Shown: positions 1 through 64,000 of the stretch, one piece after another | Layout of the letters: every line of letters begins with the position of its first letter | Position numbering within the stretch: the first letter of the stretch is position 1 | Virus record (IMG/VR): IMGVR_UViG_3300030107_006047 | Span: 1-64,000 of that record | Direction: 5' to 3' (one strand) | Length of the DNA stretch: 64,000 bases | From: a virus | Notes under the pieces: model-generated | Databases searched by the model: none | Told to the model about the DNA's origin: nothing | What the model saw: the letters and a program-made list of their open reading frames with translations, nothing else | Position numbers and translations under genes: made by a program

Positions 1-8
1 GAGAAGAG

Positions 9-3000
9 ATGCTTGAGATGGGTCTTGTTCTAAGTGAAGACGGCAAGACCTTGTTTATGAACGACCCTGACAAGGCGATGGAATACCTCGACGGTATGTA
101 CAGAGATGTGATGTCGTACTCAGACGTTGCGACTCAAGCGACCTCTCTCGATGATGGAATCTGGGCCCTTCCAAGGTCTTTTCAATATCCTGAGCAAGAC
201 TTTTTAGCGATAGATGCCTCGCCGGGTCGGGAGTTTTCAGAGCAAGAACTTCGAGCCCTCAGCACCAACCCCTACACTGAAGGCGGTCAGCCTTCTACTG
301 ACGTAGACAAGGCGTTTGAGCGCATCAGGCAGGCAATCGAGAACCGAGAGGCCCTGGGCGGGGAGCTTCCTGAAGAAGTTCAAGACCTAAAGAAAGAGCT
401 TCCAACATCTGAGGAGATTGATGATCTCATCACTACGGGACAGTTAGGCCCAACTGGTGAGCCAATTGCGCCTGGCGAGCCAGAAGCACGGCTGTGGGCC
501 GATTGGGTTGCCGGTGAGCTTGGCACAGAGAGCAGCCGGGTTCTAGAAGACGTTGAGTTTGAGTCAGGAAAGATAGCCCCCAGGATGTTCACTGGGGAGT
601 CCGTTGAGGGCGAGGGCGTTGTTTTGTTTCAAGGAGAAAGCCCAAGACCGAAAGGCAGGCTTCTTTTGTCTCCGCTCACGGATGACGACTACTTTGTCAC
701 CGCCGTCTCCTCTAAAGGAGAGAAGGCAAGGACACCGATGCGGTCTGTTCAGGATGTTCATCTTGACGAAAGCCTTCGAGGAAAGGGCCTTGGCGTAAGG
801 ATGTACGAGGAAGCGATTGCCTACTTAGGCAAACAACACCCGCAAGGATTTTTGTTTGTTCCGTCGAGTCTGACCGGCTCTGGCGCAACAACAGAAGAAG
901 CAGAGCGCGTGTGGAATTCTCTTAGGAAAAGATACATGACCAACGGAGAGTCTCTTTACGTTGGTCCAAAAAGAAACGCCCCCGTCAACTTTGAGGTTGG
1001 GAAAACCCCTGCTGGCCTTGAGCTTGGAGAAACCATCAAGACCCTTGGGGTAGAGCCTGGCGCACCACAAGTGGTCGTTGAGGGTCAGAATGTGACTCCT
1101 CGCCACGAGGCCCAGCGCCTTGTTGCGAACTTTCGAAAAAGCGAGCAATCCGTTAAGGATTTCGATGCTCTTCAAGAAGGTTTCCGGCGTCTTCTTGGCG
1201 CTACGGAAGACGAGATCGTACTGTTTCGTGGAATTGAGTCTGAAGGGTTTCGGATGCCCGAGTGGGAAGACTCTTACTGGGACGAGCTTGATGCCCTGAG
1301 GGACGAAGGCTATGGCTCACTCTCCTCCAAGGACGCAAAAAAGGTCCGAATGGAAGGAGACCCCGTAAAAGCCAGAAGGTACAATCAGCTTTTATGGGTC
1401 GCAAGAAGCTCCGGGTCTCAGTTTTTTTCCGATCAAATAGCCGTCGCCCTTTCCTACGCTGGGTCAGAGGGGACGGTTTATGCGATTAAGGTCCCAAAAG
1501 ATAAGGCCATCGATCATTGGGCTCATGACAATACGACCCCAAACCGTGGTCCGGGTGGTGGTCTGCACTACGGTTCTAACTTCGTGTTTTCTCCTGAGGA
1601 TATAAAACAAATCAATGCGGCGGGAGGCTTCGCTGGAACAGGAACCGTTCAGCTTGATGTGCCGCATGATGACTTTCTTCCTGAAGGATTTGGGAGTAGT
1701 TATTTTGGTCAAGTCGGTACAGGGTCCATGGTCCCCACTGAAGAAATGGAATCCCTGATGCCTTGGCAGAAAACGTCTGCTGAGTTTCAAACCTTGGATG
1801 GCGGCACTGCAGTAGAGCACAAAGCGCAGGTTCGCAGGGCTGTCTCTCAAGGGTTCCGGGTTCCGGCTCTTATCCTTGAAGAGTACCCTGATCTTCAACA
1901 AGCATACGGTGGGCGAATCGCCCTAAGGCCAGATGCACCTTTATCGCCCCAGGCTGACCCTGTTTTTCTCAAGCCGCCCACGGCTCTTGCGTTTCCCACT
2001 GGGGCAAGCCAGGCTGAGCAACTTGGTGAGACGATACAGATGGTCGCCAGTCCTCGCTTTGGTCGCCAGCCAGCGGGCGGCCCCACGGCATTTCGACCAC
2101 AAACACCAGTTGATCGGCTTGTTGACACGCTACACAGCGTAGAAGGGGTTCGAGGAAAAGGCATTCTTCCGGCTGGTGCTGAAGGAAGATCTGCGGCGTT
2201 GCTCTCCCACGTCCAAGAAGTAGCGCCTGAGTTGCTGCAGGACCGAAGAGGAATGGCTCTTGTAGACGACATTACTCAGAAGTTTTCAGAGGCCACCCAG
2301 CTTTCTATTGACGGAAAAGAAACCGAAGCCCTCAGGCTTCGAAAAGAAGCGCAAAGAAGCACTGAGGCTTTGAACAGTCGAATCGGATGGAGAACCGCTG
2401 GTCGTGTTCTTTCAGGCGCTGCTCTTGGAGCAGACATCCTCCACCTTGGCTACCGCATTACGGATGAGGGGCTTGTTGAGGGATACCAGTCTTATGGTGC
2501 CGACGTTCTACAGGGAATCACTGGACTAATGAAAGCGCCAAGGGCTCTTTCAAACTTTCTTACTAACAGATGGGGGCCTGAAGCTTCAAGCATTGCCCCT
2601 GATTGGTACAGCCCCGCACCCGGTGTACCACCCATTGGCGGCCCTTTGAATGCTCTTGCTGAAACCGGCGAGCTTATAGAAGACGTTGCCTTGGGTGCAA
2701 GGCGGCGCGAGAAACAAAGGAAAAAAAGACGGGCAGAATGGCAGAAATGGCACGATTTTGCTGTTGATCTTGGAATCGAAGAAAGGATCGCGGAGGGGGT
2801 TGGTATAGGCACAGGAGTCGCCGAATGGAGCCGAAGCGTCGCCCTTGGAGAAGTTGATCCGTACAGATCCCCCGAGTACCAACAGGCAATGCTGGACAAA
2901 GAGACCGCCCGCTATGCGCTTTTGCGCAAAGGCGAAGAGGCTATGGAAACAGTAGCCGAAGACCACCCAGATATTTTCACCGAAGAAGGAATAGACTACA

Positions 3001-3215
3001 AAAAGGCCGCGAAGAAGGCGGCAAGCGCTCTCGGAGAGAGTATTGGTATCAGGCCCGCCACAGAAGAGCAGAGAGAAGAGTCACGCGCAAAGCGCGAAGA
3101 GTTTCGGTCTCGCAGAGAAGAGGCCAAGGAGTCCGGTGCCGGTGAAATCGGATCTTTCCTGGCAGGGATTGGCCTTATTCCATCGAGCCCACCGAATCAG
3201 TCGGGCTCGGAGTAG
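9..3215 (+). CDS. Large multidomain phage protein, probably 5'-truncated (acetyltransferase-like and ADP-ribosyltransferase-like regions)
   Basis: The frame is open to the left edge, so the ATG at 9 may be internal and the gene may begin outside the window. About residues 246-275 carry an RGKGLG turn followed by a helix, the acetyl-CoA-binding signature of GNAT acetyltransferases. About residues 398-500 run LFRG, then SQFF with an alternating beta pattern, resembling the R-S-E layout of ADP-ribosyltransferase folds found in phage polyvalent proteins. The glutamate cannot be fixed by eye. The last third is charged and helical with short hydrophobic stretches, like proteins packed in virions. 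A role as an injected effector or internal virion protein is inference. It lies upstream of the terminase genes, separated by a small reverse-strand ORF. Confidence 0.75.
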   Translation: MLEMGLVLSEDGKTLFMNDPDKAMEYLDGMYRDVMSYSDVATQATSLDDGIWALPRSFQYPEQDFLAIDASPGREFSEQELRALSTNPYTEGGQPSTDVDKAFERIRQAIENREALGGELPEEVQDLKKELPTSEEIDDLITTGQLGPTGEPIAPGEPEARLWADWVAGELGTESSRVLEDVEFESGKIAPRMFTGESVEGEGVVLFQGESPRPKGRLLLSPLTDDDYFVTAVSSKGEKARTPMRSVQDVHLDESLRGKGLGVRMYEEAIAYLGKQHPQGFLFVPSSLTGSGATTEEAERVWNSLRKRYMTNGESLYVGPKRNAPVNFEVGKTPAGLELGETIKTLGVEPGAPQVVVEGQNVTPRHEAQRLVANFRKSEQSVKDFDALQEGFRRLLGATEDEIVLFRGIESEGFRMPEWEDSYWDELDALRDEGYGSLSSKDAKKVRMEGDPVKARRYNQLLWVARSSGSQFFSDQIAVALSYAGSEGTVYAIKVPKDKAIDHWAHDNTTPNRGPGGGLHYGSNFVFSPEDIKQINAAGGFAGTGTVQLDVPHDDFLPEGFGSSYFGQVGTGSMVPTEEMESLMPWQKTSAEFQTLDGGTAVEHKAQVRRAVSQGFRVPALILEEYPDLQQAYGGRIALRPDAPLSPQADPVFLKPPTALAFPTGASQAEQLGETIQMVASPRFGRQPAGGPTAFRPQTPVDRLVDTLHSVEGVRGKGILPAGAEGRSAALLSHVQEVAPELLQDRRGMALVDDITQKFSEATQLSIDGKETEALRLRKEAQRSTEALNSRIGWRTAGRVLSGAALGADILHLGYRITDEGLVEGYQSYGADVLQGITGLMKAPRALSNFLTNRWGPEASSIAPDWYSPAPGVPPIGGPLNALAETGELIEDVALGARRREKQRKKRRAEWQKWHDFAVDLGIEERIAEGVGIGTGVAEWSRSVALGEVDPYRSPEYQQAMLDKETARYALLRKGEEAMETVAEDHPDIFTEEGIDYKKAAKKAASALGESIGIRPATEEQREESRAKREEFRSRREEAKESGAGEIGSFLAGIGLIPSSPPNQSGSE

Positions 3216-3219
3216 TGTT

Positions 3220-3399
3220 TTACTTCTTTTCTTTTTGGTAGTGATCTGAGAATAAGTTGGTGATTTTTATCATGTGTTCGGTCTTGTTTTCGGGAACAAC
3301 AAAGTTTAAATCAATACCTAAATCGTTAATTTTTCTTACGACATCACTCTCGTGAATCCACATAGGTTCTTGTTCGGTCTTGTTCTCATTGTGTTTCAT
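3220..3399 (-). CDS. Small antisense ORF, 59 residues, unknown
   Basis: This reverse-strand ORF almost exactly fills the gap between the large gene ending at 3215 and the terminase gene starting at 3430. It begins MKHNENKTEQ and contains a second near-copy of the same motif (ENKTE) about 30 residues later. Its base composition is clearly more AT-rich than the flanks. The upstream ribosome site is weak (ACTAAGC before ATG). It convergently abuts the stop at 3215. It could be a small moron-type gene acquired by the phage or a chance frame. No function is recognised. Confidence 0.45.
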   Translation of the reverse strand: MKHNENKTEQEPMWIHESDVVRKINDLGIDLNFVVPENKTEHMIKITNLFSDHYQKEKK

Positions 3400-3429
3400 G
3401 CTTAGTATGGTATCAGATGGAGGTTACTC

Positions 3430-3960
3430 ATGCCCAACAATAATGATGGCTCAAACGGCAGCAACGGGAATGGGCAAAACGAGTTTGGGGAACTCGTTCA
3501 GTGGATCAACCCAGAAGCATTAGAGTTTAAGAGCACTGATCGTCAGAAGGCATTTCGACGACTTGCCCGCAGAATGGCGGACAACGGCGACGTTTTTAAG
3601 AAGCAATGGTATCGGGCATCTGGAAAGTCAGAGTCAACAAGCCTCAAAGATCACGCGGTTACTCCGAGTGAGTGGAAGAGGTGGTGCAAGAACCCAAGGT
3701 TTATTGGTTGGTTTTACGAAGACTTCCCAGAAGTGGAGCCCATCTCTGAAGAGGAGCTTTGCCTTTTAGACAATGTTTGGTGGAGCGGCGTCTATGAGGG
3801 AATGCGCAACGGCGAGTCGTGGGCGTTTGATCGTTACTCGAAGGCCCGGTTCTCTAAAACAGAGCAGGCCCAAGGCTCTGCAGACCTCAAAGAACTTCGA
3901 GAGTATCTCGGTGGAAATTCATCTGGAAACAACTGGCGATTGCCTTCTGCTGAGGCGTAG
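3430..3960 (+). CDS. Putative terminase small subunit
   Basis: 176 residues, soluble, with a polar N-terminus followed by helical segments containing many Trp and Arg residues. The start has a good GGAGG six bases upstream. Its stop shares one base with the GTG start of the large terminase gene, which implies translational coupling and is the main evidence for the assignment. Small terminase subunits bind packaging-site DNA and load the large subunit. No helix-turn-helix can be proven by eye, so the call rests on position and size. Confidence 0.6.
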   Translation: MPNNNDGSNGSNGNGQNEFGELVQWINPEALEFKSTDRQKAFRRLARRMADNGDVFKKQWYRASGKSESTSLKDHAVTPSEWKRWCKNPRFIGWFYEDFPEVEPISEEELCLLDNVWWSGVYEGMRNGESWAFDRYSKARFSKTEQAQGSADLKELREYLGGNSSGNNWRLPSAEA

Positions 3961-5528
3961 TGTCTGTCAATATAGATGAAAAACTAAAAGGCATTGCCGG
4001 AGACCCGAGAGAGTTTATTTCGCGGCTTCGCCTTGTTGACGAGAAAGGCATCGACAGGAGATTTGATTCTCCGTTTGCAGAACAAAGGCTTGCGCTTCAG
4101 GACTTCATGTCTGATGCAACAACGATTGTTCACTATAAGCCCCGGCAGATTGGTGATACCACCGTGGCTAGCGCGTACAACTTTGACTATTCTTATTGGA
4201 CAAACGACCCCGTCAGAACTCTTGTTGTTGCTCATACTTACGATGCGACTGACTCCATCTTTGACAAGCTGCAATATTTCCATCGAACCCTTCCGTCTGC
4301 GCTGCACCGCGACACGCTGCGCTCTTCTCGCAAAGAGCTAATCTTTGGTGACACTAGTGCCGGTTTCCGCTGCATGACTGCTGGCGGTAAGAGTGGTGGA
4401 CGAGCCTGGACATACCAAAGGCTTCATGCGGATGAGCTTGCTTACTGGCCAAACGCTGCCGAAATGTGGGCATCTGTCACGTCAACCATGCATGATGGTC
4501 CACACAAGAAGATCATTATTCTTTCAACCGCAAACGGGCCCGGAAACCTATTTCATGAAAAGGTTTTAGCGGCACAGGAAGCGGCGCGGGCCGGAGACTC
4601 TTCTGTTCGGTTTCGCTTCTTCAAGTGGTCGGATCACCTTGCTTACCAAAGGGAGCCGCCAAAGGGCTGGGAGCCAGATCAGGAGGAGTGGGATCTGGCA
4701 CAGCTTCATGGTCTAACCCTGCCTCAGTTGTACTGGCGACACGATAAGGTCAATGGCGTCAACGGAATCGGCTTAAGTCAGTTTCGTCGTGAGTATCCGC
4801 TCACTCTTGAAGACGGATTTGCGGTATTCGATGGAGCTTGGTTTGACCCAGACTATCTAAACGAGGTTCTTTCGAGCGTGAAGCCAGCTACTGGAGAGAT
4901 GCGCATATTCGAGCGACCGTACCCAGGTGCAGTCTATGCGGTTGGTATTGACCCCTCCTGGTGTAACGGGGGAGATTATGCGGTTGCACAAGTTCTCTCG
5001 GAAGATGGAAGACAAGTCGCCACCTTTTCAACAAACAAGGGTGGAGAGTTGTTGTTTGCAACAAAAGCGGCGGAACTGGCGAACCATTACAACAAAGCGA
5101 GGACTCTTATTGAGTCCAATCCAGGCGGCGCTGGGCCCGTTGTTATTCGAGAGTTTAATAAGGCTGGACTGCCCCTTTGGCACCAACCGCCAGAGCCGGG
5201 TAAAAAGAGAAGCAAGAACCACAACTACTGGACAACGACCAGAGGAAACAAAGAACAGGCATACGCGCACCTTAGGCAGGTTGTAAATGGTGACGCCCTA
5301 ACGCTTAACGATGAGCCTACGGTTCAAGAGTTGATGCACATTCGAGAGCAATCTGGCAAGATTGAGGGGCAAGACGGTTATCATGATGACCATGCAGACG
5401 CGCTAATGTTAGCAGAATGGAATAGAAGAACACTACCAGCGGCAAAGATGCCCGCAGAGTACCGACCAAAACGCCGGTATAAAGCACATCGGAACCCATT
5501 TATGGCAGCTCAAGACACACGTCGGTAA
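3960..5528 (+). CDS. terL: Terminase large subunit (ATPase and nuclease)
   Basis: 522 residues with the two-part organisation of DNA-packaging motors. The ATPase half has a Walker A-type loop KPRQIGDT at residues 60-67, in the K-x-RQ-x-G-x-T variant common in phage terminases. A Walker B/catalytic acid pair is at ADEL near 157-160 and a coupling motif LSTANG near 188-193. The nuclease half has the RNase H-like acids D331 (GIDPS), E385 (LIESN) and the DDHAD cluster at about 476-480. The start is GTG, overlapping the previous stop. It cuts and pumps genome DNA through the portal encoded next. Confidence 0.93.
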   Translation: MSVNIDEKLKGIAGDPREFISRLRLVDEKGIDRRFDSPFAEQRLALQDFMSDATTIVHYKPRQIGDTTVASAYNFDYSYWTNDPVRTLVVAHTYDATDSIFDKLQYFHRTLPSALHRDTLRSSRKELIFGDTSAGFRCMTAGGKSGGRAWTYQRLHADELAYWPNAAEMWASVTSTMHDGPHKKIIILSTANGPGNLFHEKVLAAQEAARAGDSSVRFRFFKWSDHLAYQREPPKGWEPDQEEWDLAQLHGLTLPQLYWRHDKVNGVNGIGLSQFRREYPLTLEDGFAVFDGAWFDPDYLNEVLSSVKPATGEMRIFERPYPGAVYAVGIDPSWCNGGDYAVAQVLSEDGRQVATFSTNKGGELLFATKAAELANHYNKARTLIESNPGGAGPVVIREFNKAGLPLWHQPPEPGKKRSKNHNYWTTTRGNKEQAYAHLRQVVNGDALTLNDEPTVQELMHIREQSGKIEGQDGYHDDHADALMLAEWNRRTLPAAKMPAEYRPKRRYKAHRNPFMAAQDTRR

Positions 5529-5531
5529 ATC

Positions 5532-7736
5532 ATGGCTAATGAAGAAACAGAGAACGAAAACAGTCAACTGACACCCTCTATTGTGCAGGAGCATCTGCAA
5601 TCACATGACAAACGGATGCGTGAGGGTCGCGAGCAGTGGGCGCTTGCGAAAGCTTGCTACACAACTCAATACTGGAAGCACATCCAGGGGGCCAAAACAA
5701 CAACGGATAGCTCAAAGCTTACCGATGTAAATGTAGAGGTCAACCGAATCTGGGGTGTGCTGACATCCTATCTTGGGGCCCTTTACCCTCGGGCGAATCG
5801 AACTGTTATTGGGCCAGATCCTGCCGGTCAGGGAGACCCAGCCAAGGCAGAGCTTGCTGCCAATCGCTGGATTTCATCAAGAAAGATTCACCATCGAATC
5901 ATGTCGGGCCTGCGCCAGTCTCTTCTGTACCCAGGGTGTGGAGCCAAGATTGGTTTTCACCCTGGTCATGGCAACCCTCTTGACCGTGTCTGGCTAAGGG
6001 TCATCCCTTGGTGGGAGATGGTTCTTGACCATGACGTTGGAGATGCGGAAGATGAAAGGTTTCGTGGTCATGTTTACTTTCGACCAAAGGCTGAGGTTGA
6101 AGCAGAATACGGCCTTGAAAACCTAGCTGGCGTCTCTCGTGGCGACTTCTTGGATCCTTCTGCTCAAACAGATCACACTCGAGCGAGCGCTAAAAAAAGA
6201 AAGAACATCGCACCAAGCGATGAGGGTGCTTTCGTCCGTGTTCTTGAAATCTGTAATCTAAAGGACACCATCAAGGATGAGGACGATCCGAGCATTGTTT
6301 ATAAAGGGCGGCTTGAGATCTACATTCTCGGGCAGGGCAGGGAGTATGACGAACCAGTTTGGGTTGGCCCAATGCCCTTTGCGTCCACAGATGGCCAGCC
6401 ACTGCCACATATTATCCCGCTTATCTTCAACCACGAACCAGAGTTTCCTTTGAGAGGAATCTCCCACGCTGCCCGCATTCTTCCGCAGGTTGTGGAGTTG
6501 AATGCCTACCGTTCCTTTATGGCCATGGCGACCAGGAAGGACACCAGACAGTACATCACAAGAAAGGGTACGTTTAGCTCGGACGAGCTTACCAACCTGA
6601 CTGAAGGTCATGATGGTCTTGTTTTAGAGGTTGGTGATTATGACGGGCCTCTTGATGACGCGATTCGCCCTATTATTAACGCACCGCTGAGCGGAAACAT
6701 ACAGAACTACCTTGCAACAGTTGAGACAGATCTTGAGCGAGGAATCGGCGCATCTCCACAAGCCCGTGGAATCGTAACGAAGGCCACCGCCTTTGAGGTT
6801 CAAACGGTCCAGCAATACACTGAGTCTGACTTCGGAATGCATGCGGCACTCAAGGATGAGTGGCTCGCCGGTATTATCCGATTGGTTCTTCGTGCAGTTA
6901 TTGCGGCCATGCATGACCGTGGTGACTCTGCGGGTGCATTTGATGACCAGAATGTTGCGCTCGCCGAGGTTGGTGCGATTGAAGAGGAACGGGAGGCTAC
7001 GCCAGAAGAGGAAGAGGAGCAGCTCGAGGCTTCTGGTTTAGCGGAAGACGCTGGTGAGCCCGCGCCGTTTGTTGATGAAGAAGCATACGACGAGATTGGT
7101 GAGCAAGAAATCAATGAAAACGTGACGGTCATTGAAGAGACTCCTCTCTTGCTCCGTGAAAGAAACGAAATCGTTCGCGTAGAGATGCAAGACCTCGATG
7201 CTGATTTTGAGATTTCATTTGTCGAGGGTGGCCGCACCCCGCTGTCAGACACAACAATGCAGCAGAACCTTGTTGGCCTCATGGAGCCCTACACACAACT
7301 TTGGATGGCTGTGCAGAAAGGCGGACCAATGGGTACGCTTGCGCTTAACTATATGAAAGTATTGGCAGAACGGTTCGACCTTCCTCGGGATCTGCATCCT
7401 GAAGAGCTTCAAACGAAGGCCGAGCAAGCGGCTGGGGTTGAGCCAGAAGCTTCAGGGGAGGAGCAGGCCCTTGCGGAGCAGATGGGAGAGGCTCCTCCGA
7501 GTGAGGCTCCTCCGGGTGGTCCTGAAGGCCCAGCCGTTCCCTCAGAGCAAAGCATGGGTCAGATTCTCCAACAGATTCAACAGATGCCGCCAGAAGAGCA
7601 GATTATGGCCCTAAAGGCCCTATTCCAAGACGATCCAGCCGTTCTTCAGGCGATTGAGAAGCTTGAAACACTTCCCCCAGAACAACAACAAGAGGCAATT
7701 CAAATGATGCTTGGAGGCGCAAATGCCCCTGTATGA
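5532..7736 (+). CDS. Portal protein
   Basis: 734 residues. It follows terL directly, the usual portal position. The N-terminal region has the helix-rich pattern of portals with large podovirus-like size (VNRIWGVLTSYLGALYP; IPWWEMVLDHD). A long central beta/helix region and an extended acidic, Glu/Pro/Gln-rich C-terminus follow (roughly residues 480-734), which could form the barrel or interact with internal proteins. No strong Shine-Dalgarno precedes the ATG. Expression is probably coupled to terL, whose stop is three bases upstream. Its 3' end overlaps the next gene by 14 bases. Confidence 0.85.
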   Translation: MANEETENENSQLTPSIVQEHLQSHDKRMREGREQWALAKACYTTQYWKHIQGAKTTTDSSKLTDVNVEVNRIWGVLTSYLGALYPRANRTVIGPDPAGQGDPAKAELAANRWISSRKIHHRIMSGLRQSLLYPGCGAKIGFHPGHGNPLDRVWLRVIPWWEMVLDHDVGDAEDERFRGHVYFRPKAEVEAEYGLENLAGVSRGDFLDPSAQTDHTRASAKKRKNIAPSDEGAFVRVLEICNLKDTIKDEDDPSIVYKGRLEIYILGQGREYDEPVWVGPMPFASTDGQPLPHIIPLIFNHEPEFPLRGISHAARILPQVVELNAYRSFMAMATRKDTRQYITRKGTFSSDELTNLTEGHDGLVLEVGDYDGPLDDAIRPIINAPLSGNIQNYLATVETDLERGIGASPQARGIVTKATAFEVQTVQQYTESDFGMHAALKDEWLAGIIRLVLRAVIAAMHDRGDSAGAFDDQNVALAEVGAIEEEREATPEEEEEQLEASGLAEDAGEPAPFVDEEAYDEIGEQEINENVTVIEETPLLLRERNEIVRVEMQDLDADFEISFVEGGRTPLSDTTMQQNLVGLMEPYTQLWMAVQKGGPMGTLALNYMKVLAERFDLPRDLHPEELQTKAEQAAGVEPEASGEEQALAEQMGEAPPSEAPPGGPEGPAVPSEQSMGQILQQIQQMPPEEQIMALKALFQDDPAVLQAIEKLETLPPEQQQEAIQMMLGGANAPV

Positions 7737-8304
7737 TTACAAATGCACCGAATGCGAAGAAGTTACTGAAGTTCTTGCATTTATGAGCAGTAAGCCCGAT
7801 ACCGTTGACTGCCCTTCTTGCTCGTCGGTTGCTAAGTTTTGCTTCATTGCTCCGGTGAAGAAGAAAAAAGAAAAGAAGACCATGGAGTTTAAGCGCCCCC
7901 GCCTGACCACTCACAAGTTCTTTTGCTCTGAGTGCAATACCCAGTGGACTGAAGTTGTAGAGCGGGATGTGGATCCTGTTCCAGAGGGTGGCCGAGACTG
8001 CCCTAAGTGCAAAGCTCACGCGACATGGATGCCGTCTTGCAAAATCGATAGGTTTAGCGAGACCTTCCCTTATTATGACCGTGGTCTCGGGGTGATGTTA
8101 CAGAACAAGCAACACCGCAGAGACATCTGTAAGGAGAGGGGCCTTACTCCAGTTGAGGGTGACTGGGATGTTGAAAGCGAATATTCAAAGTGGGACAGTC
8201 GCGTTGATCAAGAAACCAAAGAGTATGAACAATACTGCGAAAGGCTTGACAAAGACCCCGCATTCAAAGATTTTAGAAAACAACAAGACTTAGGTCTTAT
8301 CTAA
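7723..8304 (+). CDS. Double zinc-ribbon protein (FmdB-like N-terminus)
   Basis: 193 residues. The ATG at 7723 is chosen over an in-frame TTG at 7711 because GGAGG lies five bases before it. MPLYDYKC at the N-terminus is typical of FmdB-type zinc ribbons. Two Cys4 sites are visible: C8, C11, C30, C33 and C68, C71, C93, C96. A lysine-rich linker (about 43-54) separates them. The C-terminal half is charged and helical. It overlaps the portal gene, so it is probably translated with it. It may be a regulatory or assembly factor; its function is not established. Confidence 0.85.
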   Translation: MPLYDYKCTECEEVTEVLAFMSSKPDTVDCPSCSSVAKFCFIAPVKKKKEKKTMEFKRPRLTTHKFFCSECNTQWTEVVERDVDPVPEGGRDCPKCKAHATWMPSCKIDRFSETFPYYDRGLGVMLQNKQHRRDICKERGLTPVEGDWDVESEYSKWDSRVDQETKEYEQYCERLDKDPAFKDFRKQQDLGLI

Positions 8305-8314
8305 GGAGTATCAA

Positions 8315-8980
8315 ATGCCAGTAGATCCTAAAACCGGAGAGAACCTGCCATATCCAGGTGAACCCGGATACGATCCGAACGACCCACGACAGCAAGCGGC
8401 AATGGAGGCAGAAGCAATGCCTCCTGGTGGCGAAGCAATGCCTCCTGGTGGCGAAGAGATGCCGATGGAAGGTGAGGTAGAAGAAGTCGATCAGATGATG
8501 GCTGATGATGCAGCAATGCGTGCTGATGCAATTGCAGCCTCTGCCCCGGAGCCTTCTAAGCCGTACACTGTTCGGGCGATTCAGACTTTGGTTGATCAGT
8601 TTAACGATACTATTGATGCTCTTGGTGGCGAGGATCTTCCAGAGGTTGAGTTCATGTCCCCCGAGGGAGAGAAGCGCTGGGAGCAGCCCCTTCCCCCCTC
8701 TGTATTTGTACCACTTGTTGCTCTCACCGAATCTTTGAAGCTTATTGGTGGCGGCGAGTACCATGAGAAATACGGATTTGATCCAATGGAACTGACCGAT
8801 GACACGGCTCTTCGGAAGGCTTCAGGTCAGCTTGGCCGCATGGCTAAAGACAAGGATCTTTCTGATATGATGCAACAACCGATTGGTGGTGCTGAACAAG
8901 ACGCTGAGATGCCCGAGGAAATGCCCCCTCCCCCTGGTGGTTTTTCTGATGAAGACGACATGCTCGCAGCAGAGATGTGA
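8315..8980 (+). CDS. Acidic proline/methionine-rich virion-block protein
   Basis: 221 residues, AAGGAG six bases before the ATG. The N-terminus is low complexity with an in-frame 21-bp direct duplication (PPGGEAM repeated at 8417-8458) and many Glu and Met residues. The middle (about 85-190) looks folded and helical. The C-terminus is again acidic and Met/Pro-rich. Its place between portal and scaffold/capsid suggests a minor head or assembly protein. No family is recognised. Confidence 0.8.
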   Translation: MPVDPKTGENLPYPGEPGYDPNDPRQQAAMEAEAMPPGGEAMPPGGEEMPMEGEVEEVDQMMADDAAMRADAIAASAPEPSKPYTVRAIQTLVDQFNDTIDALGGEDLPEVEFMSPEGEKRWEQPLPPSVFVPLVALTESLKLIGGGEYHEKYGFDPMELTDDTALRKASGQLGRMAKDKDLSDMMQQPIGGAEQDAEMPEEMPPPPGGFSDEDDMLAAEM

Positions 8981-8985
8981 TTGGT

Positions 8986-8994
8986 TGCTATAAA
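8986..8994 (+). promoter_or_regulatory. Candidate extended -10 element before the scaffold/capsid genes
   Basis: TGCTATAAA, an extended -10-like sequence, lies in the 68-base gap before the scaffold gene. No convincing -35 box is present at 16-18 bases upstream. It would serve a scaffold-capsid transcript that ends at the terminator at 11043-11072. Confidence 0.25.
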
Positions 8995-9048
8995 TCGAAA
9001 CTAAGTGTTAGAGTCACTTTATGTTTGTGACAAATTTTGGAGAAAAAC

Positions 9049-9969
9049 ATGGATAATGCCGAAGTTGGGTCGGTTCCCGTTGAACCTGTAGCAGATCAGA
9101 CCGAGAACCTTGCGGACTTGGTTGATGTTGCTGCAGAGCCTGTTGATGTTAGTGCGAATGATTCAGTCGATACTGGTCAGCCCACATTTAAAGCCCTGGA
9201 TGCGCAGCTTGATTCAATCGATGAGCTTAAGCACGATGGCTTCTACAAGGACATTACAGAAGATCACATCAAAGAGCTTCCAACTGTTGCTCGCCGTATT
9301 CTTCACAACTTTCGCATTGATAAAAAGCTCCAAGAAAAGAACCACGCCTCTGAAATCAGTAAGATTAGCAGCAAGATTGAAGAGCGCGAGGCCCGCCTTG
9401 CAAAGATGGAGCGAGAGTTTGCTCGTCGCCAGGCGGAGTTTGCCGCAGTCGCAGAAGATCCAAAGCTAAAAGCTATCCTTGATCAGCCTTCAGATAAGAT
9501 GCCTGACATCTTTACCGAAGAAGGGATCAACGCAAGAATCCAAAGAGGTATCGCAGAGGGGGTTCGCAACATCCTCAAGCCGATGCAAGAGTCAGCACAA
9601 TCAAAAGCAAGAGAGACAGCCTATCTCGATTTTCTCGAGAAACATCCTGAGATGAGGAACACAGAGTTTAAGTCTGAAGTAGCCCGAATGGTTCGGACCA
9701 GACGAGACACTGGGGATCCAATCAAAACTCAGGATGCATATCAATTGGTAAAAGCCCGAAGAATCCTCGCTGAAAAGCAGGCAAAGGCATCCCGTGAAAC
9801 CAAGGCCCGTGCGCAATCAGCTCGGCGTATTGGTTCAAACACCTCCCGTGGTCGTCCAGGGGAAGAGGGAATCCCAAAAGACGTTATGAAGCGTGGCGCT
9901 AATGCTATCGCTAATTGGCTACAATCAAACCCTGAAGCTGCAAAGAAAATTTCAGCGACCTTCTCTTAA
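9049..9969 (+). CDS. Putative scaffolding protein
   Basis: 306 residues. ATG at 9049 is chosen because TTGGAG precedes it; an upstream TTG start at 9037 is inside that site. The protein has an acidic valine-rich N-terminus, a long predicted coiled coil (about residues 95-160: EKNHASEISKISSKIEE...), more helix and a basic C-terminus (about 240-306). This charge layout, and the position just before the major capsid gene, fit tailed-phage scaffolds, whose basic C-terminus binds coat protein. No protease gene is visible nearby. Confidence 0.75.
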   Translation: MDNAEVGSVPVEPVADQTENLADLVDVAAEPVDVSANDSVDTGQPTFKALDAQLDSIDELKHDGFYKDITEDHIKELPTVARRILHNFRIDKKLQEKNHASEISKISSKIEEREARLAKMEREFARRQAEFAAVAEDPKLKAILDQPSDKMPDIFTEEGINARIQRGIAEGVRNILKPMQESAQSKARETAYLDFLEKHPEMRNTEFKSEVARMVRTRRDTGDPIKTQDAYQLVKARRILAEKQAKASRETKARAQSARRIGSNTSRGRPGEEGIPKDVMKRGANAIANWLQSNPEAAKKISATFS

Positions 9970-9989
9970 TTCAAACTTGAGGCCCCAAA

Positions 9990-11033
9990 ATGGCAACTAC
10001 CGCCCTTACTATTGGTAATGAACTTCTTTCGACGACGATGCACGTCCTCATGAAGGAGTGGCGCGACGGTGTACACGAATCCGTTGCGTTTCTTGAAGCG
10101 CACGACCGTGTTCACGGCGCTGGCAACCCCACCCAAGCTGGCGGAACGCGAATCGTTGTTCCTCTTGGCTTTGGTGAGCACTCCACCACAACCCGCCTTC
10201 AGACTGGTTTCGAGCGCATTGACCTGAGTGTCTCCGATGTGTTCGTGCCTGCAGTCTACAACTGGGCTCATGTTGTGCGCCCTGTTGCGATTTCTTCTGA
10301 GGAAGAGTTCATCAACCAAGGCGACGCGGCTGTGCTCTCTATCCTTGAGTCTCGCGTGAAGATGACTGCAAACGCTCTCAAGCGTGAGTTTGTCAAGCAG
10401 ATCGTAGACGGAAGCCAAACCGGCTGGGAAGACTGGGGAACCTTAAACGGTGTCGATAACACTGCCGGATACCTCGAAGAGGGTGCTGTGGGAACGGGTC
10501 AAACCAACTCTGTTGGTGGCGTTGCCAAGAACACCTACTCGGACAAGACTGGTTGGAACAACCAGATCTTTGATGGTGCTGGTTCCTTCAACGCTAACGG
10601 CCTGGCTGGTCTTTATGACCTTCTTGTCGAGATTAACGCTGTGAGCCCCAATGGGCCCCCCAACGTGATTCTTGCTTCACGCGCAGGCTTTAAGAACTTG
10701 AAGCGTGCCCTGTCTGCTCAAGAGCGATACGTCGATCAGAGCAAGCTTGACGGTGGCCGGATGGTTCAGTTGTGGGACGGCATCCAAATCGATGTCGAGT
10801 ACAACATGCCTACGGCTGGTACGACCACTGGAACTGATCCAATCAGCTTCTACTTCCTGAACCTGAACGACCTTCACGTCATGTGGGATCCGAAAGGATA
10901 CTTCGACCTGTCCGACTTTGAGACTGTGTCTGGTGAGTACGATGTCCGCGCTGCGAAGCTTCGTTGCCGTGGTCAGCTTATCGCTAAGCACCTTGGCTCT
11001 AGCGGTATGGCATTTGACCTGGAAACGTTCTAA
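9990..11033 (+). CDS. Major capsid protein
   Basis: 347 residues, preceded by GAGG seven bases from the ATG. The sequence is mixed alpha/beta, with a helical N-arm, a domain rich in Val/Asp turns and NALKREF-type helices, as in HK97-fold coat proteins that lack a long cleaved delta domain. Codons end in C more often than in neighbouring genes, as expected for a highly expressed virion protein. It sits between the scaffold and decoration genes and is followed directly by a strong intrinsic terminator. The assignment is by position, length and expression signature. The exact coat family is not identifiable by eye. Confidence 0.85.
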   Translation: MATTALTIGNELLSTTMHVLMKEWRDGVHESVAFLEAHDRVHGAGNPTQAGGTRIVVPLGFGEHSTTTRLQTGFERIDLSVSDVFVPAVYNWAHVVRPVAISSEEEFINQGDAAVLSILESRVKMTANALKREFVKQIVDGSQTGWEDWGTLNGVDNTAGYLEEGAVGTGQTNSVGGVAKNTYSDKTGWNNQIFDGAGSFNANGLAGLYDLLVEINAVSPNGPPNVILASRAGFKNLKRALSAQERYVDQSKLDGGRMVQLWDGIQIDVEYNMPTAGTTTGTDPISFYFLNLNDLHVMWDPKGYFDLSDFETVSGEYDVRAAKLRCRGQLIAKHLGSSGMAFDLETF

Positions 11034-11042
11034 TATACCTTT

Positions 11043-11072
11043 GACAGGGGCCATTCCGGCCCCTGTCTTTTC
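11043..11072 (+). terminator. Intrinsic terminator after the capsid gene
   Basis: Perfect 10-bp stem (GACAGGGGCC, 11043-11052, with 11058-11067), five-base loop, then TTTTC. It sits nine bases after the capsid stop. Confidence 0.9.
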
Positions 11073-11110
11073 ATCGCCATAAATATCGAAAGAGCGGAGG
11101 ATATTAAAAA

Positions 11111-11650
11111 ATGGCAATTCATAAGATTGATGGTGGCCCTGGTGGCGAAACCAATCATTTTCCAAAAAAGTTCGTAACTCTCTACACTGCAGCAGGCATC
11201 GCCATTGCTAAAGGTGACTGGGTTGCGATTGATCTTGACGACTCCACAAACGGTCTTGGTGCCTCTGTTGAGCAAAGCACAGTGGCGCTTCCTCAGTTGG
11301 TGTTTGGTGTTGCTACTGAGGCGAAAGCACTCAACGACAGTGGAAACATTCGAGTCCAGGTTGCTGGATACTACGGCCATGAGGATGGCTCTTCGGCAAC
11401 TCTCGCAGCAGGCGAGGGTGCAAACGTAGAGACCAGCGTGGCTGCAGGAGACTTTATCGTTGCATCCCTCACGACTGCAGGTCGGGCTCAAGAAGTCGAT
11501 AACAATGCAATCGTTGTCGGAAACAGCCAAGCAAATATCCAGACTGCAATGCGAATTGCTCGTGTTGGTATTGCTTTGGAAGCCGCTGGAGCTAACAACT
11601 ACGGCGCAAACGAGACCGGCGTTATGATCATTGACCAGGGTTACTTCTAG
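11111..11650 (+). CDS. Putative capsid decoration/head-stabilising protein
   Basis: 179 residues, small, Ala/Gly/Thr-rich and beta-rich, starting after GGAGG (11097-11101). Its isolated placement between two terminators right after the capsid gene, with abundant C-ending codons, fits an abundant capsid accessory protein. The alternation FGVATEAK..VQVAGYYGHE resembles small beta-barrel decoration proteins that stabilise heads at local symmetry axes. No definite family. Confidence 0.65.
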   Translation: MAIHKIDGGPGGETNHFPKKFVTLYTAAGIAIAKGDWVAIDLDDSTNGLGASVEQSTVALPQLVFGVATEAKALNDSGNIRVQVAGYYGHEDGSSATLAAGEGANVETSVAAGDFIVASLTTAGRAQEVDNNAIVVGNSQANIQTAMRIARVGIALEAAGANNYGANETGVMIIDQGYF

Positions 11651-11691
11651 TCATAGAACTCCCACCTCGGGGTTCCCTTAGCCCCACCCTT

Positions 11692-11735
11692 CCGGCGACT
11701 GGGGCTCCCAACTCCCAGTCGCCGGTTTTGTTTTT
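11692..11735 (+). terminator. Intrinsic terminator after the decoration gene
   Basis: Perfect 12-bp stem (CCGGCGACTGGG at 11692-11703 with its complement at 11714-11725), 10-base loop, followed by TTTTGTTTTT. The next gene starts 11 bases later. Confidence 0.92.
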
Positions 11736-11745
11736 GTGAGGGCTC

Positions 11746-13059
11746 ATGAACTTTAAAGAAATCAGGGAAGAAATAAACTCTGCCCTTGACTACAACCCAG
11801 ACCTTTCGGCCTATAAAGACCAAGCCTCTCGGGTAATTAATCGAAATTACCTGCAGATTAGCAGTCAGCATCAGTGGCTTTTCTTGCAAGATCTTAGGTC
11901 GTTTCAGCTAAAAGCTACGATTAGCGGAACAACAACGAGCATCAACGTCACCATTGATGCCAGTAATCTTAGGCTTGTGACGGCTGCTTCAGGCACCCCT
12001 TTCTCTGAGGAAATGGAAGGCCAGACCTTTGTTGCCCCTGATGGGACAGAGGTCGATATCGTAAGGGTAGCAACCGCAACAACTCTTTACCTTGCGGCTG
12101 AAGTCTCGGCGGCTGCTGCAAGCGCGAGTTGGACTATTCGCTTTGATAGATATGCTCTCCCAAGTGACTGTGTCGAGGTTCTTGGGGTGATGTCTCGAGA
12201 AGATGAGCGTGGTCGCCTTAGCTTTGTAAATATGCGAAAAGAAGAGGAGCAGTTTCTCGATAAGGACGTGACGGGCGATCCCCTTGTAATGATCGAGGAG
12301 GAATCGAATGAGTTTCAACGACCCCCAGATCAAAAGCCCTCGCTTACCGTAGACAATAGCGGAAGCACAAATGCTCTTGCCGGAGATGTAACCTATCAAT
12401 ATTGCTATACGATTGTGTCTCAGGGCCTTGAGAGTGCGCCATCGTTGGTTTCTGAGGCAACGACACAAAGCAGTACATCGTACCAAACCATCACTGTTAG
12501 CAACCTGGAGGACTTGAGGTGGTCATCTGACGGATCAACCTACAGGGAGTCTGGAAAGAGGAAATACCTTTACAGGCGAGACAAGACAAACGGCACTCGG
12601 TGGGTGTTGGTTGCCAAGATTGACGCGACAACAACAAGCTACACCGATGAGACCGTCTTGCCGTCATCAACGTCTGGAACGAGCACATACGATTACGATC
12701 AGGTGGTTAACTTTTATGACTCAGGTCCTCGTCAATACGTCCGATTTTGGTGGACGGCATCTTCCGACAAGACATTTGAGATCCGATACATGCAGAGACC
12801 ACGAAGAATGTCTGCCGACTACGATGTCCCAGCGTGGCCTGTTCAATATCACCACCTCCTTGTGTACAAGTCTTTAGAGGACATTTGTCTTCAGAACGGA
12901 ATGGCTACTCACAGCCAGCTTTATTCAAGAAGGGCGGATGAGCTGCTCCTTAGAATGAAACAGAAGTATTTGAGCCGTTCAGATAGAATGTTTGTGCGAA
13001 GAGGGTTCGACAAGGATCTTCTTGAGGCTGAGCGCTGGGGTATTCCTACAAAGGTTTAG
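11746..13059 (+). CDS. Head-to-tail adaptor / tail tube-like protein with FN3-like insert
   Basis: 437 residues, GAGGG six bases before the ATG. The first 200 residues are helical then beta, with N-terminal EIREEINSALDY and a central ALPSDCVEVLGV, a pattern found in podovirus adaptor proteins (T7 gp11 or P22 gp4/gp10 region). Residues about 210-310 form a fibronectin-III-like beta module (VTYQYCYTI, ESAPS, YLYRRD). It is immediately followed, two bases later, by a nozzle-like gene, which supports a connector role. The exact family is uncertain. Confidence 0.65.
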   Translation: MNFKEIREEINSALDYNPDLSAYKDQASRVINRNYLQISSQHQWLFLQDLRSFQLKATISGTTTSINVTIDASNLRLVTAASGTPFSEEMEGQTFVAPDGTEVDIVRVATATTLYLAAEVSAAAASASWTIRFDRYALPSDCVEVLGVMSREDERGRLSFVNMRKEEEQFLDKDVTGDPLVMIEEESNEFQRPPDQKPSLTVDNSGSTNALAGDVTYQYCYTIVSQGLESAPSLVSEATTQSSTSYQTITVSNLEDLRWSSDGSTYRESGKRKYLYRRDKTNGTRWVLVAKIDATTTSYTDETVLPSSTSGTSTYDYDQVVNFYDSGPRQYVRFWWTASSDKTFEIRYMQRPRRMSADYDVPAWPVQYHHLLVYKSLEDICLQNGMATHSQLYSRRADELLLRMKQKYLSRSDRMFVRRGFDKDLLEAERWGIPTKV

Positions 13060-13061
13060 TA

Positions 13062-15458
13062 ATGAAAACTGCTACATTTCAAGTCGCCAAACTTCGGGGC
13101 ATCGAACAACGATGGCACCCAGAACCGGGTACTGCCGACCGCATCAGGGACATGACATGGGACCCAAAAGACGGTTGGAAGGATTGTGGTGGATCAATTG
13201 AAATTGCTACTACTTCATCAAGCAATGAGGCAGATAACTTGGCGGGGTCTGGTTCTGCTGCTTCCTACTCTTCTTCCCAAAAGAATCCGTTTGAAAACCA
13301 AGGGGAGATCATTAGTATTCACTGGTTTGCGCAGCACAATGGCGCAAGACAGTGGCTGATGTGGGAGGATGCAGACGGGCTGCTAAAGTATTTCAACGGT
13401 TCTCTTGCGGACAGAACAGGGACACAGAACCCTTGGACGACAGTGGTAGACATCTTCGGTAATGACTTGCCTGCTCGAAAAGTCTTGTCTACCCCGTATG
13501 CAAGAACACAGTCCCAGACATGGGGCGGAAGGATTTATTTTGCTAACGGCTACGACGAGGTCATTGTATTTAATGGAAATCATGTAGAAAAAGCAGGATA
13601 CACATCAAGACCAACACCGCCCTCCGCAACGGCTCTAAATGGAATGGGCTCTGACGGTGTGCATGCTACTGTTTTTTATTCGAATGGAAACGACGTTAAC
13701 CCCAAGGAGTACCATGACCTCGAGGGCGTTGGTCTTGGTGGCCAAAACATGGACGCAGACTCGGTAAAGGGATCCATCCTTGCCAGTAACACCAATGGCG
13801 TAGATTTTGGAAAAAGAAAGTGCGGCTATCGCTATAAGGTCACTTACCTAAACAGCCGTGGAGCAGAGTCTGCACCATCAGACGCCAGCGGTCTTTGTTT
13901 TTTTGAAAACGGAGGGGCTTTTTATAGCTTGGATAAGTGGTGGACCGATACCTTTTCTAGGGTCAACGAAGACGGAAGAACCTTTGTAAGCGTAGACATT
14001 CCAAAGGGCCCGCCAGGCACTGTTGCGAGGAGGATTTACCGTACAAGAAGTCTTTATAATTCTTCGAGCGAGCTAACCTCCAGGGGGCAGGGCGATGATT
14101 TTTATTTTTTAGATGAAATCCAAGACAACTACACAACGATTTTTGAAGACGGGAAGCCTGATCAATACCTTGGTCCACTTTTATTAGAAGATGACTTTGG
14201 CCCGATTCCTTCTGGAGTCACGATGATGGCCTCATTCAAGAACACCATGTTTATGGCTGGTCATTCTGGAAGCGAAGTCGTCTATAGCGCCCCGTTGCTT
14301 CCAGAGATTTTCCCTGTGGACAATGTCTTTTTTATTGGAGACTCAGACGAGGGGCCGATTACCGGCATGTACTCTACAAAAAATGCGCTCGTTGTGTTTA
14401 AGCAAAAGGGCGTTTATTTGATAAAAGGAGACCCGCTGAACGGATTTGACGCCGTAACCCTTACCAAGGACGTTGGGTGCGCCTCTCCTAAAAGCATCGC
14501 AGAGCTTCCCGGTATTGGTCTTGTCTTTCTTTCAGAAGACGGAATCTACCTTCTCAAAGGGGCCCTGGAAAACACAGGAACTCCCACCGGCATCGTCAAT
14601 ATCGGAACACCTATTCCAGACTTACTTAAGAAGCTCAATACGTCAGCACTGCTCAATGCGTGTGGGACCATTTACCATAAAGACAAAGAGTACTGGTTGG
14701 CGGTGCCGACGCTTGGATCGGAAAAGAATGATCTTGTTCTGGTCTACCATTACGAAGTGGGAGCATGGAGCTATAGAGAGAACTTTCCAATTGGATGCAT
14801 GGTGGAGTCTAGAGACCACAGAGGGTATTTGTTTTATGGAAGCAATGCGTCTGGCGCTGAAAGCGAAACAAATCCAGGCGTTACAGCGCAGGGGGTCTAC
14901 GCCTACAGTCGTGGGGCTAAAGCTCGAGGGCACTTTTACTCAGGCCCATACGCCACATCAGATATTCGCAAGGTTCGCCCGCTTTATGAGACCTCTTCGA
15001 TTGATTTCGGCAGCGTGTACACAAGTGTCCAACCGGCTCACGTTATCGTGTATGCCGTCGCATATGGCAACAACGATCTTCAGCTTAACTACCGTGTAAA
15101 CAGGGCCGTCTCTCAGCTTAGATCTTCAGAACAAAGCTCTGACCAGCAGGACCCAAATGATCGCCAGTCTATTTATGGGGCCGTGAGTGACGCAGAACGC
15201 TCAAACACATATCCTCCATCAATACCTGCAACATGGGGGCCCAATAATGCCAACGCTGGGTATTGGGCTAATGCCAGGCCGGTTCCAATTCGGTTTGACG
15301 TAAGCGCTGCTTCTTCTGGACCAGCCCGAGAAATGCAATTCACTTTTTCTCCCTACAGCCGACAGATTCAAATCGTTGGTTATGACATTGAAGTGAAGCT
15401 CGGAGAACAGAGAAATATCAAGCCCCTTAATGAGGCGCTTGCCACATCAAGGAGATGA
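13062..15458 (+). CDS. Tail nozzle-like protein (T7 gp12 / P22 gp10 type)
   Basis: 798 residues, AAAGG before the ATG. The protein is almost entirely beta with repeated blade-like segments (WGGRIYFANGYDEVIVF, MFMAGHSGSEVVYSAPL, FLSEDGIYLLKG), as in tail nozzle proteins built around a beta-propeller. A module near residues 260-330 (YKVTYL, ESAPS, RIYRT) resembles the one in the preceding gene. Together with that adaptor gene it forms the short-tail tube candidate. I infer a podovirus-like tail from it. Confidence 0.7.
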   Translation: MKTATFQVAKLRGIEQRWHPEPGTADRIRDMTWDPKDGWKDCGGSIEIATTSSSNEADNLAGSGSAASYSSSQKNPFENQGEIISIHWFAQHNGARQWLMWEDADGLLKYFNGSLADRTGTQNPWTTVVDIFGNDLPARKVLSTPYARTQSQTWGGRIYFANGYDEVIVFNGNHVEKAGYTSRPTPPSATALNGMGSDGVHATVFYSNGNDVNPKEYHDLEGVGLGGQNMDADSVKGSILASNTNGVDFGKRKCGYRYKVTYLNSRGAESAPSDASGLCFFENGGAFYSLDKWWTDTFSRVNEDGRTFVSVDIPKGPPGTVARRIYRTRSLYNSSSELTSRGQGDDFYFLDEIQDNYTTIFEDGKPDQYLGPLLLEDDFGPIPSGVTMMASFKNTMFMAGHSGSEVVYSAPLLPEIFPVDNVFFIGDSDEGPITGMYSTKNALVVFKQKGVYLIKGDPLNGFDAVTLTKDVGCASPKSIAELPGIGLVFLSEDGIYLLKGALENTGTPTGIVNIGTPIPDLLKKLNTSALLNACGTIYHKDKEYWLAVPTLGSEKNDLVLVYHYEVGAWSYRENFPIGCMVESRDHRGYLFYGSNASGAESETNPGVTAQGVYAYSRGAKARGHFYSGPYATSDIRKVRPLYETSSIDFGSVYTSVQPAHVIVYAVAYGNNDLQLNYRVNRAVSQLRSSEQSSDQQDPNDRQSIYGAVSDAERSNTYPPSIPATWGPNNANAGYWANARPVPIRFDVSAASSGPAREMQFTFSPYSRQIQIVGYDIEVKLGEQRNIKPLNEALATSRR

Positions 15459-15459
15459 C

Positions 15460-16329
15460 ATGGCTTGGAAGTATAGGCAGGAGTTCCATGAAGAGGGTGA
15501 TGCCATTATCCCAGACGATTGGATTGAAAACCAAAACGAGTTTGTGTCCGAGTTCAATGGGTTTCTGGACAGGGATAACTTTAGAGACAACGGGTTTAGT
15601 AGGCACAATGGCGTAAGCACCTCGTCTGATCAAAACGCTCTGCCGGTTGTTGCCGCGAACACATTCAATGATTTTTATGTATACGCTAAATCGACATTTA
15701 CCGTGCTTGATCCGTCTGAAGAGTCGGTACAAATGCTGGATCTTGGAGGAGACAAGGAGTCTGTTGGGTGGAGTTCCAAGGGCGTCGCGTGGAGAACATC
15801 TGCACTATCGTACCCCTATGATGACGACGCAGAGACGCCGGAATTAGACATAACCCTGTCAGACGGTGGCCTCTTTATTGTGGAGTTTTCTGCCAACTTT
15901 AAGTGGTTTGGAAGGGATGAGTATCTTCAGAAAGACGTAAACGGAAACCCAGAAGCAGCCTGGGGCGGGATTCACAATCCATCATGGGGTGATGGTTCTG
16001 AAGGACACCTTTGGGATGTTTATGTTCCAGACGATGACCCAAATGACCGGGTGGGACCGAGGCGCATGTTCGCCTGCATAAAGTTTAGAGTTGTATGCAA
16101 CGGTGGAATTATTGCTGAGTCTGGTTGGTACGCGAATCATGTCCAGCGCAACTCTGTGTATCTTGTCGGAGCGGCCCCGGTAACGGCTGGAAACGCGCAA
16201 GTTAGGGTTGAATATAAGCTTGCGTATGTTGATAATCGTATTCCGGGTGAAAGCATAGAAAGAGCCGGGGTAATTCAGCCTGTTCGTATGTTCGAGCGTG
16301 AACTCATCGTCAACCATAGGAAGCGGTAG
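15460..16329 (+). CDS. Fibre-type virion protein 1 of a related trio
   Basis: 289 residues. The ATG at 15460 is chosen because AAGGAG lies just before it; an upstream ATG at 15430 would overlap the previous gene more. The N-terminal 60 residues include a segment DNFRDNGFSRHN that is echoed in the next gene, suggesting a shared attachment region. The rest is a beta-sandwich-like body rich in Trp, Gly and Asn. It is likely a tail fibre or spike component. No enzymatic motif is seen. Confidence 0.7.
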   Translation: MAWKYRQEFHEEGDAIIPDDWIENQNEFVSEFNGFLDRDNFRDNGFSRHNGVSTSSDQNALPVVAANTFNDFYVYAKSTFTVLDPSEESVQMLDLGGDKESVGWSSKGVAWRTSALSYPYDDDAETPELDITLSDGGLFIVEFSANFKWFGRDEYLQKDVNGNPEAAWGGIHNPSWGDGSEGHLWDVYVPDDDPNDRVGPRRMFACIKFRVVCNGGIIAESGWYANHVQRNSVYLVGAAPVTAGNAQVRVEYKLAYVDNRIPGESIERAGVIQPVRMFERELIVNHRKR

Positions 16330-16330
16330 C

Positions 16331-17323
16331 ATGTCGAGAGTAAACATTAAAGACATCAACCCCGGAAACGTTCTCGATGTAGCGGATGTTGGGGACACAA
16401 TAGATTCGTGGGTTTCAGCCACAACTCCAACAGGAAACGCCGCCGTTGATGGGGGTATTGGTTCAGACAACATTCGAGACGAGGGGATTGATCGGCGCAT
16501 GTTTTTGCTTAGAGACGTTGTCACTACTGGTGGCAGCACTGAAAGCAACGCCGGAACCAATACGAGCGGGCAGACCGAAAGCAGTGGCTGGGACTATATT
16601 GTCCAGGGTGGGCGGTGTGACGGTCAATGGGGGATATACAATCCAAATACCAGCACTTCTTCTACTGATACAATCATTGGGCCCCTGACGTATAGCTCTG
16701 CGGACAATCACATGATGATTATTCGGTATTCTTTAGATATCGCAGAGGCTCCGAGCTTTACCAAAGCTATTGGCGATTATTGGGGTTCTGGGGGATACTC
16801 TAAGTCGTGGAACATGAAGACTAAGATTCAGACCCGCCTGGTCTGGATTGAGTCCTCTTCGCGCCCAACAAACAGCTCTATCTGGAACGTAATGCCAGTA
16901 ACAAGAAGGGTTATCCAGATGGGGCCGTTTGGGTTTCAGGCACCTATTGCGGAAAGCGACGACCAACTTGGTCTTCCAAACCTGGATACGTCCACATACA
17001 ACCACTGGTTGAATAGCCCTGATGATGACAACTATTCCCAGGCTGCTGGCATATTTGCCGACAAAACTCGACTGCGCGGGAACATCTGCGCAAGCCACGT
17101 TTTTGATTCTGTGAACATGATGTCGAACGCTGGAAACTTTCCCTCAAGTGGTTCCGCTGGTACACACCGTCGCACCGGCTACCACACGTCGGGCTTTACT
17201 ACCACTAACACTACGACGCTTTGGATTGGCTTGCAGGTAAGGGTTGATGGTTGGGACGATAACGATTCGGCGAAGGTCGCAATAAACAATGCAAGCCTTA
17301 TCGCTAGAACCTTTGTGAGGTAA
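16331..17323 (+). CDS. Fibre-type virion protein 2 of a related trio
   Basis: 330 residues. ATG at 16331 follows the previous stop by one base and is preceded by AGGAAG. The N-terminal part (DNIRDEGIDRR near residues 50-60) resembles gene 1 of the trio and is followed by a low-complexity Thr/Ser/Gly stretch (about 65-90) and a beta-rich C-terminus ending in a hydrophobic strand. Probably a tail or host-contact protein. Confidence 0.7.
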   Translation: MSRVNIKDINPGNVLDVADVGDTIDSWVSATTPTGNAAVDGGIGSDNIRDEGIDRRMFLLRDVVTTGGSTESNAGTNTSGQTESSGWDYIVQGGRCDGQWGIYNPNTSTSSTDTIIGPLTYSSADNHMMIIRYSLDIAEAPSFTKAIGDYWGSGGYSKSWNMKTKIQTRLVWIESSSRPTNSSIWNVMPVTRRVIQMGPFGFQAPIAESDDQLGLPNLDTSTYNHWLNSPDDDNYSQAAGIFADKTRLRGNICASHVFDSVNMMSNAGNFPSSGSAGTHRRTGYHTSGFTTTNTTTLWIGLQVRVDGWDDNDSAKVAINNASLIARTFVR

Positions 17324-17326
17324 AAC

Positions 17327-18217
17327 ATGCCAATTCAACCACCAGCAAAACCTGTAGATGGAGATGAAGTTCAAATTAGCTTCTTCAATGATGTTTACAC
17401 AGAGAGCGAGGTGTACCTCAACAAGGCTATTAAGCCATTTGCAGACTTTAAGAGTACCGCTACCGGCACAAGCCCGGTTGTCAAAACGCGCCACATTTAC
17501 AAGCCTGATTTTTATGGAAGCCCTTCTACTAGGTGTGAAGCGGTAAGTAGTGAAACCTACTGGAGGCAGTTGGGCCACGGTATCGAGTACACATCGTTTC
17601 ACCATCCAACAGCTAGCACCTCAAAAACAAAAAGATCGACGAATGGCTGGGTTCCGGTGAGGAACCTTGGGGCTACGATACACATTCAAGAAAACAACAC
17701 ACCCGTGACCATCCTTTCCAGTTTCTATGCATACGAAATGGGTGGCGCTTTGGAGGGGTGGGGAGACGGTGTTACCAATTCTACAGGAAGTGGAAGCTAC
17801 AGAGCGCTTGGCACGTCACTTGACGGAAAGCTTGAAATGGAGTGGTGCGCCGAGTTCGTTCTTTTTATTGATGGAGCCCGCGTAGACTACACCGACCGAT
17901 TCTTGTACGCATCTACGGCTTGGCAGCACATGCACTCCAGAAAACAGTTTTCTATTGTGTATTCAAAGACTCTAAGCGCAGGCATTCACCACATAAACAT
18001 TATGTGCAACGTGAGGTCCTTGAAGGGAGCGCCTGGAATGGGGGCGGACGATGAAGCCAGCTCAGGGTCTATCATAGCGCCTACTGGCATAGAAAATGTT
18101 GATGGACTTCGTGGCTACAGAAACACGGCGCAATCCCAAAAAAGGTTCCCTTCCGCAGCCTGGAAACACATCATGGTTGGCGGCAGGAGTCTTATTGTAG
18201 ATGTACACGCGCTATAG
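17327..18217 (+). CDS. Fibre-type virion protein 3 of a related trio
   Basis: 296 residues, GAGG seven bases before the ATG, three bases after the previous gene. It begins with a short Pro-rich segment and DGDEVQISFFNDVYTESEVYL, then a beta-rich body similar in character to the two genes before it. The C-terminus IMVGGRSLIVDVHAL resembles that of the second protein (ASLIARTFVR). It is probably part of the same tail appendage. Confidence 0.7.
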   Translation: MPIQPPAKPVDGDEVQISFFNDVYTESEVYLNKAIKPFADFKSTATGTSPVVKTRHIYKPDFYGSPSTRCEAVSSETYWRQLGHGIEYTSFHHPTASTSKTKRSTNGWVPVRNLGATIHIQENNTPVTILSSFYAYEMGGALEGWGDGVTNSTGSGSYRALGTSLDGKLEMEWCAEFVLFIDGARVDYTDRFLYASTAWQHMHSRKQFSIVYSKTLSAGIHHINIMCNVRSLKGAPGMGADDEASSGSIIAPTGIENVDGLRGYRNTAQSQKRFPSAAWKHIMVGGRSLIVDVHAL

Positions 18218-18260
18218 TTAGTATAAAAGCACTCATACTTCATAGGATAAAGAGAAAAAC

Positions 18261-18542
18261 ATGGGACTTCTCAGTAAAAAACGATTGAACAACATCCGCA
18301 AATTTTGGAACAGCAACTACAGAGGACAGAGCCTTGTTCCTCAACTTTTGAACCATATCGACGCGCTCGAGAAGCAGTTGAAAGACGGTGAGATTAAGGT
18401 TCGAGTTGGAGCAATCGAGGCAACTATCGATGCTGGTCCAGACGGTAAGTTCGGAACAAAGGACGATGAAGTTAAACTCAAGCGTGCCCCCCGAAAGAAG
18501 AAGCCAGCAGCTAAGAAGAAGCCAGCAGCTAAGAAGAAGTGA
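18261..18542 (+). CDS. Small protein with histone-H1-like Lys/Ala/Pro tail
   Basis: 93 residues. The first 70 look folded, with GPDGKFGTKDDE being an EF-hand-like calcium loop (D-x-D/G-x-x pattern) near residues 57-68. The last 20 are KKKPAAKKK repeats encoded by an 18-bp tandem duplication (about 18495-18538). Such tails bind DNA in histone H1-like proteins; a role in packaged-DNA condensation or as an internal protein is inference. A TATAAA sequence at 18223-18228 could be a promoter element. Confidence 0.75.
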   Translation: MGLLSKKRLNNIRKFWNSNYRGQSLVPQLLNHIDALEKQLKDGEIKVRVGAIEATIDAGPDGKFGTKDDEVKLKRAPRKKKPAAKKKPAAKKK

Positions 18543-18545
18543 TCT

Positions 18546-18947
18546 ATGGCTAAAGAAGCGCCAGAAATAGAGAGAGGTAAAGCAACAGCCGCAGGGGCCA
18601 CTATAGGTGCGCTGGAGGGGATTGGTCCAGCAGCCTCAACGCTTGCTGCTACTACAGCGGCCCTTCCTATACCTGGAGCCCGAATCGCAGCTGGCATGGT
18701 GCTCGTTGGCGCTGCTATCAAGGGCGGGATTGAAGGTTATCAGGATGCAGAGTCAAGGCGCTTGGCGAAGATTAGAACAAGCGCGATCAAAGAAGACAAC
18801 CAAGCTCTAAAAGCAGCAAAGTCTGCGTCCGCTAAGAGGTCTGGCGGAGAACCGAAACCAATTAAGTCCTCGGACGATCAGTTGTTGATGGAGTCGATTG
18901 GCGGAAACACGGCCTATGACGCCCACCAAAAGCAAGTGTACGGGTAG
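18546..18947 (+). CDS. Small glycine-zipper membrane-active protein
   Basis: 133 residues. Residues about 14-62 are a long Ala/Gly-rich hydrophobic region (ATIGALEGIGPAASTLAATT, then AAGMVLVGAAIKGGIEGY) with GxxxG spacing, as in glycine-zipper membrane segments. The C-terminal half is basic and soluble. It is coded three bases after the histone-like gene and just before the large internal-type proteins, so it may help DNA ejection through the host membrane (inference). Confidence 0.7.
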   Translation: MAKEAPEIERGKATAAGATIGALEGIGPAASTLAATTAALPIPGARIAAGMVLVGAAIKGGIEGYQDAESRRLAKIRTSAIKEDNQALKAAKSASAKRSGGEPKPIKSSDDQLLMESIGGNTAYDAHQKQVYG

Positions 18948-18955
18948 GAAGAAAA

Positions 18956-21457
18956 ATGGCTAGAAGAAACAGAAATAATGAGCTTACTATCTCCACTTTG
19001 GATGAAGATGACGACGACATCCTTGGGTCGCTCTACGACGATGATGATTACTCTAGCTCAGCCTACGCCAAGATCCTTGCCTCAAGGGATCCAACGATTG
19101 CGGCAGCGCAAGAACTGCAAGAGGCTAAGAAGAAGAAAGAGGTTGGCCGAACAACTGCCGTCCTTTCGGGGGTTGACGCCCTTGCGAAAGGTCTAAGCTT
19201 AGCCTTTAGCCCTAAGGCAACATATGCGCGTCAACGAAGAAGAGAGATCCTACAAGGAGAGGACACAACCTTCGAAAAAACATTCCGCCAAATGCAGCCA
19301 GCCCTTTCAGCATCCGATGCTGCCATCGAAGCCAAGCGTGGGCAGACGGAAGCGGCAGGAGGAGAGGGTGGAAGCCGAAACCTGAAACGACGGGTCATGC
19401 TTGACAGGGAAGCCGATAGGCGCTCACAAGCCTCAAGGGCAGAAGCGGCTAAGATCGCAAGCGAAGCATCCGAAAGAGCAAAGGCTGCAGCCCAGAAAGA
19501 ACTCGCTTCTATTGCTGCCTTCTTTGGTGACAGTTGGGGCTTGTTCCTTGATGGCCTAATGAAGTCTGGGGCCCAAATTATGTCGGCGGTTGGTGCGCAA
19601 AAGGCTTACCAAAGAACACAGGATCTGCCAGCTTTTCAGGCCCAAATGAAAGAAGCGTTTGGTGGCGAGATGTCTGAATCAGAACTTGCGTCACTTACTC
19701 GGGTCATGTCTGGAATGAGCCAGGATGAGGTTGATAAACTCGAATCCAGGTTGAAGGAAAGCGGCTTCGCTAACTATGAGCCGCCAGCCCCCGCTGCTGA
19801 TGCTGCCCCCGCTGAGACTCCTGCTGAGACTCCTACTGGGACTTCTGCTGAGGAGGCTGCCCCTGCTGAGGAGGCTGCCCCTGCTGAGGAGGCTGCCCCT
19901 GCTGAGGAGGCTGCCCCTGCTGGGCCAAAAGGGGCTCCAGCCAACACGATGGCACAATACCTCCCTAGCCGAACCGAGGGCAATGCGTTCCGAGCTTGGT
20001 TTAGGGAGAACCACCCAGATAAAGCGGACGAAATCGACCTGTCCAATACAGGCAGACATAACAACAGCTACATAAGAAAAGCCTGGGAATACGCGGGTCA
20101 GGATTACTTAGATCAACTGGAAGCTAAAACCCCTGCCGTCACTGAGGGCGGAACTGAAACCCCTGCCGTCACTGAGGGCGGAACTGAAACCCCTGCCGTC
20201 ACTGAGGGCGGAACTGGCGAAGGGGCCCCCGCAGGGGAAGCCGCTTTAGAGGTGTCTCCACAAGACGCGAACTCGCAAGAAGGCGCAGCGGTTATCGAGG
20301 CCGTCCAAAACGTTACCGAGGAGGAGGCTAAAGCAGCCAGGGATCTTCTCGACCAGCGACAAAGGGACTTGTCTGGAACCCCCGTTGAGGGTGAAGAGGA
20401 TGGTGGGTTTTTACGCAATGTCTCTGACAGGTTCTCTCAATGGAGAGAAGAAAGGCGTGCTCGTCGCGAGCGCTCAGATAGAGCTAATGAGCTTCTTGAT
20501 AAAGCAGAAAAAGAAGAGGCTCAATTAGAGCGCTACATGGACTCACAAGAAATGTCGGAAGATGAAAAGGAAAGCTTCCGAGAGTTTATGACCAGGCACC
20601 TACCCGATGATGACCCAAGAAAATATCGCAGAGAAGCTTCCGAAGAGCCGCCTGCTGAAGAGCCGCCTGCTGAAGACGCATTTGCTGGATTTCTGGGTGC
20701 CCACAAGACAGATACTACTGATTGGACGGGACGCCCTCTTACCAGGGAAGAGATTGCGCTCAAACAATTGGAGGCTTTTAGGAGGGGTACACCCACCCCG
20801 GAAGAGTTCCATGCAGACTGGGGCACTACTGACTACGACGATCTTGATGTTGAGCAGCCGCTCACCCAGGAACAAATAAAAGCGAAGCAGCTTGATGCGG
20901 CCATGAGGGGCAGCCGTGAGCGAGATCCTGATACCATAGATGCCGCTGAGCCCTCTTGGGCAAAGACGGACTACGAAGAACTTGATGTCGAACAGGGAAC
21001 AGCGCCTCCTGGTCCTGACAACAAGATTCTTTCAAGCCAGATTCCAAACCCAGAAGCCGCCTATGAGTACTTCAAGACTGGTGCCATCGAAGAGGAAAGC
21101 CCGGCGAGGTATCTTGATGCCCTTCGGATGGCCGGAATGGCTGCCGTGAGGCAGGGTGACATCGATACACACGGTCGAATCTTAGATGAGATTGCTCGAA
21201 TCGAGACCCCAGACCCAGCAAATCCGTGGCCTGCAAGTGAGATTCAAGAGCAGGGACAGGCTTACCAGTTCTACCGTGCTGGAGCTATCGCGAAGGACAG
21301 CCTTCCAAGGTATTTGGGAGTGCTTCAGTTGGCGGCAATGGAGTCCATGAAAGAGGACGACCTTGATACTCAAATGCGTATTTACGATGAGATTGATAAC
21401 GTTCAGGCTCAAATCCAGATGATTCAATCCATCATTCCAAGAATGCCGAGGCCGTAA
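18956..21457 (+). CDS. Large repeat-containing putative internal virion protein
   Basis: 833 residues, GGAAG before the ATG. Highly charged and helical. It contains a six-residue repeat EEAAPA (four DNA copies) near residues 298-321 and a ten-residue repeat ETPAVTEGGT (three copies) near 392-421, plus two PLT-QEQIKAKQLDA-like blocks around 600-650. No catalytic motif is seen. Position and charge suggest a protein packed inside the head or used as an ejection protein. The stop overlaps the start of the next gene by one base. Confidence 0.75.
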   Translation: MARRNRNNELTISTLDEDDDDILGSLYDDDDYSSSAYAKILASRDPTIAAAQELQEAKKKKEVGRTTAVLSGVDALAKGLSLAFSPKATYARQRRREILQGEDTTFEKTFRQMQPALSASDAAIEAKRGQTEAAGGEGGSRNLKRRVMLDREADRRSQASRAEAAKIASEASERAKAAAQKELASIAAFFGDSWGLFLDGLMKSGAQIMSAVGAQKAYQRTQDLPAFQAQMKEAFGGEMSESELASLTRVMSGMSQDEVDKLESRLKESGFANYEPPAPAADAAPAETPAETPTGTSAEEAAPAEEAAPAEEAAPAEEAAPAGPKGAPANTMAQYLPSRTEGNAFRAWFRENHPDKADEIDLSNTGRHNNSYIRKAWEYAGQDYLDQLEAKTPAVTEGGTETPAVTEGGTETPAVTEGGTGEGAPAGEAALEVSPQDANSQEGAAVIEAVQNVTEEEAKAARDLLDQRQRDLSGTPVEGEEDGGFLRNVSDRFSQWREERRARRERSDRANELLDKAEKEEAQLERYMDSQEMSEDEKESFREFMTRHLPDDDPRKYRREASEEPPAEEPPAEDAFAGFLGAHKTDTTDWTGRPLTREEIALKQLEAFRRGTPTPEEFHADWGTTDYDDLDVEQPLTQEQIKAKQLDAAMRGSRERDPDTIDAAEPSWAKTDYEELDVEQGTAPPGPDNKILSSQIPNPEAAYEYFKTGAIEEESPARYLDALRMAGMAAVRQGDIDTHGRILDEIARIETPDPANPWPASEIQEQGQAYQFYRAGAIAKDSLPRYLGVLQLAAMESMKEDDLDTQMRIYDEIDNVQAQIQMIQSIIPRMPRP
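19847..19918 (+). repeat. Four tandem 18-bp units in a coding region
   Basis: Unit GCTGAGGAGGCTGCCCCT, identical four times, encoding AEEAAP. In-frame, so copy number may vary without a frameshift. Confidence 0.95.
20129..20218 (+). repeat. Three tandem 30-bp units in a coding region
   Basis: Three near-identical 30-base units encoding TPAVTEGGTE within the same gene as the 18-bp array. The last unit diverges at its end. Confidence 0.95.
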
Positions 21458-22167
21458 TGCCTCGCATTGGAAGCACACGAAGGCGGAGGGTTCAAGACTA
21501 CTCTTTAGACCAATTGTCTGACGAGATTCGTGATCGTGTTCTCACATCTGACTCTGTACGCGCTGAACATATTGAGGTTGGCAGTCTTCGTGGTCAGTTG
21601 CCTGGTTCGTCGATTTCGTCTTTAAGTGGAGAAAAGATTACGCCGGAGTCTATTTCAGAGTCGAGGCTTTCTCAGCTTCTTCAAGACAAGATCAACTTGG
21701 CAAAGGATCTGGCTACACAAGCTATTGGCTTGGCGTCCTTCAAGTTTCAGCAGCAAATCGATGACCTTGAGGGCGCTCTTGCCGCACGCATTGAACGCGC
21801 CGCTGCTCTTGCTTCCAGCGCCATTCAGCCGGGCGCTCGTGCTTTTTTGCATTCCTTGAAAGCAAATACCGCACAGTTTGGCTTCACCGTTATTGCTGCG
21901 GATACAACCATCACCTCAACCCAGGCGACTTTCTACAATGTCTCAACCGGCGGCGGCGATGTAACGATCACCCTTCCGAGCGCTACGACGTGCCAAGGCT
22001 TGATGTTAGGGTTCAATAAAACCTTGTCCGCAAACAGTATGATTCTCGATGGGGCGGCCTCTCAAACCATAAACGGAAGCACCACAAAGTCATACGGATC
22101 TCAATATGACGCGGTTGTAATCATATCAAACGGTAGCAACTGGAATATCATATCAAACAGATCTTGA
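21457..22167 (+). CDS. Coiled-coil plus small beta-domain virion protein
   Basis: 236 residues; the ATG overlaps the previous stop (TAATG). The N-terminus is basic, followed by helices (about 60-125) and a C-terminal beta domain from about 140 (FTVIAADTTITS, GDVTITLPSA, NGSNWNII). This C-terminal pattern recurs in phage fibre proteins and resembles the protein at 36649-37119. Probably a fibre or its trimerisation/adapter protein. Confidence 0.75.
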   Translation: MPRIGSTRRRRVQDYSLDQLSDEIRDRVLTSDSVRAEHIEVGSLRGQLPGSSISSLSGEKITPESISESRLSQLLQDKINLAKDLATQAIGLASFKFQQQIDDLEGALAARIERAAALASSAIQPGARAFLHSLKANTAQFGFTVIAADTTITSTQATFYNVSTGGGDVTITLPSATTCQGLMLGFNKTLSANSMILDGAASQTINGSTTKSYGSQYDAVVIISNGSNWNIISNRS

Positions 22168-22216
22168 TGAGACATTACGGCTCTCGTCTTATAGAATCAG
22201 ACTGAACGAGGTTTCT

Positions 22217-24097
22217 ATGTCCTACGGTGTCTCGCCACTCTTTAGTCCAATTTACTTCCCCCAAGCTAGCCTGGCTTCTACATACATGGCCTCGTATTGG
22301 AAGGAAGCCCAAGAACAATACCGTGAAGAAAGGAAGGCGTTGCTCCGTGCCTTGGACACAAGAAGTCTTCGGATTGTTGCCGCTAAGGCTCAAGAGTCGC
22401 TGGATGAAACCCTTCGGTTTATGACCGAGCTTCAGCAAAAACAGGTAGAAGAAAGAGGGTTGGTCACCAGAACTTGGCTGGATCAGAATGCTCAAAACAT
22501 TCGAAACTATCAAGACGCACAAGCCTCGATTTCACAATCTCGGATTACACAGGTTGGGGGGATTGAAAAGCAAAGGCTTACTTCTCAAAGAGAGCTTCGA
22601 AGAGCTACGCAGCTTAGTGTCGAAGCAGAGACAGCTATAGCCCAAAATATTGCCAAGACGACGCCCCACAGGGGCCTTAGCAGACAGGGTTGGAGCGACC
22701 TGTGGGTAGATGAAGACAGGACACCTAGTCAAATGCCAGCGAAATGGACCGAGCAGGGCCTCAAATATGAAGCCTATTTGGCAGACATTGAGAACAAAGA
22801 GCGAACATCCGATCCCGTAAGAGAGCAGTATTTGGCTGTTCGTCTCTGGGAAGAGGCTGTGGAGAAAGGCGATCTCGCTGGGGCCTCTCGGGTTGCCGCG
22901 CTTGCGACTGGGCGAACAGTTGAAAACATTCCGGTTCTAAGGAATGGACAGGTTTACCTTCGAACAGATCTTAGGCGATGGTTTACTGATTTGTATGGCC
23001 CGATAACTACGGCAGACACGGCGGCGTCGAGAAGGGTTATTTCAAGAACAGGCGGTGTAAGTCGTGCCGATATGCCAGGTTTAGATGAAGTAATGACTAT
23101 GTCTGGCCTGGACAAAAACGTTGATTTGTCCCAGTACCGAACCAGAGCTGACGAGCTTAGGGAGCTAATCAGGGGCTACCAGCGGGACATAAAGGGGCAA
23201 GAGCAGGCCGCAATGATGGTTGTTTCTGGCACTGCCGGATTGAGTCCCTGGACATCGGGCCCAAAGTCAATGGTCCCGGCTACGCGGGTAATCGACACTC
23301 TTGGGGGTTTGCTGCGTAATGACCGGCCAACAGCCAAAAGAGTTCTGGACGAGGTAACTCGCGGTAACTTTGACGTTAACGTGCCTCTTGCTACATTTAC
23401 TACTTGGGCAGAAGATGCGATTCAAGCCAGGGTTTCTGGTACTGGAACCGCAAAACAGGGTCGTCTGGGAAACAACGTTTTAGATTACCTGTCCGCTGAG
23501 CTTTCAGCTATTGCTCAAGAGGCGAAGAGGGCGGCTGACGTTCAGCAGGTTGAAAATGTACGAAAAAGGTTTTTGAGTCTCGGAGAGTCTATCAACAGCC
23601 CCCTTGTCCAGGGCCAGCTTGTTGGAATTCAAACAGCAAAGGGGAGAAGCCTTAGTGATGTTTTCAGCGGAATCGAATCAAGCATAGGTGTTCAAGGAAT
23701 GGATGTGGCTCAAAACATCCGAATCGGCGCAAACGGAATGAGCCGCCTAATATCTAAATCCCAAACATCAATGCCTGAACAGCAGTCCGAGCTTGCCTGG
23801 CTTCCCTACCAATACGAAGACAGGCTTTCTTCTATGTCAGACGCAATGGCTTCGGGCGATACTCAGTCTTATGCCCAGCAAGCCGAGCAGTTTAAATTAG
23901 ATCTTGAGCCGCTGTCTGCGGATCTTGCTGGCGACGCCGGAGTTGCTATTCGAGATCAGATCGGTGTTGCAGAACAAAGCGGCGACTACGACACGCTAAA
24001 CAAACGGATGGAGGAGCTTAGATCTGTTATCCAAGACTGGATCAATGCTGCCGCCCAAGGCAATGCAGCTCTTACCCTGGAGGGTGACCTTGGCTGA
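22217..24097 (+). CDS. Large helical putative internal virion protein
   Basis: 626 residues, GAGG five bases before the ATG. Strongly helical and polar, with repeated Gln/Arg/Glu-rich coiled-coil segments in the first 220 residues (QEQYREERKALLRALD) and more after 300. No enzymatic signature. It precedes two other large proteins with overlapping ends, which suggests a joint ejection/internal-core role as in T7 gp14-gp15-gp16-like sets (inference from arrangement). Confidence 0.75.
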   Translation: MSYGVSPLFSPIYFPQASLASTYMASYWKEAQEQYREERKALLRALDTRSLRIVAAKAQESLDETLRFMTELQQKQVEERGLVTRTWLDQNAQNIRNYQDAQASISQSRITQVGGIEKQRLTSQRELRRATQLSVEAETAIAQNIAKTTPHRGLSRQGWSDLWVDEDRTPSQMPAKWTEQGLKYEAYLADIENKERTSDPVREQYLAVRLWEEAVEKGDLAGASRVAALATGRTVENIPVLRNGQVYLRTDLRRWFTDLYGPITTADTAASRRVISRTGGVSRADMPGLDEVMTMSGLDKNVDLSQYRTRADELRELIRGYQRDIKGQEQAAMMVVSGTAGLSPWTSGPKSMVPATRVIDTLGGLLRNDRPTAKRVLDEVTRGNFDVNVPLATFTTWAEDAIQARVSGTGTAKQGRLGNNVLDYLSAELSAIAQEAKRAADVQQVENVRKRFLSLGESINSPLVQGQLVGIQTAKGRSLSDVFSGIESSIGVQGMDVAQNIRIGANGMSRLISKSQTSMPEQQSELAWLPYQYEDRLSSMSDAMASGDTQSYAQQAEQFKLDLEPLSADLAGDAGVAIRDQIGVAEQSGDYDTLNKRMEELRSVIQDWINAAAQGNAALTLEGDLG

Positions 24098-26093
24098 TAC
24101 TGGTTTAGATTTAGACGCTTTAATGGATGCGTTAGACGAGGGCACCCCCCCTATTCCTCCCGCTGTAGATGTTCAACCTGCTGAGGTAGCTGATGCTAAA
24201 GACCCTGTTGAAGAAACTCCTACTGTCCCTGCTCCTGTCCCCGAGGGCGCTCCTTCTGTTAGTGGTCCTGCAGATGTTCCTTTAGGCACAGAAGTCCCCG
24301 CATGGTACACCCCTCCAGCAGGGCCGTTGGGGCCAGAGGTTCCCCCCTGGATGGAAGAGGAATACGCAGGGGAGGGGCCAGAAGAAGGCTGGGTTCCAAG
24401 CAAAGGCGGGTGGTCCGTATACAACGAAAACATCCTAAACAACCCAAATGCTTTGTCGGTGGTTAAGCAAGACGTTGGTCTTGCCGACTCGCTTCTTTCT
24501 GTTCAGACACAGTCTGAAATAGATTCTCTCAAGCCTCTGTTTCAGAGCTTTTATTCTCAGGTCTACGGCGGCAGTGCCCTGCAAGACTCTGATGGCCAGG
24601 CAACCCCAATGGGTTCCTTTCTTAGCTCTTATATGGATTTGCTTTGGGGTAGGGGGCATGTATATCACCCCGATTGGACCCCAGAGGGACAGACTGTTCA
24701 GCAGCCAGTTCCGAGAGGCACTACCGGCAGGACGGGAAAATGGGAAAGGGCTATTCGCCCATGGGACTGGTTTGATGCAGAGATTGGCGAGGTTAGTGCA
24801 GGGAAAAAGAAAGCACAGGCCGCCGAAATGCTTTCGTATATCAATGACGGAAACATGATGTCTGCAGGGCATGTGGGTTCAGGCTCTGAAGTCCAGTCTT
24901 GGTATAGCGACAAGCAAAGTGATCGTTTTTACACCTTTGCTTTTTGGCTTGAGGAGATGGATCGCAGGCTGACACATGACAACAAAACAGCCCTCTCAGA
25001 ATACGAAGACATCATGAAGATGACAGAGAGGGGTGTAGAGCCTTCTGGGGGAAGGGGTCAGGTTGATGAGCTTAGAAGTAACTACGAGCGAAACTATGCT
25101 GCGCTAAGCTCTTTCAATCTACTTAAAAAAGCCTTTATTAGGTATTTTAAAACCCCTGAAACAATCGGTATAAATATTCGTGCGCGTGTTCGTGGGGAGC
25201 CGATGGGGCATGATTACGACAGCGCGGACGCTAAAAGTAGTTTTCGAAGCAGTGAAGAGCCGTCTAACTTTACAGGCGTTCTTGAGGGTGATTCCTATAC
25301 GCTGTATCCGGTTTTTAAAGCACCTAAAACTCCGGGTCGGTTTCCAAACTACGAGGGCAGAATTCTGCCAGCCGGTGTGATGTCTGGGGGCGGCGGTCCT
25401 GGTGGTCTTTACCTTTCCCGATGGGGTATTGATGGCGCTCCGAAATTCGTTGCCGACCAGTACATGGAAGGAAGAAAAGCCCAGGTCGGCGCGGCTCTGC
25501 AGGACTTTTACGGGGAGCAATCGGGCTTTGACGAGTTCGCAAGAATTAACGAAATCGGCAATAAGATAGTAGGCTCTCTTCTCAAGGCGCAGCCCGAGTT
25601 TCATGATGTTGCTCTCGATGACTACCGAAGGAGTCTCGGCATTCTGGGAAGCAGCGCCGCATTGGGGCACTCGCTTTCCTTTGACCGCCGGGCTCTTGGC
25701 AGCGACGGGGAGTTGCGAAGATATGGCGCTTACAGGACTCCAGAGCTTGGAATGTATGGTGCCGCTGATGCTGAAGATGTAGCCGTTGGCGACTACACAT
25801 ACATTGGTGAACCGTGGGAAGCAGACGTGGATGCGATTCTTCCCGAGATAATGAACTTAACCGTTACTGAGGCTACCGTTCTTGTGCGAGGCATTAGGGC
25901 TGTTGCTCAGTCTTGGGAAAACCAGGGCGCTAGGCGAAGGTTAAATATTGACGGCCAACCGAATGCCCAGAAAGAAATCAACAAAATGTTCCAAAATGCT
26001 TATCTTTGGGATTCTGCTACACTTACCCACATTGCAGACATTATCGAACTTGAAAGAATGAATCATGTTCGGTTAGGTCACGTTCAGTATTAG
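24090..26093 (+). CDS. Large putative internal virion protein with acidic proline-rich N-terminus
   Basis: 667 residues. The start is judged to be TTG at 24090 because GGAGG lies six bases upstream and it gives an eight-base overlap with the previous gene; a GTG at 24084 is inside the ribosome site. Residues about 5-115 are Pro/Glu/Val-rich and probably disordered; the rest is mixed helical with many Tyr and Trp. No motif is recognised. It lies directly before the 3491-residue giant. Confidence 0.75.
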   Translation: MADTGLDLDALMDALDEGTPPIPPAVDVQPAEVADAKDPVEETPTVPAPVPEGAPSVSGPADVPLGTEVPAWYTPPAGPLGPEVPPWMEEEYAGEGPEEGWVPSKGGWSVYNENILNNPNALSVVKQDVGLADSLLSVQTQSEIDSLKPLFQSFYSQVYGGSALQDSDGQATPMGSFLSSYMDLLWGRGHVYHPDWTPEGQTVQQPVPRGTTGRTGKWERAIRPWDWFDAEIGEVSAGKKKAQAAEMLSYINDGNMMSAGHVGSGSEVQSWYSDKQSDRFYTFAFWLEEMDRRLTHDNKTALSEYEDIMKMTERGVEPSGGRGQVDELRSNYERNYAALSSFNLLKKAFIRYFKTPETIGINIRARVRGEPMGHDYDSADAKSSFRSSEEPSNFTGVLEGDSYTLYPVFKAPKTPGRFPNYEGRILPAGVMSGGGGPGGLYLSRWGIDGAPKFVADQYMEGRKAQVGAALQDFYGEQSGFDEFARINEIGNKIVGSLLKAQPEFHDVALDDYRRSLGILGSSAALGHSLSFDRRALGSDGELRRYGAYRTPELGMYGAADAEDVAVGDYTYIGEPWEADVDAILPEIMNLTVTEATVLVRGIRAVAQSWENQGARRRLNIDGQPNAQKEINKMFQNAYLWDSATLTHIADIIELERMNHVRLGHVQY

Positions 26094-26106
26094 TCTTGGA
26101 GAGATA

Positions 26107-29100
26107 GTGTCAAACGGGAACGACGACGACATTCTTCTGGAGGGAATGACTGGGTTTGCTGAAGAGCCTGTTCTTGGCGGCGGAGTTTACCGTGGAGAGC
26201 TTGATCTTACGGGTGAATTAGACACCTCTCCTGCAGAAATGTTCGAGGATGTTGATGTTGTCGGGTCTATTAGGGACTTTGAAGAAACTTACAGCAAAGC
26301 TGCAACACCCGTTACCTATATCGAACAAGAGCAAATAAACGATCAGCTTAGAGAAGCTATTGAAATGCAGCTAAGGTCTACCCGGCCTGGGCACGAAGAT
26401 GACTGGTACAAAGAGCGGGTCGAGAAAAGAATTCATGACCTAAGCTTCGTCCATGCCAACTATGCTCCTGATCCTCCTGAGCTTCCAAGTGTTAGCTTTC
26501 TAAAGAACCTATACCAACAATACCCAGAGCAACTCAGGTCAACGTATCGACCAGATAGCTCGGTTGGTCGTGTTGTTTCCGCTATCAGCACCGACAAAAC
26601 AGATGAACAAATCCAAGAACTGATTGACAAAACAACAGTCAGTGAATGGCCGAGCGAGTTTACCTGGGGTGGCGGTTTCGTCAACGCTATGCAGAGGGGC
26701 CTTAGCCGAAGGGTTATCGAGGTCGAGGCTGGCGCTGATAAGCCTGGAAGCGAGATGCGGTGGGAGCACGGTCGGAAAGTATCCAGAGAATACGAAGCCA
26801 TAATGGATGACCAGGGCTGGGGGGCCGGTGTAGCCAGGATGTGGGCAAACGGTCCCAGCATGGATGAAAACGACGCCTATCGTGCGGGCCTGTTTCTCGA
26901 TGAAGACGAGGCAACCGCACGAGAACTGGTTGTTTCGACGGGTCTTGGTATGACTTTTGGCGCTATGGTTAGGAGCAAGCTTGGGTACTTGCTTCCTAGG
27001 GCTGGCGTTTGGGGTAGACGCACTTTTGGCTTGAGGGGTGCCGTAAAAGGGGCGACAGCAGGATCTTCGGGCGGCCCTATCGGAATGACTATTGGCGCTG
27101 TTATTGGCGGTTTTGTTGGATACGGCGCTGGAAAGGTCTGGGGAAAAGTGGACGCTGAAGAGTTCTTCAAGCCCGTTCCTGCTTTCCCTCAAGACGAAGA
27201 TGATGACGGGTGGTTCTTTGCCCTTCCAAAAGGCCTGGTAGATCTGTCTACAAGAACTCTTGTATTGACCGGCTTGGCGGACTCCGCTGTTGTTCCGATT
27301 ATGGCCTCCAGCAATGAAGAGGCAGATCGCATGAGAGACATTATCGCGATGTCTCGGCCAAGCGAAGCATGGGAGTCTCTTGTTCATGAATATCGAACAG
27401 CCCGCGACTCTGGAAGGACAAGCGAGGAGCTAAGAGAAGAACTTAGGCCCCTCATGGGCGGCATGGTTAGAAACGTTGCGTGGGCCGATCTTCCCGACGC
27501 CGCACGCCATGCTGATAACCTCGACTTAGAAACCGCGATTGAATATGCGACAGCCAACAAAGACGTTGGAGATATCAACGCTCCTAAGTTTACCTTTCAA
27601 TACTTTGTTGGTTTAGCTAATGAAGGAAATACCGGCAAAAAGGGTCTTCAAAGGGTCCTCCACAGCCTTCCTATTGGTCAGATTCTAAACCATGTCCCGC
27701 AGATTATTGTTGGTGACGAAAGCCGTCCTGGTTCGATTCCTTCCGTTGATACCTTCATTGACGGCGTCATGGTTGCGGCAAGAGACACTGAAGAAGCTTA
27801 CGCGCTGACCGGAACGGACACAACTCGGGATCTTGCTACCGGCTTCGCCGAGTTGATGCTTGAAAGAAGAGAAGTGGGCGGCACGACTCGCTATGTGGAG
27901 AATACTCCTGGTAAGCTCTTTCGAGTTCTGTCTTCAGTCCCCGAGCTGTACATGGAGATGCGGCTTCCGTTCGACATCCCGCTAACGCCCGCGTCTCGTG
28001 ACGCAAGGTACAACCTTGGTATTCGAGATCCTGATGTCGGATATTGGGCCAATTTCTTTTCTAATGTTGAGACGGGGGAGATGGGGCTTGCTCGCCATGT
28101 GACCGACGAGATGATTTCTCGTGGTGTTGACAGGCAGTCTTGGCAATACAGGGGAATCGCTACCGGCGGTGTAATGGCCGACTGGCTGGTGTACTGGGAG
28201 CGCCCAATTATTTCTGGAATCGGGATGCCCACAAGGGCTGGATTGCGAGGGTATGGCGCTTGGAAGCAATACAAAGACAATCCTCTACGATTGCAAGCAG
28301 TTACCGCCGCCCTTTCTCCGAGGCTTTACGCCTTTAGGAACAAAGTAGATGTTCAAAACACTCAAGCCTGGGCTAATGTTTCCCGGTTTCTTGGTGAGGA
28401 CACGGGGCTCGAGGGCTTGCAGACCCTCAAGGGAGGGAAGGCTTCAGACGGCTCTGACGTTGTTCTTGGAGTTAGGGAATCCGGCATTGTAGACAGAATG
28501 ATTGAGGCGATGGAGCAGGGAAAAAGCTTCGAAGACGCAGAGGCTTCTCTCCCCACCTACAGAGACCATGATTGGTATACAGTCCAAAGCCACTTGTTAT
28601 CTGAAGGAGTGAAGAACGGAGTCATAAAGGGCGACGATGTCTGGGCTGTGGTTCCAAAGCCGATGAGAAGCCAAGTGATTCAGGTCATGGCTGCGGCTGG
28701 TATTGAGCCGTCTTCTGCCATTAGGGCTCTGAACCAGTACATCCTTAAGGCGAGAAAGATCAACCTTCATGCCATGGAGAAGCTCCTGACCGAAGGCACT
28801 CCAGAGATGATTGCTTTTCGGGGTAGCGATCAGTACAAGAACTTAAGGAATGTCTTGCTTGAAGCCGTTGGTAGCGCTGGCGGAGCAACAGACCATGTAA
28901 ATATCTCTATGCCAAAGCTCGAGCTTCAGGCTTGGATTGCGGCCCTTGATCCTCAAAGACCCAACATTAAGTCGATGGAGGACTATTTCGATGCTTTGCG
29001 TATTGAATTAGAAGGAGCCGGAGGCCCTCCCCCGACTAAAGGTCCCAAAGATCCACCAGTGGGCGGGCCCGAAGATCCACCAGTGGGCGGGCCAGGAAAA

Positions 29101-32100
29101 GACACATTCGACGATGTTGGCCCAACAGATTCTCCTCGAGATCTTTTGCCTGCTCCGAAATCTTTTGAAGATCAGTGGGAGTTTATTCAGGTTCTCGAAT
29201 CTCCCAATGGCGGGTATTGGAAAAGGAAGGGAGAGGGTCCTGCGGTCACCAGCCCTCTTTCTCACCCAGAGCTTGCTGGAGGAAAGGGCGCAGACGCGAT
29301 TACTGTGTTCAGGCATTCTCCAGTTCTTGGGGAAACACCTGCGGCTGCCGGTGACTGGGTGGGCGCAAGGATTAAGCCCACGGGAGTATGGGGAGATCAC
29401 TTTAATCCGATAATGCACGCATCCAGGGGTGCGGACCACCCGGCGCTAACCCTTTACAGCGCTATTGATGGAAATACTTACAAGTTCACCATTGCCGCTA
29501 CCAGCAGGGCGTCGCAGTCAAAGATAGGTGACGTTCCTGAGATGTATAGGACTTTGGTGGCAGAGTCTTTGGCTGAGTTCAAGCAGCATTTGGATTCTAA
29601 TCCAGATGCTGAGTACGTCTTTATTCCACAAAAATCCAAGATGAAGATTGCTTATAAGCCATCGGGACAAATAGCTTTTCGCGACCAGGGTTACCCTGAA
29701 AAGACCTTCTCGTTCTACAAGAAGTGGGCAAGAGATCTTGGTCTTGAAGAAACGACAGCCTGGTATTACCCGGAAAAAGGGAGCTACCGCGAAACTAAAG
29801 CGTTTCGTATTCCGTCCAAAAAGCTTGAGAAAATGCAGGAGCAGGCTGCGCTTGCAGCAAAAGATCCAAGCGTAATTCCTCCGTCTGCTGTTCTTGAGCA
29901 TCCAAAGCATTGGTCGAAAAAGAAAGTAGACTTCATTGAGTCTTGGAGGAAGTGGGCAAAAGAGAGCGGAATGGACCCGCTGATTTCGAAAGTTTCCGAA
30001 ACATTCATGCAGATCCTTCCGAATCGGGCGTTTGAATATCACAACCTTTATTTTCACCCGACCAGTAGACACCTTTATGGCTCACAAGCATCTGCCAGAG
30101 GAAGCGGTATAGACAGCGGCATCCCTTACGCAGTGAAGCTGTACTTTACGTCGAAAGCAATCAAATACGACCCAGAAACTTCTCCTTTGGCAAAGATGAC
30201 GAAAGAGGAGATCGCTGAGGATGCACGAAAGTCCTTCCAGGCTTGGAAAGACGACAAGCTAGCAAAACGGAGGAAAGAAAAAGGTCTTGATCCGCCAGGA
30301 TCAGATGACTATCTTGCTGCCAATTCAGATCTTAGGGCGATTGAGATTAATGAAATCATAGAAGTGCTCGGCCCTCATGTTGCCGAAATAAGCCGAAGAA
30401 TGTCGGAAAGGAGAGAATCTGGCGCGAGAGTGCCGGTTGAAGATGATCCTCATTGGCAGATTGACACTGACCACGCAAAATACTGGGGCGTATCAAATGC
30501 TGGAGAATGGGTTGAGAACCAAGTTCTCCAAACCGGCGTCGCCGCCAAAACGACTGATGTTGGCTATAATCCTACACTTATAAGAAGGGCTGTAAGGCGA
30601 GCAAGCGACGCAATTGCGCAGAGCGAATACAGCCTAATCAAGGTAGCGCATACGTTTGTACACGAGATGACGCATGTCCTTCACTACTCAGTTCTTTCAG
30701 AGAAGGAACTGAAGGCCCTCAGGAGAGCATACGTTCGTGAACGAGATGCGGGGTTTCCAAATTGGAGAAGAGCTAGAGATTTTAAGAAGGATTTGAAAAC
30801 AGAAAGCGCTTTCGGTGAATGGCTTGCAGACACTGTTTCAGATTATTGGATTACCGGAAACGCAAGCAGGCACGGTTTGTTTACCAAGGAAGAGGCGGGG
30901 CTTCTTCAATCAGCCATCAGAAGAATGGCTCACTGGTTCAAACAACTATTTGGTTGGAGGAGCCAGACCATTCGGGGAACGGCACCTCTCGATACGTTCC
31001 CAGAGGAGATCATCGATCTTCTTGAAAGGCTTACAAAACAGGCGCTTGAAGGCGAAGAAGCTAAAGCGGGATGGGTTGATGAAACGGTAGAAATTAGACC
31101 AAAATCAGAGCTTCGTAGCTGGTACTCAGAAGACCTTGGGCCTGTTGCGTCTACGCGCCGTACAGGCCCTCCGCGCCGTGGAAACGAGATTCCTCGTAAG
31201 GATTGGGACGAAAACTGGCAAGACAAGCCCGCGATAGAATCTGCGCGGTGGTTGAGAGATCAAGTAGATAACGATCTTCAAAAAGCAGTATTAGACAAAG
31301 TCATAGAAAGCCTGGACGAAACAGGCACAGATCCAAGAAGCACGTCCGTAAAGACGTACTTGTCAGACCTCCCTGGATTATCTGGTCGGTATCATCCCGA
31401 CAGGGGTTGGGTTTTGCTCGACCCGGCTCGGTCATCTTGGCAAGAAGGTGGCATGGTTCAGGTGGCAATCCATGAATTAGTGCATGCGGCTACTGTGGGT
31501 AAGATTGAAATCTACCCGGACTCGATCCAGGTGAAGAGGCTGGACCGTCTCTTTGATGAGGCTAGGTCACAGGTTTTTACTCCTGCTCACAAGACACGTT
31601 CTTATGGGTGGAATGACCGGCTGGAGTTTATTGCGGAGGGTCTTTCAAATCCTAAGTTTCAGGATGAGCTTCGCTCTATCAAAATCAGCGATGAGCTTGC
31701 TTCAGAGCTTGGGATTGCAGATCCAAATCTCTGGGAGGGCTTGGTCGCTATTATTAGACAACTCTTGGGTCTAGGCGAAAACGACCAGTCAGCACTCTCA
31801 GGTCTTCTGAAGGTCACAGACGACATCGCCCGTATGGACATTGAGCCGAAGCGCTCTATGAGCTGGATGGATAGGTCTAAATACGAGCCTCCGCCACCCG
31901 CAAGGATGGAAGAGATTCTTGACACGATCTTAGACGAAAAGTCAGCACAACAGGCGGCCACTGCTAACGCCCCTCTTTGGGTAAGATCTATTCAAGAAAT
32001 GCCAGAAGAGAGGGCGCTTGACGCAGCCGAAAGCATTGCTGCGAACTACGCTCCTGTTGGCTCAAAAGAGTACGAAGGCATTGTTTCATACATTGTGACA

Positions 32101-35100
32101 GGGGGACGAGAGGGAAGGCTGAACAGAAAAATCTTGGCTGACTTTGAACCAGGAACCCCAGCATCGACTCCATCAACAGGGCCGACTCCAAGGTGGCGAG
32201 TGTTTTACGACACAAAGGTTGAGGGTAAAGACGGAACTACCAAGCTTGTTTCTTCTGCAGAGGTTTGGAATAGCGCTGACGCAGACGCGCTGTACCACAT
32301 AATGAAGAGCGGCAACATCTTTATGATCTTCAACAACGGCGGAAAGCTTCTGCGCCGATTCCTTGGCTCAAGAGACTACCGTCACTTGGTTAGAGAGCTT
32401 GATACCAAGGGGGGCCGAGACAGGCTGTCTCCAGATGGAGAGCGTGCAGCCAAGAAAGCATTCAAGGCATACATTGAAACAGGCAAGGCAAGCGGCCCAC
32501 TACTGCCGCTGTTTGATCAGTTGTACCTGAATCTCCAATCGTACTGGCTACGCCTGTCTAAAGACAGGTCCATTATCGCATCCCCTGAAATTCGAGGATG
32601 GTTTGATGAATGGCTTGCCCCAGACTTAAACCTAAGACCCCTTGCTGCTGAGATTACGGAAAGAGTTTTGACCAGATTCAAGCAGGTCAGAATTGCAGAG
32701 CCCGAAGATCTTCTGAAAAGATTGGAAGAGGGCATGGTCGGCCTTATGGGCCGAAAAGAAGAGTTTTGGCGCGTTCCTTTAGATACGCCAACTGTCAGAA
32801 ACGCTCTTGGCATTACTGACTACACCAAAGAAATGGATGTCGTTGACGCCTTTTCTAGGGCTGTTGGGTATGTGGCTGGTGAGCACGCCAGGATTATGTC
32901 TGGCGCTGAGAAGATGTTTGACCTGACCACCCGAAGCCACGTTCCTGCAAGCCGGGTAAAGGCTATCCACAGGGATGCGAATCGTCGCGTTTACCAAGTA
33001 CTTAATGGAAAGGTCGAGCACGGAACAGGAACAGGAAAGCTTGAAGGAAAGGTGGTCGCAGTTCTTTCTCCGGCACAAGCTGCATCCTTTAGGGTCTTTC
33101 TAAGATCTCTTAGTGCTGAGGCTCTTGGTAATATCCTTCCAATCCACCTTCTTGATGAATCTACTGACCTTACCCAAATATCGCTTGCTGACATGAACAC
33201 CATCATGGAAGTCGTCATTGATATTGAGGCGGGTGTGGCGGCTTCAAGAACGCACTACTCTGAGCGCATTTCGCCAACCCTCGCTGTTGCGATGTGGAAC
33301 GGCCTTAAGCAAATGTCGATCAACTCTGAGAAATACTCCGACCTAATGAAGTCAGTATCAGGTGGAATCCGGTCTCGATTCTCAGAGGCTTCCGATCTTG
33401 AAGATCTTGGTCCGTTCCAGCGACAAGTAGTAGAGATGACAACCAGAGAGTTGGGCGGCATTCCAAACGAAATGCTCAGGTGGCTTATTGAGTTCAGGAA
33501 AGGGAACAAAGACGCTACTCTTCATGAAATGTATCTGGCAATGAAGAACCAGCTAGAAGCTCCAGTCAAAGTAGAGCTTGTTGAAAAGATTATGGGAAGG
33601 CCAGCCACGCCAACAGACAAGGGCTCTAAAGGCTGGCTTGTAGAACTGGAAAGGTTCCACGGCTCACTGGAGGCCGACCCAGAAGGGCCCCCTCTTGCGG
33701 CTAGCAGGCGAAGGGATGCTCTTTTAGGCAGGGTAGACGATGAGGTTCAGTATGAAGATCCTACTGGCGGCGACATAGCAGGGTCATTCTTGGACCATGT
33801 ATTGGAGAACCTTTCAGATCTTCAAAGCATGATGGAGCAAGAAAAGCTGTCTCACCCGGTATACGGGCGGCTTGCAGAGGAGGATCATCATTCCCTGCAG
33901 ATCCTTCAAACCTACAAAGACAAGCTTAAGAAGTTTAGAGAGGGTCAGGAGAAAGGCGCTCCGAGAGAATCCTTGGATAAGATCTTGTCCGAAGAAGACT
34001 TTTCTGCAGTCGAGGACGCCCTTTATTACGTTCTCGACAGAATCAGAAGGCAGAAAGACAGGATCAGCCAGAGGGCTGTAAAGATTGGTCGCGCTCTTTC
34101 TGGTGACACTGACTTTGCCGATTCTATCTTCATGAAGAGTTCTGATGTTCAGGGCGAGTACTACGTCATGTTTTATGAAGGCAGATGGCTTGAGATGTTC
34201 GAAGCCTTTGGCACAAGAACAGGCATGGCCACTGGCTTCGAAAAGACCAGAGGTAAGGCCCCAGAAATAGACCCCGGCACCGCGCTTGTTCATATGATTG
34301 CAACGCTTAGGGCTGATGAGATTCTCGAGGGCCTTGCCGGAGTGATGGCCAAGTATGGTATCGCGAAAGATGTTCGAGAGCTTACTTCTAACTACTCTGC
34401 TGCAAGAGCCATTGAAGGGCAGTACAGCGGAATAAACAGGGATCTGTTTCACGGTCGGATTCAGTATTACATCGACGGAATACTGTCTTTCCAAATGAGC
34501 GCCAAGAGATACCCCTATGCTCCAATGTACACTGCAAAGGCGGGGGATACCCTTGAGAGTATTGCTAAATCTCATGGTGTGACAGCTAAGCAGCTCGCCA
34601 TGTGGAACGGCCTTGCTGTTACGGATCCCTTGGTGGCCGGGCAAGCAATAAGAACAGCCGACCATAAGATGCTTTTAGAGCAGCCTCGCGCTCCTTTTAC
34701 CGAAAAGCTTGCCCCTGTTCTTCCCACAAGAGAAACAAGAAGAGCGAAAGAACGTGGAGCGCCGGAAGACTTTTACGGCAATGTCCACGATCTTGAGGCT
34801 TATACACAAGCGGTAGACATTATCCATAACTGGGGCTTTAAAACAGCTAAGGAAGGGTTTGAGCTAAGAACGTTGCCGGATGGCAGTAGGGTCTTTGCCC
34901 CGAATTCGGTTTGGAAGCATCTTGATAATGCGCTCGATAGGGCCACGGGCGCTGGCACTGCGCGTGGGGTTGTTGCTCACAGGGTTGATCCTGCTCCGCT
35001 TGGTGTGACCGACTACAAATGGTCACCTGATGCCGAACGAAAGATGGCTCTTGGTAGGGCTGTTGATTCGCTTCAAAATATGTTCCCCTCCACCTTTGCC

Positions 35101-36582
35101 AGAATCAAGATGGGAGTGACGACAGGAATCGTTCTTCCGAACCCCGCTTATTTCACTGGTGTTTTCTTGGGAGCAGGGTTTCAGGCAATGCAAGGCGTTG
35201 GTCCTGTTGGGTTCTTTAAGATGATGAGAAACCCAAAACAGACTGGTGCGGTGATTGCAAGGCTCTGGAAAGAGGGATCTTTTGCGCCAGATGCTCCCCC
35301 AATTGTTTCAAAGAACGGTCAGATTTACACCGTTGAAATGCTTGCGCAGCTTGCAGAAGCTCACGGGTTGAAATCCAGCTTCATTCATGCTGAGACGATG
35401 AAGGCGATTGCGTCGGATATTCGTGAGTTCCATCCTGGCTTTTGGAACAAGATGAGAGTTGGTCGGTGGGCAAAGAACTGGCAGAAGACACTTATCGAAA
35501 GCGCCACCGCACTGGATAACTATTGGCGTGTTTCAGTCTTTATTCATGAAATAAGAATGGGTAAGTCCCCTGCTGCTGCTGCCGAAAAAGCCCGGCTTGT
35601 TGGTTACGACTACGCGGCTCTCACCAAGTGGGAGAAGAAGTTCGCCAGAAATACGATCATGTTCTACTCGTACATGCGCAAGAACATGGATCTGTTCTGG
35701 GACACGCTTCTAACAAACCCGGAACGGCTGATCGGTCAAATGCGGCTCTTGAGAGGGATCCATACGGTCTGGTTGGATGACGACCCTCAGATTGTATTGA
35801 AGGACTATCTTCACGGAAGGCTGCCTACTTATTTCAAAGAGACCACAATAAATACGCATAAGTACAGCCAATGGATGTTCATCTCACCTCCCCTCCCCAT
35901 GATGGACGCGCTCAACATTTATATCGACATATACGATCTGATTGCGTTTAGAGACGAAGAGGCGATGCGAGGGCTTGCCACAAGATCCGCTCCTTGGGTG
36001 CAAGCACCATTTGTTATGGCAACAGGAAAAGACATTTTCTGGGACAAAGAGCTAAACGAATACAACAAGATTCCGTCATGGTTGATGGAGATGGATCTTG
36101 CTTTGACGGGCGGCGGCCTCATGTATGGAGTATTCGGCGCACAAAGAAGGCCCCATAGCGATCTTAGCAGGGCAGACATTTCGGGAGAATCTGAACGCGG
36201 CTGGTATCACGCAAGGAACGGTAGGGCCTGGTGGATCTGGCGAAACCTTCTGCAGTTTCCTGGCGCTGGCCGATCTATGGACACCATTTCATATATGGAC
36301 CGAGCGAACCTTGGGGCTGTCGAGGCTTCCGTCCGTACCGCCCGTTGGGCCAGGAGGACTGGGGCGGAAAGCGGTTGGTGGTCTGGGGTGCCAGAAATGG
36401 GCGAAGGAGACACCATGGGGCCAAGAACCGGCCTTGCGTGGAAAGACGAGTTGGCTGGTCTGTTTGGGTTCAAGCCTATTCATGTTCCTCAAAGATCACA
36501 CCAAACGGCTGTTGATAGTATTAGAATGCACAAAAGGAAAAAGCAGGTTTTGGCCCGAGAACGTCTATCAGAAGAAGACTAA
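26107..36582 (+). CDS. Giant 3491-residue polyvalent-type virion protein with two metallopeptidase motifs and LysM
   Basis: GTG start, GGAGAG upstream. Visible regions: acidic N-terminus; Gly-zipper stretch about 310-345 (GMTIGAVIGGFVGYGAG); first zinc-peptidase motif HEMTH at 1519-1523, with a downstream EWLADTVSDY that may give the third ligand; second motif HELVH at 1789-1793, with EFIAEGLSNP around 1840-1849; a LysM peptidoglycan-binding domain about 2808-2850 (AGDTLESIAKSHGV); and a C-terminal part (about 3000-3300) with PNPAYFTGVFLG and a segment ending FYSYMRKN, like the LPD-type regions of phage polyvalent proteins. Such proteins are thought to be carried in the virion and to enter with DNA. 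The LysM suggests contact with the cell wall during entry (inference). A Pro/Gly-rich linker with a duplicated PPVGGP sits near residue 980. Confidence 0.85.
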   Translation: MSNGNDDDILLEGMTGFAEEPVLGGGVYRGELDLTGELDTSPAEMFEDVDVVGSIRDFEETYSKAATPVTYIEQEQINDQLREAIEMQLRSTRPGHEDDWYKERVEKRIHDLSFVHANYAPDPPELPSVSFLKNLYQQYPEQLRSTYRPDSSVGRVVSAISTDKTDEQIQELIDKTTVSEWPSEFTWGGGFVNAMQRGLSRRVIEVEAGADKPGSEMRWEHGRKVSREYEAIMDDQGWGAGVARMWANGPSMDENDAYRAGLFLDEDEATARELVVSTGLGMTFGAMVRSKLGYLLPRAGVWGRRTFGLRGAVKGATAGSSGGPIGMTIGAVIGGFVGYGAGKVWGKVDAEEFFKPVPAFPQDEDDDGWFFALPKGLVDLSTRTLVLTGLADSAVVPIMASSNEEADRMRDIIAMSRPSEAWESLVHEYRTARDSGRTSEELREELRPLMGGMVRNVAWADLPDAARHADNLDLETAIEYATANKDVGDINAPKFTFQYFVGLANEGNTGKKGLQRVLHSLPIGQILNHVPQIIVGDESRPGSIPSVDTFIDGVMVAARDTEEAYALTGTDTTRDLATGFAELMLERREVGGTTRYVENTPGKLFRVLSSVPELYMEMRLPFDIPLTPASRDARYNLGIRDPDVGYWANFFSNVETGEMGLARHVTDEMISRGVDRQSWQYRGIATGGVMADWLVYWERPIISGIGMPTRAGLRGYGAWKQYKDNPLRLQAVTAALSPRLYAFRNKVDVQNTQAWANVSRFLGEDTGLEGLQTLKGGKASDGSDVVLGVRESGIVDRMIEAMEQGKSFEDAEASLPTYRDHDWYTVQSHLLSEGVKNGVIKGDDVWAVVPKPMRSQVIQVMAAAGIEPSSAIRALNQYILKARKINLHAMEKLLTEGTPEMIAFRGSDQYKNLRNVLLEAVGSAGGATDHVNISMPKLELQAWIAALDPQRPNIKSMEDYFDALRIELEGAGGPPPTKGPKDPPVGGPEDPPVGGPGKDTFDDVGPTDSPRDLLPAPKSFEDQWEFIQVLESPNGGYWKRKGEGPAVTSPLSHPELAGGKGADAITVFRHSPVLGETPAAAGDWVGARIKPTGVWGDHFNPIMHASRGADHPALTLYSAIDGNTYKFTIAATSRASQSKIGDVPEMYRTLVAESLAEFKQHLDSNPDAEYVFIPQKSKMKIAYKPSGQIAFRDQGYPEKTFSFYKKWARDLGLEETTAWYYPEKGSYRETKAFRIPSKKLEKMQEQAALAAKDPSVIPPSAVLEHPKHWSKKKVDFIESWRKWAKESGMDPLISKVSETFMQILPNRAFEYHNLYFHPTSRHLYGSQASARGSGIDSGIPYAVKLYFTSKAIKYDPETSPLAKMTKEEIAEDARKSFQAWKDDKLAKRRKEKGLDPPGSDDYLAANSDLRAIEINEIIEVLGPHVAEISRRMSERRESGARVPVEDDPHWQIDTDHAKYWGVSNAGEWVENQVLQTGVAAKTTDVGYNPTLIRRAVRRASDAIAQSEYSLIKVAHTFVHEMTHVLHYSVLSEKELKALRRAYVRERDAGFPNWRRARDFKKDLKTESAFGEWLADTVSDYWITGNASRHGLFTKEEAGLLQSAIRRMAHWFKQLFGWRSQTIRGTAPLDTFPEEIIDLLERLTKQALEGEEAKAGWVDETVEIRPKSELRSWYSEDLGPVASTRRTGPPRRGNEIPRKDWDENWQDKPAIESARWLRDQVDNDLQKAVLDKVIESLDETGTDPRSTSVKTYLSDLPGLSGRYHPDRGWVLLDPARSSWQEGGMVQVAIHELVHAATVGKIEIYPDSIQVKRLDRLFDEARSQVFTPAHKTRSYGWNDRLEFIAEGLSNPKFQDELRSIKISDELASELGIADPNLWEGLVAIIRQLLGLGENDQSALSGLLKVTDDIARMDIEPKRSMSWMDRSKYEPPPPARMEEILDTILDEKSAQQAATANAPLWVRSIQEMPEERALDAAESIAANYAPVGSKEYEGIVSYIVTGGREGRLNRKILADFEPGTPASTPSTGPTPRWRVFYDTKVEGKDGTTKLVSSAEVWNSADADALYHIMKSGNIFMIFNNGGKLLRRFLGSRDYRHLVRELDTKGGRDRLSPDGERAAKKAFKAYIETGKASGPLLPLFDQLYLNLQSYWLRLSKDRSIIASPEIRGWFDEWLAPDLNLRPLAAEITERVLTRFKQVRIAEPEDLLKRLEEGMVGLMGRKEEFWRVPLDTPTVRNALGITDYTKEMDVVDAFSRAVGYVAGEHARIMSGAEKMFDLTTRSHVPASRVKAIHRDANRRVYQVLNGKVEHGTGTGKLEGKVVAVLSPAQAASFRVFLRSLSAEALGNILPIHLLDESTDLTQISLADMNTIMEVVIDIEAGVAASRTHYSERISPTLAVAMWNGLKQMSINSEKYSDLMKSVSGGIRSRFSEASDLEDLGPFQRQVVEMTTRELGGIPNEMLRWLIEFRKGNKDATLHEMYLAMKNQLEAPVKVELVEKIMGRPATPTDKGSKGWLVELERFHGSLEADPEGPPLAASRRRDALLGRVDDEVQYEDPTGGDIAGSFLDHVLENLSDLQSMMEQEKLSHPVYGRLAEEDHHSLQILQTYKDKLKKFREGQEKGAPRESLDKILSEEDFSAVEDALYYVLDRIRRQKDRISQRAVKIGRALSGDTDFADSIFMKSSDVQGEYYVMFYEGRWLEMFEAFGTRTGMATGFEKTRGKAPEIDPGTALVHMIATLRADEILEGLAGVMAKYGIAKDVRELTSNYSAARAIEGQYSGINRDLFHGRIQYYIDGILSFQMSAKRYPYAPMYTAKAGDTLESIAKSHGVTAKQLAMWNGLAVTDPLVAGQAIRTADHKMLLEQPRAPFTEKLAPVLPTRETRRAKERGAPEDFYGNVHDLEAYTQAVDIIHNWGFKTAKEGFELRTLPDGSRVFAPNSVWKHLDNALDRATGAGTARGVVAHRVDPAPLGVTDYKWSPDAERKMALGRAVDSLQNMFPSTFARIKMGVTTGIVLPNPAYFTGVFLGAGFQAMQGVGPVGFFKMMRNPKQTGAVIARLWKEGSFAPDAPPIVSKNGQIYTVEMLAQLAEAHGLKSSFIHAETMKAIASDIREFHPGFWNKMRVGRWAKNWQKTLIESATALDNYWRVSVFIHEIRMGKSPAAAAEKARLVGYDYAALTKWEKKFARNTIMFYSYMRKNMDLFWDTLLTNPERLIGQMRLLRGIHTVWLDDDPQIVLKDYLHGRLPTYFKETTINTHKYSQWMFISPPLPMMDALNIYIDIYDLIAFRDEEAMRGLATRSAPWVQAPFVMATGKDIFWDKELNEYNKIPSWLMEMDLALTGGGLMYGVFGAQRRPHSDLSRADISGESERGWYHARNGRAWWIWRNLLQFPGAGRSMDTISYMDRANLGAVEASVRTARWARRTGAESGWWSGVPEMGEGDTMGPRTGLAWKDELAGLFGFKPIHVPQRSHQTAVDSIRMHKRKKQVLARERLSEED

Positions 36583-36603
36583 TATGGAACATGGTCTGCA
36601 ACG

Positions 36604-36612
36604 TGCTATTAT
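36604..36612 (+). promoter_or_regulatory. Candidate extended -10 element before small tail genes
   Basis: TGCTATTAT in the 66-base gap after the giant gene, 37 bases before the next ATG. No good -35 box. Similar in form to the element at 8986. Confidence 0.3.
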
Positions 36613-36648
36613 TTTTTCGATTTCTCATCCCACTTAGGAGATTCTTTC

Positions 36649-37119
36649 ATGTCCCAAATTCCAGAAATGATGGGTGGCCGCACCCTCACTCACGACATCC
36701 CCACCACAGGCGACCTTCAGATTGTGGCCGGAAAAGGCCTTAAGCTTTCCGGTCAGACTGCGATGCTGACGGCCCTGGCAGGGGCTACCAACCTTCTCTC
36801 ATTCAAGGGCGAAGGCATCACTATGGCTGCTACTCATACCTTGTTGGTTACGGGAACCGCTGCTGCAAACCAGACTGTCATCACATCTAACTTTTTGATT
36901 GTTGACCCTACTGACAACAGAAACCTGGACCTTCCGGCTGAGGCTCTTTGCACTGGACTTCTCCTGGTCATCTTTAGCGCTGCAACCCCAAGTTCTTCTG
37001 AGACAATTACACTTCGTAATGACGGTGGAGACACAATCGCTACGATTGAAGAAGCCGAAGCTTGCTTGGCTTATTGCGACGGAACCACTTGGCGTGGACT
37101 TGTTGGCGGCGCAACCTGA
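36649..37119 (+). CDS. Small beta-rich virion protein (fibre-domain type)
   Basis: 156 residues, TTAGGAG before the ATG. Beta strands alternate with Gly/Asn turns; the second half (NLDLPAEALCTGLLLVIFSA, TITLRNDGGD, GTTWRGLVG) resembles the C-terminal domain of the 21457-22167 protein. Probably a virion surface or fibre component. No catalytic residues are seen. Confidence 0.7.
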   Translation: MSQIPEMMGGRTLTHDIPTTGDLQIVAGKGLKLSGQTAMLTALAGATNLLSFKGEGITMAATHTLLVTGTAAANQTVITSNFLIVDPTDNRNLDLPAEALCTGLLLVIFSAATPSSSETITLRNDGGDTIATIEEAEACLAYCDGTTWRGLVGGAT

Positions 37120-37148
37120 TTTGTGCTCATCACTCTCTTTAGGAGGCC

Positions 37149-37586
37149 GTGATGGCTGATCAAGGCTTTATTGTAAACGACGCAGAAGTAACTGCAATCG
37201 GCACAGGCTACGCTTCAGGCAAGGCTATTCTTCTTCATGAAGACTCGGCTATGGACGCAAAGTCTAAAGCTATGCCTGGTGCCTGCTACTTGTCTCACAT
37301 TGAGCTTCAGCTTGATGAAACAAGTTCCACGGTTGCGGAAGTGTCGTGCTTTCTGACCTGGGATTCTTCTGGAGACGATCCAATTACTGCCGAGGCCGCA
37401 GGTCTTTCTGTTCATGCTGGCCTTACAGACACTAGCCTTAGGTTAGTGTCTGTGGCCATGGATGTTTGGATTACCGCGCCCGCGACACAAACGTCATCCG
37501 GCAAGGTTTATTTGTTTATGAAGTGCGACGCAGGAGCAGTAACTCTTAAAAAAGCCCGCTTATATTGGGTGATTCGGAAAGGTTAG
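37149..37586 (+). CDS. Small beta-rich virion protein
   Basis: 145 residues, AGGAGG seven bases before the ATG. Beta-sandwich-like pattern (CYLSHIELQLDE, EVSCFLTWDSSGDDP, KVYLFMKCDAG) ending in a basic strand. It is three bases from the fibre-like gene downstream. Decoration or appendage role inferred. Confidence 0.7.
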   Translation: MMADQGFIVNDAEVTAIGTGYASGKAILLHEDSAMDAKSKAMPGACYLSHIELQLDETSSTVAEVSCFLTWDSSGDDPITAEAAGLSVHAGLTDTSLRLVSVAMDVWITAPATQTSSGKVYLFMKCDAGAVTLKKARLYWVIRKG

Positions 37587-37589
37587 ACT

Positions 37590-38450
37590 ATGGGTGGGTT
37601 TTTCAATCGGTTTGATGCTACAAGTTCCAGTATTCGAGCAACAGACCTTGAGGTCGATGGAACTACTGTTGTTGTAGATGAGACCAACAATCGGGTTGGT
37701 ATTGGGACGGCTACTCCGGCAACACAACTGCATGTTTCTAAAGACACTGACGGAGAGTTTGTAGCTCTAAAGCTCACAAACGAGTCGGATGCTAACGATA
37801 CGACCGGAAAGGTCAGCCTTCAGTTTGATCTTGAAGATACAGGCGGAAATGCTGTTGATTCTGCAAAGCTCTTGGTTTCCAAAGAAGCCGCGTTCACCGC
37901 AACAGCTTCTACTCAAGACGCCAAGTTTGAGCTGCAGCTTTCAGAGAACGGAACCCTTGGAACCAAGTTTACTGTCGAGTCGAGCGGAGATGTTGTCATT
38001 CCTGGCGACATCGAAATGACGGACAGCAGTGCGATTGTTGACTCCAACAACTCCAAGCTTTTGAAGTTCTGTTCTGTTGGCAGCGCCGTCAACTACGTTG
38101 AGGTTGAAAACGCAGCAGACGGTACTGCTCCTGCAATCAGCGTGCTGGGAGACTCAACCAACATCACAATGTCCTTGAAACCCAAGGGAACTGGCGGTGT
38201 GAGGATCTTTGGGTCTACTGCCGCAGCAGCGTCTCTTCTTCTCAACGAGGATTCGGACAACGGTACGAACTTTATGAAGTTCCAGGCCGCTGCGAACATC
38301 GTGTCTAACCACACCTATACTTGGCCTGCCGCAACGCCTGCTGGGGATAGCATCCTAAAAACCAATAGTGGTGGCGACCTTTCATGGGTTGACGAGGCTC
38401 CGCCTCCAAACGACCTCAACTTAAATCTTCACATGCAAGTTTTTTCATAG
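37590..38450 (+). CDS. Tail fibre-like protein
   Basis: 286 residues. Early in the protein is VGIGTATPATQLHVS, the GIGT-P-LHV segment widely seen in phage fibres and adhesins built of repeating beta helices. Later DGTAPAISVLGDS and MSLKPKGTGGVRIFG continue the one-strand-per-turn pattern. The C-terminus (GDSILKTNSGGDLSW) is typical of fibre knobs. A receptor-binding or fibre-shaft role is likely. Confidence 0.75.
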   Translation: MGGFFNRFDATSSSIRATDLEVDGTTVVVDETNNRVGIGTATPATQLHVSKDTDGEFVALKLTNESDANDTTGKVSLQFDLEDTGGNAVDSAKLLVSKEAAFTATASTQDAKFELQLSENGTLGTKFTVESSGDVVIPGDIEMTDSSAIVDSNNSKLLKFCSVGSAVNYVEVENAADGTAPAISVLGDSTNITMSLKPKGTGGVRIFGSTAAAASLLLNEDSDNGTNFMKFQAAANIVSNHTYTWPAATPAGDSILKTNSGGDLSWVDEAPPPNDLNLNLHMQVFS

Positions 38451-38459
38451 GATCACGCA

Positions 38460-38813
38460 ATGGCTACAATCAGTAAGGAGCTTCTTAGCGGAAGCACCCA
38501 GGGCAAAGGAATCAAGGTTACGGGCACTAACACTGGTGCTGCTGTTACTGTTCACACGGCGGTGAGCGGTACAACCGACATTGATGAGGTTTGGCTGTGG
38601 TGCGCCAACCAGCATTCTGGTGCGGTTGAGCTAACTATTGAGTGGGGCGGGACAGCCGCTGACGATTTAATCGTTATCGATATCACTGAGGACGCCGGTC
38701 TTGTGCAGATCGCGCCGGGCATTCCCCTTCAGAACAGCCTCGTTATAAAGGCGTTTGCAGCCCAAGCGAACGTGATCAACATCTTTGGATTCGTAAACAG
38801 GATGGACATCTGA
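38460..38813 (+). CDS. Small beta protein, paralogue of the 40729 protein
   Basis: 117 residues, AGGA before the ATG. Its core (DEVWLWCANQHSG, then IAPGIPLQNS and NVINIFGFVNRM) matches the 128-residue product at 40729-41115 in order and spacing, so the two are diverged duplicates. Compact all-beta, probably a capsid or tail decoration subunit. Its stop overlaps the next ATG (TGATG). Confidence 0.75.
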   Translation: MATISKELLSGSTQGKGIKVTGTNTGAAVTVHTAVSGTTDIDEVWLWCANQHSGAVELTIEWGGTAADDLIVIDITEDAGLVQIAPGIPLQNSLVIKAFAAQANVINIFGFVNRMDI

Positions 38814-39814
38814 TGAGTAGGCGTAGCCGATTTGATGTTGGGCTATACGCCCCAAGGGTTAGCCGGATCCCCACCTTTATTCCAAGACGTGGCCCCAAAA
38901 CCCCTGCTTCTGGCGGCGGGAACGCTTGGAAGGATTGGGTGGATTTTGATTTGTCCAAGATTGCTGACGTATCTGAATGGAAGAAGATTGAAGGCGATGG
39001 GATCGGTGATATTAACGTCACAGCCGCAATGTCTGGCGACCAACTACACATTACGCTTCCTGATATTGGGAGCAACTACAACCTAAGAAACCAGGGCAAC
39101 CAACAAAAGGGGCTTTGGTTTATCAAGAAGGTAAAGTTTGCTCCCTGGGCAAACCAGGCGACTCCAGCAGGGGAGGCTGCGAACAGCTATCAAAGTGAGA
39201 GCACCCTTTTCAAAATGGAGATGCAGTTCGATCATACCAACGGACCCATCAACGGAACTTCCGACCAAAGCTACGGCCACAATGTTCACGCTGCATGCGG
39301 TATTATCGCCTACAGTTCTGATCAAGGAACAGATCCTCCGTTGCCCGGCAGCAGCGCTGAGTACGCTGGCGTGTATGTTAGGAAGCACAGGGCGCAAGAT
39401 CCGAACACGTTTTCGCACGGCACCCAAAAGTTTAGCATGTATCAATCTGGCCTTTTTTCCCGTCTGGGAAAAGCCCCAGGGGATGGTCGTATTTGGAGGA
39501 ACCAGGACGGAGCAGACGCAACATCGCATGATGCTATCGTCTTTCAAGCGGGAATCTCCACCAACATTACCACCCATCCTATTGGATCTTACAATGAGAA
39601 CATGCCTTGCGGCTCTTACGCGACAACGACTCCTTTCGGCCCAATGGTAAAAGGAACGGCGCTTTCAAACAACTCTACTCGTTTTGGAGGAAAGCACCTC
39701 TATTTGGCATGCTGGTTCGGATTTGATACAACGAGCCAGAAAGGCGGGGTTATTCGCATCAAAAAACTGAGGTACTTGCTTCAGCCTCTTGCTGCACGCG
39801 CCGCACTGGAGTAG
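38813..39814 (+). CDS. Beta-rich putative receptor-binding/appendage protein
   Basis: 333 residues. A basic N-terminus (SRRSRFDVGLYAPRVSR) is followed by a jelly-roll-like region with WVDFDLSKIADVSEWKK, GLWFIKKVKF and HLYLACWFGFD strands, resembling concanavalin-type carbohydrate-binding folds in phage tail proteins. No catalytic site can be named. Overlap with the preceding gene suggests coexpression. Confidence 0.7.
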   Translation: MSRRSRFDVGLYAPRVSRIPTFIPRRGPKTPASGGGNAWKDWVDFDLSKIADVSEWKKIEGDGIGDINVTAAMSGDQLHITLPDIGSNYNLRNQGNQQKGLWFIKKVKFAPWANQATPAGEAANSYQSESTLFKMEMQFDHTNGPINGTSDQSYGHNVHAACGIIAYSSDQGTDPPLPGSSAEYAGVYVRKHRAQDPNTFSHGTQKFSMYQSGLFSRLGKAPGDGRIWRNQDGADATSHDAIVFQAGISTNITTHPIGSYNENMPCGSYATTTPFGPMVKGTALSNNSTRFGGKHLYLACWFGFDTTSQKGGVIRIKKLRYLLQPLAARAALE

Positions 39815-39817
39815 TTC

Positions 39818-40105
39818 ATGGCTTCAATATGTTTGTTTGAGACAACTGGCACAAGCGCAGCCGACGATATCGTCGCCGCTGTAGAGGCCGGGGAGTTGTG
39901 GGGAGTAAACATGGGCTCCACATCTAAAAGTTCTTCCTATTCTAACTATGCTTTGGTTGAATGCACTTCCAACCGGGCTCTTCAAGTTACGGATTCGATT
40001 CCAGATGATGTCCTTCTTCGTATCGTTCAAGACGAAGTCCCCAGTTTTACAGATGCTGGCACCAACGAAAAAGCGTGGTATTTACTGGGGATGAATGGGG
40101 GCTAA
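39818..40105 (+). CDS. Small unknown protein
   Basis: 95 residues, GGAG seven bases before the ATG. Soluble, acidic, with Cys7 and SNYALVECTSNRALQVTD. Last gene before the small membrane-protein cluster. No family recognised. Confidence 0.65.
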   Translation: MASICLFETTGTSAADDIVAAVEAGELWGVNMGSTSKSSSYSNYALVECTSNRALQVTDSIPDDVLLRIVQDEVPSFTDAGTNEKAWYLLGMNGG

Positions 40106-40108
40106 TGA

Positions 40109-40300
40109 ATGGAACAACGTGTACGAAAGCTCGAAACTGATGTAGCAGTCCTTGGTCAGCGCGTTGACACCACGGAGGCTGAGGTGTCGGCTATTCGAGA
40201 AGACATTCAAGGCATTAAGAAAGAGATCCACAAGGCACAGGGGCTGATCCTTGCGACGGTGGTGATCATGCAATGCATCGCGATCTTTATGGAAGGGTGA
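40109..40300 (+). CDS. Small coiled-coil protein with C-terminal membrane segment (XhlA-like)
   Basis: 63 residues: a heptad-patterned coiled coil (MEQRVRKLETDVAVLGQRVD) for the first 43 residues and one hydrophobic segment at about 46-61 (LILATVVIMQCIAIF). This is the layout of XhlA-type phage lysis accessory proteins, which act with holins at the cytoplasmic membrane. It is followed two bases later by another tiny membrane protein. The holin partner role is inference. Confidence 0.65.
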   Translation: MEQRVRKLETDVAVLGQRVDTTEAEVSAIREDIQGIKKEIHKAQGLILATVVIMQCIAIFMEG

Positions 40301-40301
40301 T

Positions 40302-40463
40302 GTGGAGGCGGATGTAGTAGCGAGCTACCTGGACTTAGGCATGACTTGCGGCTTCATTGCGTACCTCATCAACACAAATCGACGACAGGGCAAAGCCCTC
40401 ACGATGATGACCCGAAAGTATGAAGAGCTTTTCGAGCGGGTGCTAAAGAAGGAACGTGAGTGA
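40302..40463 (+). CDS. Tiny membrane protein, 53 residues (candidate holin component)
   Basis: GTG start one base after the previous stop, with GAAGGG five bases upstream. The translation is MEADVVASYLDLGMTCGFIA then YLINTNRRQGKALTMMTRK and a charged helical tail ending KKERE. Residues about 5-23 form one hydrophobic segment; the tail is amphipathic. Its end overlaps the next gene by eight bases. Size, single hydrophobic helix and position in a run of three such genes suggest a holin or antiholin. Shorter than ordinary ORF-calling limits. Confidence 0.6.
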   Translation: MEADVVASYLDLGMTCGFIAYLINTNRRQGKALTMMTRKYEELFERVLKKERE

Positions 40464-40719
40464 AGGCTCGACCAATCCTTTGTCCAACATGCCCCCGTGG
40501 GGCTGGATATTAGTTTATCTTGCTGGCGGCTCTGCAATAGGTGTTGGCGGTCTTGAGCTTACTCACAGTTCTCATAGCCAAGAGAATGAATGCCCCGATC
40601 CAGGCTTTGCTCTTCACGAAGCGGAAAAAGAAATAGACGAACTAAGAAAGGCTCACGAGTCAATGGTCTCCAGTATTGGTATGATTTCTGGGTTATTGTC
40701 TCAATGCCAACAGCAATAG
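40456..40719 (+). CDS. Small membrane-anchored helical protein (candidate spanin/holin)
   Basis: 87 residues, GTG start inside the end of the previous gene, AAGGA upstream. An N-terminal hydrophobic segment (about 13-33, PWGWILVYLAGGSAIGVGG) is followed by a polar helix with heptad character (EAEKEIDELRKAHESM) and two Cys. This resembles an inner-membrane spanin or another lysis accessory. It cannot be told apart from a holin by sequence alone. Confidence 0.55.
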   Translation: MSEGSTNPLSNMPPWGWILVYLAGGSAIGVGGLELTHSSHSQENECPDPGFALHEAEKEIDELRKAHESMVSSIGMISGLLSQCQQQ

Positions 40720-40728
40720 GAGGTTGAT

Positions 40729-41115
40729 TTGGCAACCTATACAAAGTTAAATCTGTCTCCAGGTGGCACTGAGGGTGATGGAAACCCAATCCCCATCACA
40801 GATACCAGCGGCAACGGTTCTTTTATCCATGACACATCCAACGATGAAACCAAACAGGATGAGGTTTGGCTTTGGGCTGCCAACATTCACACTGCGGATG
40901 TACAGGTGACTCTTCATGTTGGTTATCTCAACTCTGGCTCTGCTGCTGTCACTGAGCAAATGATTGTCACTCTGCCATCTAAGTCAGGGTGGACGCTGAT
41001 CTTACAAGGCATTCCCCTCCGGTCTAGCGGCTCAACACCTCGTCGTGTCGCCGCGATTGCTGGCACCGCTAACGTGGTAAATATTGTAGGTTACGTCAAC
41101 AGGATCTCTTCGTAA
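40729..41115 (+). CDS. Small beta protein, paralogue of the 38460 protein
   Basis: 128 residues, TTG start with AGGAGG five bases upstream. Shares DEVWLWAANIH, the GIPLRSS segment and NVVNIVGYVNRI with the 117-residue product at 38460-38813, which establishes duplication. The position inside the lysis cluster is unusual for a virion decoration protein, so this block may simply be coexpressed late genes. Confidence 0.75.
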   Translation: MATYTKLNLSPGGTEGDGNPIPITDTSGNGSFIHDTSNDETKQDEVWLWAANIHTADVQVTLHVGYLNSGSAAVTEQMIVTLPSKSGWTLILQGIPLRSSGSTPRRVAAIAGTANVVNIVGYVNRISS

Positions 41116-41351
41116 TGAAGTGGCAGGATGACAGAGCCTACACTGACTGGCTAGTAGAACAAGAATACGCTGTGGTAAAGGGCGATACGGTTTCTCCGTA
41201 TTTGAGCAATGGCGTAGTTCTTTATATGCATGAAGCATGGGCCGCTGGTCATCAAGAGGCAGTTCAGCCTAAACCGCTAATATGCCAATGCGAGACCTGC
41301 AGGAATATTAGAAATAGGAAGGAGGACGATGGCGCACTTCTCACTGGATGA
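41115..41351 (+). CDS. Small Cys-containing protein, unknown
   Basis: 78 residues; the ATG overlaps the previous stop (TAATG). Contains Trp-rich N-terminus (MKWQDDRAYTDWLVEQEYAV) and a CxCxxC cluster near residues 58-62 (CQCETC), possibly metal-binding. Overlaps the next gene by 23 bases. Confidence 0.6.
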   Translation: MKWQDDRAYTDWLVEQEYAVVKGDTVSPYLSNGVVLYMHEAWAAGHQEAVQPKPLICQCETCRNIRNRKEDDGALLTG

Positions 41352-41817
41352 GTTTGTTGGGGCAATTCAAGAGGCAGTAGTCAGGTCTACGGACATCGCT
41401 GAAACGCATGAGCTGAATCACATTCAGCAAGAAGAGTACTGGATTGACACTGGCGAAAAGGCTGATGACGGTACTCCTATTTATAAGCCACGCATGGTGA
41501 CAGTCCGGCTACCTATGTGGGAAGACGGCAAGCAAACCGAAAGGGACATACAGGTCCCCATGCAGACCCTTGTCACAGGGCAGTCATTGGCTATTGAGGC
41601 CCTCACTGTAGAAATGGATGTAGAGCTTCAAGGTATGGAGGACGGGGCCGACATCGGATGTACCCACAGAAAGCTGAAGATAAATCCATCTATCGGTGGA
41701 AATGGGTGGTTTGCTAAAAAGCGGAATACTGCTAAGATTTCCATAACTTTTAAAGGGCAGGAACCTCCAGAAGGTTATGCTCGAATTGATAATCAACTCA
41801 TCAAACTGCTTCCATAG
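41329..41817 (+). CDS. DUF2589-like protein, partner 1
   Basis: 162 residues, GGAGG four bases before the ATG. N-terminal helix MAHFSLDEFVGAIQEAVVRS, then a segment DIQVPMQTLVTGQSLAIEAL followed by a beta strand (TVEMDVELQG). The order (helix, then V-P-L/M-x-x-L and I-x-x-x-x-V-x-M/F) is that of DUF2589. It lacks the long C-terminal tail of its neighbour. The function of this family is not known to me. Confidence 0.6.
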   Translation: MAHFSLDEFVGAIQEAVVRSTDIAETHELNHIQQEEYWIDTGEKADDGTPIYKPRMVTVRLPMWEDGKQTERDIQVPMQTLVTGQSLAIEALTVEMDVELQGMEDGADIGCTHRKLKINPSIGGNGWFAKKRNTAKISITFKGQEPPEGYARIDNQLIKLLP

Positions 41818-41826
41818 GAGAAAACA

Positions 41827-42465
41827 ATGGCAGATGGCCTTGTAAAAATGTCCGATCAGTTTGGCGGTTTGCCGATGGACCAACTGATTGGTGGTCCTTT
41901 GAAAGCAGCCTGTGACTCTCAGGTTCAGCTTGCCAAAGCAACCGCTGATTTTATCCAAAACGTTGGCCTTGAGACTGATGCCAACGGGGTGATGAAGGCT
42001 CGCACGGTGGACTTTACCTATTCCAAGCCTGTCAACGACGGCAATGGTGGGTATACCGAGGTCACGAATCAGCTCGACGTGCCCATTCTTGCGATTCTCA
42101 ACACTCCTTCTCTCCAAGTGAAAGAGGTTGAAGTAGACTTCACGATGGAAGTGAAGTCGAGCACGTCATCCAAATCAAGCCGGGACTACGAAGCTACTCT
42201 TGATACAGAAATCAAAGCAGGCTGGGGTCCGGTTAGTGTTGATGTAAAGATTCACGGATCGGTTTCTGCTAAGAGCGAGAATGCCCGGTCTTCTGACAAC
42301 TCAGCGAAGTACAACGTCAAGGTCATCGCTCGCGACGACGGTATGCCAGAAGGTCTGAAGCGTTGTTTGGACATCGTTCAACAGGCGATTGCAGAAAAGC
42401 CTCAAGCTGGGCCTCCTGTGAACCAGCCCGTGAACCCACCAGCACCCTCTGGGAGGAATGGATAG
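41827..42465 (+). CDS. DUF2589 family protein, partner 2
   Basis: 212 residues, AGGAG six bases upstream. It fits DUF2589 well: LPMDQLIGGPLKAACDSQVQ, KATADFIQNVGL, then LDVPILAILNTPSLQVKEV and VDFTMEVKSS. The C-terminus is Pro-rich. Such proteins usually occur next to a second DUF2589-type gene, as here. Their biochemical role is not established. Finding the pair in a phage lysis/late region, between membrane proteins and endolysin, is notable. Confidence 0.75.
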   Translation: MADGLVKMSDQFGGLPMDQLIGGPLKAACDSQVQLAKATADFIQNVGLETDANGVMKARTVDFTYSKPVNDGNGGYTEVTNQLDVPILAILNTPSLQVKEVEVDFTMEVKSSTSSKSSRDYEATLDTEIKAGWGPVSVDVKIHGSVSAKSENARSSDNSAKYNVKVIARDDGMPEGLKRCLDIVQQAIAEKPQAGPPVNQPVNPPAPSGRNG

Positions 42466-42822
42466 ATGGCTTTTTATACTGGTAAAAATTCAATCACCCA
42501 AACCGACTTCATCCTTACAGACAACGATGTTGACGAGAGCGCTGTTGATGACGTGTTTGGTGGCTCGGCTACGGTCTACAGCCTGTACATTGAAAACGCA
42601 AGCTCGTTAGCTCACCTGAAGATCTACGATACCGCCGACCCCGTGGTTGGAACCACGGCACCGGACATCGTTCTTCAGGCCGTGGCTTCGGAGGAACTCA
42701 TGTGGCAGATTGTTGACGGCCTTGCCTTTACAAACTTTAGCTATGCCTGCGTTCAAGAAGACGGAACGGGCGGTACTACCGCGCCGGCAGGAACTGTAAA
42801 ACTCCACGCGGTTGTGAGGTAA
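42466..42822 (+). CDS. Small beta protein of a second paralogous pair
   Basis: 118 residues; ATG directly follows the previous stop, with GGAGGA upstream. The core (VYSLYIENASSLAHLKIYD, VGTTAPDIVLQ, GGTTAPAGTVKLHAVVR) parallels the next gene. Probable appendage or decoration protein. Confidence 0.7.
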   Translation: MAFYTGKNSITQTDFILTDNDVDESAVDDVFGGSATVYSLYIENASSLAHLKIYDTADPVVGTTAPDIVLQAVASEELMWQIVDGLAFTNFSYACVQEDGTGGTTAPAGTVKLHAVVR

Positions 42823-42824
42823 AC

Positions 42825-43190
42825 ATGGCCCTTTCTTTAATTGGTGTAATTGCAGATGCGGGCAGCACTCATGCAGTACAAACAGACGCTACCGCTGAGG
42901 TTGATACTTTGAAGGCGGGCAGCGGTACGCTTTACAAAGTAGAAATCGACAACAGTGCGAACAACGTTGCTGTGTATGTGAAGCTTTGGCTGCTTACAAG
43001 CACGGTTACTGTTGGGACGACCGATCCTCACTACATTTTTAAATGCCCTGCGTCGGTTACCCGCGTGTATTCATGCCCTAAGGGTGCGGCGTTTGCTACC
43101 GGACTTAAGGCCGCGTGCGTCACAACGGGTGGAACGGCTGGGACATCCAACCCAACCAATGATGTGATCTACAGGATTCTGTACACTTGA
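42825..43190 (+). CDS. Small beta protein of a second paralogous pair
   Basis: 121 residues, GAGG before the ATG, two bases after its sister gene. The shared scheme is LYKVEIDNSANNVAVYVKLW, VGTTDPHYIFK and a C-terminal NPTNDVIYRILYT. Likely duplicates that diverged; same inferred role. Confidence 0.7.
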   Translation: MALSLIGVIADAGSTHAVQTDATAEVDTLKAGSGTLYKVEIDNSANNVAVYVKLWLLTSTVTVGTTDPHYIFKCPASVTRVYSCPKGAAFATGLKAACVTTGGTAGTSNPTNDVIYRILYT

Positions 43191-43227
43191 TGTTACTGAA
43201 TCGGGAAATTGGGCTTAGAAGTAAAAC

Positions 43228-43434
43228 ATGAAGACCTATAAGAGCGAGTCGTACAGGATAAGGTCTTTTGAAACCAAGAAGATCAACAAGAAATCCGTGA
43301 CGATTGTTCGGACAAAAGTTAGCGGCACGACACGGCCTCCTGGTCAGGAGCCTACGAAAGGTTCGAGTCGCACGGAAAGATTCGCCTTGTTGCCTGGTCA
43401 GGAGGCCAACCATGCTGTTGAAGAAGGGAAGTAG
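43228..43434 (+). CDS. Small basic ORF overlapping the endolysin start
   Basis: 68 residues, strongly basic in the first 50 (KKINKKSVTIVRTK). Its end overlaps the endolysin gene by 23 bases in another frame. The ribosome site is weak. A short duplicated stretch CCTGGTCAGGAG occurs twice (about 43350 and 43393), the second copy carrying the endolysin ribosome site. It may be a small coupled gene or merely a leader frame; without it a 221-base gap would exist. Confidence 0.4.
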   Translation: MKTYKSESYRIRSFETKKINKKSVTIVRTKVSGTTRPPGQEPTKGSSRTERFALLPGQEANHAVEEGK

Positions 43435-44218
43435 GGGGCAAGAGGTAAAAGACGTACAGGCCCTGCTAAACGATAAAGGTTACGGACAAATCGGTGTCGA
43501 TGGAATCTTTGGACGAGGCACGGAGAAGGCCGTTAAACGCTTCCAGAAAGCGTCAGGTCTGTCTGCCGATGGAATCGTAGGGCCTAACACCCTCAAGGCT
43601 TTACAAGCCGCTGAAGAGCCAAAGCAGCCTGAAGTGTCTGATGAGCCACCACCTATCATTGGTGTGTTGAAAGAAAAGGGCTACGAGGTCTACACCGATG
43701 GCCAGATCAACACGATTGGTGTGCGCTCAAACAACCCGATCTCCAATAGCTTCGATGATGAGATGCACTTGGTGTGGGTGAAGAACGGATTGTGGCAGCA
43801 CAAGAAGTACAGAATTACCACGGACCCAGGCACTTATTGCTTAGAACATCCTGAGGTCTACGGTCGTGCCGCTGGCACGGCCATCATGGTGCCTGGTTCC
43901 TACCGCGCCTACAAGTGGGATATGCACCGTGGAAAGTATGAAACTCTGTGCCAGAGGGCATCGCCCATCCGCGTCTGGCGTGATGGAAACCGCGATAATA
44001 TACTTGATTTCGGACACGAAGATGACCTCGGAACCGAGGGGTGGTACGGCGTGAATTTGCATCACGCAGGGGCTAACTCTACGCGAGTAGACAAGTGGTC
44101 GGCGGGCTGCCAGGTGTTTGCCCGAATCGCAGACTGGGAGGAAGCGGTTAAGATCTGGAAGGCATCGGAGGCTGAGGTCTTTACTTATACCCTCATCACC
44201 GAAGATGACCTGTCTTAG
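43412..44218 (+). CDS. Endolysin-type peptidoglycan enzyme with N-terminal PG-binding domain
   Basis: 268 residues; ATG at 43412 has AGGAGG six bases upstream. Residues about 6-66 form a PG_binding_1 domain (GSRGQEVKDVQALLND, GIFGRGTEKAVKRFQKASGL). After a Pro/Glu linker, the C-terminal domain ends with NLHHAG (His217/218) and WSAGCQVF (S230, C233), reminiscent of the His...S-x-G-C active site of L,D-transpeptidase/YkuD-like enzymes. The exact catalytic class is uncertain. No signal peptide, so a holin would be needed for release. It probably degrades cell wall at lysis. Confidence 0.75.
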   Translation: MLLKKGSRGQEVKDVQALLNDKGYGQIGVDGIFGRGTEKAVKRFQKASGLSADGIVGPNTLKALQAAEEPKQPEVSDEPPPIIGVLKEKGYEVYTDGQINTIGVRSNNPISNSFDDEMHLVWVKNGLWQHKKYRITTDPGTYCLEHPEVYGRAAGTAIMVPGSYRAYKWDMHRGKYETLCQRASPIRVWRDGNRDNILDFGHEDDLGTEGWYGVNLHHAGANSTRVDKWSAGCQVFARIADWEEAVKIWKASEAEVFTYTLITEDDLS

Positions 44219-44226
44219 GAGACGTA

Positions 44227-44448
44227 ATGGAAAAGCTCAAAGAACTTTGGAAAAAGCTCAACCCTAAAGTGGCCCTGATTGGAGGAGTCGTGGTTATCTC
44301 GACCTCTCTTGGCACTTGTCATCTCATGGATTCAGAGGATAAACCAGAGGCCCCTGCCGCTGAAGAAGCTCCCGCTGAAGTTCCTGAAAAAGAAAATGAA
44401 GTTCCTCCTGCTGAAGAACAGGAAGGGGACGCTGCTCAACCAGCGTAA
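44227..44448 (+). CDS. Small membrane protein with acidic proline-rich tail (spanin candidate)
   Basis: 73 residues, AGGAG six bases upstream. A basic N-terminus, one hydrophobic segment (about 14-31) ending in LGTC, which loosely resembles a lipobox, and a Pro/Glu/Ala-rich extracytoplasmic tail. This is the composition of outer-membrane or unimolecular spanins. Last gene before the inter-block terminator. Confidence 0.6.
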   Translation: MEKLKELWKKLNPKVALIGGVVVISTSLGTCHLMDSEDKPEAPAAEEAPAEVPEKENEVPPAEEQEGDAAQPA

Positions 44449-44465
44449 AGAAGAGAAAGAAAAAG

Positions 44466-44502
44466 AAGCCCCGCTGGCAAACACCAGCGGGGCTTTATTT
44501 TT
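44466..44502. terminator. Bidirectional terminator between the late (+) and early (-) blocks
   Basis: Perfect 12-bp stem (AAGCCCCGCTGG, 44466-44477 with 44484-44495), six-base loop, T-rich on the + side (TTATTTTT) and an AAAAAGAAG tract giving U-rich RNA on the - side. It ends both convergent transcripts. Confidence 0.92.
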
Positions 44503-44541
44503 AGCAAACAGCCTGGGAGGGACTGCTTGTAAAGCATATCA

Positions 44542-45192
44542 CTACAACGTGTCAGGCTTTGCCTTTTCTTTCCCGACATTTTCAAATGTATCGGTCGAGA
44601 CTTTCTCTTTAGCCATCACACCAATCAAGTCTTTCAGCAGCGACTTCAGCTCGGAATCGTTACTCGAGTCACCTTTTGCAGCGAGCGCATCAAGAACCTC
44701 AGTTGGGAGGGCCTGTGCCTTCACGTTGACGTTCATGGCTGGCGCTCCGTTGTGATACTGAAGATCATCCTTGTTCAAGGCATCAACCCACTTGCATGCA
44801 AGCATCACCGACTCCATATTGTTGGAGTCTTTTCGGATGTCCACTTCATATTCAGCAAGCTTCCATTGACCGTTTCCTTGGGAGTGAGAAATGTTCTTCT
44901 CCATATGCTCAAGGCAGAGCCCAATCTGGTTGGCAAACAGTGCTGCCGACACATTGCCGAGGGTATGCGCCAGTTCCCATTTAGCGGAGCGGAGCCGAGA
45001 GCGGTGGTGTTTCCAGGCTTTCCGGGTCTTGGCGTCGATTTGGTTTAAGTCCAACACCTGACGGACAATAGCTACAAGCTCAGATGACTGAAGCACCATG
45101 CTCTTTTTGTTGTCTTCATTATTGTGCTTTGGACCAACGGTTCCAAGCTTCCGCTTTTGGTTTTGATCTTTGATTTCTTCAAGAAGGCTCAC
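44542..45192 (-). CDS. Unknown protein of the recombination operon
   Basis: 216 residues, overlapping the upstream RecT gene by four bases. Mixed helical, no catalytic motif; basic and polar. Contains RSRLRSAKWELAHTLGNVSA in the middle and a Lys/Asp-rich C-terminus. Its coupling to recT suggests an accessory to recombination or replication. Confidence 0.75.
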   Translation of the reverse strand: MSLLEEIKDQNQKRKLGTVGPKHNNEDNKKSMVLQSSELVAIVRQVLDLNQIDAKTRKAWKHHRSRLRSAKWELAHTLGNVSAALFANQIGLCLEHMEKNISHSQGNGQWKLAEYEVDIRKDSNNMESVMLACKWVDALNKDDLQYHNGAPAMNVNVKAQALPTEVLDALAAKGDSSNDSELKSLLKDLIGVMAKEKVSTDTFENVGKEKAKPDTL

Positions 45193-46109
45193 GGTTCATC
45201 TCCTAAATATTCTAATGCAAAGTCGTCTTCGACTGGTGGCGCGACATCTGGTTTAGCCAGCACCTCTGCTGCCTTGCTTTTCTTCTTCCGTCGCTTGGTT
45301 TTCTTATCTACTTCAACAGAATCTACATCGATTGGCTCCATTGTAGCAATGAGTTCTGTCTGACCTTCCTCTTTTAGGTCATCAAGGACAGGCTTTGGAA
45401 TGAACAGTTCTTGGTCTTTGCCGGTGATGTCGGCGCTCGTGTCGTGCTCAAGAACCGTCTTGGCCTCTGCAGTCAGTGGCAAGTACTTGCAGATGCGTCG
45501 AATAACTGTCTTGCGCCACATCTCTTCGGTGTGGCTTTTCCATGGGCCGCTTCCTCCGCTACGAGAGTTGTCTCGAATCTTTTCGATTTGATCCTTTCGC
45601 ATCACCTCGACCTGTCGTTGCCCGTCTTTGAAAAAGCACACGGCATAGGCAAGCTTTGGCTCACCGACCTCTCCGTCATAGCTGGGCTTGTGCCTCAGCA
45701 CTTCGCCCTCTTCAAGATCAAAGTAATGCTCAAAGGCTTCGCCTTCGTGTACAACCCTGGCTACAAAGTTAGCGATCTCGCCTGACCGGCGAACCAACTC
45801 CATCAGCCCGGTATAGTCAATCCACAACTCGGCATCGTGAGTCTTCTTTCGCGAGTTCCAGATGGGAACAAGGTGCGCCCTGTGTAGCACTCCACCAGCA
45901 ACAAGGTTGAGTTGGCAGGCTTTGGCAAGGGCCATGTAAATCGATTGCGGTGAGCAAGACAGAAGCCTCTCGTTCTTGGCGGCCTCAAACATTGCCAAAG
46001 AAACGATGCGATCTACGTCCGTGCCTTCGGGTGCAATCTTTCTTAGGACTCCCTTTTTTTGCTCAAGGTAGTTTCCTAAGTTCTTTCCAGGTGAAATCTC
46101 AGTACTCAT
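45189..46109 (-). CDS. recT: RecT family single-strand annealing protein
   Basis: 306 residues. Typical RecT features: MFEAAKNERLLSCSPQSIY near 54-72, KACQLNLVAGGVLHRAHLVP, LWIDYTGLMELVRRSGEI and MWRKTVIRRICKYLPL. It pairs complementary strands during recombination and replication repair. The gene overlaps the exonuclease gene by four bases upstream, the usual Exo-RecT partnership. The C-terminus (about 255-306) is acidic/lysine-rich and variable. Confidence 0.95.
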   Translation of the reverse strand: MSTEISPGKNLGNYLEQKKGVLRKIAPEGTDVDRIVSLAMFEAAKNERLLSCSPQSIYMALAKACQLNLVAGGVLHRAHLVPIWNSRKKTHDAELWIDYTGLMELVRRSGEIANFVARVVHEGEAFEHYFDLEEGEVLRHKPSYDGEVGEPKLAYAVCFFKDGQRQVEVMRKDQIEKIRDNSRSGGSGPWKSHTEEMWRKTVIRRICKYLPLTAEAKTVLEHDTSADITGKDQELFIPKPVLDDLKEEGQTELIATMEPIDVDSVEVDKKTKRRKKKSKAAEVLAKPDVAPPVEDDFALEYLGDEP

Positions 46110-47065
46110 TTGTTTGTTCCTATAATTCGAAGCACCCTTGAACCGGGTTTTTCTTTAACGTATTTGTCGTACATCTCGGGGTTCTCTTCCCGAAACTTAT
46201 TCTTATCAAAGACCTTGCTTGGCTTGTTTGGCTTCCACGTTGCAACGCCTTCGATGCCTATTGCTTCACCGATGCTGAATCGGATCTCGTTCTCTATCTC
46301 TTTCTTTCTCGCTGCCAGTTCGTTGTATTGTTTCTTCACCTCGAGAAGCTCTTCGCGGAGCTGCTTGTCTTTCAACGAGGCTTCTTTCAGAAGCTCGACA
46401 TCGGGCTTGTTGTAAAGCACGCTGAGCAACCTCCTTGCGTCGTCGCTTCCATCGGGCGGCGGTGGCTTATGGCCGACAACATGCTCGTCCCACCACTCAG
46501 TGGCTATGTCGAGGATTCTCTTGCCGAGCGCCTTGTCTCTATCAATACGATAAACCCTAAAGTCATCAAGACCAAAGTACGTGGCAATATCCCAATACGG
46601 TGCGTCCGTGATCTCCATGTAGACACGCATTTGAATTTCGACATCAAGCGGTACATCTGTTCCCCCGTCGTCTCCCCAGCCTTTTCTAAATCGCCGGGTC
46701 TTGGCATCCATCCCAAAGGTTGTGCCGTTTAGTTTGACGAGCCTGTCTGGCGTCCCAAAGATCTTATCGTTCCCTGGGTGCCAGAGCAGACCACTGTCAA
46801 CAAGCTCAGCACCTTTGCCAAGCCTGTTTTCGTACATCTCAACGACGTACTTCTCCATGATTATGCCGCGCTCTGCGGCCTGCATGTCTCGGTTTTCAGA
46901 CGGTGCTTCAATCCCAACTTTGTCTGCCCATAACGAAAAAGCGCTCTTCTCAAAGCATCCCAACTTTTGAGACTTCTCCGCAGATGAACAGATGATGCAA
47001 GCAACGTCGGTTCCACCGAGACCCCGCTTCCTCTCCCTTAGCCATTCTTCTCTCGTATTATTCAT
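46106..47065 (-). CDS. YqaJ/lambda-type exonuclease
   Basis: 319 residues. ATG at 47065 (MNNTREEWLRERKRG) is preferred over a longer frame from 47122; AGGA lies upstream. Motifs: GLGGTDVACII, then an ERGIIMEKYV helix with catalytic Glu, FGTPDRLV (Asp), DAK and VEIQMRVYM, as in the lambda exonuclease/YqaJ fold. It resects 5' strands to give 3' tails for RecT. The C-terminal segment (GVATWKP, PGSRVLRI) matches this family. Transcription may start almost at the ATG (see the dyad region). Confidence 0.9.
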   Translation of the reverse strand: MNNTREEWLRERKRGLGGTDVACIICSSAEKSQKLGCFEKSAFSLWADKVGIEAPSENRDMQAAERGIIMEKYVVEMYENRLGKGAELVDSGLLWHPGNDKIFGTPDRLVKLNGTTFGMDAKTRRFRKGWGDDGGTDVPLDVEIQMRVYMEITDAPYWDIATYFGLDDFRVYRIDRDKALGKRILDIATEWWDEHVVGHKPPPPDGSDDARRLLSVLYNKPDVELLKEASLKDKQLREELLEVKKQYNELAARKKEIENEIRFSIGEAIGIEGVATWKPNKPSKVFDKNKFREENPEMYDKYVKEKPGSRVLRIIGTNK

Positions 47066-47072
47066 TGATTTG

Positions 47073-47101
47073 ATCCTATTCACTGATAGTATGTATGTCA
47101 A
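47073..47101 (-). promoter_or_regulatory. Candidate promoter for exonuclease-RecT genes
   Basis: On the - strand TTGACA (47096-47101) and TAGGAT (47073-47078) are 17 bases apart. This would place the RNA start within a base or two of the ATG at 47065, giving a nearly leaderless message. The match of the -10 is only partial. Confidence 0.35.
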
Positions 47102-47143
47102 TAGTTGACAGTCGATGAGCACCAGTTAATCGACAAACTATTG
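47099..47143. promoter_or_regulatory. Dyad operator-like region between divergent genes
   Basis: Left arm CAATAGTT plus GTCGAT and right arm ATCGAC plus AACTATTG form an interrupted inverted repeat. It overlaps the candidate promoter and separates the exonuclease gene from the divergent HTH gene at 47180. A likely binding site for that regulator (inference). Confidence 0.5.
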
Positions 47144-47179
47144 AAACTGTGATGTTTTTATTTTACAAAGGTGCTTCAT

Positions 47180-47419
47180 ATGGTGTGCGAAGATTACAGA
47201 AAGGGGCTTCCTAATGCGAGCACGAGGGCTCTGTTTGTTGATTATCTAAATCAAAAACTTGAAGAGCTTGACCTCAGCATCACGGTTTCTCACCTGAGAG
47301 AGCTTGAAAAAGGAAGAAGAATACCAAGCCTTGAGCTTGCGTTAGGCATCGAGAAGGCAACAGGGGGTGTTGTCTCCGCAAGAGAGTGGCCCGGCCTTAG
47401 CTCAAAGATACGGCGCTAA
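47180..47419 (+). CDS. Small helix-turn-helix regulator
   Basis: 79 residues; ATG at 47180 with AAAGG eight bases upstream, rather than GTG at 47171. The middle (VSHLRELEKGRRIPSLELAL) has the Cro/CI-type helix-turn-helix pattern E-x-G-R-R-x-P-S. The only + strand gene in the early block with good support. It faces the exonuclease/recT operon across a dyad, as a repressor or Cro-like gene would. Its stop abuts the end of the next - strand gene. Confidence 0.7.
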   Translation: MVCEDYRKGLPNASTRALFVDYLNQKLEELDLSITVSHLRELEKGRRIPSLELALGIEKATGGVVSAREWPGLSSKIRR

Positions 47420-47638
47420 TCACCCCTCAGGTAAGTCTTGCTTCTTCTTGTAGGCTTCAAGCATTCTGTTTAGAGCCCACTTTGAACCAAGCTTATAGAA
47501 GACCCTGAGTTGCTCTCGAACATTCTCGTAGGTCTCTCCTCGAAGAACGGTGTCTCCTTCTTTGTCTTTTAGAACCCACCCTTTGTTTGTTTGCTCTAAT
47601 GTCCAGTCGCTTGGAATCCAGTTCCTCTGATCTGCCAT
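47420..47638 (-). CDS. Small unknown protein
   Basis: 72 residues; ATG at 47638 with GAGG upstream, rather than a longer start at 47689 that would lie inside the preceding gene. Soluble and basic with WILPSDW-type aromatic motifs (NWIPSDWTLEQTNKGWVL) and a helical C-terminus. One base separates it from the upstream stop, so it is translationally linked. Confidence 0.65.
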   Translation of the reverse strand: MADQRNWIPSDWTLEQTNKGWVLKDKEGDTVLRGETYENVREQLRVFYKLGSKWALNRMLEAYKKKQDLPEG

Positions 47639-47639
47639 C

Positions 47640-48254
47640 TTAGTCCTCTTCAAAAGGGTTTGGGGTGAATGACAGCTCTCCTTGTTCAACCCTGGCAGCC
47701 GCAGTGTTTTTCCATTCTAAAACCATTTCTCTCCAGGCTTTAGACAGGTCTCGTTCCTCTTGGTGAGAGAAGCCGCGACCTGCGGCGATGCTTAGGGTGT
47801 TGTCGTTAATGAAGTCTTTTATTTTTTTATAAAGCTTGTTCTTCATTTCCCATAGAACGTAGGGAGAAACGGCAATCCATTCCTGAAGAACAAGAAGCTC
47901 CGACTCTTTAGGTAGGCTTAGCTTCTGTTCCTCAAGGTCCCCCAAGTAGGCAGCGACATCCAGCATGATGTGACACCTGTCTGTGTATTCGGTCTTGATG
48001 TTAATGAGTCTCCCCTCACATCCAAGAATGACCTCTGCACCTATTCCAACCAGCGTGTTTGCTTCTTGAGTTGATTCAAAAGATTCAAGCTCAATGGCCG
48101 CCTCCAGAAGTGCAGTTCGGTCACTTAGCGATAGCTCGGAAATGCTCTTCCATTCTGCAGGTCGAACCCTGGGTGGCGTGTGCTTGTTCAAAAACGCCAG
48201 CTGTTCTTGTTGGTTTAAAAATAAATCTATCAGTATCTCGTTGTTTGTTTCCAT
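47640..48254 (-). CDS. Unknown helical protein upstream of the helicase genes
   Basis: 204 residues, AGGAG-type site before the ATG (GGAGAAAGCA). Glu/Leu-rich, mostly helical with no catalytic motif. It lies nine bases downstream of the VapE helicase gene in the transcript. A replication accessory role is possible but not shown. Confidence 0.7.
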   Translation of the reverse strand: METNNEILIDLFLNQQEQLAFLNKHTPPRVRPAEWKSISELSLSDRTALLEAAIELESFESTQEANTLVGIGAEVILGCEGRLINIKTEYTDRCHIMLDVAAYLGDLEEQKLSLPKESELLVLQEWIAVSPYVLWEMKNKLYKKIKDFINDNTLSIAAGRGFSHQEERDLSKAWREMVLEWKNTAAARVEQGELSFTPNPFEED

Positions 48255-48263
48255 TGCTTTCTC

Positions 48264-49583
48264 CTAAAACTCATCATCGTCTGAGCGTGACTTTCCTGGG
48301 AACGAAAGAACTTCAGTTGGGCCCCATACATAGGCTCTCTTACCCATCATTGTTGTTCTTCTTCGCTTCCATCCAAGGTTTCTGAGCACATCCGACACTC
48401 GCATTTGCGCAAACTTTGTCATCTGATTTGAATCAAGACCAAGACCATCGGCGAGGATTTCAGAAACCATCAGGTCTCGTCGGCCCAGAAGCCACTTCTC
48501 TAAGATTGGTTGCCACGGGTCAACTTCTCTGAAGTCTTCTGAAACACTCTTAAGATCGATCTCGTTCTTGTTGTCCAGCCACCAAGGCTCGTTGTTGTTG
48601 AATGCGTTGACTGCCTCAGCCCACAACTGATCCCTGTTCGATGAGACCCAATCAAGGTCAACCTTTCCAATCTTGACTGGCCAGAATCGACGGCTACCAG
48701 TGTTATCAGAAATGAATGACTCTTCATTTGTGGTTCCACAGAACACACAGTGTCGCTTGATGGTCACCGAGTGGCGACCGTAGGCTGGTCGATAGTTATC
48801 AAACCCGGCTGACAGGAACGCTTTGGTTCTACTGTTGGCCCGCTTTCTAATAGAGTCCAGCTCAGCGATCTCGTAGATCCAGGCCCTGCGAATCTGGCTG
48901 TAGGCATTGGGTGATCCAATGTCCATTGGCGTATCGCAGAAGTATTCGTCACCGGCAAGAACCCTAAACGTCGTGCTCTTTCTTGCACCCTGTGGTCCGA
49001 ACAGAATCAGGCAACAGTCGGCCTTGCACCCAGGCTTTATCGCCCTGGCCACTGCGGAAATCATCCATCTTCTGCCCATGTCCCTATTCAACGAAACATC
49101 GTCAGCCCCGACACCTTTCACCAGCCAATAGTCGAGCCTCTTCACCCCGTCCCACTGGAGCCCGTTGAGCCAATCAACAAGAGGGTTGACCCCGTTCTCC
49201 TCGCCGACAAGCCTGGCCACCTCTGCGACGGCTGTAGTGGAGACTCTCATCCCATACACTGAGTCAATCCACATCTGTATCTTTGTGTCGTCAGTGTCCT
49301 TGTATTCTTTGTCGCCACGCATCATGACGCCCTTGAACTGATCTTCCCAGATCTTTCCCTTCACTCTGGTGTCGTGAGTAAGTATGAGGTGAATGTTGCG
49401 ACGGGTTGGTCGCACTACTAAATCACCATTCTTAGTTAGATATCCATCCAACATTGACGACACGTTGGGCTGTGGTTTAGTTTTCCGGTTTGCCTTCTTG
49501 TCAGCAGAACCAGATTTTATTGCGTCATCAACAAGCGACCGCAGCGTTTTTCCATTGGCAATTGCAGCATCTAAATCCGGCAC
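48264..49583 (-). CDS. VapE-type replicative helicase (virulence-associated E)
   Basis: 439 residues. Walker A GPQGARKST at 196-204, acidic Walker B YEIAELD near 239, and arginine-rich sensor region KRHCVFCGTTNEESF. The N-terminal domain (about 90-160) and C-terminal winged-helix-like end (LGWKRRR near residue 412) fit the VirE/VapE family of superfamily 3-like phage helicases. It abuts the primase gene, stop to start one base apart, forming the phage primase-helicase pair. Probably unwinds origin DNA. Confidence 0.88.
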   Translation of the reverse strand: MPDLDAAIANGKTLRSLVDDAIKSGSADKKANRKTKPQPNVSSMLDGYLTKNGDLVVRPTRRNIHLILTHDTRVKGKIWEDQFKGVMMRGDKEYKDTDDTKIQMWIDSVYGMRVSTTAVAEVARLVGEENGVNPLVDWLNGLQWDGVKRLDYWLVKGVGADDVSLNRDMGRRWMISAVARAIKPGCKADCCLILFGPQGARKSTTFRVLAGDEYFCDTPMDIGSPNAYSQIRRAWIYEIAELDSIRKRANSRTKAFLSAGFDNYRPAYGRHSVTIKRHCVFCGTTNEESFISDNTGSRRFWPVKIGKVDLDWVSSNRDQLWAEAVNAFNNNEPWWLDNKNEIDLKSVSEDFREVDPWQPILEKWLLGRRDLMVSEILADGLGLDSNQMTKFAQMRVSDVLRNLGWKRRRTTMMGKRAYVWGPTEVLSFPGKSRSDDDEF

Positions 49584-49584
49584 T

Positions 49585-50580
49585 CTACTTCTCCAGCTTC
49601 ATTCTAAAAATTTCTCTTGGTGATAGGCTCTTAAAAATATCTTTGGCGTAGTTGTCTCCCGCCTCATCAGGATCGGTGCATACAATGACCGGAAGTCCCT
49701 TTGGAATCTTGGCGCTCGATAGTTTAGCAAAAGAGCCAGACGTACCAGACAGCACCGCAACATTCATATTCTCATGTATTGCCGCTGAAGAGGCTCGGAA
49801 AAGATCCGTAATCCCTTCGCAGATAAGCAACGCTTCTACCCCTTCATCAATAGACCCCCTCAACAACTTGATTCCGGCCTTGTTCCCAAGCAGCAAACCA
49901 GATGCCTCGCACCCTTTAGGCCACCGGCTCTTCGGTCTTGACTTGGTCTGGGTCACCGCTCTTGCGTGCAGGCTTGCGACCTTGCCTGTTATTTCGAAAG
50001 CAGGGGTTGCGAGCCGCCAAACAGGGGACCACACAGAAGGCCACCAGGCTGGCCACTGATACTCATTGCGTGTTGGAAGGGCTCTAACGATGCCGGTCTG
50101 AGACAACAGCTCAATGTCGAACTTTCTTTCCTTGAGGAAGAGCCTGACCATGTTGTCTTCCTTGCACCCGTTCATTTGGTTTAGCGGGGTGGATGCTCTC
50201 CACAAGCTTGCAACCTCGGAAAGCGACGGCCTCTTTGGTTCTGTCCTCTTGGGCTTGAAGTCTTTGTACCGTTCTGAAAGCCCGGTGCCCTCGAACCACT
50301 CGTAAACCTTTCTCTGCTTGTCTTTGTTGATGTCGCTTAGTTTTCCACCAGCTACCGCATAAGAGACAAGGTCAACCACATCCCCCTTCTTCTGACATCG
50401 ATGGCACTGCCAAGCGGTGTCCGATGCGTTCAGACCAACAGGCCCCCTCTTGTCTCCGCTCCCCCTGTTCTCTTCTCCACAGGCCGGGCAAGGCGACAGT
50501 GACCTCCCCTTCCTGATTGATATCTTTAGTCGTTCTGCAGCGACAGATATCGGCGTTCGCTTTGCTCTTTGAATCCACAT
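49585..50580 (-). CDS. DNA primase (zinc finger plus Toprim)
   Basis: 331 residues; ATG at 50580 with GGAG five bases upstream. A CHC2-type zinc ribbon at residues 31-62 (CPAC ... CHRC) and a Toprim domain (EGITDL at 255, DPDEAG at 303-308) are the two halves of DnaG-type primases. The middle is basic. It makes primers for the adjacent VapE helicase-driven replication. Confidence 0.9.
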   Translation of the reverse strand: MWIQRAKRTPISVAAERLKISIRKGRSLSPCPACGEENRGSGDKRGPVGLNASDTAWQCHRCQKKGDVVDLVSYAVAGGKLSDINKDKQRKVYEWFEGTGLSERYKDFKPKRTEPKRPSLSEVASLWRASTPLNQMNGCKEDNMVRLFLKERKFDIELLSQTGIVRALPTRNEYQWPAWWPSVWSPVWRLATPAFEITGKVASLHARAVTQTKSRPKSRWPKGCEASGLLLGNKAGIKLLRGSIDEGVEALLICEGITDLFRASSAAIHENMNVAVLSGTSGSFAKLSSAKIPKGLPVIVCTDPDEAGDNYAKDIFKSLSPREIFRMKLEK

Positions 50581-50612
50581 GGTTGCTCCCCAACTTGTCA
50601 CCCCCGGTTTGA

Positions 50613-50671
50613 CCCCCGGCTAATGCCGGGGGCCATGGGGAGCCCCACATGGGGCTGGGCTGATCAGGCCC
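50613..50671 (-). promoter_or_regulatory. Cluster of GC-rich hairpins in the primase leader
   Basis: Two perfect stems in a 108-base gap: CCCCCGGC/GCCGGGGG (50613-50632) and AGCCCC/GGGGCT (50641-50656), with a third weak GGGC/GCCC pair to 50671. They lie between the HTH gene and the primase ribosome site. They could end upstream transcription partly (attenuator) or shape the mRNA. No clear U-run follows. Confidence 0.5.
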
Positions 50672-50688
50672 GAGACAACTCAATAACT

Positions 50689-50940
50689 TTATTTTTTTGA
50701 AATGGTGAACTCAAGTTGTTCACCGGGTCTTACTGAAAACTCGAGGTGTATGCCGGTCTCTTCCTTTGCTCTGGATGCAAGCTTTGCAAGCGTATCCAGT
50801 GAGACTGGTGGCCTGTTCCTCGTGACCGTTCCCCACAGCGTGGTGTGGCTAATGCATAGGACATCTGCCGCGCCCCTGTACCCTCCTCCGATTTCTTCGT
50901 ACAGCGCTCTGACTGCTGGTGTCGTATCTATTCTCTCCAT
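50689..50940 (-). CDS. Helix-turn-helix protein, Cro-like
   Basis: 83 residues, no strong upstream site but three bases after the preceding gene. GAADVLCISHTTLWGTVTRN near residues 22-42 fits a helix-turn-helix of the lambda-repressor type. It ends in a Glu/Lys/Ser strand. It may regulate the replication genes downstream. Confidence 0.6.
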   Translation of the reverse strand: MERIDTTPAVRALYEEIGGGYRGAADVLCISHTTLWGTVTRNRPPVSLDTLAKLASRAKEETGIHLEFSVRPGEQLEFTISKK

Positions 50941-50943
50941 AAT

Positions 50944-51162
50944 TTATCCTTCAGGGAGGACGGCAACCCATCCTTCGGTTGCTGTGTCCGTTGCTGGTTT
51001 CTCTTCTTCATCTAAAACCATGTAGACTATGTCACCTTCTACTACATCGAGGTTTTGGCCACACGAGATCTTCTCTAAGACCCAGCTCAGCGCCTCATCC
51101 GCGTCCTTCCCAACTCCATTGAGATGGATTTCAAATCTGTAGCGTTTCATTCTGTCTGACAT
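50944..51162 (-). CDS. Small acidic unknown protein
   Basis: 72 residues, start at ATG 51162. Beta-alpha-beta pattern (YRFEIHLNGVGKDADEALS) followed by acidic EEEKPATDT. Directly upstream lies the tRNA gene in transcript order. No function recognised. Confidence 0.6.
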   Translation of the reverse strand: MSDRMKRYRFEIHLNGVGKDADEALSWVLEKISCGQNLDVVEGDIVYMVLDEEEKPATDTATEGWVAVLPEG

Positions 51163-51184
51163 GCTTTCTTCTTTTTGTTGTTGG

Positions 51185-51260
51185 TGGCTGGGGCAGCGGG
51201 ACTCGAACCTGCAACTTCCTGATTAACAGTCAGGCGTTCTGCCAATTGAACTACACCCCA
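51185..51260 (-). tRNA. tRNA-Asn (anticodon GTT) with encoded CCA
   Basis: The - strand folds as a cloverleaf: 7-bp acceptor (TGGGGTG with TGCCCCA), anticodon stem CCTGA/TCAGG with loop CTGTTAA, T-arm GCAGG-TTCGAGT-CCCGC, discriminator G and an encoded CCA at 51185-51187. Between the methyltransferase gene (51267) and a small gene. A phage-encoded tRNA for AAC codons. Confidence 0.93.
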
Positions 51261-51266
51261 TTGATC

Positions 51267-51794
51267 TTACCTTGCATCCCAAGATACAACTCTCGGACCA
51301 CCGGGCCACCCATCATCAGGAGTATGTGGCCTGAAGATAATGATAGCGGAACCCTTAGGTGCTGCGGCAGCCTTGCTTCCGTCTGGTTTGAGAAAGCTTA
51401 CCCTTCCTCGCAATAGACGAATCTCGTCTGCCTTCCATGCGTGGTCATGCCACCAGGCCGTGTCGGTGCAAGCCATAACTAATGCAACTACTGGCTTCCC
51501 CGAAAGGTGGCACTGATGCCAGCACCGCTCAACCCAGCTGCTCACATTCCTACCGTATGGTGGGTTGCAGAAGATTGCGCCGCTGGAGATCCAGTCAGTA
51601 GACAGGGCGTCCTGCCATGTATGAATGCCATGATCTGGCCCCATGTACTCTTCGCAAAGCTTGCTTTCGAAGGTGGCCGCCGCGTCAAGCTTGAAGTCAA
51701 ACTCAAGGTCGAGCTTGTTGAAAAGCTTGGGCGGCGTCCTCCAGCAATCATCTTTGCTTGAGTGAATGACACTCCAAGGTGATTGCGTACTCAT
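51267..51794 (-). CDS. Dam-family DNA adenine methyltransferase (phage type)
   Basis: 175 residues. NPPYG at residues 77-81 is the catalytic DPPY-type motif of N6-adenine methyltransferases; the FDFKLDAAAT motif near 32-41 and the compact size match the phage Dam superfamily (PF05869-like). The target is not readable; GATC is a common one for this group. Its start overlaps the ssb stop by one base. Possible roles: protection from host nucleases, or marking of the GATC-containing repeats at the right end. Confidence 0.88.
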   Translation of the reverse strand: MSTQSPWSVIHSSKDDCWRTPPKLFNKLDLEFDFKLDAAATFESKLCEEYMGPDHGIHTWQDALSTDWISSGAIFCNPPYGRNVSSWVERCWHQCHLSGKPVVALVMACTDTAWWHDHAWKADEIRLLRGRVSFLKPDGSKAAAAPKGSAIIIFRPHTPDDGWPGGPRVVSWDAR

Positions 51795-52198
51795 CAGACA
51801 ATGTGATCCATAAAGTCATCAACAGCCTGGTTGTGCTGGTTGACTGGGGCTCGGTGTGAGTTGCCCTGTCCCTGGCTGTTGTCCCGCATGAACTTCACCT
51901 GTTCGGCGACAACCTCTGTGGTGTACTTGTCGTTCCCTTCTTTGTCCTGCCACTTGCGGGTTTGCAGTCGCCCTTCGACGTATACCTGCTTGCCCTTCTG
52001 GCAGTACTTTGCGACGTTTTCTGCGGTCTTTCCCCAGGACACAATGTTGTGCCACTCGGTGTGATCTGTCCAGTTGCCGTCACGATCCTTGCGGCGCTCG
52101 TTGGTGGCGATGCTGAAGCTGCACACTGTGCTGTTCGCTGTTGGCCTGGCCTCCGGGTCTCGCCCAAGGTTGCCGATTAAAATTACTTTGTTGATCAT
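51794..52198 (-). CDS. ssb: Single-stranded DNA-binding protein
   Basis: 134 residues; ATG at 52198 (MINKVILIGNLGRDPEARPT) is the standard SSB start, and a 24-codon ORF ends on it (TAATG). OB-fold strands follow with WHNIVSWGKTAENVAKY and VEGRLQTRKW. The acidic tail ends DDFMDHIV, unlike the DDDIPF-type tip of bacterial SSBs used for host protein binding. It coats replicating DNA. Confidence 0.93.
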   Translation of the reverse strand: MINKVILIGNLGRDPEARPTANSTVCSFSIATNERRKDRDGNWTDHTEWHNIVSWGKTAENVAKYCQKGKQVYVEGRLQTRKWQDKEGNDKYTTEVVAEQVKFMRDNSQGQGNSHRAPVNQHNQAVDDFMDHIV

Positions 52199-52272
52199 TA
52201 GTCTTCTCTCCAACCGTTTCCGATGATGTTTGCAAATACAAACGCGATTACTATCCAAGGCAAAATGCCCAT
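52198..52272 (-). CDS. 24-residue membrane microprotein coupled to ssb
   Basis: ATG at 52272 with AAGGGAG five bases upstream. It reads MGILPWIVIAFVFANIIGNG and WRED, one hydrophobic helix. The stop overlaps the ssb ATG (TAATG). Too short for usual calling. It may be a real microprotein or serve mainly to deliver ribosomes to ssb. Confidence 0.5.
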   Translation of the reverse strand: MGILPWIVIAFVFANIIGNGWRED

Positions 52273-52299
52273 GCTTACTCCCTTTTAGGGCGGGGTGCC

Positions 52300-52491
52300 C
52301 TAACCTTTGTTGTTGTACCAAGTGTTCTGAGAATCCATCCACCTGATGGCGGTTCGAATATCATCACGGTCTTTCGCGCTGAGGTCGCCTGATTGATCAA
52401 GCACCGTCTTGTAGATTGCGTCGCGAACGGCAACAACCTTTCTCATTCCGCGATTGACCTTGTTTGTGTATGCTGGTTTTCTATTGGCCAT
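52300..52491 (-). CDS. Small basic unknown protein
   Basis: 63 residues, start after AGGAGA. Helical and basic, MANRKPAYTNKVNRGMRKVV, with TAIRWMDSQNTW near the end. Lies eight bases from the helicase gene. No family. Confidence 0.65.
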   Translation of the reverse strand: MANRKPAYTNKVNRGMRKVVAVRDAIYKTVLDQSGDLSAKDRDDIRTAIRWMDSQNTWYNNKG

Positions 52492-52499
52492 TTTTTCTC

Positions 52500-53924
52500 C
52501 TAAACCTCGCAGCCAAGCGAGCGATAAAGCTTGATTCTTTTACGAGCCATGCTGTTGAACACTGGCGAATCATCTACAACATCGAAGACAACAGGGGTCT
52601 GCTTGCCTTCTTTGACGCGCATGATTCTCCCGATGCGCTGTTGAATACGGCCCAACGCCTTGGTTGGTACTGTAAGAAATACTGTATCAAGTCCAGGCAA
52701 ATCCAGCCCTTCGTCGGCAATACAGGTGGCGAAGATGACATCGATTTCGCGCTTGTCTGCTGACTCAAGAAGCTCGGCGCGTTTCTTCTTGGACAGTGTT
52801 CCAACAAGCGCAACAGCCCTGAGCCCTTCGTTTGACAGCTCCTCCGCCATCTCTTTGCAGTGCTGTACCCGGTCAGACAACACAAGGACCTGCCTGCCTT
52901 CATTGCGCACCAAGATGTCAACCTTGTCGAGAATGAACTGTGTTCTTTCATTGTCGCTACACATATCACTAATCAGTCGAACCCAGTCCCTCTTCCTTCC
53001 TTCAGGAATCTTCCACCCAGTGTGAAGCTGTTCAATCCTCGGTCTGCACACAAGACCACGGTTCACTAAGTCCTCTGTCTTGATCTCATGCAGGACATCG
53101 CCGAGGTGCCAATGCAAGATGTCGCTTAGGCCGTCCTGTCTTTCAGGGGTTGCTGTCAGTCCTAACCTGTACCTCTGCGGCATCGTCATCAATGTCTCAC
53201 AGAAAGTGTTGGCTGGCACATGGTGGCACTCATCCACAATGAGTAATCCAAACTGCTTTCCGAAGTTGTACCTCTCTGTCCACAACCATCTCGATAGTGT
53301 TTGGAATGTCGCTACAACAATGCGCTTTGTCCCACCCTTTTCCAGCTCATTTGTTCCTCCTCCAACAATCGATGGCCGGAAGTTTAGCTGCTGCTCACAC
53401 CTGTCTGCCCACTGCTTGGCAAGGTCGAGGGTGTGTACAAGGACAAGGGCTGGAGTATCAAGGGCAGCTATGGTGCCAACACCAATGGTTGTTTTACCGG
53501 CACCACACGGCGCTACGACTACTCCCTCTTTGCTTGCCTTTAGGTTTCCAATCGCGTGGGTCTGGTAGTCCCTGAGCTTGATGTGCTCTGCAACACTGAG
53601 CTTCTCCGCATCAGGGAACGAGGTCTTGTCAACCACCCTAAGTGAAGAGGGCTCCACATACTTTGTGAGGTCGATGCATCGTGGAATCTGAATGCCGTTG
53701 CCCCACGGGTGAATGACGGGCAGTCGCTTGAATGCCTTCACCCACTCGTCTGGAAGCTCGATGTATCTCCCCTGATTGCGAAGCCTGTGAGCCTGGATCC
53801 ATTCAGGGTTCTTCAGTCTGTACTGGCTGCTGATCTCTCGAAGCACATCCTTGTGCTCTTTTATGAAGTCGGGGTGTATGTATTGAGCACCACCCCGCAC
53901 GATGATGTTCTGTAGTTTAGACAT
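52500..53924 (-). CDS. SF2 DNA/RNA helicase (DECH box)
   Basis: 474 residues with superfamily 2 motifs: Q-type RDYQTHAI near 118-125, Walker A APCGAGKTT at 138-146, DECH at 231-234, LTATPERQDG, and C-terminal QQRIGRIMRVKEGK. Similar in order to UvsW/XPB-like phage helicases that act on recombination intermediates or stalled forks. N-terminal about 110 residues are a separate domain. Works with the recombination and replication genes. Confidence 0.93.
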   Translation of the reverse strand: MSKLQNIIVRGGAQYIHPDFIKEHKDVLREISSQYRLKNPEWIQAHRLRNQGRYIELPDEWVKAFKRLPVIHPWGNGIQIPRCIDLTKYVEPSSLRVVDKTSFPDAEKLSVAEHIKLRDYQTHAIGNLKASKEGVVVAPCGAGKTTIGVGTIAALDTPALVLVHTLDLAKQWADRCEQQLNFRPSIVGGGTNELEKGGTKRIVVATFQTLSRWLWTERYNFGKQFGLLIVDECHHVPANTFCETLMTMPQRYRLGLTATPERQDGLSDILHWHLGDVLHEIKTEDLVNRGLVCRPRIEQLHTGWKIPEGRKRDWVRLISDMCSDNERTQFILDKVDILVRNEGRQVLVLSDRVQHCKEMAEELSNEGLRAVALVGTLSKKKRAELLESADKREIDVIFATCIADEGLDLPGLDTVFLTVPTKALGRIQQRIGRIMRVKEGKQTPVVFDVVDDSPVFNSMARKRIKLYRSLGCEV

Positions 53925-53927
53925 TGA

Positions 53928-54155
53928 TTAACTCCAACTCCTCAAGATGTTTGCTAACTCTTCCTCGTGTGCGTCTCTGTCTGCCTTGTTTACAGCGTCG
54001 CTGTACTTCTCCGCAGCTTTCATTAGATCCTCGATGATCTCATCTCTCGGCTCATTGAGGTACTCCAACAAATATCCTCTAAAGCAAACCTCAAGATGGG
54101 CCTTGGCCTTGAGTCTTTCTTCTGAGTTTGGTCTCTTTGGCGGCAAAGATGTCAT
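53928..54155 (-). CDS. Small acidic helical protein
   Basis: 75 residues, helical and charged (KAKAHLEVCFRGYLLEYL, DRDAHEEELANIL). Its ATG overlaps the previous stop by four bases (ATGA), and its own end lies three bases before the helicase start. No function recognised. Confidence 0.65.
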   Translation of the reverse strand: MTSLPPKRPNSEERLKAKAHLEVCFRGYLLEYLNEPRDEIIEDLMKAAEKYSDAVNKADRDAHEEELANILRSWS

Positions 54156-54430
54156 GCTTCACCGGGAGGCGAGGCGACTGCTCTGAGGCTAATGCTCACC
54201 GCAGCCTCCGCCATGAGCCGGTCTACTTCTTCTCCACCGAAGTTGAACAGCTCCTTTGACAGCTTTTCAGATCTGCTGCTCAAGCTTTCGCAAGCATTGA
54301 TCAGGCTGGTCTTTCTTTGAATTGGAAGGTCCACGTCCTTTAGGATGAGCATGACAAACCTTGGAAAGATTTGCCCCTCAAGCAGGACTTCTTCCAGCTC
54401 TTCCTTTGATATTTCTTTTCCGTTTAGCAT
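54152..54430 (-). CDS. Small helical unknown protein
   Basis: 92 residues, mostly helical (KEELEEVLLEGQIFPRFV, LINACESLSSRSEKLS). Overlaps the downstream gene by four bases. Belongs to the coupled small-gene run. Confidence 0.65.
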   Translation of the reverse strand: MLNGKEISKEELEEVLLEGQIFPRFVMLILKDVDLPIQRKTSLINACESLSSRSEKLSKELFNFGGEEVDRLMAEAAVSISLRAVASPPGEA

Positions 54431-54441
54431 TCTGTTTTTCC

Positions 54442-54747
54442 TTAATGAATAGGGTTGAAGGGGGTTTGATCGATAAAGATTGGCCTGCCACGTCCATCAC
54501 AGGCATCAAGAGTGTTGTACCGAAACCATTCCAAGGCTTCGTCTAAGGTCATGCCTTCTTCGACGTGTGAGTTGAGGATTCCCGGCATGCTGTAAACAAG
54601 GGCCGGGTCCTCTCCGCTTCGATGACAGACACCCACGATGTGTTTGTCATAGAATGAGCGGGGCTCAAGTCTGGACCAGCAGCCTCCGCTGCTTTCAATC
54701 CATTGGAGTATCTCTCCCGGCGTGTCTCTTGTTGTTTGTTTACTCAC
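54442..54747 (-). CDS. Small mixed alpha/beta unknown protein
   Basis: 101 residues, GGAGAACAAGTG before the ATG. Several conserved-looking Trp, Cys and His residues (GGCWSRLEPRSFYDKHIVG, MTLDEALEWFRY). No family recognised. Confidence 0.65.
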   Translation of the reverse strand: MSKQTTRDTPGEILQWIESSGGCWSRLEPRSFYDKHIVGVCHRSGEDPALVYSMPGILNSHVEEGMTLDEALEWFRYNTLDACDGRGRPIFIDQTPFNPIH

Positions 54748-54759
54748 TTGTTCTCCTTT

Positions 54760-55056
54760 TCAGAATGGGCAGATGTCTTCTCTGTCCAGTTCGCCATTGT
54801 CCACTTGTTCAATACAGTAGACACACAGGTTCTTCACTTCCTCGTGGTACGAGGTTCCGTCTTTGATTTCTTTCTTGACTGCCTTCTCATTGCAGGCATC
54901 ACAGACAATGCCGCAGTAGTTACACAACCTGGCATCGCCATCGTGATCCGTGTCTTCCTCGAACAGATTCTCGGAACACTTCTCACACCGGGGATGGTCG
55001 TGAGGTAGCTTCGGCTCGTAGTGAGCCTCCCATTTCGCCCAGTCATGCGCGTCCAT
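54760..55056 (-). CDS. Cysteine-rich zinc-knuckle-like protein
   Basis: 98 residues with CEKC, CNYC, CDAC and CVYC pairs (about residues 24-80), probably two zinc sites, and an acidic spacer. Likely a metal-binding regulatory or protein-interaction module of early phage takeover. No specific family. Confidence 0.7.
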   Translation of the reverse strand: MDAHDWAKWEAHYEPKLPHDHPRCEKCSENLFEEDTDHDGDARLCNYCGIVCDACNEKAVKKEIKDGTSYHEEVKNLCVYCIEQVDNGELDREDICPF

Positions 55057-55068
55057 TGCTCTTCTCCT

Positions 55069-55419
55069 TCATCCTGTGTAGACAATCTCTGCGTTGGCAA
55101 TGGCTCCGGTGAGCCCGCCTGTGATGGGTCGGCATGCGCTGGCATGCATGGATAGAATCAGCCACACGTCTTGCTCAGGAAACCAGAAGATGCTGGAAGC
55201 TTTCTCGTAGTTGCAAGCCACCTCCCAGGATGGTCCTTCGAGGTACTTGTGTCGGTAGTCAGGGCTTCCCCACGGGTCAGTGTAGAACTCTCGAATGGCA
55301 CGCTTGTCCTTCTGTTCGTACTCTACAAGGCAGGAGTCTTCAGGCATGCCTGCCTCCTTGGCGTTGGCACGCCATGCCGCTGCTACTTTCTCGATCTCTT
55401 TAGGTACTTTCTCTTTCAT
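55069..55419 (-). CDS. Small unknown protein
   Basis: 116 residues. Mixed helix/strand with many Trp and acidic residues (FYTDPWGSPDYRHKY, FWFPEQDVWLILSMHAS). No catalytic motif; part of the coupled small-gene run. Confidence 0.65.
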   Translation of the reverse strand: MKEKVPKEIEKVAAAWRANAKEAGMPEDSCLVEYEQKDKRAIREFYTDPWGSPDYRHKYLEGPSWEVACNYEKASSIFWFPEQDVWLILSMHASACRPITGGLTGAIANAEIVYTG

Positions 55420-55432
55420 TGCTTGTTCCTCG

Positions 55433-55744
55433 CTAAAGCTTTCTTGTTGATTTCCACAACAGCTGGTTGGCCTCTTCGCTCTTTCCCTCTTTCATTAGCT
55501 GGCTCATCTCTTTCTTTTTGATTGGCTCGGCGCAGATGATCTCCTCATGAGAGGGCCCAGCCCAAACGTCTTTCTGGATGGAAAGAACGTGGGAGTCCTC
55601 GTCATCGCTTGGCACCGATAAGCGTGACAGCTCGCACTCTAAGCCAGCCTCGGCTTCTGCCTTGGCTCTCTCCTCGTCCGGCGCTTCGACTGTGACAAGG
55701 AATGTGCGGCGCTGAACTACCGTGGCGTATACCTCAAACTCCAT
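55433..55744 (-). CDS. Small acidic helical protein
   Basis: 103 residues; ATG at 55744 with GGAGG six bases upstream. Beta-strand N-terminus (MEFEVYATVVQRRTFLVTVE) then a Glu/Ala helix and lysine tail. Overlaps the upstream 56-residue zinc protein by 11 bases. Confidence 0.65.
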   Translation of the reverse strand: MEFEVYATVVQRRTFLVTVEAPDEERAKAEAEAGLECELSRLSVPSDDEDSHVLSIQKDVWAGPSHEEIICAEPIKKKEMSQLMKEGKSEEANQLLWKSTRKL

Positions 55745-55904
55745 CACTCACCTCCTCCGCGCACTGAGCGCTGCAATACATTCCTTCTTTCGTCTCGTGA
55801 GAGACGATCTTCTCATCGTTTGTCTTGGTCCCACATTCATCACAGATGATGCACTTGCACCAGTCGTCTGCTGTGTCGGCCTCGCCGCATACTTCGCACT
55901 TCAT
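55734..55904 (-). CDS. 56-residue zinc-ribbon/treble-clef-like protein
   Basis: Read from the sequence: MKCEVCGEADTADDWCKC, IICDECGTKT..., YCSAQCAEE. Cys pairs C3-C6, C16-C18, C21-C24 and C44-C48 suggest zinc binding. GGGGGGTGAGTG precedes the ATG. It overlaps both neighbours (TGATG at its start, 11 bases at its end). Too short for common ORF calling. Confidence 0.75.
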   Translation of the reverse strand: MKCEVCGEADTADDWCKCIICDECGTKTNDEKIVSHETKEGMYCSAQCAEEVSDGV

Positions 55905-56092
55905 CACTCACCCCCCTCGTCTGGCTTTTCTTCTTTCCTGGTCAGCGCAACATGCATGCCGCAGTCTTCGCACCAGTTGTTTTGCTCCGAGTCCCAAGGC
56001 CCAACGTCATCGAGGACCTTGTTTCCTTGGTTGGGGTCAACCCATGCCATGAGTTGAACGGCGCTTGATCCACACTCCTTACAGACAATCAT
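55904..56092 (-). CDS. Small zinc-ribbon-like protein
   Basis: 62 residues with CKEC at 4-7 and CEDC near 41-44, one zinc ribbon. ATG at 56092 overlaps the upstream stop (TGATG). The second zinc-finger gene in a row. Confidence 0.7.
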   Translation of the reverse strand: MIVCKECGSSAVQLMAWVDPNQGNKVLDDVGPWDSEQNNWCEDCGMHVALTRKEEKPDEGGE

Positions 56093-56847
56093 CACTTACC
56101 CCCAAGGAGCCTTGCTCCAGTCCTGGCCTTGAGACCTGGATTGATGTCGATGTTCTGTCCGTCGCGATAGCCTGCGCTTGATGCTCCAACTCCGCCACTG
56201 TAGCTGCCCGTGCTTGGGTTATCTTTCCTCATGCGATCCCGTGCTCGGTCGGCTCGGCTTTGGAGAGCGAGAGCTGTTTCTGTGCTCTGCTCCTGGCGTT
56301 CTGCCTGCTGCTTCATTTCTCTAAGCTTCTGACCAAGACCGGCTACGCACCCTTCACGATACGATGTGCCTTCGGTGCGGGTGACCCAACCGTCGCGCTC
56401 TTTGATGCGGTGGCGCTCTATCTTTGTGAGCCGTTGGATCTCTCGCTTGGCTACAGAGTAGAGGTATTCCCACACTTCGAGGTCCGAGCGGTGGCCGTAG
56501 GCTAAAGCAAACGTCCGACGCTTGAAGTCGCCTATCACTTTCTCTTCTGCGTAGGGGTTGACTATGGTCCCATGCCTGACGCTTCTAAGCACGGACAGGT
56601 TGCAGTGAGAGCCGAGAGACCATGCAAGACTCACAGCCCATGTCTGCTTTCCTATCTCAATGGCTCGCACCTCGACTGGGTCCTCTTCGAGCATGGCTTG
56701 CTCAGAGAGAGTAGACATATTGATCGCGTGTTCACGCATGAGCTTCTGGGCCATTGCCGCAGCGGTAGCTGCCTCGTTCTCGTTGGTGCTCTCGGCAAGC
56801 GCCAAGAGCTTTCGGATGCGTGAGGCCATCTTTGCTTTCTTTGTCAT
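56092..56847 (-). CDS. DUF2786-like protein
   Basis: 251 residues; ATG at 56847 overlaps the upstream stop by four bases (ATGA), preferred over a 33-residue longer frame. The N-terminus (MASRIRKLLALAESTNENEA, then AMAQKLMREHAINM) is the hallmark of DUF2786 proteins, found in phages and bacteria with unknown function. Basic C-terminal tail with Gly-rich SGGVGASSAGYRDG. Confidence 0.85.
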   Translation of the reverse strand: MTKKAKMASRIRKLLALAESTNENEAATAAAMAQKLMREHAINMSTLSEQAMLEEDPVEVRAIEIGKQTWAVSLAWSLGSHCNLSVLRSVRHGTIVNPYAEEKVIGDFKRRTFALAYGHRSDLEVWEYLYSVAKREIQRLTKIERHRIKERDGWVTRTEGTSYREGCVAGLGQKLREMKQQAERQEQSTETALALQSRADRARDRMRKDNPSTGSYSGGVGASSAGYRDGQNIDINPGLKARTGARLLGGK

Positions 56848-57152
56848 TGCCCACCCCCAAGGATTTGGTCGGAGAGTTGTTTCATCTTGCTCATCATTTC
56901 CATGATGGACTCCTCCTCTTCTTCTTCCTCTTCTTCGATGGGCCAAGCACCAGCCTTCATGTCCTCGCGGAACTTCTGCTGGGCCTCGGCAAGCTCCTCA
57001 GCAGTGAACAAGCGGGCATCCTTCCCCTTGTAATGGTGAGAGATGTAGCCCAAGAACTCATCCGCCTCGTCGGCGTCGTCGAACAGTGGGCCAAAGACTA
57101 CGTTGGCGGTTGTGCAGACAAGCACTGCACCTTCTCTTGCTTCGACACCCAT
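56844..57152 (-). CDS. Small acidic unknown protein
   Basis: 102 residues; an eight-Glu run near residues 73-81 and a helical C-terminus. Overlaps DUF2786 by four bases and its start overlaps the upstream stop by one base. No motif. Confidence 0.65.
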   Translation of the reverse strand: MGVEAREGAVLVCTTANVVFGPLFDDADEADEFLGYISHHYKGKDARLFTAEELAEAQQKFREDMKAGAWPIEEEEEEEEESIMEMMSKMKQLSDQILGGGQ

Positions 57153-57478
57153 TACTCACCTCCCTTATAGAAGTCCTTCTCGAACTCGGCGACAGCTTCC
57201 TCTGCCTGGGCTCTCATGTTCTCAATGCGGATCTCTTCTTGAGGAACGAACACATGGGTGTATTCTCCCCCGCCGAGATACCCGGATGTGTGGGCCAGCC
57301 CGTCAAGGCTCCGGTCCATTTTCCGCATCAGGGCTACTGCTGCTTTCCTGTGGTTGCCCGTAGCGTTGAGCGAGTGATCAAAGGGTGTGGCCTTGTACAC
57401 TCCGTCAGGTCCTGTCGCTACGATTCTGGAGCCACTGCTGTTTGTGGGTCCTCTATACTTTGTCTTAATTCCAAACAT
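57152..57478 (-). CDS. Small unknown protein, first of the coupled run
   Basis: 108 residues. Gly-rich N-terminus (TNSSGSRIVATGPDGVYKAT) then helix. The ATG at 57478 is preceded by an A/C-rich leader (AACAAACAACAAACACC) and GAGAGAAC. It is the promoter-proximal gene of the run 53928-57478. Confidence 0.65.
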   Translation of the reverse strand: MFGIKTKYRGPTNSSGSRIVATGPDGVYKATPFDHSLNATGNHRKAAVALMRKMDRSLDGLAHTSGYLGGGEYTHVFVPQEEIRIENMRAQAEEAVAEFEKDFYKGGE

Positions 57479-57529
57479 TGTTCTCTCGGTGTTTGTTGTT
57501 TGTTGCTGGCTCTCTCAACCAACACTTAG

Positions 57530-57559
57530 TGTATACACCTGTTGTGTGTTGTCATTCAA
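57530..57559 (-). promoter_or_regulatory. Candidate promoter of the small-gene run
   Basis: TTGAAT (57554-57559) and TATACA (57530-57535) are 18 bases apart on the - strand. The -10 lies in a perfect palindrome GTGTATACAC (57529-57538); a near copy GTGTATACG is at 57831-57839. A regulator may bind the palindrome. Confidence 0.45.
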
Positions 57560-57867
57560 CAACAAAATGCACACACCCTCATCTCTTGACATCTCGTTGA
57601 CATTTACTTGCTCAGTCTCTCATCGAGATGGCGAAAGCGATCACAGCTACAATAAGAAAACCCCAAGCAATTACATCTACATAGATGTGCCCTTGGCTTG
57701 GTTGGTCAATGGTTTGGTACTGTATCTTCATGTCATGCTCTATCGGGAAAGGTGCCCCCCTCCCCTTCAACGATCGAGAAAAAGGGGAGGAGGACTGGAG
57801 GTAACCACTCCTCCCTCATTGTGTATACGGGCAAAGGGTAAATTAATTTCCAGAAGGATAAAAGATT

Positions 57868-58011
57868 TTATCTCTCCAGCTCCTTTGCCATAAAGGCCCA
57901 GACCCTATCCAAGAACTCTTGGCTCGTGATTCCTATCGGAGGTGGGGTGTCGTCTTCACATTGTTGTGTAGTGCTGTCTTCTCTTCTCTCTTGTTTGCCT
58001 TCATTCATCAT
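57868..58011 (-). CDS. 47-residue small protein
   Basis: Read from the sequence: MMNEGKQERREDSTTQQ, then PPPIGITSQEFLDRVWAF and MAKELER. AGAGG lies five bases upstream of the ATG at 58011, after an A/C-rich leader. Charged, no motif. The 390 bases after it, up to the next gene, hold only promoter-like and palindromic sequence. Confidence 0.5.
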   Translation of the reverse strand: MMNEGKQERREDSTTQQCEDDTPPPIGITSQEFLDRVWAFMAKELER

Positions 58012-58171
58012 GACGACCTCTTTGTTTGTTGTTGTTTGTAGTCAAGGGATGACTCCCTCAACAGTAGTACTGGTGTAGTAGTCACCGAGCGTGACAAACT
58101 TTCTCAACTTTCTCTTCACTTACTACTACGATTGGCAACCAGAAAAGTTAACCTCCCGACTAAAAAAAGTT

Positions 58172-58861
58172 TTATTCTTCAGTGGTTTCAACAACTTGCA
58201 AGTGGCTCGCATCATCCAGGTGTTCTGGCACAGGCTCTTCATCATCGAAGAAGATGTCCTCCTCTTCTGCCCATGGGTCTTCACCGATAGCTTGTTCGAC
58301 ATCATCAGGGCTCGACGTGTCAAGCACAGTGATCTCCGCATCCTTTGCGAACTCCCATCCGGCTGGCGGATACCACCTGTAGCGTCGCACCCTTTGGATC
58401 ATAGAGCGTCGTCTCTTCCAGCCGAGAGACTCCATCACGGTTGCGAGCTTCATCTCTCCGGCTCTGCCTGACCAGTCAAGGCCCAACTCTTCTGACTCGT
58501 TGACCTCGGAGAGGATGTCTGCGCTTGAGATACCGATGTGTCTCTTGCGGAGCTTGGCTCGAAGCCTGTCTGCGAACTCTTCATCCACCTGTCGCACGTC
58601 TTGTACCATGTCCATCTGAGGCACAGCAGCCAACACACCGGAGTACAGCTCAAACTCGGACGGCGTGATGCCGTAGCGCCCAGTCAGGTAGACCAGCAGG
58701 GATGCCATCTCAGCTTTCCCGGCTTTGGTTGTGCCTGTGTAGATAGTCCCAGAAGGACTCGCGGTGTACTTCCCTGCCAGCTTCTCGTCATGGCGTAGCG
58801 CCAAGAAGACAGCGTGTGATCCGTTCCCTGCCTCAATAGCTTTTCTCGTTTGTTCTTTCAT
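58172..58861 (-). CDS. Unknown protein with VapE-like C-terminal winged-helix region
   Basis: 229 residues, AAGGAGG before the ATG. Residues about 115-175 (DILSEV...LDWSGRAG then MESLGWKRRR and YRWYPP) resemble the C-terminal end of the 48264-49583 helicase (LRNLGWKRRR, AYVWGP). The remaining tail (about 180-229) is strongly acidic (DEEEDIFFDDEEP). Possibly a replication adaptor or origin-binding protein that competes for the same partner; inference only. Confidence 0.75.
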   Translation of the reverse strand: MKEQTRKAIEAGNGSHAVFLALRHDEKLAGKYTASPSGTIYTGTTKAGKAEMASLLVYLTGRYGITPSEFELYSGVLAAVPQMDMVQDVRQVDEEFADRLRAKLRKRHIGISSADILSEVNESEELGLDWSGRAGEMKLATVMESLGWKRRRSMIQRVRRYRWYPPAGWEFAKDAEITVLDTSSPDDVEQAIGEDPWAEEEDIFFDDEEPVPEHLDDASHLQVVETTEE

Positions 58862-59265
58862 TGTCCTGGCCTCCTTGTGCCTGGTTGGGTGGTGTTAGGT
58901 GTGTTCAGGGTATCCGAAAGGATCCAGTTAGGCAACTGCCTCCACGGTGACACACCGTCATTAGCGGGTGACCAAGAGGTTACCATTGGGCAAGTATTGA
59001 TACTGTCAGTAGCACTTCTGCCCATATGGGTGGCAGCACTGCCTACACCTTGGATTGCAAAAACTTCTGTGGTTACAGGTACTTGGCGCAGCCGGTTAGC
59101 CTTCCTAACCTTATTCCTTATCTTTACTCCCCCCCCTATATAAAAAACCATAGAGAAAACAACAGGGGCAAATACCCCCCCTATATGTCTATAGGGTTTT
59201 AGGCGTGCCAGGTGGGGCAGAGGGTATAAAGTGCAGTGATTACAATACATTAGCTACTGGATAAC
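58862..59265. other. 404-base intergenic regulatory region
   Basis: No gene is convincing here. It holds a palindrome AGTATTGATACT (58993-59004), recurring GGTGAC/GGTTACC-type sites (about 58945-58985), and two direct copies of C7-8TATAT (59129-59141 and 59175-59186). It probably carries promoters and operators for the leftward gene at 58861. Confidence 0.5.
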
Positions 59266-59694
59266 CTATGGATTTCTCATCCAGGGTGTGGGTACAAGGG
59301 TTCCATTGGGAAACATGAGGATGATCACCTCAGGACCCTTTCTTTTCAGCCATCTACGGCTAATGCCAGAGGCCCAACGATGTGGAATAGATGCCGAGTA
59401 CTTGGGTGTGACGTGAAGGTCTAATAGGTACGATGCAACCACCGTCTGACTCTCTCCAACCGCCTTGCAGAAGGTGCCAAAGCGACCAGGCCAACCGTTG
59501 GTATCCTCGATGCGCTTGAACATCAGCCAAAGACGAACACAGCATGCATGCACCTCGTCTCCATTGCTCTCACGACAGCTGGAAGACTCGATCTCTTTGA
59601 TGTACGCTCGCAATTCACGTCGTGTCATCTTCACAGATGAGGACGGAAGGAGGTAGGATGTCTGAGATGCTGAGGCGATTTGATCGGACGACAT
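59266..59694 (-). CDS. Unknown protein
   Basis: 142 residues from ATG 59694; an internal ATG at 59628 (MTRRELRAYIKEIESS) is a possible later start. No good ribosome site for either. Mixed helical with many Arg and Trp. No function recognised. Confidence 0.5.
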   Translation of the reverse strand: MSSDQIASASQTSYLLPSSSVKMTRRELRAYIKEIESSSCRESNGDEVHACCVRLWLMFKRIEDTNGWPGRFGTFCKAVGESQTVVASYLLDLHVTPKYSASIPHRWASGISRRWLKRKGPEVIILMFPNGTLVPTPWMRNP

Positions 59695-59699
59695 GAGGC

Positions 59700-60008
59700 T
59701 TGAGTTATTTGGATTATTTGGATATTTTGGAGATAATAGGGTCGGTAAAGCCTCCCGCTTCGCAGGAAAGGATACCGTGGGTTGATGAGGTAAAAATGAA
59801 GCGTGGGTATTGGTGGCGGGCGGCCATCGAAAGGGTGTACCCCATATTGATAGACCAGCTGTACCTACAACGCCTCGGAAACACTAAGAAAAACAATAAG
59901 TTACGCATCCAGGCTCGTAAAAACCCAACCGGCAACCCGAAGTCAGACACCAAGGGCCCAAAGCTACCGAACGTTAGGTTACTCCGGCTCCGTGCGAGAG
60001 ACGAATAG
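59700..60008 (+). CDS. Doubtful + strand ORF, homing-endonuclease-like fragment
   Basis: 102 residues from TTG at 59700, without a good ribosome site. The middle (RGYWWRAAIERVYPILIDQLY, shortened) vaguely resembles LAGLIDADG endonuclease C-terminal halves. It is divergent from and only five bases away from the - strand gene, which argues against both starts being real. If a fragment, the rest is absent. Confidence 0.25.
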   Translation: MSYLDYLDILEIIGSVKPPASQERIPWVDEVKMKRGYWWRAAIERVYPILIDQLYLQRLGNTKKNNKLRIQARKNPTGNPKSDTKGPKLPNVRLLRLRARDE

Positions 60009-60024
60009 CCCCCGAAAAACTGAA

Positions 60025-60180
60025 GGCGCGACTCGGTACGCTCCCCGACAAGTGCTTGTGATGTGTTGCCCATGCTCACCAGTATAACCTGGCGCGATCT
60101 GGTACGGCCCCGAACATTCAAGGGGGCGCGACTCGGTACGGCCCAAGACGTAAAGGCGCGATCTGGTTCGACGATAGACA
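60025..60180. repeat. Repeat cluster A: four units of a GC-rich motif
   Basis: Units start at 60025, 60091, 60125 and 60155. Consensus GGCGCGATCTGGTACG, then NCCCNNGACA. Two units carry GATC and two have GACTC instead. Entirely intergenic. Related to clusters B and C. Confidence 0.9.
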
Positions 60181-60289
60181 TGGTGAGCTGTTCCCGCGTT
60201 TGAAGTTGGAAGGGGGGCATGACCGGAGACCAATCACAGCCATGCCCCGGAGTCCGGCGGGCATGATTCCACCGGACCCCTCAACCAAC

Positions 60290-60634
60290 TCAGTTGTTCT
60301 CGTCGTATTGCTTGGCAAAGCCACGGGCGATGCACAACAGTGCTTCCATGGGTGTCACTCTTTCGCTGAAGGGCTTCGTCTTGTCCCAATGCCAGTCGAT
60401 GTACGGGTTCTCTTGGTAGGCATCCCACTTCGCTTGGCTCAAGATGATGCACGACCACCCATCATACCCTGGCGCAGTGATTTGAAACTTCTCCTTGTGC
60501 GCTTTGGGAAAGGTGAACACCGCACCTGAGTCCTTGTAGGTGTAGCTGTTGCCGATGCGTGTCATCTGAAGCTTGGACTTCTTGAACCCGATCTTCTTGA
60601 ATGCTGCTGCCATCTGTCGATTAGTCATTTCCAT
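60290..60634 (-). CDS. Unknown protein
   Basis: 114 residues, GGAG six bases before ATG 60634. Basic N-terminus (MTNRQMAAAFKKIGFKKSK) and Trp-rich middle (GYDGWSCIILSQAKWDAY). Its leader contains a GNRA hairpin (60648-60665). No family. Confidence 0.65.
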   Translation of the reverse strand: MEMTNRQMAAAFKKIGFKKSKLQMTRIGNSYTYKDSGAVFTFPKAHKEKFQITAPGYDGWSCIILSQAKWDAYQENPYIDWHWDKTKPFSERVTPMEALLCIARGFAKQYDENN

Positions 60635-60647
60635 TTGTCTCTCCAGT

Positions 60648-60665
60648 GCCCCCCTTTCGGGGGGC
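60648..60665 (-). promoter_or_regulatory. Leader hairpin with GAAA tetraloop
   Basis: On the - strand GCCCCCC-GAAA-GGGGGGC, a perfect 7-bp stem closed by a GNRA loop, eight bases after an AACAAAC tract and six before GGAG. One of three such hairpins. Confidence 0.75.
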
Positions 60666-60686
60666 GGTTTGTTTGTTGCTCTCAGA

Positions 60687-61118
60687 CTACCCGTGGGAAT
60701 ACGTCTGCGTCTCAGTGTTGAAGCTCAGCTTCCGGTGCCGCTGGGCGTAGTCATCTTCCGCACGAATGATGGCCGGTGTGCCGTGGCGATGGTCGTCTCT
60801 CTTGTTGTGGTAGTTACCGCCACCGCATCCATTGTGATCTGCGTTGTACATCCAGGTGACATACTCATCACCGAACTTGGCCATCACAGTGAACAGGTAG
60901 TGGTCACCAGGGTGGAACGAGTACGCCTTGATAGCGTAAAGCGTTGCTCCGTTGCTCAGCTTCTCGCCGAACTTGGGAAGCTCCCACCGCGTTTGCTTCT
61001 TGGCCAGAATCTCGAGTGCTTTGCTCACTTGGGCTTGGCTAAGAGTCCCGGTCATCGTTGCGTGCAACTGGCCCTCCTGTCTGTTGATGTCGGCGATTGT
61101 CTCGTGTGTTGTCTTCAT
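60687..61118 (-). CDS. Unknown protein
   Basis: 143 residues; ATG at 61118 with AAGGAG five bases upstream. Mixed alpha/beta with GGGNYHNKRDDHRHG, a His/Asp/Asn-rich loop that could bind metal. Not assignable. The longer frame upstream runs through the repeat cluster and is unlikely. Confidence 0.65.
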   Translation of the reverse strand: MKTTHETIADINRQEGQLHATMTGTLSQAQVSKALEILAKKQTRWELPKFGEKLSNGATLYAIKAYSFHPGDHYLFTVMAKFGDEYVTWMYNADHNGCGGGNYHNKRDDHRHGTPAIIRAEDDYAQRHRKLSFNTETQTYSHG

Positions 61119-61145
61119 GGTCTCTCCTTGGTTGAAGATGTGGTG

Positions 61146-61197
61146 GGCCGAATGCCTAACCACATAGGTCAGGTAACTGGTGGTAGGACATCCGGCC
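61146..61197. repeat. Long imperfect inverted repeat in the leader
   Basis: Arms 61146-61163 and 61180-61197 pair over about 17 of 18 positions with one-base slips (GGCCG.ATG.CCTA..CCAC). Together they would make a strong RNA hairpin just upstream of gene 60687-61118. Confidence 0.7.
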
Positions 61198-61222
61198 AGA
61201 AAATAGATGAGAAAGTTTTGGG

Positions 61223-61367
61223 GGCGCGATCTGGTCCGGGCCCAGACGCTACCCGGTTCGTGCCCCGACGCTATCAGGTACGCACCCAGACAGGCGCGAT
61301 CTGGTACGACGGCAGACGCTATCCGGTTCGTGTGCATACAGGCGCGACTCGGCACGACGGCAGACGG
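61223..61367. repeat. Repeat cluster B: six tandem 22-25 bp units
   Basis: Units begin at 61223, 61248, 61270, 61293, 61318 and 61341. Two carry GGCGCGATCTGGT, one GGCGCGACTCGG, three the variant GCTAYC-GGT-CG. This is the most regular tandem array in the window and fills the gap between genes. Confidence 0.92.
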
Positions 61368-61368
61368 A

Positions 61369-61539
61369 TCACCAGATGGCGATCACGTCTATACCACTGT
61401 TGTGGAATCGGGCCGCCCGCTCTGCCCCCTTCCTGGTTTCCCAGCTACCCGGCATCTTATCGACCGGCTCGCCGGACTTGGGGTATCCCCACCCGATACC
61501 CCACGATCCGTCTTTCTTTTGGTATGCAAAGCACTCCAT
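61369..61539 (-). CDS. Small unknown protein (56 residues)
   Basis: ATG at 61539 (MECFAYQKKDGSWGIGWG) with AAGGAG six bases upstream; the longer frame from 61629 is less likely. Trp/Gly-rich beta N-terminus, basic C-terminus. Leader hairpin at 61554-61569. Confidence 0.6.
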   Translation of the reverse strand: MECFAYQKKDGSWGIGWGYPKSGEPVDKMPGSWETRKGAERAARFHNSGIDVIAIW

Positions 61540-61553
61540 GGTGCTCTCCTTTA

Positions 61554-61569
61554 GGGGGCTTGCGCCCCC
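61554..61569 (-). promoter_or_regulatory. Leader hairpin with GCAA tetraloop
   Basis: On the - strand GGGGGC-GCAA-GCCCCC, 6-bp stem with GNRA loop, followed by CTAAAGGAG. Nearly identical to the hairpin at 61891-61906. Confidence 0.8.
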
Positions 61570-61585
61570 GTCTGGTTTGGTTTGG

Positions 61586-61876
61586 TTAGGGTGTGTAGCG
61601 AAACATCCTACGGACATGGGATGTCCCATTGGTGTGGCTCTCTACCCACTGAGCGCGAAAGCCATACTTTTTTTCAAATGCATCTAAGAAAGTCCCCGCA
61701 TCCATGTCCCCTTCCAAGTAGGCAATGGTCTTGTGCTTGTTCGTGTAAGAGTAGGGGGTGATCTTCTCTTGAATGCCAAGGTCCTTCAGTGCATTGAAGG
61801 GTACCGCAAGCCATTCGTGGCCAGGGTCAGCATAGAAGATCAGCGCCATTGTGTGAGGGTCGAAAGGTTTAGCCAT
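61586..61876 (-). CDS. Unknown protein
   Basis: 96 residues, AAAGGA eight bases before ATG 61876. Mixed alpha/beta; FYADPGHEWLAVPFNALKDL and a C-terminal basic strand. No family. Confidence 0.65.
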   Translation of the reverse strand: MAKPFDPHTMALIFYADPGHEWLAVPFNALKDLGIQEKITPYSYTNKHKTIAYLEGDMDAGTFLDAFEKKYGFRAQWVESHTNGTSHVRRMFRYTP

Positions 61877-61890
61877 TGTCTTGTCCTTTA

Positions 61891-61906
61891 GGGGGCTTGC
61901 GCCCCC
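61891..61906 (-). promoter_or_regulatory. Leader hairpin with GCAA tetraloop
   Basis: On the - strand GGGGGC-GCAA-GCCCCC, then CTAAAGGAC. The same leader design as at 61554. Confidence 0.8.
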
Positions 61907-61920
61907 GTTAGGTTTGTTTG

Positions 61921-62694
61921 TTAGATTGCGAGGCCCTGGTGCCAGTCGGTAGGCTCAGCGAGGCCAGCCCGCCATAGTCGGTACCGCTTCTCCAGTGACC
62001 CGTGAACGTTGATCGCTCTTGACGGACGACCCGATCCCTTTCGGGTACCGTCGCACTGTGCGCAGCGCTGACAGTCTAGGATCTTCCCCATTTCTTCCGA
62101 TGCAGGACAGCCCCGTTCGAATGGTAGAAGGGGCTCCTCTGCTAGCTTGACTCGAAAGGTACGCCATCCCAACGCATGCGCCCTGATCGTATCCCATGGG
62201 GTCTCTGTTGAGGCCATCACAAACGGGGCCCACATTGACGCGTCAAGGTCTCGCCACCTGTGATCGTATCCTGTGATCGTCTCAGCACCTTTTGTGTGGT
62301 GCCCCCAGATCCCAACGGGTACCGCTGAGGGATTACCATACGCACCTAGCCTGAGGTCTCTATCGATGGCGATAGGCTGTAACTGGTGATCGTATCCGCC
62401 CCGATGGTATGCCTTCCAGATAGCTAGCGGGGCTTGGTATCCGATGACATAGCATGCGCCACCTAGCGACGGTCTATGAATGCAACCGCCACAGACGGAC
62501 TCATCTGCTCCATTCTTGATCGCTACATGGGGCGCAATGTCTGTGCGCATGATCCAGGTTTGGATCATCCCCTTCCGATTCGAATCGGATAGCTTTTTGT
62601 TTTTCGTTTTGCGCTTGAGCCCGGTCGCGACGCACACAATAGGTGCCCCGTCGATCTGGCTTGCTCCTTCCCATAAAATTCTACCGTCTGCCAT
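61921..62694 (-). CDS. Conserved phage protein of unknown function, Cys-containing
   Basis: 257 residues. ATG at 62694 is preferred: AGGAG is only one base from ATG 62703 but ten from 62694. Contains ADESVCGGCIHRP...ACYVIGY, a motif arrangement (CxxCxHR...CYV) recalled from other phage proteins of unknown function, and CQRCAQC near the C-terminus. It may be a metal- or Fe-S-binding enzyme. A large gene for this end of the window. Confidence 0.75.
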   Translation of the reverse strand: MADGRILWEGASQIDGAPIVCVATGLKRKTKNKKLSDSNRKGMIQTWIMRTDIAPHVAIKNGADESVCGGCIHRPSLGGACYVIGYQAPLAIWKAYHRGGYDHQLQPIAIDRDLRLGAYGNPSAVPVGIWGHHTKGAETITGYDHRWRDLDASMWAPFVMASTETPWDTIRAHALGWRTFRVKLAEEPLLPFERGCPASEEMGKILDCQRCAQCDGTRKGSGRPSRAINVHGSLEKRYRLWRAGLAEPTDWHQGLAI

Positions 62695-62803
62695 TTTTAT
62701 CATGCTCCTAAGGGTCTCTAGTCGTTATGACTATCTTTACCTTATAGAGGTTAGGCAGGCTAGGCAATAGGTAGACTGATCCCTTGACAAGCCCTTGACA
62801 TAT

Positions 62804-62892
62804 GGCGCGATCTGGTACGTGCCCACACAAGAACAGGCGCGATCTGGTTCGCACCCAAACAGACGGGGCGCGATCTGGTTCGCACCCGGACG
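62804..62892. repeat. Repeat cluster C: three units
   Basis: Units at 62804, 62836 and 62867, all with GGCGCGATCTGGT-CG, spacing 31-32 bp. Upstream of the 62694 gene. Confidence 0.92.
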
Positions 62893-62920
62893 ATAGGTGA
62901 AAGGCTACATACACAAGTAA

Positions 62921-62949
62921 GCCCGGCCATCTGTGCACGATGACCGGGC
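62921..62949 (-). terminator. GC-rich hairpin near gene 63048 end
   Basis: Stem GCCCGG/CCGGGC (62921-62926 with 62944-62949) with an inner CAT/ATG. It lacks a T-run, so termination is weak or it has another RNA role. Confidence 0.4.
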
Positions 62950-63047
62950 CGCCTCTGTTGTTTGTTCCGTATCTTAGGTGACTGATAGCGTATTAGGGAG
63001 CGACCCCAATAGGTACCAGTCAAACCCGGTCAACACACAACAGCGCT

Positions 63048-63341
63048 TTACTTTTTGAACAGTTCGCGCCCGTCCACGATCTCTAACGTCAAGCCGTTAG
63101 GGGTCAAGACCTCAGCTTCGAACCGCACAAGGTCTGCCTTGTCGTAGCACTTGCTACAATAAAACGATACCTTCGCGGGTTCCTTTCCTTTCCAGATTGT
63201 GATCTCAACGGCCCGCTTACAGTCAAGAACAGCTCGACACTGGCCGACATAACAGAATGTTTGGTGTCCTACTGCGCTTTTGAACCATTCCTTTTTCATC
63301 TCTTTTTGGACGGCGTCTAACACTGGTTCGTTCTCTAACAT
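63048..63341 (-). CDS. Small zinc-finger-like protein
   Basis: 97 residues, AAGGGA upstream of ATG 63341. CYVGQCRAVLDCKRA and FYCSKCYDKAD provide four or more Cys. The start region is an 18-bp in-frame tandem duplication in which the second copy has GTG for ATG. Confidence 0.7.
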   Translation of the reverse strand: MLENEPVLDAVQKEMKKEWFKSAVGHQTFCYVGQCRAVLDCKRAVEITIWKGKEPAKVSFYCSKCYDKADLVRFEAEVLTPNGLTLEIVDGRELFKK

Positions 63342-63362
63342 TGGTTCGTTCCCTTACACTAA

Positions 63363-63388
63363 GGCCGGGCCCCTTGCGAGACCCGGCC
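63363..63388 (-). promoter_or_regulatory. Leader hairpin before gene 63048-63341
   Basis: Perfect 7-bp stem (GGCCGGG, 63363-63369 with 63382-63388) and a 12-base loop, 22 bases before the ATG. Confidence 0.5.
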
Positions 63389-63405
63389 AGTGGAGTAGTC
63401 AAGCT

Positions 63406-63978
63406 TTACGCTTGACCTGACATGATGTGGATATCCTGCGGACGATAGACTTGTTTGTTGTAGACGAACCGATCCCATGTACCGGGTGCCATAGTGAACC
63501 GCCGGAAGTGTTTGATCCGGTCGCACTTGAATTCGATCCACTCTCGGATCTTAGTCTCTACTGCTTTAGTGCGTGGCTTGTATTCACCGGGTGTCACGAC
63601 CCACTTGTCAACGTGTAGCCCCGTGATGTACAGCTTGCCGCCTGTCTCTACCAGTCGGCCCTTATCATCCACCGGGACGAAGGGTGACTGTTGAGGTCCG
63701 GCTTGCCGCTTTGCATAGGCAGCCCGCACCCGATCCAATACGGCGGTCGCTTGTTCGATACTGGTACAGTCGGGGCAGTTCGCCAGAATAGTAGCCGGGT
63801 CGATCTGTTTAGCCGCTACGATAGCCCGGCCCAACAGATCCATATAGCTGAAGCCTACCTGGATCTTGCGGTTCGTTACCTCGCCGCTTGATTTAGAGAC
63901 GTGACCATATAGCCACGCGAACTGGCCGCCGCCCGATTGTGACAGCGCTTGAATGAATGAAGGAAAGTTACTTTGCAT
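63406..63978 (-). CDS. Unknown protein at the right edge
   Basis: 190 residues, AGGAG before ATG 63978. Mixed helical with LANCPDCTS and a basic Trp-containing C-terminus. A GTCAAGC hairpin (63398-63416) spans its stop codon. Not recognised. Confidence 0.65.
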   Translation of the reverse strand: MQSNFPSFIQALSQSGGGQFAWLYGHVSKSSGEVTNRKIQVGFSYMDLLGRAIVAAKQIDPATILANCPDCTSIEQATAVLDRVRAAYAKRQAGPQQSPFVPVDDKGRLVETGGKLYITGLHVDKWVVTPGEYKPRTKAVETKIREWIEFKCDRIKHFRRFTMAPGTWDRFVYNKQVYRPQDIHIMSGQA

Positions 63979-64000
63979 GTCGCTTACTCCTAAGCATGTC

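Follow-up and report, generated by a model that had tools for sequence, protein, structure and literature searches.

The window examined here comprises bases 1-64000 of a 72,060-base virus record and contains a giant gene at 26107-36582 on the plus strand, which is also the strand of all of the features within the gene described below. The gene has a GTG start and forms a single open frame with no internal stops that encodes a protein of 3491 residues, a probable ejected virion (polyvalent) protein. A preliminary description of this DNA had reported the length of the protein and two HExxH motifs within it, HEMTH at residue 1519 and HELVH at residue 1789, and all of these positions proved exact when the open frame and motifs were checked. 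Based on the composition of the protein itself, 0.11 HExxH motifs would be expected by chance (p ~0.005 for at least two), although the conservation of the motifs among aligned homologs is stronger evidence than this statistic.

Upstream of the giant gene are genes for the terminase, the major head protein, an SU10-type adaptor and structural proteins. The giant gene is followed by genes whose tail-type matches are weak and by one for an endolysin with a peptidoglycan-binding domain, and the gene order around the giant gene is kept in relatives. The giant gene is located between virion genes and probable tail and lysis genes, which is the late or virion neighbourhood characteristic of polyvalent proteins. 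No tail sheath, tube or tape-measure families were recognised among the genes of the phage, which is probably short-tailed. A candidate portal gene at 5532-7736 has no cultured relative. Other features of the window include an open reading frame for 1068 residues at 9-3215, ahead of the terminase gene, whose product has no PHROG match, adjacent genes for a RecT-like annealing protein and a RecE-like exonuclease on the minus strand at 45189-47122, and a single tRNA gene, for tRNA-Asn (GTT), on the minus strand at 51185-51260.

Backbone and cargo slot

The giant protein has a conserved N-terminal backbone (26293-29025, residues 63-973) defined by a profile common to all complete near relatives, and a conserved, mostly helical C-terminal core (32272-36510, residues 2056-3468). 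Between these is a variable cargo slot (29044-32271, about residues 980-2055) that is missing in one clade of 10 relatives and extends to ~3100 residues in the relative L020. A search of IMG/VR with the C-terminal core returned 38 related loci, several of which were re-cut loci of contigs that had already been found. The N and C thirds are common to thirty-odd uncultivated relatives, while the middle is variable and holds no cargo, the first or the second of two zincin-like domains (MPT1 and MPT2), both domains, or other cargo. The first 2931 residues had no match among cultured phages at an E-value of 1e-5, nothing was found for the N third or the C-terminal 660 residues in 50,697 cultured-phage records at an E-value of 1, and a scan of the species genome collection with the C-terminal core found no relative.

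When the family was divided with profiles built in this analysis, 10 proteins of 2313-2533 residues consisted of the N and C parts only (one of them, L008, is open at the contig end), six relatives had MPT1 only, one had MPT2 only, and eight proteins, including the giant protein of this record, had both. The remaining members carry different cargo and reach sizes of up to 5381 residues. The cargo of the largest (L020:8783-16000) includes an HATPase_c_3 domain (E 5e-7), indicating that the slot also holds cargo other than proteases. In a tree of the C-terminal cores, the no-cargo form constitutes one side of a well-supported branch, and the distribution of MPT1 requires at least three changes and that of MPT2 four. 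No zincin was found elsewhere in the contigs of the 10 no-cargo records, which are mostly fragments, in a search that did detect its positive controls.

MPT2 of the giant protein is 65% identical to that of the relative L045, whereas the C-terminal cores of the two proteins are only 28% identical. The high-identity match is confined to residues 1665-1925, and the next-best MPT2 among family members is 29% identical to that of the giant protein. The nearest backbone relative (L002, 55% identity in the C-terminal core) lacks MPT2. These comparisons indicate that MPT2 also swaps between backbones. The product of a probable tail gene at 37590-38450 is 80-93% identical to its counterparts in L019, L021 and L023 but shares just 35% identity with them in the C-terminal core of the giant protein, a contrast that suggests mosaic exchange of adjacent modules.

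The LysM domain (34528-34653, residues 2808-2849) noted in the preliminary description is genuine. It exceeds the curated Pfam cut-off (E 2e-10), its model fits solved LysM domains to within 1.1-1.5 Å, and it is the sole LysM domain in the 72-kb record. The domain lies in a loop of the C-terminal core and is absent from the aligned relatives and from 26 related C cores that were scanned, and its base composition does not stand out. Its obvious role would be to bind wall glycans. The glycine zipper that had also been proposed fared less well, as the stretch in question (27031-27147, residues 309-347) is weak and under the curated Pfam cut-off (E 0.0085), and a search of the giant protein for strongly hydrophobic segments found none. 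The C terminus, which the preliminary description called LPD-like, is so by predicted fold. There was no Pfam LPD match in 27 relatives, but among predicted viral proteins the C-core model is similar to those named 'large polyvalent protein associated domain', including one designated LPD38. Apart from LysM, the C-core model had only helical-bundle look-alikes in the PDB. Weak sequence matches of the core to PDB entries such as amyloid precursor protein were taken as chance, and a PETase-like Pfam hint at residues 2898-2973 (E 0.13) was sub-threshold and set aside. Five relatives carry an HE-x-G-H motif at the start of the C-terminal core (L020 at residue 4014, L024 at 2379, L137 at 2128, L095 at 2546 and L012 at 50), where the giant protein has NNGGK; the motif may be what is left of a further metal site.

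Two zincin-like domains and their relatives

MPT1 spans 30268-31089 (residues 1388-1661) and includes HEMTH (30661-30675, residues 1519-1523) and the sequence EWLAD (30817-30831, residues 1571-1575), in which E1571 is the candidate third zinc ligand. Over eight relatives, HExxH and the E, W, A and D of EWxAD are invariant. E1571 is followed four residues later by an Asp, and a Glu with an Asp at this spacing is the usual gluzincin arrangement. MPT2 spans 31195-31923 (residues 1697-1939) and includes HELVH (31471-31485, residues 1789-1793) and the candidate third ligand E1840 (31624-31626, within EFIAEGLSN). Among 16 MPT2 proteins from unrelated phages, the cultured members of which were gathered by plain tblastn, the sole invariant columns are the H, E and H of the motif, one T and the later E. 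The H, E, H and E are likewise invariant over 39 sequences, although in that alignment MPT1-only rows were placed on MPT2 columns, and retention of HExxH was partly selected since one of the two DNA patterns used for gathering contains it. Both E1571 and E1840 fall in modelled helices. An HExxH conserved among homologs, followed by a third-ligand Glu on a predicted helix, is the pattern expected of zincins.

AlphaFold modelling of residues 940-2110, for which the alignment included backbone anchors, gave a model of low overall confidence (mean pLDDT 61.7) in which the stretches around both motifs are confident (pLDDT about 82-95) and low-confidence linker stretches flank both zincin domains. 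The best rows for the cargo model among solved chains were mainly lethal factor, N4 gp50, PPEP-2 and PPEP-3, and minigluzincins, with selecase also represented. These rows had Z scores of 4-7, so the fold lends support without settling the matter. Structural Z scores of 5.6-7.3, with rmsd values often >4 Å, are in a range that the tool warns may reflect a common arrangement. Plain Foldseek of the model against the PDB returned nothing below an E-value of 0.2. In BFVD, the matches included a phiKMV-group core protein and ART-PolyVal-like phage proteins. Taken with the invariance of HExxH and of E1571 and E1840, the resemblance of the model to zinc peptidases supports the earlier view that each motif is in a peptidase-like setting.

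MPT1 has no sequence relative outside the backbone family and none in cultured phages, and its only match in the PDB was a weak one to a WLM metalloprotease (E 0.03). The giant protein matches none of the Pfam MPTase or LPD models. For MPT2, a profile search of solved proteins identified the tetrameric ejection protein gp48 of PhiM1 (residues 297-514, E 1.5e-27), a solved virion protein, gp10, of another phage (E 1.9e-10), and the N4 vRNAP (residues about 2144-2327, E 3e-10 to 7e-10), all of which retain HExxH and the later Glu in the matched region. The matched region of the N4 vRNAP corresponds to C1, which has a conserved HExxH, in a preprint on the N4 structure (PMC12633501). A profile built from the family of the giant protein alone finds phiKMV gp37 (E 1.5e-21 for a search space of PDB size), and the phiKMV gp37 segment in turn finds several N4-like vRNAPs by plain tblastn (E about 5e-8), independently of the giant protein. 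These matches place one zincin family in the ejection proteins of several phage groups. The MPTase of N4 vRNAP and of polyvalent proteins was described by Iyer et al. 2017 (PMC5512222), whose main text does not mention phiKMV or internal core proteins.

MPT2 is homologous to a domain of proteins shown to be in the virion, as expected of a large podophage ejection protein. Like the giant protein, the N4 vRNAP gp50 (Schitoviridae) has about 3500 residues, and the N4 protein is ejected (PMC12633501). In N4 gp50, too, the MPT2-homologous HExxH domain (HELVHAST ... EFMAWGLAN) is followed by a large C-terminal part that is mostly helical. N4 gp50 differs in having a single-subunit RNA polymerase domain, of which there is no sequence sign in the giant protein: the vRNAP profile matches by the zincin part only, and no polymerase match was found in Pfam or the PDB. 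Neither an MPT1-type second zincin nor LysM was seen in N4 gp50, and the two backbones have no detectable sequence similarity. In phiKMV gp37 and PhiM1 gp48 (Autographiviridae), the MPT2 homolog with its HExxH and third Glu is part of the largest internal virion protein, encoded just ahead of the tail-fibre genes, but these proteins have 1230-1640 residues, one zincin and another backbone, and lack MPT1 and LysM. The polyvalent proteins of Iyer et al. 2017 (PMC5512222) resemble the giant protein in being giant and multi-domain, in possessing at least one MPTase, in their late-gene context and, by predicted fold, in the LPD-like C core. The giant protein, which combines two zincin domains and LysM as disparate domains in one polypeptide, differs from them in lacking a Pfam MPTase or LPD match, in its LysM insertion and in having a backbone not found in cultured phages. 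Similar fold rows link both zincin regions to family M34 (lethal factor, PPEP) and minigluzincins, and a mixed zincin profile reaches lethal factor (E about 0.0015). The Z scores are modest and identity is low, however, and the giant protein is a phage virion protein without a secretion or toxin context. The giant protein is a new branch of the phage polyvalent or ejection proteins, a kind described in 2017.

Probable role of the giant protein

The homology of MPT2 to the ejection proteins of phiKMV, PhiM1 and N4, together with the location of the gene between virion and probable tail and lysis genes, argues for the earlier proposal of an injected multi-enzyme protein. The giant protein would be the counterpart of the large proteins that short-tailed phages eject, such as phiKMV gp37, PhiM1 gp48 and the N4 gp50 vRNAP. 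Its conserved N and C thirds would serve as a delivery backbone, packaged alongside the DNA and then threaded into the cell. The slot between these thirds would hold two metallopeptidase domains, where other relatives have one, none or other cargo, and in each domain zinc would be held by His-His-Glu with the Glu of HExxH as the general base. After ejection, MPT1 and MPT2 most likely cut host or ejectosome proteins as infection starts, and the LysM in the C core, which is specific to this lineage, probably allows the giant protein to bind peptidoglycan in passage. We consider this account of a giant internal virion protein, with conserved delivery ends and a cargo of two zincins that act early, to be probable.

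The zincins might instead cut the giant protein itself, either ahead of packaging, inside the head or once it has been ejected, and so free its modules. Self-processing was proposed for polyvalent proteins from the processing of P1 DdrB and the ubiquity of the MPTase (Iyer et al. 2017, PMC5512222), and the low-confidence linkers beside both domains in the model would be consistent with it. The 10 relatives with the same backbone that have neither domain, nor any zincin in the rest of their often partial contigs, argue that the backbone itself does not need zincins; since those contigs are incomplete, this is evidence rather than proof. In addition, the N4 vRNAP with its homologous domain is packaged unprocessed (PMC5512222) and was purified at full length, about 383 kDa (PMC12633501). 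Together these observations favour, with moderate confidence, an accessory effector that works once it has been ejected. Self-processing, which the preliminary description had entertained, is unlikely as the main role, though a cleavage that only frees the cargo is possible. A zincin fold that is structural or catalytically silent, with the metal serving stability rather than proteolysis in packaging or ejectosome architecture, would fit the ordered ejectosome in the PhiM1 head to which the homologous region belongs (PMC11440229) and the requirement of the MPTase-containing region for encapsidation of the N4 vRNAP (PMC5512222). Across very divergent sequences, however, the invariant positions are those of the complete HExxH...E set, including the general-base Glu, while the rest of the domain varies. 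Such a pattern is seen more often at active sites and makes a silent fold improbable.

In phiKMV gp37 and its relatives (L026:2782-3594; 146 cultured-phage records), the region labelled as endolysin or exotransglycosylase is zincin-like. If that label applied, MPT1 and MPT2 would degrade peptidoglycan, with LysM as the wall-binding module of the same polypeptide. Many phiKMV-group records bear the names 'internal virion protein with endolysin domain' and 'peptidoglycan lytic exotransglycosylase', and residues 268-528 of the PhiM1 tetrameric ejection protein were assigned as endolysin/exotransglycosidase-like in the paper on its structure (PMC11440229). Against this, T7 gp16, the positive control, has a true SLT domain (residues 15-127, E 1.7e-31) and no MPT2; in Limnohabitans phage YIMV22061 and Xanthomonas phage f20-Xaj an N-terminal SLT and MPT2 are separate domains; and the MPT2-bearing ejection proteins of phiKMV, PPWS1, phiNV3 and ErraS have no SLT or lysozyme match. 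MPT2 itself has no similarity to SLT or lysozyme and aligns with the N4 zincin domain, and no SLT is present in this record. Degradation of peptidoglycan by these domains is accordingly very improbable, and the label on MPT2-type regions, which seems to have been transferred from T7, is likely an annotation error.

The preliminary interpretation was mostly right in kind and was anticipated by the polyvalent-protein concept; the exchangeable slot, the homology to solved ejection proteins and the likely annotation error make it more precise. A broader reading, offered tentatively, is that the same active zincin serves as an accessory effector in the ejection machines of unrelated short-tailed phages (phiKMV- and PhiM1-type Autographiviridae, Schitoviridae, crAss-like phages and this uncultivated family), that it moves from one backbone to another and, directly after entry, cleaves a protein of the host or the ejectosome, and that the 'endolysin/exotransglycosylase' label is wrong. 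That annotation is widespread and calls for correction. The role of the HExxH domain of ejected phage proteins has been a question ever since the domain was recognised in the N4 vRNAP. The relatives that share the backbone but lack a zincin offer a natural check on the proposal that the protease processes its own carrier, and the sequence link to the solved ejection proteins of the phiKMV group and PhiM1 makes the HExxH domain testable in cultured phages.

Follow-up and report, generated by a model that had tools for sequence, protein, structure and literature searches.

An asymmetric 25-bp motif repeated sixteen times in intergenic clusters of a phage early region: a candidate cooperative regulatory array

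The iterons of P1 oriR/incA and of R6K are direct, asymmetric repeats of about 22 bp; some of them are near promoters, and they can form several clusters. Multi-cluster direct repeats also occur in partition sites and in packaging enhancers. The stoperators of cluster A mycobacteriophages have the 13-bp consensus GGTGGMTGTCAAG. In phage L5 these sites are asymmetric and intergenic, share one orientation and lie in early leftward operons (PMC9283540). The origins of PICIs are located immediately 3′ of rep and comprise a pair of iteron sets with an AT-rich stretch between them (PMC6092414). SaPI Rep and Cch2 bind iterons by means of a C-terminal winged-helix domain (PMC7581432).

The stretch analysed here (the window, 64,000 nucleotides) corresponds to positions 1-64000 of the 72,060-bp viral record IMGVR_UViG_3300030107_006047; positions given as "record" are those of the full record. 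The final ORF continues in frame from the record end into the record start, a 6-bp overlap (GAGAAG) joining the two ends; a complete, circular map is therefore probable. Leftward genes occupy the region from about 64.0 down to 45 kb, and rightward genes the remainder of the circle, from 64.3 kb to 45 kb. The early/replication block encodes RecT, RecE, a VapE/PriRep1-like helicase, a Toprim primase, an SSB, a methyltransferase and a second helicase. With the DNA of the repeat region as query, no close phage record was found in INPHARED. Downstream of the terminase and adaptor genes, in the rightward block, window positions 26107-36582 encode a 3,491-aa protein whose sole Pfam match is LysM. The GC skew of record positions 66001-69000, also in the rightward block and containing RusA, is unusually strong compared to the rest of the genome (0.22-0.36).

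A weight-matrix scan of the whole 72,060-bp record identified 16 repeat units in four clusters, all on the + strand. Since the matrix was trained on the same 16 units that it then scored, the informative part of this result is the gap between the units (19.5-26.3 bits) and the next-best site (14.7 bits, in coding sequence), the remainder scoring 11 bits or less. The first-pass annotation had counted thirteen copies, in clusters of four, six and three. All thirteen were recovered at their places, and the total is 16 because a fourth cluster sits just beyond the window end. The clusters are as follows.

60025..60179, + strand: cluster 1, four units (60025, 60091, 60125, 60155; spacings 66, 34 and 30 bp), between the small + ORF 59796-60008 and the leftward gene 60290-60634.
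61223..61365, + strand: cluster 2, six units (61223, 61245, 61267, 61293, 61315, 61341; spacings 22, 22, 26, 22 and 26 bp), ending 105 bp upstream of the start codon of the leftward gene 60687-61118.
62804..62891, + strand: cluster 3, three units (62804, 62836, 62867; spacings 32 and 31 bp), ending 101 bp upstream of the start codon of the leftward gene 61921-62703.
Record 64108-64205, + strand: cluster 4, three units (64108, 64145, 64181; spacings 37 and 36 bp), just beyond the end of the window, 130 bp upstream of a leftward start codon; it occupies the space that separates the leftward genes (start 63978) from the rightward ones (start 64312), where divergent early promoters are predicted.

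Genes separate neighbouring clusters, which are 1.1-1.5 kb apart, and all four fall within 4 kb. Every unit is intergenic by the annotation used here, as had been proposed at first reading. The accompanying proposal of a right-end early block holds for the early block, whereas the "right end" is a cut in a circular-looking map. Likewise, clusters 2-4 do lie upstream of leftward genes, but for cluster 1 this is not clear: the next leftward start is 331 bp away and a small + ORF intervenes. A direct search for GGCGCGATCTGGTNCG with at most three mismatches gave 13 matches in the window, compared to a shuffle mean of 1.4 and a maximum of 4. These matches comprise 11 units and two stray sites; the units at 61245 and 61341 are more divergent and were missed at this cut-off. 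In a genome-wide scan for short-repeat clusters the units were the only non-coding family found, all other repeat arrays being inside ORFs.

The motif is a 25-bp asymmetric sequence, GRCGCKAYYYGGTWCGNNCCCAGAC, in which columns 1, 3, 4, 5, 7, 11, 12, 15, 16 and 25 are invariant in all 16 units. Conservation is concentrated in three blocks (columns 1-7, 11-16 and 21-25) separated by variable bases, with block centres about 10 bp, or about one helical turn, apart. This spacing suggests a protein reading one face of the DNA, and the free bases between blocks would be as expected for groove contacts. The second part of the unit had been described as looser; on alignment its 3′ block proves conserved, with C at column 25 in 16/16 units, A at column 24 in 14/16 and C at column 21 in 13/16. 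The initial unit size of 22-26 bp matches the spacing within cluster 2; elsewhere the spacing is 30-37 and 66 bp, and the phasing between units is irregular outside cluster 2. Some cluster 2 units also have longer tails in common (CGACGGCAGACG), hence local duplication took place. A palindromic dimer operator was rejected, as the dyad about columns 10/11 is weak (49% paired versus about 25%) and the strongest columns are not symmetric.

Decayed coding sequence, a possibility raised at first reading, is an unlikely origin of the units, since their spacings are mostly not multiples of three and they lie outside the chosen genes. Cluster 2 falls within the ORF 60687-61355 through an in-frame extension due to chance, but the ATG at 61118 has an AAGGAG ribosome site ahead of it. 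An RNA element was rejected: for most clusters folding was no better than for shuffled sequence on either strand (z from +1.0 to −0.8), and cluster 3 gave about −1.7. No Rfam family matched the units at E values up to 1. A tRNA T-arm origin (GGTTCG...CC) was set aside because column 14 is A, T or C and columns 17-18 are free. T7-like phage promoters were discounted by eye, the units being tandem, GC-rich and opposed to the gene direction. Finally, a Dam/CcrM-site array was discarded, as the counts of GATC and GANTC are near expectation and the units differ at that place.

The gaps from cluster 3 and from cluster 4 to their respective genes are filled by two copies of a duplicated module (alignment z 6.2).

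62704..62803, − strand: module A, a leftward promoter predicted from sequence, with the elements CTTAGGAG, AAGATAGTCA, TGCCTAAC, CTATTGCC and TGTCAAN5TGTCAA.
Record 63979-64107 (window part 63979..64000), − strand: module B, a predicted leftward promoter with the same elements.

The two copies differ in the distance from CTATTGCC to the first unit (41 versus 61 bp), by 20 bp or close to two helical turns, and in that from CTATTGCC to the TGTCAA pair (21 versus 11 bp). Differences of about whole helical turns are suggestive, in two cases only. The TGTCAAN5TGTCAA direct pair, with an 11-bp period, occurs in three perfect copies upstream of leftward genes (57586-57602, 62784-62800 and record 64058-64074), compared to an expectation of 0.12 at up to one mismatch in the stretch of the record containing them. 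By its sequence it resembles an activator site or a −35-region site of its own. The pair at 57586 has no units beside it, so the TGTCAA element does not require them. On the rightward side of cluster 4 there is a promoter-like site whose −10 is flanked by TGCCTAACC and GGTCAGGTAA. Half-sites of the form TGCCTAAC(C) are found in the predicted early promoters (61153-61176, 62749-62766, record 64034 and record 64259-64289), and at 61153 and in the rightward promoter they are paired with GGTCAGGTA in an inverted arrangement. The count of the single motif TGCCTAAC over the genome is not above chance. Judged by their sequence, the TGCCTAAC(C) half-sites are likely to be operators of a second regulator.

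The units form a real and strongly conserved orphan motif, most likely a protein-binding site of a known general kind. With roughly even confidence, we favour a cooperative regulatory binding array for the early genes, because for three of the four clusters the distance to an early transcription unit is short and similar, and two clusters adjoin the duplicated promoter module. We infer that one sequence-specific DNA-binding protein, probably phage-encoded, would bind all 16 asymmetric 25-bp sites, in arrays of three to six just upstream of early transcription units and around the main divergence point. It would occupy adjacent sites next to one another along roughly one helix face, and could possibly bridge the four clusters across the 1.1-1.5 kb between them. 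The bound arrays would then set the output of the early promoters, up or down, from upstream, since the units do not overlap the promoter cores, which carry the different motif TGCCTAAC. Counting against this reading, the units of cluster 4 point one way though the predicted promoters flanking them diverge. Moreover, cluster 1 has no clear promoter beside it, promoter-like matches in the region do not exceed shuffled sequence (3 found, 3.8 expected), and the TGTCAA pair at 57586 lacks units.

Proteins that might read the sites are encoded in the same genome.

48264..49583, − strand: VapE/PriRep1-like helicase that has a winged helix at its C-terminus (residues about 356-423), a candidate both as initiator and as binder.
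58172..58861, − strand: stand-alone 229-aa protein resembling the winged-helix part at the C-terminus of the helicase, also a candidate binder.
47171..47419, + strand: HTH_3/Cro-like 82-aa protein (HTH_3 E 1.7e-4), conserved in kin, candidate regulator.

A further small protein (50689-50940), HTH-like by eye, is also conserved in kin. The helicase matches Pfam VapE (E 3e-74) and SaPI PriRep1 (PDB 7pds, E 6e-47). The C-terminal winged helix is modelled confidently and the remainder with low confidence; its structural Z of 6-7 to many winged helices indicates the fold only. The stand-alone protein aligns with the C-terminal region of the helicase over 82 aa (32% identity, E 2e-7) and is encoded 1.2 kb from cluster 1. 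It has no relative in the phage records, and its single-sequence AF2 model is poor (pLDDT 46).

These proteins bring in the main rival explanation, possible but on the whole doubtful, in which the units are replication iterons. The arrays would serve as the origin and for copy control, and the helicase would bind them through its C-terminal winged helix, perhaps together with the paralogue of that domain at 58172-58861. The parallel with SaPI/PICI Rep and SCCmec Cch2 lies in two respects: short direct repeats, and a homologous VapE/PriRep1-like helicase with a predicted C-terminal DNA-binding domain of the winged-helix type, the kind of domain by which SaPI Rep and Cch2 bind their iterons. The first-pass annotation had likened the layout to iterons or multi-site operators, and the features that support this are the asymmetric direct repeats (17-22+ bp class, 16 copies, 22/26-bp spacing in cluster 2), the approximately two helical turns per unit, the intergenic location and the position at early-unit starts. 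They are the only iteron-like family in the genome, with none downstream of the helicase gene, and the encoding of the winged-helix paralogue near cluster 1 fits as well. Two features described for PICI/SaPI origins are, however, absent. No iteron-like repeats are present immediately 3′ of the helicase gene (47100-47700); the arrays are at 60-64 kb, at least 10 kb from it, in four clusters beside early promoters. Nor do two iteron sets flank an AT-rich region, as the clusters are separated by genes and their gaps are GC-rich (AT 0.40-0.47 versus a genome mean of 0.49). An origin does not need four irregularly spaced clusters with intervening genes. The minimum of the circular cumulative GC skew, at 64,483, adjoins cluster 4, which would suit an origin, but the genes change strand at the same point and the maximum does not lie opposite it, so that transcription explains the skew equally well. 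The phage units resemble the P1 oriR/incA and R6K iterons in being asymmetric direct repeats of about 22 bp and differ in their irregular spacing outside cluster 2; no RepA/pi-type initiator was found among the proteins scanned. The arrays may nevertheless work in an iteron-like manner without being an origin of the PICI family.

A combination of the two readings is unlikely: a single winged-helix family, represented by the helicase end and the stand-alone early protein, would read the same 25-bp units at the early promoters and at the divergence point, coupling early transcription with the start of replication. The stand-alone protein would then compete with the helicase or recruit it.

We consider very unlikely a stoperator-like function, in which an asymmetric repressor bound to intergenic DNA would stop elongating RNA polymerase within the early region, in the manner of cluster A mycobacteriophages. 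The phage units share with those sites their asymmetry, their intergenic location in early leftward operons and their single orientation, but differ from them in sequence and length (25 bp versus 13 bp) and are confined to 4 kb rather than scattered over the genome. Moreover, their orientation does not change across the divergence at 64.1 kb, and so they are not oriented with transcription. The L5 consensus GGTGGMTGTCAAG, quoted from general knowledge and subcluster-specific, is not enriched in the early region (7 weak matches compared to 9.2 expected), and PHROGs scans of early genes, which covered part of the proteins, gave no such repressor.

There is little to recommend an architectural, partition or packaging site, by which the arrays would hold the genome so that it can be segregated, compacted or recognised by terminase: multi-cluster direct repeats are known from such sites, but no Par-like match was found among the part of the proteins scanned, and 12-16 kb of the circular map separate the arrays from the terminase genes. 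Equally improbable are short repeats, selfish or without function, that slippage and recombination would have spread, to which the common tails in cluster 2 would point but not core columns invariant in 16/16 units with free bases between, all intergenic and in one orientation, or elements acting as RNA, for which neither a fold signal nor an Rfam match was seen.

Two other repeated features lie in the same region. Three AT-rich 9-mers in tandem (TTTGGATTA, TTTGGATAT and TTTGGAGAT) occupy 59706-59732, about 290 bp to the left of cluster 1; they may be an unwinding element or else the promoter for the small + ORF 59796-60008. Between small leftward genes, 61536-61582 and 61873-61919 are similar (85%) 47-bp spacers with the hairpin GGGGGCTTGCGCCCCC.

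The layout of the units is familiar in kind; the motif itself was found nowhere else in the collections searched. The first-pass annotation knew of no described element with this sequence, and this was upheld in IMG/VR, GTDB, phage records, plasmid records and Rfam. Similar DNA gave no match among phage or plasmid records. A single-unit scan of IMG/VR returned 118 stretches, with one match each among those listed, which is chance level. Of the 12 stretches with a double unit in IMG/VR, 11 carry the 12-bp tandem GCGCTACCTGGT, which is unrelated, and the other has two 15.8-bit copies in a low-scoring repeat; 11 double-unit matches in GTDB are apparently unrelated local tandems or chance in GC-rich genomes. 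The early proteins encoded at 61921-62703, 58172-58861, 63406-63978 and 66.5 kb led to no relatives in viral contigs. Relatives of the helicase (75-76% aa) are on four short contigs that end before the early region and have no unit (best 12.2 bits).

An orphan motif in such high copy offers a direct handle on the early regulator or the origin-binding protein of this phage. If the helicase or its winged-helix paralogue binds, the units would show a full-size phage using a satellite-type self-loading helicase, and the place where replication starts. If a regulator binds, they would define an early-gene control array separate from ordinary operators.

The 11 unrelated viral contigs with the 12-bp tandem have TTGTCCACATTGTCCACA-like repeats flanking the GCGCTACCTGGT array, which by its sequence suggests a control region or an origin in another group of phages.
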